Assembly: GCA_017631875.1 (NCBI GenBank)
Contig: JAGBSL010000089.1
Location: 1-13,971 of the forward strand
Direction of reading: 5' to 3'
DNA length: 13,971 nucleotides
DNA from: Bacteroidales bacterium
Lineage (GTDB): Bacteria > Bacteroidota > Bacteroidia > Bacteroidales > UBA932
Below the pieces are notes generated by a model. That model searched no databases. It worked only from the letters and a program-made list of their open reading frames with translations, and was not told the origin of the DNA. This document shows positions 1 to 13,971 of the stretch, piece by piece. Position 1 is the stretch's first letter. Every line of letters starts with the position of its first letter. Both the position numbers and the translations under genes were made by a program.

Positions 1-1
1 G

Positions 2-541
2 TTCTTCGCCCACATGGAGGAAATCGACCTCTGCTGGAGGATGCAGCTGGAGGGATACAAGGTAACCGTTGTACCTGAGTCCGTTGTCTACCATGTCGGC
101 GGAGGCACATTGCCGGCGACATCGCCGTTCAAGCTGTTCCTGAACTACAGGAACAACCTGCTGATGCTGGAGAGCAACCTCGCCAAGACATTTGCACTCA
201 AGAACCTCAAGAGCGGCAAGCCGGCAGGCAAGGCCGCGGCAAGAGGACTAGCGCAGGCACGCTGGAGGATATTCCAGAGGAAATGCCTCGACTGGCTGTC
301 GGCAGGAGTATACCTGGCGACTTTAAAGACCGGCTGTTTCAAGGCAGTATGGAAGGCATACAAGGAATACTGGAAGCTGAGGAAAGCTTCCGACATCAAT
401 GATATAAAGACATACCTGAGCATTCACGGCCAGGATGCCGGCGTATCGGGAATATATGGAAAATGGATCATTCTCACATCCATACTGAAAGGTAAGGATG
501 TATTCCGCATCATAAAGGAGAAGGACTTCTATAATATTTAA
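2..541 (+). CDS. Glycosyltransferase family 2 protein, C-terminal part (5' end outside window)
   Basis: Only the last ~179 codons are present; the frame is open from base 2 (FFAH before the first internal Met at 14). The visible start, FFAHMEEIDLCWRMQLEGYKV, followed by SVVYHVGGGTLP and a FLNYRNNLLML stretch, is the characteristic second half of the GT-A catalytic domain of Bacteroidota family 2 transferases (rhamnosyltransferase-like). The EEIDLCWR segment matches the acidic catalytic-base region of the fold. The family moves a sugar from a nucleotide sugar to a growing polysaccharide or lipid-linked acceptor at the inner face of the inner membrane. The C-terminal ~110 residues are basic, with an aromatic/hydrophobic patch near WLSAGVYLATL that may associate with the membrane. 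Donor and acceptor cannot be inferred. It ends 10 bp before trkA, so cotranscription is likely. Confidence 0.88.
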   Translation, partial: FFAHMEEIDLCWRMQLEGYKVTVVPESVVYHVGGGTLPATSPFKLFLNYRNNLLMLESNLAKTFALKNLKSGKPAGKAAARGLAQARWRIFQRKCLDWLSAGVYLATLKTGCFKAVWKAYKEYWKLRKASDINDIKTYLSIHGQDAGVSGIYGKWIILTSILKGKDVFRIIKEKDFYNI

Positions 542-551
542 ACTTAAGGAT

Positions 552-1910
552 ATGAAGATCGTTATTGCAGGTGCAGGTGAAGTAGGTTCACACCTGGCGA
601 AGATGCTCAACAACGAGACCAACGAGGTCACAGTCATCGATCAGCGCCGAGACAGGCTTGACAGCGTGACTGCCACCACGGACGTGATTACAGTGGAGGG
701 AAACCCTTCCGCAATCAAGGTCCTGCGCGAAGCCGGCGCACACTATGCCGACCTGTTCATCGCCGTGAACCCTTCAGATTCACAGGACGTGAACATCGTC
801 AGCGCAATGCTGGCCAAGAAGCTCGGCAGCAAGAAGGTCACCGCCCGAATCAATAACGAAGAGTACCTCACTTACGAGAACAAGAACCTTTTCACCGAGA
901 TGGGCATCGACCTGATGTTCTATCCTGAAAAGATCGCTGCAGGAGAAATTGCCGACCTGCTCAAGCGTACCGCGACGACTGAGTCCCTGGAGTTCGCGCG
1001 AGGAAAACTCCATATCGCAGTATTCAAACTGGAAGAGGAGTCTGAACTCATCGGAATGAACATGGCGGAGTTCAGTGCCGTGGCGGCACAGGAAGGCCAG
1101 AAATTCAGGGTCGTGGCCATCTCGCGTCAGGACGAGACCATCATCCCGAAATTCGACACTAAGTTCAAATACCATGACCTCGTGTTCATCATCTCCAAGA
1201 GAGAGGGAATGGATATGCTCACCAGATATATCGGCAAGGAAAACATCGAGGTCAAGAACCTCATGATCCTTGGAGGCAGCCCTATCGGAGAGATGGTGGC
1301 CAAGCAGCTGAGCAAGCAGCTTGACTCAATAAAGCTGATAGAGATGAACAAGGCGAAATGCCTTGACCTTTCAGAGAAGTTGCCGTCAAACGTAATGGTT
1401 GTGAATGGAGACGGACGAAACTCTGACATGCTCCTGGAGGAGTCGATCAGGGAATACGACGCATTCGTTGCAGTAACCAACAACTCGGAGACAAACATCC
1501 TTGCTTGCGTGGCAGCAAAGAGCCTCGGAGTGCCGAGAACGATTGCCGAGGTAGAGAATCTGGAGTACATCAGACTCGCCGAGAGCATGGGCGTAGACGC
1601 TGTTATCAACAAGAAGCTCATTACAGCAGGCAAGATATTCAGGTTCACCCTCAGCAGCAAGGTCCGCTTCATCAAGTACATGAGCGGAACCAAGGCAGAA
1701 GTCCTTGAATACATCGTAAGTCCGGGATCTGCCATTACGAAGAACACACTCATGAACACGAACTTCCCTAAGAACGCGATCATCGGCGGTGTAATACGAG
1801 GCAACGAATCATTCATCGCCGTGGGAGACACGCAGATACAGGCATACGACCGCGTCGCGGTCTTCGCCCTCCCTGAAGCAGTCAAAGAGGTTGATAAGTT
1901 TTTCAAGTAA
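552..1910 (+). CDS. trkA: Trk system potassium uptake protein TrkA (peripheral NAD-binding subunit)
   Basis: A 452-residue protein with the duplicated RCK layout of TrkA: Rossmann domain 1 (residues ~1-125, GAGEVG at 7-12, acidic D at the end of strand 2 in VTVIDQ), TrkA-C domain 1 (~140-220), Rossmann domain 2 (~236-355, GGSPIG at 241-246) and TrkA-C domain 2 (~370-450). Length is normal for full-length TrkA. TrkA binds NAD(H)/ATP on the cytoplasmic face and gates the membrane K+ translocator TrkH/TrkG. The second nucleotide motif has Ser where the second Gly of GxGxxG is usual, so domain 2 may bind nucleotide differently. The start follows an AAGGA only one base upstream, too close for a good Shine-Dalgarno. 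The stop overlaps the start of the ABC-F gene (TAATG). No trkH is in the window. Confidence 0.95.
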   Translation: MKIVIAGAGEVGSHLAKMLNNETNEVTVIDQRRDRLDSVTATTDVITVEGNPSAIKVLREAGAHYADLFIAVNPSDSQDVNIVSAMLAKKLGSKKVTARINNEEYLTYENKNLFTEMGIDLMFYPEKIAAGEIADLLKRTATTESLEFARGKLHIAVFKLEEESELIGMNMAEFSAVAAQEGQKFRVVAISRQDETIIPKFDTKFKYHDLVFIISKREGMDMLTRYIGKENIEVKNLMILGGSPIGEMVAKQLSKQLDSIKLIEMNKAKCLDLSEKLPSNVMVVNGDGRNSDMLLEESIREYDAFVAVTNNSETNILACVAAKSLGVPRTIAEVENLEYIRLAESMGVDAVINKKLITAGKIFRFTLSSKVRFIKYMSGTKAEVLEYIVSPGSAITKNTLMNTNFPKNAIIGGVIRGNESFIAVGDTQIQAYDRVAVFALPEAVKEVDKFFK

Positions 1911-3724
1911 TGGCAAGTTATCTCCAGATAGAGAACATATCGAAGAGCTACGGACCGAAGGTCCTGTTCGAAAAGATAGGCTTCAACATCAATGAAGGTG
2001 ACAAGATCGCCCTCATTGCCCCAAACGGCACCGGCAAGACCTCGCTGATGAGGATTCTCGCCGGCAAGGACAAGTCGGACTCGGGCGGAAAGATCATGTT
2101 CCTGAAGGATATCAAAATCGCATTCCTTGAACAGGAATACGATTTTGAACCTGAAAGATCGATCTTTGACCAGATCATGGCCTCAAGCACGGAGTTCACA
2201 AAAGATCTCGACCAGGAACATCTTTGGGAATATGAGCATAGAGTAGTAAAGTTCCTTACCAGCTTCAATCTGACCAATCCTGACCAGAAGATGAAGGAGC
2301 TGTCCGGAGGCGAAGTCAAGAGAGTCGCTCTCACCCAGATGCTTGCCAGCGAGGCGGAGTTCTTCATCATGGACGAGCCGACCAACCACCTGGACATCGA
2401 CGCGATCGAGTTCCTTGAAGGCTACCTCAGCCGCTCACGCTGCACCCTCTTCATGGTAACCCATGACCGATATTTCCTTGACAGGGTCTGCAATACAGTC
2501 ATGGAAATGGACCATGGTGCCGTATACACATATAAGGGCGACTATCAGAACTTCCTTGAAAAGAGGGAGGAAAGGATCGCAAACTACAACGCCGAGACAG
2601 ACAAGGTGCGCAACATCCTGCGCCGCGAGCTGGAATGGATCCGCAGCACCCCATGCGCCCGAACAGGCAAGGCCCGCTACCGCATAAACGCCTTCTATGA
2701 TCTCAAGGACAGGGCATCTCAGGTATACACCCAGAAGCAGGTGAACATGGATCCGATGAAGGGTTCTACCCGCCTTGGAACAAAGATCATCAACTGCAAG
2801 GACCTCAGCTTCTACTACGGCGACAGCTGCTACCTTGACAAGTTCACATACAACTTCCAGCGCTATGAGAAGGTCGGCATCGTCGGCCGCAACGGCGCCG
2901 GAAAGTCGACATTCCTCAACATCCTTACCGGACGCATGTACGAAGACGATCCGGGAGTACTGACCGGAGTGATCGAACGCGGAGAATCACTGAAGATCGG
3001 TTACTACCACCAGAGCGGAATGTCATTCAACCCGAATGACACCGTGCTGGACATCGTGAACGACACATGGCTCCTCAACCGCTTCCTCTTCCCGCACGAG
3101 ATGCTCAACAACAAGATCGAGAAGCTCAGCGGAGGAGAAAAGCGCCGTCTGTACCTGCTCACGATCCTGATGCAGCAGCCTAACCTGCTGATTCTTGACG
3201 AGCCGACCAACGACCTCGACATCGTGACCCTCAACATCCTCGAGGAATACCTCAAGGAGTTCAGCGGCTCTCTCATCATAGTCTCGCACGACAGACACTT
3301 CCTCGACAAGCTGGTGGACCACCTCTTCATCTTCTGCGGAGACGGAGTCGTGAAGGACTTCGTCGGAACATACAGCGAGTACAGGGAATATATCAAGGAA
3401 TACGAGGCTGAGCAGCGCTCGCAGGCGCGTGCCGAGGAGAAGGCAGCAAAAGAAAAGGCAGCCAAGGAGGCAGCAGCAAACGCTCCAGCACAGGAACAGC
3501 CAGCCAAGAAACGCAAGCTGACATACAAGGAGCAGAAGGAGCTGGAACAGCTGGAGAAGGATCTGGAAAGTCTCGCAGCTGAGAAGGCAGAACTGGAAGA
3601 GAAGCTTAACAGCGGAACACTCCCCTACGAGGAACTTCAGAAGACATCGGAACGGATCGGTCAGATCATGCTACTCACCGATGAGAAGGAATTCAGACTC
3701 CTTGAGCTTTATGAACTGATGTAA
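1910..3724 (+). CDS. ABC-F family ATPase, Uup-like (soluble ribosome-associated type)
   Basis: A 604-residue protein with two ABC nucleotide-binding domains and no membrane segments. NBD1 has a Walker A (APNGTGKT, 37-44), signature LSGGE (131-135) and Walker B ending MDEPTNHLD (D155/E156). NBD2 has GRNGAGKST (326-334), LSGGE (406-410) and ILDEPTNDLD (D430/E431). Both catalytic glutamates are present. The linker (~210-285, with LEWIRSTPCARTGKAR) resembles the P-site tRNA interaction region of Uup. The C-terminus has an Ala/Lys/Glu-rich stretch (~500-530) and a predicted coiled coil (~535-600) beginning KKRKLTYKEQKELEQLE, as in the Uup subgroup. The first Walker A begins with Ala rather than Gly. 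ABC-F proteins act on ribosomes, and Uup members are linked to translation or ribosome quality and DNA structure tolerance; the substrate here is inferred only. Translational coupling to trkA is likely through the TAATG overlap. Confidence 0.93.
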   Translation: MASYLQIENISKSYGPKVLFEKIGFNINEGDKIALIAPNGTGKTSLMRILAGKDKSDSGGKIMFLKDIKIAFLEQEYDFEPERSIFDQIMASSTEFTKDLDQEHLWEYEHRVVKFLTSFNLTNPDQKMKELSGGEVKRVALTQMLASEAEFFIMDEPTNHLDIDAIEFLEGYLSRSRCTLFMVTHDRYFLDRVCNTVMEMDHGAVYTYKGDYQNFLEKREERIANYNAETDKVRNILRRELEWIRSTPCARTGKARYRINAFYDLKDRASQVYTQKQVNMDPMKGSTRLGTKIINCKDLSFYYGDSCYLDKFTYNFQRYEKVGIVGRNGAGKSTFLNILTGRMYEDDPGVLTGVIERGESLKIGYYHQSGMSFNPNDTVLDIVNDTWLLNRFLFPHEMLNNKIEKLSGGEKRRLYLLTILMQQPNLLILDEPTNDLDIVTLNILEEYLKEFSGSLIIVSHDRHFLDKLVDHLFIFCGDGVVKDFVGTYSEYREYIKEYEAEQRSQARAEEKAAKEKAAKEAAANAPAQEQPAKKRKLTYKEQKELEQLEKDLESLAAEKAELEEKLNSGTLPYEELQKTSERIGQIMLLTDEKEFRLLELYELM

Positions 3725-3745
3725 TCACAAAAACACACTTACGCT

Positions 3746-4906
3746 ATGAGAAAATTTTACACCCTGGCCGGTATCCTCTCCCTCTCGGAGGATGAAAAGG
3801 AATTGATCAGGCAGCAGGCCCTGGAAGGTGACCCTGTCGCATGTTACAAGCTGGCGGAAATCTATCTGCATCTCCATGAGTGCGAGGATTATGTGTCATC
3901 AGCGCTCGAACTGCTGCAGAAGGCAAGCGAAGGTGGCGTGGCAGATGCTGACGCCACTATGGCGATAATGATGTTCCGAGGGGAAATCGAGCCTTTCGAT
4001 CCTGTAGCCGCAGCTAAGCGTCTGGAAAAGGCCATCAATAACGGAAGTGATCGCGGAATAGCGTTCCAGCTCAGGAACCTTCTTTATGGCAGGTATGGAT
4101 ACGAGCCGAATATCGACCTTGTCAGGCAGACGCTCGATCAGTTTCTCACCCAAGGCGAAGACCCATATTGGTGCGCCCTGATGGGAGACCTGCTCATGGC
4201 AGAGGGAAAGGTAGTCGAATCACAGCAGTGGTACGAAAAGGCCGTAGCGGGCGGAGAGAATAGCGCGTATGGCGACCTTGCACTGGCAAGAGGAATAAAC
4301 GACGACTATAGCTTCAGAGACTATGAGGCATATAACGACACATTGATGGAAGGCAATGATGCCATGGACCCGATGTGCATGTACTACTTCCTTCTTGACA
4401 AGATCGAAAGCTACTACGACATCGATCCGGAAGACACTCAGGCCCGCGATGAATACAGGCAGATGATTATCCATGCATTGGAACTGAACATCGAGTGGTG
4501 CCATCCGATGTCTATGGAACTGCTTGGAGACATCTACAGAGAGGGAAAGATCGATGTTCCTGTGGATCCGGTCAAGGCATGGGGATACTATGTTCAGGGA
4601 TCTGAATTCATGCACGCATCGTGCTTCGGAAAGATGTACGATATGCTGCAGGCAAATGAGATCCAGCTTGGTCAGATGAGCAATGAAGAGGCCATGGATC
4701 TATGCATGATCAATGGTTCAAGACTGCATGACGCAAGACTTCTTGTTGCAACCGTCGAAGCCTACAAGCATGGCCGACTGACGCAGTTCGCTCGAGAAAT
4801 AGAGATGTTCCATATCCCTGCATACGACGCCATCCCAGACGACGAACCTCTTGACGACGAGGACGAAGGTCCGGATGACGACGGCCGTTTCGACGCATGG
4901 TCATAA
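3746..4906 (+). CDS. Sel1/TPR-like repeat protein
   Basis: A 386-residue predicted cytoplasmic protein with no convincing signal peptide. It is built of helical Sel1-like repeats: an N-terminal set (~15-105, e.g. ALEGDPVACYKLAEIYL and ALELLQKASEGGVADADATM), a middle set (~130-185, e.g. WYEKAVAGGENSAYGDLALARG, W162) and a later one (~250-300, PMSMELLGDIYREGKIDVP and KAWGYYVQGSEF). These alternate small and aromatic residues as in alpha-solenoid repeats and usually mediate protein-protein contacts. The last ~25 residues are strongly acidic (DDEPLDDEDEGPDDDGRFD). It begins 21 bp after the ABC-F stop in the same direction, so is probably cotranscribed. No catalytic motif is visible; binding partners are unknown. 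A scaffold or regulatory role is inference from the repeat class. Confidence 0.82.
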   Translation: MRKFYTLAGILSLSEDEKELIRQQALEGDPVACYKLAEIYLHLHECEDYVSSALELLQKASEGGVADADATMAIMMFRGEIEPFDPVAAAKRLEKAINNGSDRGIAFQLRNLLYGRYGYEPNIDLVRQTLDQFLTQGEDPYWCALMGDLLMAEGKVVESQQWYEKAVAGGENSAYGDLALARGINDDYSFRDYEAYNDTLMEGNDAMDPMCMYYFLLDKIESYYDIDPEDTQARDEYRQMIIHALELNIEWCHPMSMELLGDIYREGKIDVPVDPVKAWGYYVQGSEFMHASCFGKMYDMLQANEIQLGQMSNEEAMDLCMINGSRLHDARLLVATVEAYKHGRLTQFAREIEMFHIPAYDAIPDDEPLDDEDEGPDDDGRFDAWS

Positions 4907-4927
4907 CTCAAATCAACGACAAAGCAA

Positions 4928-5863
4928 ATGGAGCAGTTATTTAATATAATAAGGATCGAGACTTCGATGGACATGGGTATCGGCAACAGAAGCAAGAGAT
5001 GGACTCGTATTCTTGCCGAAGACCTTCAGGCCGGAAATGTTTTTGACATCGACGGTCAGGAACTGACCATCATGGATATCGATGAAAACGAAATGAAATT
5101 CGAGTACCGCGGCAAGACCTTCTCTGTCAACCGCCAATGGCAGGTACTTGGCACTCCTGAATTCGGGATTCCCAACGAACGTATCTCCATGCAGGGACGA
5201 TACATATTTTTCTTCAGCAATGACTCTGATCTTGAATTTGACTGGCAGGAGGGCCATGCCGCAGACCTTGTGAGTCAGATGAACAGCAATCTTGAAGAAG
5301 GCCTGCTCTGGAAAAATATCCCGCTTGTACGGGAATGGATACACGAAATGAAGGATAGGGCCCCTTACAAGTCTGCGAACATCAATCCGACCTACAAGGC
5401 TCACTTCATTTCAAAGATTCTTGAAAACGACTACATAGACAAGAGGGAAACGCCTAGACTCTTCCACTCATTGTGCGAACTATATAGAGTCTATGTCGAC
5501 TTTCCATGCGCATCCGACTACGACGATTTTCTCAATGAGAATTTCGACAAGTATTACTTCCGTGAGGTGGACAGATGGATCTACAAGCTTGCATGGATAG
5601 TTGACAATCCGGAGAGCAAGATTGCGCTTGACAGTTGGAATGGATTGGGTGGAATGCTCAAGGTGGACCCCGTACAGGCGACTCCGGAATGGGAGGAGGT
5701 CATTTACGAGGTGGAACAGGAACTGGAGGAACAATTGAAGGACGAGCCTCGCGGTATGGGCTTCTGCCACAGCTACTGGAGCGCAAAGAGAGCGGCCCTC
5801 GCCCGCAGGGGCATCGAGTGGAGAAGCCCGTCGGCAATGAACCCAAGAGTTATGTTCGACTAA
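4928..5863 (+). CDS. Hypothetical protein, 311 residues, no family recognised
   Basis: An open frame of 311 codons with codon use like its neighbours and a 21-bp gap from the preceding gene, so it is very likely real. It has no signal peptide or membrane segment. Residues ~27-75 look beta-rich (RILAEDLQAGNVFDIDGQEL, then MDIDENEMKFEYRGKTFSVNR), with the pattern of a small barrel or Tudor/SH3-like fold, but this is a guess from alternation of residues. The rest is rich in Trp, Tyr, Asp and Glu and probably helical (WIYKLAWIVDNPESK; WEEVIYEVEQELEEQLKDE). I recognise no catalytic motif and cannot assign a function. Position between a Sel1-repeat gene and another small unknown suggests that these form a functional or at least co-inherited group. 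Confidence 0.75.
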   Translation: MEQLFNIIRIETSMDMGIGNRSKRWTRILAEDLQAGNVFDIDGQELTIMDIDENEMKFEYRGKTFSVNRQWQVLGTPEFGIPNERISMQGRYIFFFSNDSDLEFDWQEGHAADLVSQMNSNLEEGLLWKNIPLVREWIHEMKDRAPYKSANINPTYKAHFISKILENDYIDKRETPRLFHSLCELYRVYVDFPCASDYDDFLNENFDKYYFREVDRWIYKLAWIVDNPESKIALDSWNGLGGMLKVDPVQATPEWEEVIYEVEQELEEQLKDEPRGMGFCHSYWSAKRAALARRGIEWRSPSAMNPRVMFD

Positions 5864-5907
5864 AATCCCAAGACATATGAACCTAAGTTATACCAACCTA
5901 TATCACT

Positions 5908-6279
5908 ATGAGTTTCGACAATTACAAGTTTGTCCTTAAGACATGTGCGTCATCCGAGAACGAGGTGACAGGAGAAGACATCGACCTTGAAGACCGCTTT
6001 GAGTGTGACCTCAAGGGTGTAAACCTCAAGGAAGGGGTCAAACTGTTTTCTCCGAGGAAGGAAGAATGGAAGCTGTATGGTATCGAGAAATTGATTTTTC
6101 CAGACTTCAATTTCAAGGTTCTTGAAGTCCACAAAGACGGAGTCGTGCTGGAAACTTCATTCCAGTACAACTCATACAGCTCCCGATTCAAGATTTCATA
6201 CGCCGAACCGATGCATCGTGAAAGTTTCTGGTTCGGAAGATATAGCTATTCCTACGAGCTGACTTTCGTCAAGAGGTAG
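5908..6279 (+). CDS. Hypothetical small protein, 123 residues
   Basis: A 123-codon frame on the same strand, 44 bp after the preceding gene, ending 12 bp from the stop of the convergent MORN/Sel1 gene. The protein looks like a single beta-rich soluble domain: alternating hydrophobic/polar strands such as YKFVLKTCASS, NFKVLEVHKDGVVLETSFQY and SSRFKISYAEP, ending SYSYELTFVKR. It has no signal peptide, membrane segment or recognised motif. Asp/Glu-rich near residues 20-32. The upstream gap contains an out-of-frame ATG (5877) whose frame runs only ~20 codons, so the start at 5908 is preferred. No function can be given; it is probably the last gene of the + strand unit. Confidence 0.68.
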   Translation: MSFDNYKFVLKTCASSENEVTGEDIDLEDRFECDLKGVNLKEGVKLFSPRKEEWKLYGIEKLIFPDFNFKVLEVHKDGVVLETSFQYNSYSSRFKISYAEPMHRESFWFGRYSYSYELTFVKR

Positions 6280-6291
6280 ACCGGTATCCGG

Positions 6292-8193
6292 CTAACCACG
6301 TCTGACCAGACCGGTCAGAGCTGATATTTCATCGAAGACATTGTCAAGGTCTTCCTGGAAATGAAACGAATAGGTGTCGTACTTGTTGTCCTCAAGGGCA
6401 ATGATTACGGCACCTCTTATTTCATATCCGCGTCCATATAGAATGGTGCCGACAGCGTTGTCCGGAAGATCCTTTGCGTATCCCTCCCTGTCTGTATACA
6501 TTGCCAGCTGGTAGCCCTTGAACTTGCATGCCTTCGTTATGCGGTTCAGAGGTTCCGAAAAATGGACTGCATCAAGTCCCTCTGCATCAATAAGCTGAGC
6601 CATCTCACGATAAGACATCATGAAGATATCAGCCTCGACAAAAGACACTATTCCGGAAGGCTTAATTATCATTGCTGTCGGATTGATCTGGGTCTTTGGA
6701 GCTGGGTGTTTCATCTTCCATACAGGCATCCAGACAGACTCTATCTGATCTCCGTATCCCATTGCCACATACGCGTCCTTATTCTTGATCACATCGTCAA
6801 GATAATTATCAAGGCCATAGCGTAACGCGTCATACTTCAGTTTCAGGATTTCATCTTCTGACATGAACGTCGGATCCTTAAGCGTTTCAGCAGCCTCGAT
6901 CAGAAGCTCGTATCCCGTATTGTAACCATAGGTCACGGCTACGTCAGCATAAGCCATACCCTTGTCCAGATCAATATCATATCCGTACTTACCGTTCAGC
7001 AACGCATCCGCCAGAATCAATGCGCAGTATCCGCTGCCTTTATTGACGCCTTCCGGCAGATTCCGTTTCAGTTGAGCATGAATCTCCTTCTTGTCATCAT
7101 CGTCAAGCTCATCCCAACAAGACTCATACTCGAATCCTTGAAGATTGCAGTCCGGAACTCCAAGTTTCCTTCCAACCTCCATCAAAGTCTCATAGTACTC
7201 ATCGTCACCATCCTGGAGGTATATCAAGGCTATATCGAATATCGGAGGATAATAGCCGTTGGCTATACACTTGTCATATGCCTTGACAGCCTTCTCGGTC
7301 TCACCTTCCATTTCATATAGCCAGCCAAGCCGTTCCGTCCAGAGTATCGATTCGCTGAAAATTGCCGATGACTCACGTTCTGCCTCAGCGATAGCCGCAG
7401 CTATATCCGCTTCAACTTCCGCCGTGCCGAGGTACAGCATTCTGTTACGCCTGAGCTTAGCAATGATACTTCCTTTTTCTATCGCTTGAGCCAGAAGTTC
7501 CATAGAAAGCTTACGGTCCATCACAAACTTTCCAGTCTGTTCATCGTATGCCTCACCAAGATAATACATCCTGGAGAGCAGATAAATAGCGTCGGCAATG
7601 CCTGCGCGCGCCGACTCGTCAAATATCTGAAAGGCTGTTTTCAGCGATGTTTCGTCTTTTCGCGTTGCCCAGAGCCATACTCCATATCCATATCTGGCAT
7701 ACGGGGACGTACTGCTCCAGAGTTTCGACACAAGCGGCATAGGTAACTTCCTGACTGCCACGAAATCATGGAAACGGCTCAGGAACTTCGCGTCATCAGT
7801 TAAGTCAAATGTATCCTCTGCGTACTTCTTGCCCAGGAAGTCCTGAACGGCATCATCATTCCTCCACCAGCCCCTGAACTTCTCATCCCATGAATCCACG
7901 ACCTCCTTATATGGTCCAGGCTTGGTATTAGGATGAATCAACCTGCCGCAGCTGTCATACTCACCCATCTGCACCCACTCCCACTCCTCGTACTCCCTGA
8001 TGTACCTGACACTCTCAGACCATACTCCATAGCCGGAGCGCACTCCATGCTCGAAATGGCCCTCGTACTTGTATTTCTTGTCGGTAGTTGTGGCATATTC
8101 CATCACGCCATGTCCATGAGGGCGTCCCTCATCATCCTTCTGGCCGCTGTAGATAGTGCGTGTAATTTTTGACGGGTTTTCCGGTAGTCTCAT
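6292..8193 (-). CDS. MORN- and Sel1-repeat protein with DUF3846-like C-terminal domain
   Basis: A 633-residue predicted cytoplasmic protein. Residues ~14-60 carry MORN-type repeats (EGRPHGHGVMEY; KYEGHFEHGVRSGYGVW), with a third weaker one near 76-90. Residues ~175-490 are helical Sel1/TPR-like repeats (e.g. AFQIFDESARAGIADAIYLLS; LGWLYEMEGETEKAVKAYDK; GYCALILADALLNGKYGYD). The last ~125 residues form a different domain: a IIKPSG start, then YTDREGYAKDLPDN and GYEIRGAVIIAL, a pattern resembling DUF3846. That match is from memory of the family pattern, not a search. MORN and Sel1 repeats both serve as interaction platforms, in MORN proteins sometimes membrane-lipid binding. A TATATTTG promoter element lies 22 bp upstream of the start. 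The protein shares a KYGY-type repeat motif with the 3746-4906 protein. Confidence 0.83.
   Translation of the reverse strand: MRLPENPSKITRTIYSGQKDDEGRPHGHGVMEYATTTDKKYKYEGHFEHGVRSGYGVWSESVRYIREYEEWEWVQMGEYDSCGRLIHPNTKPGPYKEVVDSWDEKFRGWWRNDDAVQDFLGKKYAEDTFDLTDDAKFLSRFHDFVAVRKLPMPLVSKLWSSTSPYARYGYGVWLWATRKDETSLKTAFQIFDESARAGIADAIYLLSRMYYLGEAYDEQTGKFVMDRKLSMELLAQAIEKGSIIAKLRRNRMLYLGTAEVEADIAAAIAEAERESSAIFSESILWTERLGWLYEMEGETEKAVKAYDKCIANGYYPPIFDIALIYLQDGDDEYYETLMEVGRKLGVPDCNLQGFEYESCWDELDDDDKKEIHAQLKRNLPEGVNKGSGYCALILADALLNGKYGYDIDLDKGMAYADVAVTYGYNTGYELLIEAAETLKDPTFMSEDEILKLKYDALRYGLDNYLDDVIKNKDAYVAMGYGDQIESVWMPVWKMKHPAPKTQINPTAMIIKPSGIVSFVEADIFMMSYREMAQLIDAEGLDAVHFSEPLNRITKACKFKGYQLAMYTDREGYAKDLPDNAVGTILYGRGYEIRGAVIIALEDNKYDTYSFHFQEDLDNVFDEISALTGLVRRG
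6301..6319. terminator. Possible bidirectional hairpin at convergent gene ends
   Basis: A perfect 7-bp inverted repeat (TCTGACC / GGTCAGA, loop AGACC) sits 22 bp beyond the stop of the small + strand gene and inside the last codons of the convergent - strand gene. The position fits a transcript-end hairpin, but no T tract follows on either side, and part of the symmetry may be coincidental coding sequence. Confidence 0.3.
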
Positions 8194-8214
8194 AGCTTAA
8201 TGATTTAATCTATG

Positions 8215-8222
8215 CAAATATA
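8215..8222 (-). promoter_or_regulatory. -7 promoter element of the MORN/Sel1 gene
   Basis: TATATTTG followed by C on the - strand fits the Bacteroidota -7 consensus TAnnTTTG, 21 nt upstream of the ATG at 8193, implying a leader of about 15 nt. The -33 partner is poor: only a T-rich stretch (GGTTTTACC, around 8240-8250) is found at suitable distance. The edge of the first 40-bp hairpin module (8256) lies just upstream of this promoter. Confidence 0.55.
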
Positions 8223-8255
8223 AAAATTATTGCCATTCCAGGTAAAACCAATAAT

Positions 8256-8295
8256 ACCGGTGCGACAAAAATCTGCGATTTTATGGCACACTGGT
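8256..8295 (-). repeat. 40-bp hairpin module A1
   Basis: Forty bases beginning (plus strand) ACCGGTGC and ending CACTGGT, an imperfect terminal inverted repeat (8 of 11 positions pair). It encloses a second dyad: on the - strand AAATC-GCA-GATTT, five perfect pairs. It aligns without gaps to module A2 with 31 of 40 identical bases by hand count and lies exactly 73 bp from it. On the - strand TGTTTTGC (8308-8315) precedes it by 12 nt. Confidence 0.75.
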
Positions 8296-8328
8296 ATTCA
8301 AATCGAGGCAAAACAACAAAAAACGAAG

Positions 8329-8368
8329 ACCGGTGCACCTAGAATCTGTGATTTCATGGAGCACCGGT
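8329..8368 (-). repeat. 40-bp hairpin module A2
   Basis: Forty bases bounded by a perfect 8-bp inverted repeat (ACCGGTGC / GCACCGGT), with an inner dyad AATC-ACA-GATT on the - strand. It is a 31/40 direct copy of A1 with a 33-bp non-similar spacer between them. Same length, spacing and terminal ACC...GGT as the pair at 11003-11115, which lies on the other strand. Confidence 0.78.
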
Positions 8369-8401
8369 TACATAAGACAGAGGATCTGAGGTCAAAATTT
8401 G

Positions 8402-8431
8402 ACCGAATGAAATGGTCATTTAGGAATCGGT
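8402..8431 (-). repeat. Possible third, degenerate module A3
   Basis: Starts with ACCG exactly 73 bp after A2, continuing the A1-A2 register, and again has a 33-bp spacer. It is shorter: ACCGA / TCGGT arms around an inner AAATG-GT-CATTT palindrome. A TGTTTTTGC copy (plus strand 8446-8454) precedes it on the - strand by ~14 nt. Primary similarity to A1/A2 is weak, so membership rests on register and architecture. Confidence 0.45.
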
Positions 8432-8458
8432 GGTATGCTGGTGGTGCAAAAACAAAGC

Positions 8459-8492
8459 AAATCGGCATCCTAGATATCTAGAATGCCGATTT
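8459..8492 (-). terminator. Rho-independent terminator of rplS/tRNA-Arg
   Basis: A 34-bp near-perfect palindrome: arms AAATCGGCAT (8459-8468) and ATGCCGATTT (8483-8492) around the palindrome CTAGATATCTAG, with one C/A mismatch pair. Read on the - strand it begins at the base after the encoded tRNA CCA end and is followed by the T-rich GCTTTGTTTTTGC. It fits termination of the rplS-tRNA transcript. Confidence 0.8.
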
Positions 8493-8569
8493 TGGTGACT
8501 CCGACAGGATTCAAACCTGTAACCTTCTGATCCGTAGTCAGATGCTCTATTCAGTTGAGCTACGGAGCC
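8493..8569 (-). tRNA. tRNA-Arg (anticodon ACG), CCA encoded
   Basis: On the - strand a complete cloverleaf can be drawn: acceptor GGCTCCG / CGGAGTC (one G-U pair), D arm GCTC...GAGC, anticodon stem TCTGA / TCAGA with loop CTACGGA giving anticodon ACG at 34-36, and T arm ACAGG-TTTGAAT-CCTGT. The discriminator is A and CCA is encoded (8493-8495). ACG is normally edited to ICG by TadA and reads CGU/CGC/CGA. The gene lies 25 bp after the rplS stop; a short GCAGCT/AGCTGC dyad (8575-8587) in that gap may mark a processing point. The two are probably cotranscribed, since no promoter element is seen between them. Confidence 0.96.
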
Positions 8570-8594
8570 GTTATGCAGCTAAGCTGCTTTATTA

Positions 8595-8972
8595 CTACTC
8601 GTTGTCCTTAACGACAGCGACTTTCTTCTCCTTGATACGAGCCTTCTTACCTGAGAGGTCGCGGAGGTAGAAGATACGTGCTCTACGAACTTTACCTACC
8701 TTGTTGAGCTCGATTGACTCGATGAATGGTGACTCAAATGGGAAGATTCTCTCAACACCTACTCCTGATGCAACCTTGCGAACTGTGAAAGTTCTTGTTG
8801 CTGCTGAAGCGCCACGGAGCTGGATAACTGTTCCTCTGAACTTCTGGAGTCTCTCCTTATCACCCTCCTTGATTCTGTATGTAACGGTGATTGTGTCACC
8901 GGCCTTGAATTTTGGGTAGCTGGCTACTTTCTCGTTTGCGAATGCCTGCTCTACTACTTTAATAAGATTCAT
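8595..8972 (-). CDS. rplS: 50S ribosomal protein L19
   Basis: A 125-residue protein with the L19 signature throughout: FKAGDTITVTYRIKEGDKER near the N-terminus, QKFRGTVIQLRG, the central TVRKVASGVGVERIFPFESP, and the C-terminal KVGKVRRARIFYLRDLSGKKARI. L19 sits at the 30S-50S interface of the large subunit. Length is normal, with a short Lys-rich extension after the conserved core (IKEKKVAVVKDNE). Translation ends with tandem stops (TAG then TAA). No clear Shine-Dalgarno precedes the ATG, as is common in this phylum. It has its own promoter (9053-9083) and a structured leader (8998-9036), and is followed by tRNA-Arg. Confidence 0.98.
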   Translation of the reverse strand: MNLIKVVEQAFANEKVASYPKFKAGDTITVTYRIKEGDKERLQKFRGTVIQLRGASAATRTFTVRKVASGVGVERIFPFESPFIESIELNKVGKVRRARIFYLRDLSGKKARIKEKKVAVVKDNE

Positions 8973-8997
8973 CTCTGTATTCTATTAAATTTTGGTG

Positions 8998-9036
8998 GCA
9001 ACATCACGTTTCTTTTCACCCTGCGTGAGAGGTTGC
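8998..9036 (-). promoter_or_regulatory. Candidate structured leader of rplS mRNA
   Basis: In the ~70-nt leader between the predicted transcription start and the rplS ATG, two coaxial perfect helices can be drawn on the - strand: outer GCAAC / GTTGC (9032-9036 with 8998-9002) and inner TCACG / CGTGA (9024-9028 with 9004-9008), separated by a 3x1 internal loop and capped by a 15-nt loop rich in G and A. Leaders of ribosomal protein genes, including L19, often bind the protein product for autogenous control. That role is inferred here from position and shape only. Confidence 0.5.
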
Positions 9037-9052
9037 TTTGATTTTGGGATTG

Positions 9053-9083
9053 CAAAGGTAGGAATAAAATTTAAACCTCCAAA
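9053..9083 (-). promoter_or_regulatory. Promoter of rplS (-33/-7 Bacteroidota type)
   Basis: On the - strand TTTG (9080-9083), then a 19-bp gap, then TACCTTTG (9053-9060): an excellent fit to the Bacteroidota primary sigma consensus TTTG...TAnnTTTG. It lies in the gap between dnaJ and rplS, so rplS has its own start, near 9046. Confidence 0.72.
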
Positions 9084-9084
9084 C

Positions 9085-9109
9085 TTTTTTGATAAAAAAA
9101 TTCAAAAAA
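9085..9109 (-). terminator. Weak AT-only hairpin after dnaJ
   Basis: Eight-bp perfect inverted repeat of TTTTTTGA / TCAAAAAA with a 9-nt A/T loop, 9 bp beyond the dnaJ stop. Read on the - strand, the T-rich arms and loop resemble a terminator tail, but the stem has one G-C pair, so termination would be inefficient. It directly abuts the -33 element of the rplS promoter. Confidence 0.35.
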
Positions 9110-9117
9110 CTGCATTT

Positions 9118-10269
9118 TTAGTCAAAAAGTCCCTTGATCTTATCGAAAAAACTCTTGTCTTCCTTGCTTGGATTAGGAGTAAAGGACGATTTTCCACGCA
9201 AAGCCTCCACTGCAGACTTATCGTCTTTCTCCAACTTCTTAGGAATCCAGACAGCAATCTTGACATAAAGGTCTCCGGTTCCGCCATATCCGTTTACGGT
9301 AGGAAGTCCTCGGCCCTTGAGCTTAACCACAGTTCCCGACTGGGTGCCCGGATCCACCTTTATCTTATATGTGCCATCAATTCCAGGAATCTCAACTTCT
9401 GCTCCGAGGATTGCGTCAGGAACTGAAATGACCTTTGTATAGAAGAGGTTGTTGCCCTCCCTCTTGAGATTTGGATGCTCCTGCTCCTCAATCACGACAA
9501 GGAGGTCTCCGTTTATGCCGTTATTCTTAGCTGCATGTCCTTCTCCCTGGAGAGTAAGCTGCATTCCAGCCTCCACTCCTGCAGGGATCTTCACCTTGAT
9601 GGTCTCGCGCTTGCGCACCAGGCCCGTTCCGCCACATGTACGGCATGGATTGCTGATGATCTTTCCTTCTCCGCCGCACTGCTGACATGTAGAATATGAC
9701 ACAGTCTGGCCGAGGAAAGTATTGACCACCCTCTGCACCTGACCTGTGCCGTTACATGCAGGGCAGGTCTTCACATCCGAAGCGTTCTTGGCACCACGGC
9801 CGCCACAATCATGACATGGCACACTCTTCTCAATGGTTATCTCCTTCTCTACGCCCTTAGCGATTTCCTCAAGTGTCAGCTTGACGCGCACACGGATATC
9901 ACGTCCTCTATACACTCTCTGCTGCTGACGCTGTCCGCCGCCAAAGCCACTGAAACCGCCGAATCCGCCAAAGCCACCGCCGAAAAACTCCTTAAGGATG
10001 TCATCCAGATTACCGAATCCGCCACTGAAGTCAGGACCAGCACCCTCGACTCCGGCATGTCCGAACTGATCATAACGAGCCTTCTTGTCAGGATCGCTGA
10101 GTATAGAATACGCCTCAGCCGCCTCCTTGAACTTCTCTTCCGCTTCTTTGTCTCCCGGATTCTTGTCAGGATGGTACTTGACGGCCAGTTTCCTGTATGC
10201 CTTCTTTATTTCTTCGGCCGAAGCGCCTTTGCTGACGCCCAGCACCTCATAATAATCTCTTTTAGCCAT
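9118..10269 (-). CDS. dnaJ: Chaperone protein DnaJ (Hsp40, type I)
   Basis: A 383-residue class I Hsp40 from the ATG at 10269. The J domain begins [12 protein letters not shown] and has HPD at 33-35. A Gly/Phe-rich linker (~75-115) is followed by all four zinc-binding CxxCxGxG motifs ([32 protein letters not shown]) and two C-terminal substrate-binding domains. DnaJ stimulates DnaK ATP hydrolysis and delivers unfolded clients. An in-frame TTG at 10278 would add three residues, but the family start MAKRDYY and a 12-bp gap from the grpE stop favour the ATG. It is the second gene of a grpE-dnaJ operon. dnaK and hrcA are not in the window. Confidence 0.98.
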
Positions 10270-10281
10270 CGGATACAAATA

Positions 10282-10887
10282 TTAAATTCCTACAACGACC
10301 TTAGCGAAACGGATAACCTTTCCGTTGAGTGTATATCCAGTCTGCACCACATCGAAAACCTTACCCTTCTTCTCCTCTTCCTGCACAGGGAACTGCGCCA
10401 CAGCCTCGTGAACATCAGTATCGAAAGGCTGTCCGAGAGCTTCGATAACGGCAAGACCCTTGCTCTTGAGATAGGTCATGAGCTTATTGTAGATGAGTTC
10501 TGTTCCTTCTTTTGCCGCATCGCTGTCATCCGAGTCCTTGAGCACCTGAAGAGCCCTCTCACAATCATCAAGCACTGGCAGAAGACCCTTGATAGTCTCG
10601 ACAGAAGCCATGCTGACAATCTCAAGCTTCTCCTGGGCGGTACGCCTGCGGTAATTGTCAAACTCTGCCATGAGGCGGATGTAGTCATCCTTATCCTTGG
10701 CAGCCTTTGCCTCCATCTCCTCTACCTTCTTCTCAAGAGCGGCGATCTGCTCCTTGCTCTTGTCCTTCTTATCCTTCTTCAGAAACCCTTTCTTCTCTTC
10801 CTGCTTAGGGGCCTCCTCCTGCATTACTGCCTCTTCCTCTACAATCGGAGTCTCCTGAACCGGTGTCTCCTTTACATTATCTGACAT
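10282..10887 (-). CDS. grpE: Nucleotide exchange factor GrpE
   Basis: A 201-residue GrpE. The first ~45 residues are a charged, low-complexity Glu/Lys tail. Residues ~45-90 form the long dimerisation helix, with the family motif DDYIRLMAEFDNYRRRTAQE. The C-terminal beta domain ends in the GrpE signature FDVVQTGYTLNGKVIRFAKVVV. GrpE drives ADP release from DnaK. The start is supported by a good Shine-Dalgarno (AGGAG, 10894-10898, 6 nt from ATG), unusual among genes here. It is followed by dnaJ after 12 bp. No CIRCE element (TTAGCACTC/GAGTGCTAA) is seen upstream, so HrcA control is not supported. Confidence 0.97.
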   Translation of the reverse strand: MSDNVKETPVQETPIVEEEAVMQEEAPKQEEKKGFLKKDKKDKSKEQIAALEKKVEEMEAKAAKDKDDYIRLMAEFDNYRRRTAQEKLEIVSMASVETIKGLLPVLDDCERALQVLKDSDDSDAAKEGTELIYNKLMTYLKSKGLAVIEALGQPFDTDVHEAVAQFPVQEEEKKGKVFDVVQTGYTLNGKVIRFAKVVVGI

Positions 10888-10931
10888 ATCTTTCTCCTAA
10901 TTATATATAATAAAGTCATTTTAAACCGCCG

Positions 10932-10939
10932 CAAAGATA
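10932..10939 (-). promoter_or_regulatory. -7 promoter element of grpE-dnaJ
   Basis: TATCTTTG followed by C on the - strand matches the Bacteroidota -7 consensus TAnnTTTG, giving a leader of about 38 nt before the grpE ATG. The -33 element is weak (TTTC, 20 bp upstream, near 10960-10963). That -33 position lies inside the loop of the 10946-10983 hairpin, so structure and promoter overlap. Confidence 0.55.
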
Positions 10940-10945
10940 ACAAAT

Positions 10946-10983
10946 AATCTGCCATCCATGAAATACTGACAATATGGCAGATT
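10946..10983. repeat. 38-bp intergenic inverted repeat
   Basis: A perfect 10-bp inverted repeat, AATCTGCCAT / ATGGCAGATT, around an 18-nt interior. The plus-strand segment at 10955-10964 (TCCATGAAAT) is identical to the same part of module A2 read on the - strand. Spacing to the next module is 18 bp, not 33, so it is a relative of the 40-bp modules rather than a regular member. It overlaps the grpE promoter upstream region and could be an operator. Confidence 0.6.
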
Positions 10984-11002
10984 GCGTGACGACTCTGCCT
11001 AT

Positions 11003-11042
11003 ACCATCGTTAAAGAATTTGGCCATATTTTGTTACGATGGT
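11003..11042 (+). repeat. 40-bp hairpin module B1
   Basis: Forty bases bounded by a perfect 8-bp inverted repeat ACCATCGT / ACGATGGT (9 bp when the flanking T/A is counted), with an inner near-palindrome centred on TGGCCA. Module B2 begins exactly 73 bp later. Same unit length and spacer as the A1-A2 pair, on the opposite strand. Confidence 0.75.
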
Positions 11043-11075
11043 AGTCATTTTGACGTGTTTTGCTATACCAGTGGC

Positions 11076-11115
11076 ACCATCGTGACATAAAACACTGATT
11101 ATGTGTAACGGTGGT
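11076..11115 (+). repeat. 40-bp hairpin module B2
   Basis: Forty bases bounded by ACCATCGT / ACGGTGGT (seven Watson-Crick pairs plus one G-U type pair), enclosing an inner perfect ACATAA / TTATGT dyad. It starts with the same 8 bases as B1. TGTTTTGC (11056-11063) precedes it by 12 nt, as at A1. By hand, about 23 of 40 ungapped positions match A1 read on the - strand. Confidence 0.72.
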
Positions 11116-11124
11116 AGCCCCGGG

Positions 11125-11172
11125 CATTTCGGCCCTGCACGGGCCGGACCAAAAATTCTTCGAGCTTTTTGG
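11125..11172 (+). repeat. 48-bp double-hairpin direct repeat, copy 1
   Basis: First copy of a perfect 48-bp direct repeat (period 61 bp). Each copy holds a GC-rich hairpin, CGGCCC-TGCAC-GGGCCG, followed by an A/T hairpin, CCAAAAA / TTTTTGG with a 10-nt loop. In this copy the A/T stem is 7 bp. The 13-bp gap between copies (GGACTTTATAAAA) is unrelated. Base composition differs sharply from the AT-rich flanks. Confidence 0.88.
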
Positions 11173-11185
11173 GGACTTTATAAAA

Positions 11186-11233
11186 CATTTCGGCCCTGCA
11201 CGGGCCGGACCAAAAATTCTTCGAGCTTTTTGG
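11186..11233 (+). repeat. 48-bp double-hairpin direct repeat, copy 2
   Basis: Identical to copy 1 over 48 bp. Because TC follows, the A/T stem extends to 9 perfect pairs (GACCAAAAA / TTTTTGGTC, 11208-11235). The TTTG inside the right arm (11229-11232) is placed as the -33 element of the downstream phosphoesterase gene, so stem formation and promoter use would overlap. Confidence 0.88.
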
Positions 11234-11259
11234 TCTGTCTCAACAAATTATTAATTTTG
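11229..11259 (+). promoter_or_regulatory. Promoter of the metallophosphoesterase operon
   Basis: TTTG (11229-11232), a 19-bp gap, and TAATTTTG (11252-11259) fit the Bacteroidota -33/-7 consensus with the same spacing as the rplS promoter. The transcription start would be near 11265, giving a leader of under 20 nt. Confidence 0.6.
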
Positions 11260-11277
11260 TGGGATTAATTAAATGAC

Positions 11278-13272
11278 ATGACAATGAAGAGAGTACTTGT
11301 ATCGATAATGCTTCTGGCGGCATGCTTTGCTTCTGAGGCAAGGAAGGTGACGGGAAGCGTGAAGTGCGGCGAGGCTGCCATATCGGGCGTAACTGTCACT
11401 GACGGAAAGACATTCACACAGACAAAAGGCAACGGAAAATTCTCATTCGAGATCGATGATAATGCCGAATTCGTATACATAATCACCCCCGCAGGATATG
11501 TGGCAGACTGGGCTTCCGGAGTACCTGCATTCTACAGAAGAGCGGAAGGTGTCAGCAAGTTCGAATTCGACCTCCAGCGCACCGGCGGCGGAATGGATTA
11601 CAACATCGTAGCGGTGGCAGATCCGCAGACATATTCTGACGAGCATTTCGCTCTGTTCGCAGGCGAGCCGATAGAGGATCTTGCCAAGACTGCCAAAGGG
11701 CTTGACGGAGTGTCAGTCGGACTGTCACTGGGTGACATCAGCTGGGACAGGATCGAGATCCTTGACATGTACAAGAAAGAGATCGTCCGCACAGGTATAC
11801 CTTTCTATCCAGTCATCGGAAACCACGACCACGAGGCCTACCTCAAGGGCGATCACGAGTCAGCATCAGGCTACAGACTCAGGATGGGACCGGAGAACTA
11901 CGCATTCTATCTCGGCAAGGACATCGTTATCGTGCTGGACAATGTCCTCTATGACACAAACTTCAAGATGACATATGGATACACTGACGAGTGCATCGCA
12001 TGGGTAAGGGAACTCCTCAAGACCGTGCCGTCCGGCGCCGACATATATGTAGCTCAACATGTGCCGTTCGGAAATAGGATCAAGAGAATGAAGAACGCCA
12101 CCCAGCTTGTGGAAATGCTCCGCGGACGCAAGGTGACATTCATCACAGGACACAATCACGAGAACACAATATATACAATAGAAAAGAACATGACGGACCA
12201 TAACGTCGCATCGATCTGCGGCGCATGGTGGGACACAAGACACTGCATGGACGGTACGCCGATGGGCTACAAGGTGTTCACCAAGTTCGGCGGCAAGCTG
12301 TCATGGTACTACAAGCCGGTCGGGCTGAGCCGCAAGCATATAGCCGAAGGCTTTACACTCGGTCAGGCAAGCATGCATCCAAACTCGGTAGTCGTATGCG
12401 TATGGGACTGGGATCCCGAGTGGAAGGTGGAGTGGTACGAGGACGGAGCGCTCAAAGGCAAGATGGACAGGGTTACCGACATTTCTCCTGCATACGCTAA
12501 GGAAATAGCCGAGGCATACGAAGGGAAGGAACTGGGATGGATGGCTCCAAACAAGAGCAGCAATTTCTTTGCAGCGACTCCGTCCCGCTATGCAAAGAGC
12601 GTTACCGTCGTGGTGGAAAGCCGCTTCGGCGAGAAATGGATGCAGACATTCGACCTCACGGGACACATAGAGAAGCATCTGGGATGCGCCGATGCGACAC
12701 TTGACAGCATAAAGGCACTGGTCGACAACGGGGCGACATTCCTGAAACTTGACCTCGTCACAGCCATCAACGGCGATGTCACTGTCGGCACCAAAGATGG
12801 CCCTCTGATGATCGAGGTGCTTGACGTCATTGACGAATACATCAATAAGGAAGGACGTTCATCAGTAGGATTCAATTTTGAGATCCATACTGCCGCAGGT
12901 GCCGAAGAAGGAAAGACAGTTCCATACTACCACGATCACGCGAACTTCGTGATGATGGACCTCTGGACAAGGTTCATGGGTGACCGCCTCATGATCACAG
13001 GCTCGGACTACAGGTCCCTGAACCATCTTAACGAAAAGTACCCGGAGGTAGACCTCGCTTTCAAGGTTGCCCAGGGCACGGAAGACATGGAAAAGGCAAT
13101 GAAACGCCTGAGGTTCACTCCGAAGTGGATCAGCTTCCACTACACTGACCTCAGCGAAGACATCGTAAAGAAATATCATGACAAAGGCATGTATGTTTCC
13201 GCATGGGGCATCGACAACCAGGAAACAGCAGCCCAGACAAGCGCATTGGGCGTTGACGCTTTAATCTACTAA
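11278..13272 (+). CDS. Secreted calcineurin-like phosphoesterase with degenerate GDPD-like C-terminal domain
   Basis: A 664-residue protein. An N-terminal export signal (MKRVLVSIMLLAACFAS) contains LAAC, a possible lipobox. An Ig-like N-terminal domain (~22-105) precedes the metallophosphoesterase core: DPQ (D115), GDISWD (152-157), GNHD (181-184), QH (260-261) and GHNH (291-294), the usual metal-binding set. A C-terminal metallophosphoesterase domain follows (~310-440, WKVEWYEDGALKGKMDR). Residues ~460-664 resemble a glycerophosphodiester phosphodiesterase barrel (FNFEIH; VSAWGIDN...LGVDALIY), but the catalytic HRG is not visible and ExD is replaced by KLD (490-492). Start may be 11278 (MTMKR) or, more typically, 11284 (MKR). 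A phosphate-ester or phospholipid substrate in the envelope is inferred. It is 11 bp from the next gene. Confidence 0.88.
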   Translation: MTMKRVLVSIMLLAACFASEARKVTGSVKCGEAAISGVTVTDGKTFTQTKGNGKFSFEIDDNAEFVYIITPAGYVADWASGVPAFYRRAEGVSKFEFDLQRTGGGMDYNIVAVADPQTYSDEHFALFAGEPIEDLAKTAKGLDGVSVGLSLGDISWDRIEILDMYKKEIVRTGIPFYPVIGNHDHEAYLKGDHESASGYRLRMGPENYAFYLGKDIVIVLDNVLYDTNFKMTYGYTDECIAWVRELLKTVPSGADIYVAQHVPFGNRIKRMKNATQLVEMLRGRKVTFITGHNHENTIYTIEKNMTDHNVASICGAWWDTRHCMDGTPMGYKVFTKFGGKLSWYYKPVGLSRKHIAEGFTLGQASMHPNSVVVCVWDWDPEWKVEWYEDGALKGKMDRVTDISPAYAKEIAEAYEGKELGWMAPNKSSNFFAATPSRYAKSVTVVVESRFGEKWMQTFDLTGHIEKHLGCADATLDSIKALVDNGATFLKLDLVTAINGDVTVGTKDGPLMIEVLDVIDEYINKEGRSSVGFNFEIHTAAGAEEGKTVPYYHDHANFVMMDLWTRFMGDRLMITGSDYRSLNHLNEKYPEVDLAFKVAQGTEDMEKAMKRLRFTPKWISFHYTDLSEDIVKKYHDKGMYVSAWGIDNQETAAQTSALGVDALIY

Positions 13273-13283
13273 TACAATCTACT

Positions 13284-13971
13284 ATGAAAAGAATCCTCCT
13301 GTTCATCACACTGGCAGCATGTTCGCTCACAGCGAACGCCCAGCTTTTATGGAAGATATCAGGCAACGGCCTTGAAAGGCCTTCATACGTTTTCGGCACA
13401 CACCATATGGCGTCAAGGGCCATCTGCGACAGCATAAGCGGATTTAAGGACGCTTTTGCAAGCGTGGAGCAGGTAATTGGAGAGGTCGAGACAGACCTCA
13501 TGAACGATCCTGCCACCATGACGCAGATGATGCCGTACATGATGATGCCGGAAGGTATCAAGCTCAGTTCTCTCTTCACACCGAAAGAGGTAATCCTCAT
13601 AAACGGATTCATCAAGCCAAGGCTCGGATTCACGCTCAAGGACCTCAACACCATGAAGCCGGCTTTCCTTTCGAACATGATTACACTGACACTGTCATCA
13701 GAGTATTTCCCTGAATTCGAGAATCAGGAAGCCATAGACTCATACCTTCAGACACGCGCCAAGAAATACGGCAAGAGCGTCGGAGGACTCGAGACGGTCG
13801 AATTCCAGATGGACATGCTCTTTAACGAGGACCTCGAAACACAGGCTGATGATCTCGTGGACCTTGTCAAGAATGGAGACAAAGCTATGAAGGCAACCGG
13901 AAAACTTGCTCAGATATACATGACCCAGGACATGAAAAAGATCAACAGATTCATGCACAAAGGCAGCGACA
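13284..13971 (+). CDS. TraB/GumN family protein, N-terminal part (3' end outside window)
   Basis: The frame is open from ATG 13284 to the window end (229 full codons). It starts with a signal peptide (MKRILLFITLAACSLTANA|Q), with cleavage likely after ANA; LAAC at 10-13 could instead be an early lipobox. The mature start LLWKISGNGLERPSYVFGTHHM carries the GTHH motif (38-41), and GLETVEFQ (E170, E173) is the second conserved block of the TraB/GumN fold, which includes Tiki-like metalloproteases with GxxH and E/H metal ligands. It is therefore probably an exported protein, possibly a metal-dependent protease; activity in bacterial members is not well established. The 11-bp gap from the phosphoesterase gene indicates an operon. 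Confidence 0.9.
   Translation, partial: MKRILLFITLAACSLTANAQLLWKISGNGLERPSYVFGTHHMASRAICDSISGFKDAFASVEQVIGEVETDLMNDPATMTQMMPYMMMPEGIKLSSLFTPKEVILINGFIKPRLGFTLKDLNTMKPAFLSNMITLTLSSEYFPEFENQEAIDSYLQTRAKKYGKSVGGLETVEFQMDMLFNEDLETQADDLVDLVKNGDKAMKATGKLAQIYMTQDMKKINRFMHKGSD

Follow-up and report, generated by a model that had tools for sequence, protein, structure and literature searches.

Two paired palindromes in a 13,971-nt stretch of a Bacteroidales genome (assembly GCA_017631875.1, contig JAGBSL010000089.1, positions 1 to 13,971; this whole stretch is the window hereafter) are very probably each one non-autonomous 113-bp REP-like element, the dispersed counterpart of doublets found beside tnpA genes in a Bacteroidales TnpA_REP-like system. 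Doublets of the same type flank genes for a Y1/HUH protein of ~305 aa, most members of which Pfam misses, and since copies of the doublet thus also stand beside genes for a relative of the REP-associated transposases, the pairs look like small repeats that this enzyme has spread, with an unusually strict 73-bp spacing. The relatives of the window are MAGs of gut Bacteroidales; the closest match of its 664-aa protein (83% identity) is in L001, from a water-buffalo cecum MAG, and the genome of L001, the nearest relative, is denoted G001.

Doublet B occupies 11003-11115 on the plus strand and consists of two 40-bp palindromic units, at 11003-11042 (arms ACCATCGT/ACGATGGT) and 11076-11115 (arms ACCATCGT/ACGGTGGT), around a 33-bp spacer (11043-11075) with a mid-spacer T-tract, TGTTTTGC, at 11056-11063. 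Doublet A lies on the minus strand at 8256-8368; as read on that strand, its first unit (A2) is at 8329-8368, its 33-bp spacer at 8296-8328 with TGTTTTGC at 8308-8315, and its second unit (A1), which is 33/40 identical to a dispersed unit of G001 (L230), at 8256-8295. A scan of the window with the pattern ACC-N34-GGT-N13-TGTTTTGC-N12-ACC-N34-GGT returned both doublets with 0 mismatches, and TGTTTTGC occurs once per strand in the window, each time inside a doublet spacer. With up to 3 mismatches, the ACC-N34-GGT doublet pattern was found at 2 places in the window and at none in 200 dinucleotide shuffles, the control that the preliminary description had named as capable of refuting it. That description had reported 40-bp units with terminal ACC...GGT, a 33-bp spacer, and a 73-bp period, TGTTTTGC exactly 12 nt ahead of the second unit, and ~23/40 bases shared by units A1 and B2; the coordinates and geometry are correct at both loci, as is the position of TGTTTTGC, and a recount from the sequences gives 23/40. 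Its statement that all arms are perfectly partnered is true of A2 and B1 (8/8 Watson-Crick pairs over 8-nt arms), but not for B2 (7/8) or A1 (6/8). The alternation of 40 and 33 bp led us to consider a CRISPR repeat-spacer array, which was ruled out because the units are palindromic and unlike within a pair, and spacers at different loci are related.

Locus B is flanked by grpE (PF01025) and a metallophosphoesterase-GDPD gene, and locus A by tRNA-Arg and a 633-aa ORF that has no Pfam match. At the orthologous grpE intergenic site, doublet B is absent from four of four relatives (L001-L004); it is either a later arrival in the window lineage or was lost in the relatives. At the site of doublet B, L001 has other sequence instead (~2058-2103), which includes a short palindrome (CCCCCAGTCACTTCGTGACAGCCCCC...), so this intergenic spot differs in content between species. 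Beyond the tRNA near locus A, L002-L004 are no longer syntenic with the window, and the contig of L001 stops short of locus A. A 38-bp dyad at 10946-10983 (AATCTGCCAT...ATGGCAGATT) had been proposed to be related to the paired modules; it belongs to sequence that L001-L004 also conserve upstream of grpE, where it is kept without the doublet, and is therefore a separate grpE-upstream element, and the TCCATGAAAT stretch that it has in common with unit A2 is not conserved in those relatives. This dyad is a candidate heat-shock operator. A 48-bp sequence is directly repeated without change at 11125-11172 and 11186-11233, with one GC-rich and one A/T-rich dyad, and is terminator-like; related repeats are present in two copies in L001 too. 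Adjoining tRNA-Arg at 8459-8492, 17-nt arms that are 94% complementary, with no spacer between them, form a possible terminator.

A BLAST search of the B pair against nine relatives returned no match, and geometry and covariance searches were therefore used instead. A pattern search of 150 relatives of the L001 genome gave matches in 11 genomes: G041 matched the full pattern at 11 places, G009 and G074 each had a single convincing palindromic place, and the matches in the other eight were chance-like. A reversed control pattern also gave single matches in 12 of the 150 genomes, so single pattern matches are at chance level and only the 11 of G041 stand out by number. The exact doublet pattern had 0 matches in viral contigs. 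Single units at ≤3 mismatches numbered 51 in G041 vs. 2 for the reversed control, and 20 G041 regions that we read contained a 73-bp step in 17, a 72-bp step in one, and a single unit in two. Eighteen doublets, selected at 113 bp, aligned without gaps, and 23 of the 24 pairs in their two 12-bp stems had changed in both partners (covariation score 0.715 vs. a mean of 0.230 in shuffles, none of 500 as high; slid controls 0.06-0.21), which supports the earlier proposal of selection on pairing. We built a covariance model, R1, from the window and six genomes; with both strands counted and all counts being minima, R1 matched at least 17 times in G001, 48 in G002, 9 in G003, 69 in G004, 48 in G009, 47 in G074, and 72 in G041, and 0 times in G155, G121, and G136, with up to 150 candidates scored per genome. 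Doublets A (92.0 bits) and B (80.8 bits) match by construction, both being in the model. The same 40+33+40 bp element is therefore present in several gut Bacteroidales genomes, a dispersed repeat family as the preliminary description had claimed; the two outcomes that it had set against this claim, that only the two loci match and that their spacing is not shared in relatives, were both looked for, and neither held.

The palindromes occur in many dispersed copies, mostly intergenic. Of 67 R1 matches of 113 bp, a set without matches of other lengths and without one overlapping match in L060, 12 overlap with ORFs from a crude call (≥100 aa) and 55 do not; the latter lie between tandem (31), convergent (17), or divergent (3) genes or at contig edges (4), so pointing toward the gene just downstream, as had been said of both pairs, is not a family-wide property. 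Hairpins with covariation, and the 17 of 55 placed copies between convergent genes, are compatible with a structured RNA or a transcription terminator or attenuator acting on neighbor genes, but R1 matches both strands of the element, 31 of the 55 copies lie between tandem genes, the spacer is conserved as A/T tracts at fixed positions, and no Rfam match overlaps the doublets (a tRNA was the sole match in the window above the gathering score, and nothing overlapped the doublets at E ≤ 5). We consider such a function highly improbable as an explanation of the family. The earlier suggestion of a dispersed RNA likewise found no support, given the fit of R1 to both strands, the empty Rfam search, a covariation that suits DNA palindromes equally, and the link to an HUH nuclease gene. 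The doublets may have a secondary terminator role.

The dispersed unit is the 113-bp doublet. Ten pairs of copies are near-identical (≥88/113), and seven of them have flanks that match at only 6-17 of 30 positions; L062 and L063, for example, are 110/113 identical at unlike flanks. The three pairs that share flanks are the two sides of the gene of L147, an orthologous site in G074 and G002 (L026, L195), and L059/L068, whose shared flanks are a larger duplication. Outside the 113 bp, no clear conserved base or target motif was found in 45 nonredundant copies (≤0.20 bits per position). Sharp 113-bp boundaries and multicopy dispersal are also what a MITE moved by an ordinary DDE transposase would present. 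However, abutting target duplications, scored as exact repeats of ≥4 nt, were absent from all 57 copies (mean after permutation 0.13), although a weak signal is possible when 2 nt of slack is allowed, flanking repeats then being slightly above expectation (5 nt: 2 vs. 0.63; 6 nt: 1 vs. 0.16), and the linkage is to Y1 genes; a DDE-mobilized MITE is the least probable reading that we weighed, with next to no weight. Units also occur in longer series, including a three-unit array in G041. In L006 (1075-1479), six 40-bp palindromes follow one another in steps of exactly 73 bp and have spacers that closely resemble each other; arms of the G041 ACCGACAGGC type recur in this array.

The linkage to Y1 genes was measured from the gene side. 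Y1_Tnp (PF01797) matches were present in all nine genomes first examined, in open frames of 287-372 aa, and a profile (A1) built from five of these frames matched, at 1e-8, 72 of the 120 G041 relatives. A strong palindrome was present in 84 of the 144 flanks of 72 distinct tnpA-like ORFs (shuffle mean 7.35), and among 91 tnpA-like ORFs a strong pair was present in 38 of 182 flanks vs. 2 pairs in five shuffled sets together. The pair distances in these flanks cluster at 71-73 bp (21), 85 (6), 82 (3), and 52 (3); five further distances occur once each. Profile A1 and a second profile, A2, have no match among the window frames of ≥40 aa.

A FastTree phylogeny of tnpA, several inner nodes of which have low support, contains a clade of 16 genes (support 0.83). 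Pairs were sought in open scans at distances of 45-110 and 48-111 bp and in a scan with laxer thresholds at 72-74 bp only: the open scan found 72-73 bp pairs at nine of the 16 genes, the laxer scan added five, and L142 and L146 had none. Doublets stand on both sides of nine clade genes and on one side of five. Five clade genes in G005, G007, and G008 had a 73-bp pair in four cases by open scan and none in one; in this later scan, L239 had in addition an overlapping 52-bp pair of equal score. Neighboring tnpA clades have pairs at 71-72 or 82 bp, and more distant clades at 85 or 52 bp. Single tnpA-like genes with other flank pitches were L135, L141, L081, and L103 (85 bp), L112 and L121 (52 bp), and L092, L132, L149, and L248 (82 bp). 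Across 150 relatives, with up to 25 candidates scored per genome under stricter filters, the R1 element was present in 7/7 genomes with the tnpA clade vs. 2/143 others (G035 and G063; Fisher p = 1.2e-10, a value that ignores the relatedness of genomes). The clade threshold (≥450 bits on profile A2) was set after seeing the score gap and the tree; of the seven positive genomes, which being related are not independent, G033 and G048 were unused in building R1. In a separate test of 20 genomes, with up to 150 candidates scored per genome, nine of ten genomes without A1-type genes had no R1 match and the tenth had one weak match, six genomes with sister-type genes had 0, 0, 0, 0, 1, and 1 matches, and G030, G033, G048, and G035 had at least 32, 5, 24, and 10, respectively.

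The protein itself is a Y1 transposase relative. Both histidines and the tyrosine are invariant in a 48-sequence alignment, and the HUH fold and the catalytic tyrosine are both present; the HUH motif is mostly THxH and the tyrosine motif Y.[LM]RN. The top structural matches of the ~305-aa protein are Y1 transposases, with the REP-associated tyrosine transposase 4ER8 first, and its predicted model has C-terminal helices. The NCBIfam model REP_Tyr_transpos (NF047646) matches 23 of the 48 members at E ≤ 1 (best 3e-6; the first member has no match), and five wider-family proteins score 24-52 bits on it (cut-off 80). Pairwise identities among the 16 clade proteins are 51-83%, an observation that bears on whether tnpA and its ends move together and leave near-identical copies, as an IS200/IS605 insertion sequence would. 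A PDB sequence search with profile A2 gave one weak, unrelated match.

Arms and genes mostly correspond within a genome. We compared the arms of 59 dispersed copies (two of them in the window) with the flanking arms of 14 tnpA loci, leaving out eight of the 67 elements that themselves flank tnpA. In G009, each of the 15 copies examined is closest to the arms of one of the three clade tnpA genes of that genome, seven of them with arms of the L165 type, which was unused in building R1; copies matching their own tnpA were 2/2 in G003, 1/1 in G004, 1/1 in G074, 0/17 in G041, and 0/1 in G001. Seven of the 20 copies in G002 match its L136 gene and 13 carry L143-type arms; a tnpA fragment at a contig edge of G002 is 93% identical to the L143 protein and is adjoined by L209, one of these 13 doublets. 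No tnpA for the ACCGACAGGC-type doublets was found in the G041 assembly with profiles A1 and A2, and this family is either orphaned or has its tnpA on a missing contig. The arms of locus A best match the doublets on both sides of a G001 gene at C87 (L167; 10.5 of 12), and those of locus B are nearest the L147, L155, and L136 types (9.0-9.25 of 12). On this comparison of arms, the changes between loci A and B are best read as two arm subfamilies in one genome, as in G002 and G009; each TnpA lineage has arms of its own, which diverge along with the enzyme, and this would explain why the changes are compensatory.

The most conserved feature in 46 nonredundant copies is not the arms but a set of A/T tracts, at columns 15-18, 24-26, 46-48, 56-58, 66-68, 88-90, and 97-99, with a period of ~10.3 bp (power as high as that observed in 23 of 5000 palindrome-aware permutations); the tract in the middle is TGTTTTGC (columns 54-61). 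A 73-bp pitch is about seven helical turns, which together with the ~10.3-bp phasing places the tracts on one face of the DNA and suggests, as a hypothesis, that double-stranded DNA is also contacted on that face. The same tracts and pitch, the C-terminal helices in the predicted protein model, and the six-unit L006 array at exact 73-bp steps would fit an account in which the ~305-aa proteins are domesticated DNA-binding proteins for DNA organization or gene regulation and the doublets are not mobile DNA but operator or architectural sites in double-stranded DNA that the host retains. We think this unlikely, as near-identical copies lie at unlike sites within one genome, the arms differ wholly between lineages and mostly follow the local tnpA, doublet B is missing from four of four relatives, and the histidines and tyrosine are invariant. 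A dispersed element of a TnpA_REP-like system remains our preferred reading, with binding, cleavage, and transposition by TnpA as its inferred steps: TnpA would recognize the hairpins when the DNA is single-stranded, its tyrosine would cleave at the hairpin feet, and it would copy or move the doublet into intergenic sites. A broader proposal, which we offer tentatively and hold to be possible rather than probable, is that HUH-protein lineages have radiated in gut Bacteroidales, several per genome, each with its own arms and a lineage-specific pitch (72-73, 82, 85, or 52 bp), and that phased A/T tracts let the doublet be recognized in double-stranded form, on one face of the helix, either ahead of single-strand cleavage or in its place. 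If true, the HUH nuclease of this system would use a two-site DNA recognition code that is helically phased. The family represents a large and mostly unannotated Bacteroidales branch in which matched nuclease-palindrome pairs with fixed geometry occur in the same genome; it explains one class of the palindromes that lie between genes in gut genomes and offers many natural enzyme-site pairs for testing site choice and the spread of DNA by transposase relatives.

REP systems are best studied in proteobacteria, where they consist of single palindromes or inverted doublets with a GTAG tag. The Bacteroidales doublets appear to behave like classic REPs, and, G041's ACCGACAGGC family excepted, the same palindromes flank a Y1/HUH tnpA. 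As in the parts of the accounts of REPs and REPtrons with TnpA_REP/RAYT that bear on this point (Nunvar 2010, PMC2817692; Quentin 2018, PMC6006769), short dispersed palindromes recur on the flanks of a Y1/HUH gene, several gene-palindrome families are present per genome, and arms codiverge with the gene; the place of 4ER8 at the head of the fold matches is a further likeness. However, the Bacteroidales doublets have no GT[AG]G (GTAG/GTGG) foot and are therefore not filed as classic REPs, their units stand in direct tandem at a fixed 73-bp pitch, and the protein has ~305 aa with a C-terminal extension, a mostly THxH motif, and a family to which Pfam is mostly blind. Dispersed palindrome doublets of about this size, and regular spacing of palindromes, are likewise reported for REPINs and BIMEs (PMC3116915; PMC2817692), where the palindromes are inverted or alternating; here the units are mostly in direct orientation (25 rows, 24 from G041 and one from G004, judged by eye from unit interiors), the spacer is asymmetric, and the six-unit array keeps the 73-bp step. 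TIRtrons with TIRYT, as far as the corresponding passages of PMC3733652 describe them, also have Y1 genes bounded by non-GTAG repeats that may occur in several copies and in some cases contain self-complementary tracts, but those repeats are terminal and inverted, whereas here tandem palindromes stand beside the gene. In the open-licence PMC literature that our searches listed, supplements apart, we found no description of a tandem, 73-bp-pitch palindrome architecture. A further close system is TnpA_Y1 subclass 2.6, which the pertinent part of PMC6006769 describes as mostly from Bacteroidetes, with a median of 179 aa, a YIH[QN]NP tyrosine motif, and genes flanked by "atypical secondary structures" without GTAG that have copies elsewhere in the genome. 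Untagged, multicopy structures beside Bacteroidetes tnpA have thus been reported, and the kind is known; the present family, at ~305 aa and with Y.[LM]RN, differs from that subclass in length and motif, although the two groups may overlap. It is a variant of this kind, whose tandem, untagged, 73-bp-pitch architecture and protein lineage are new as far as the literature searched shows.
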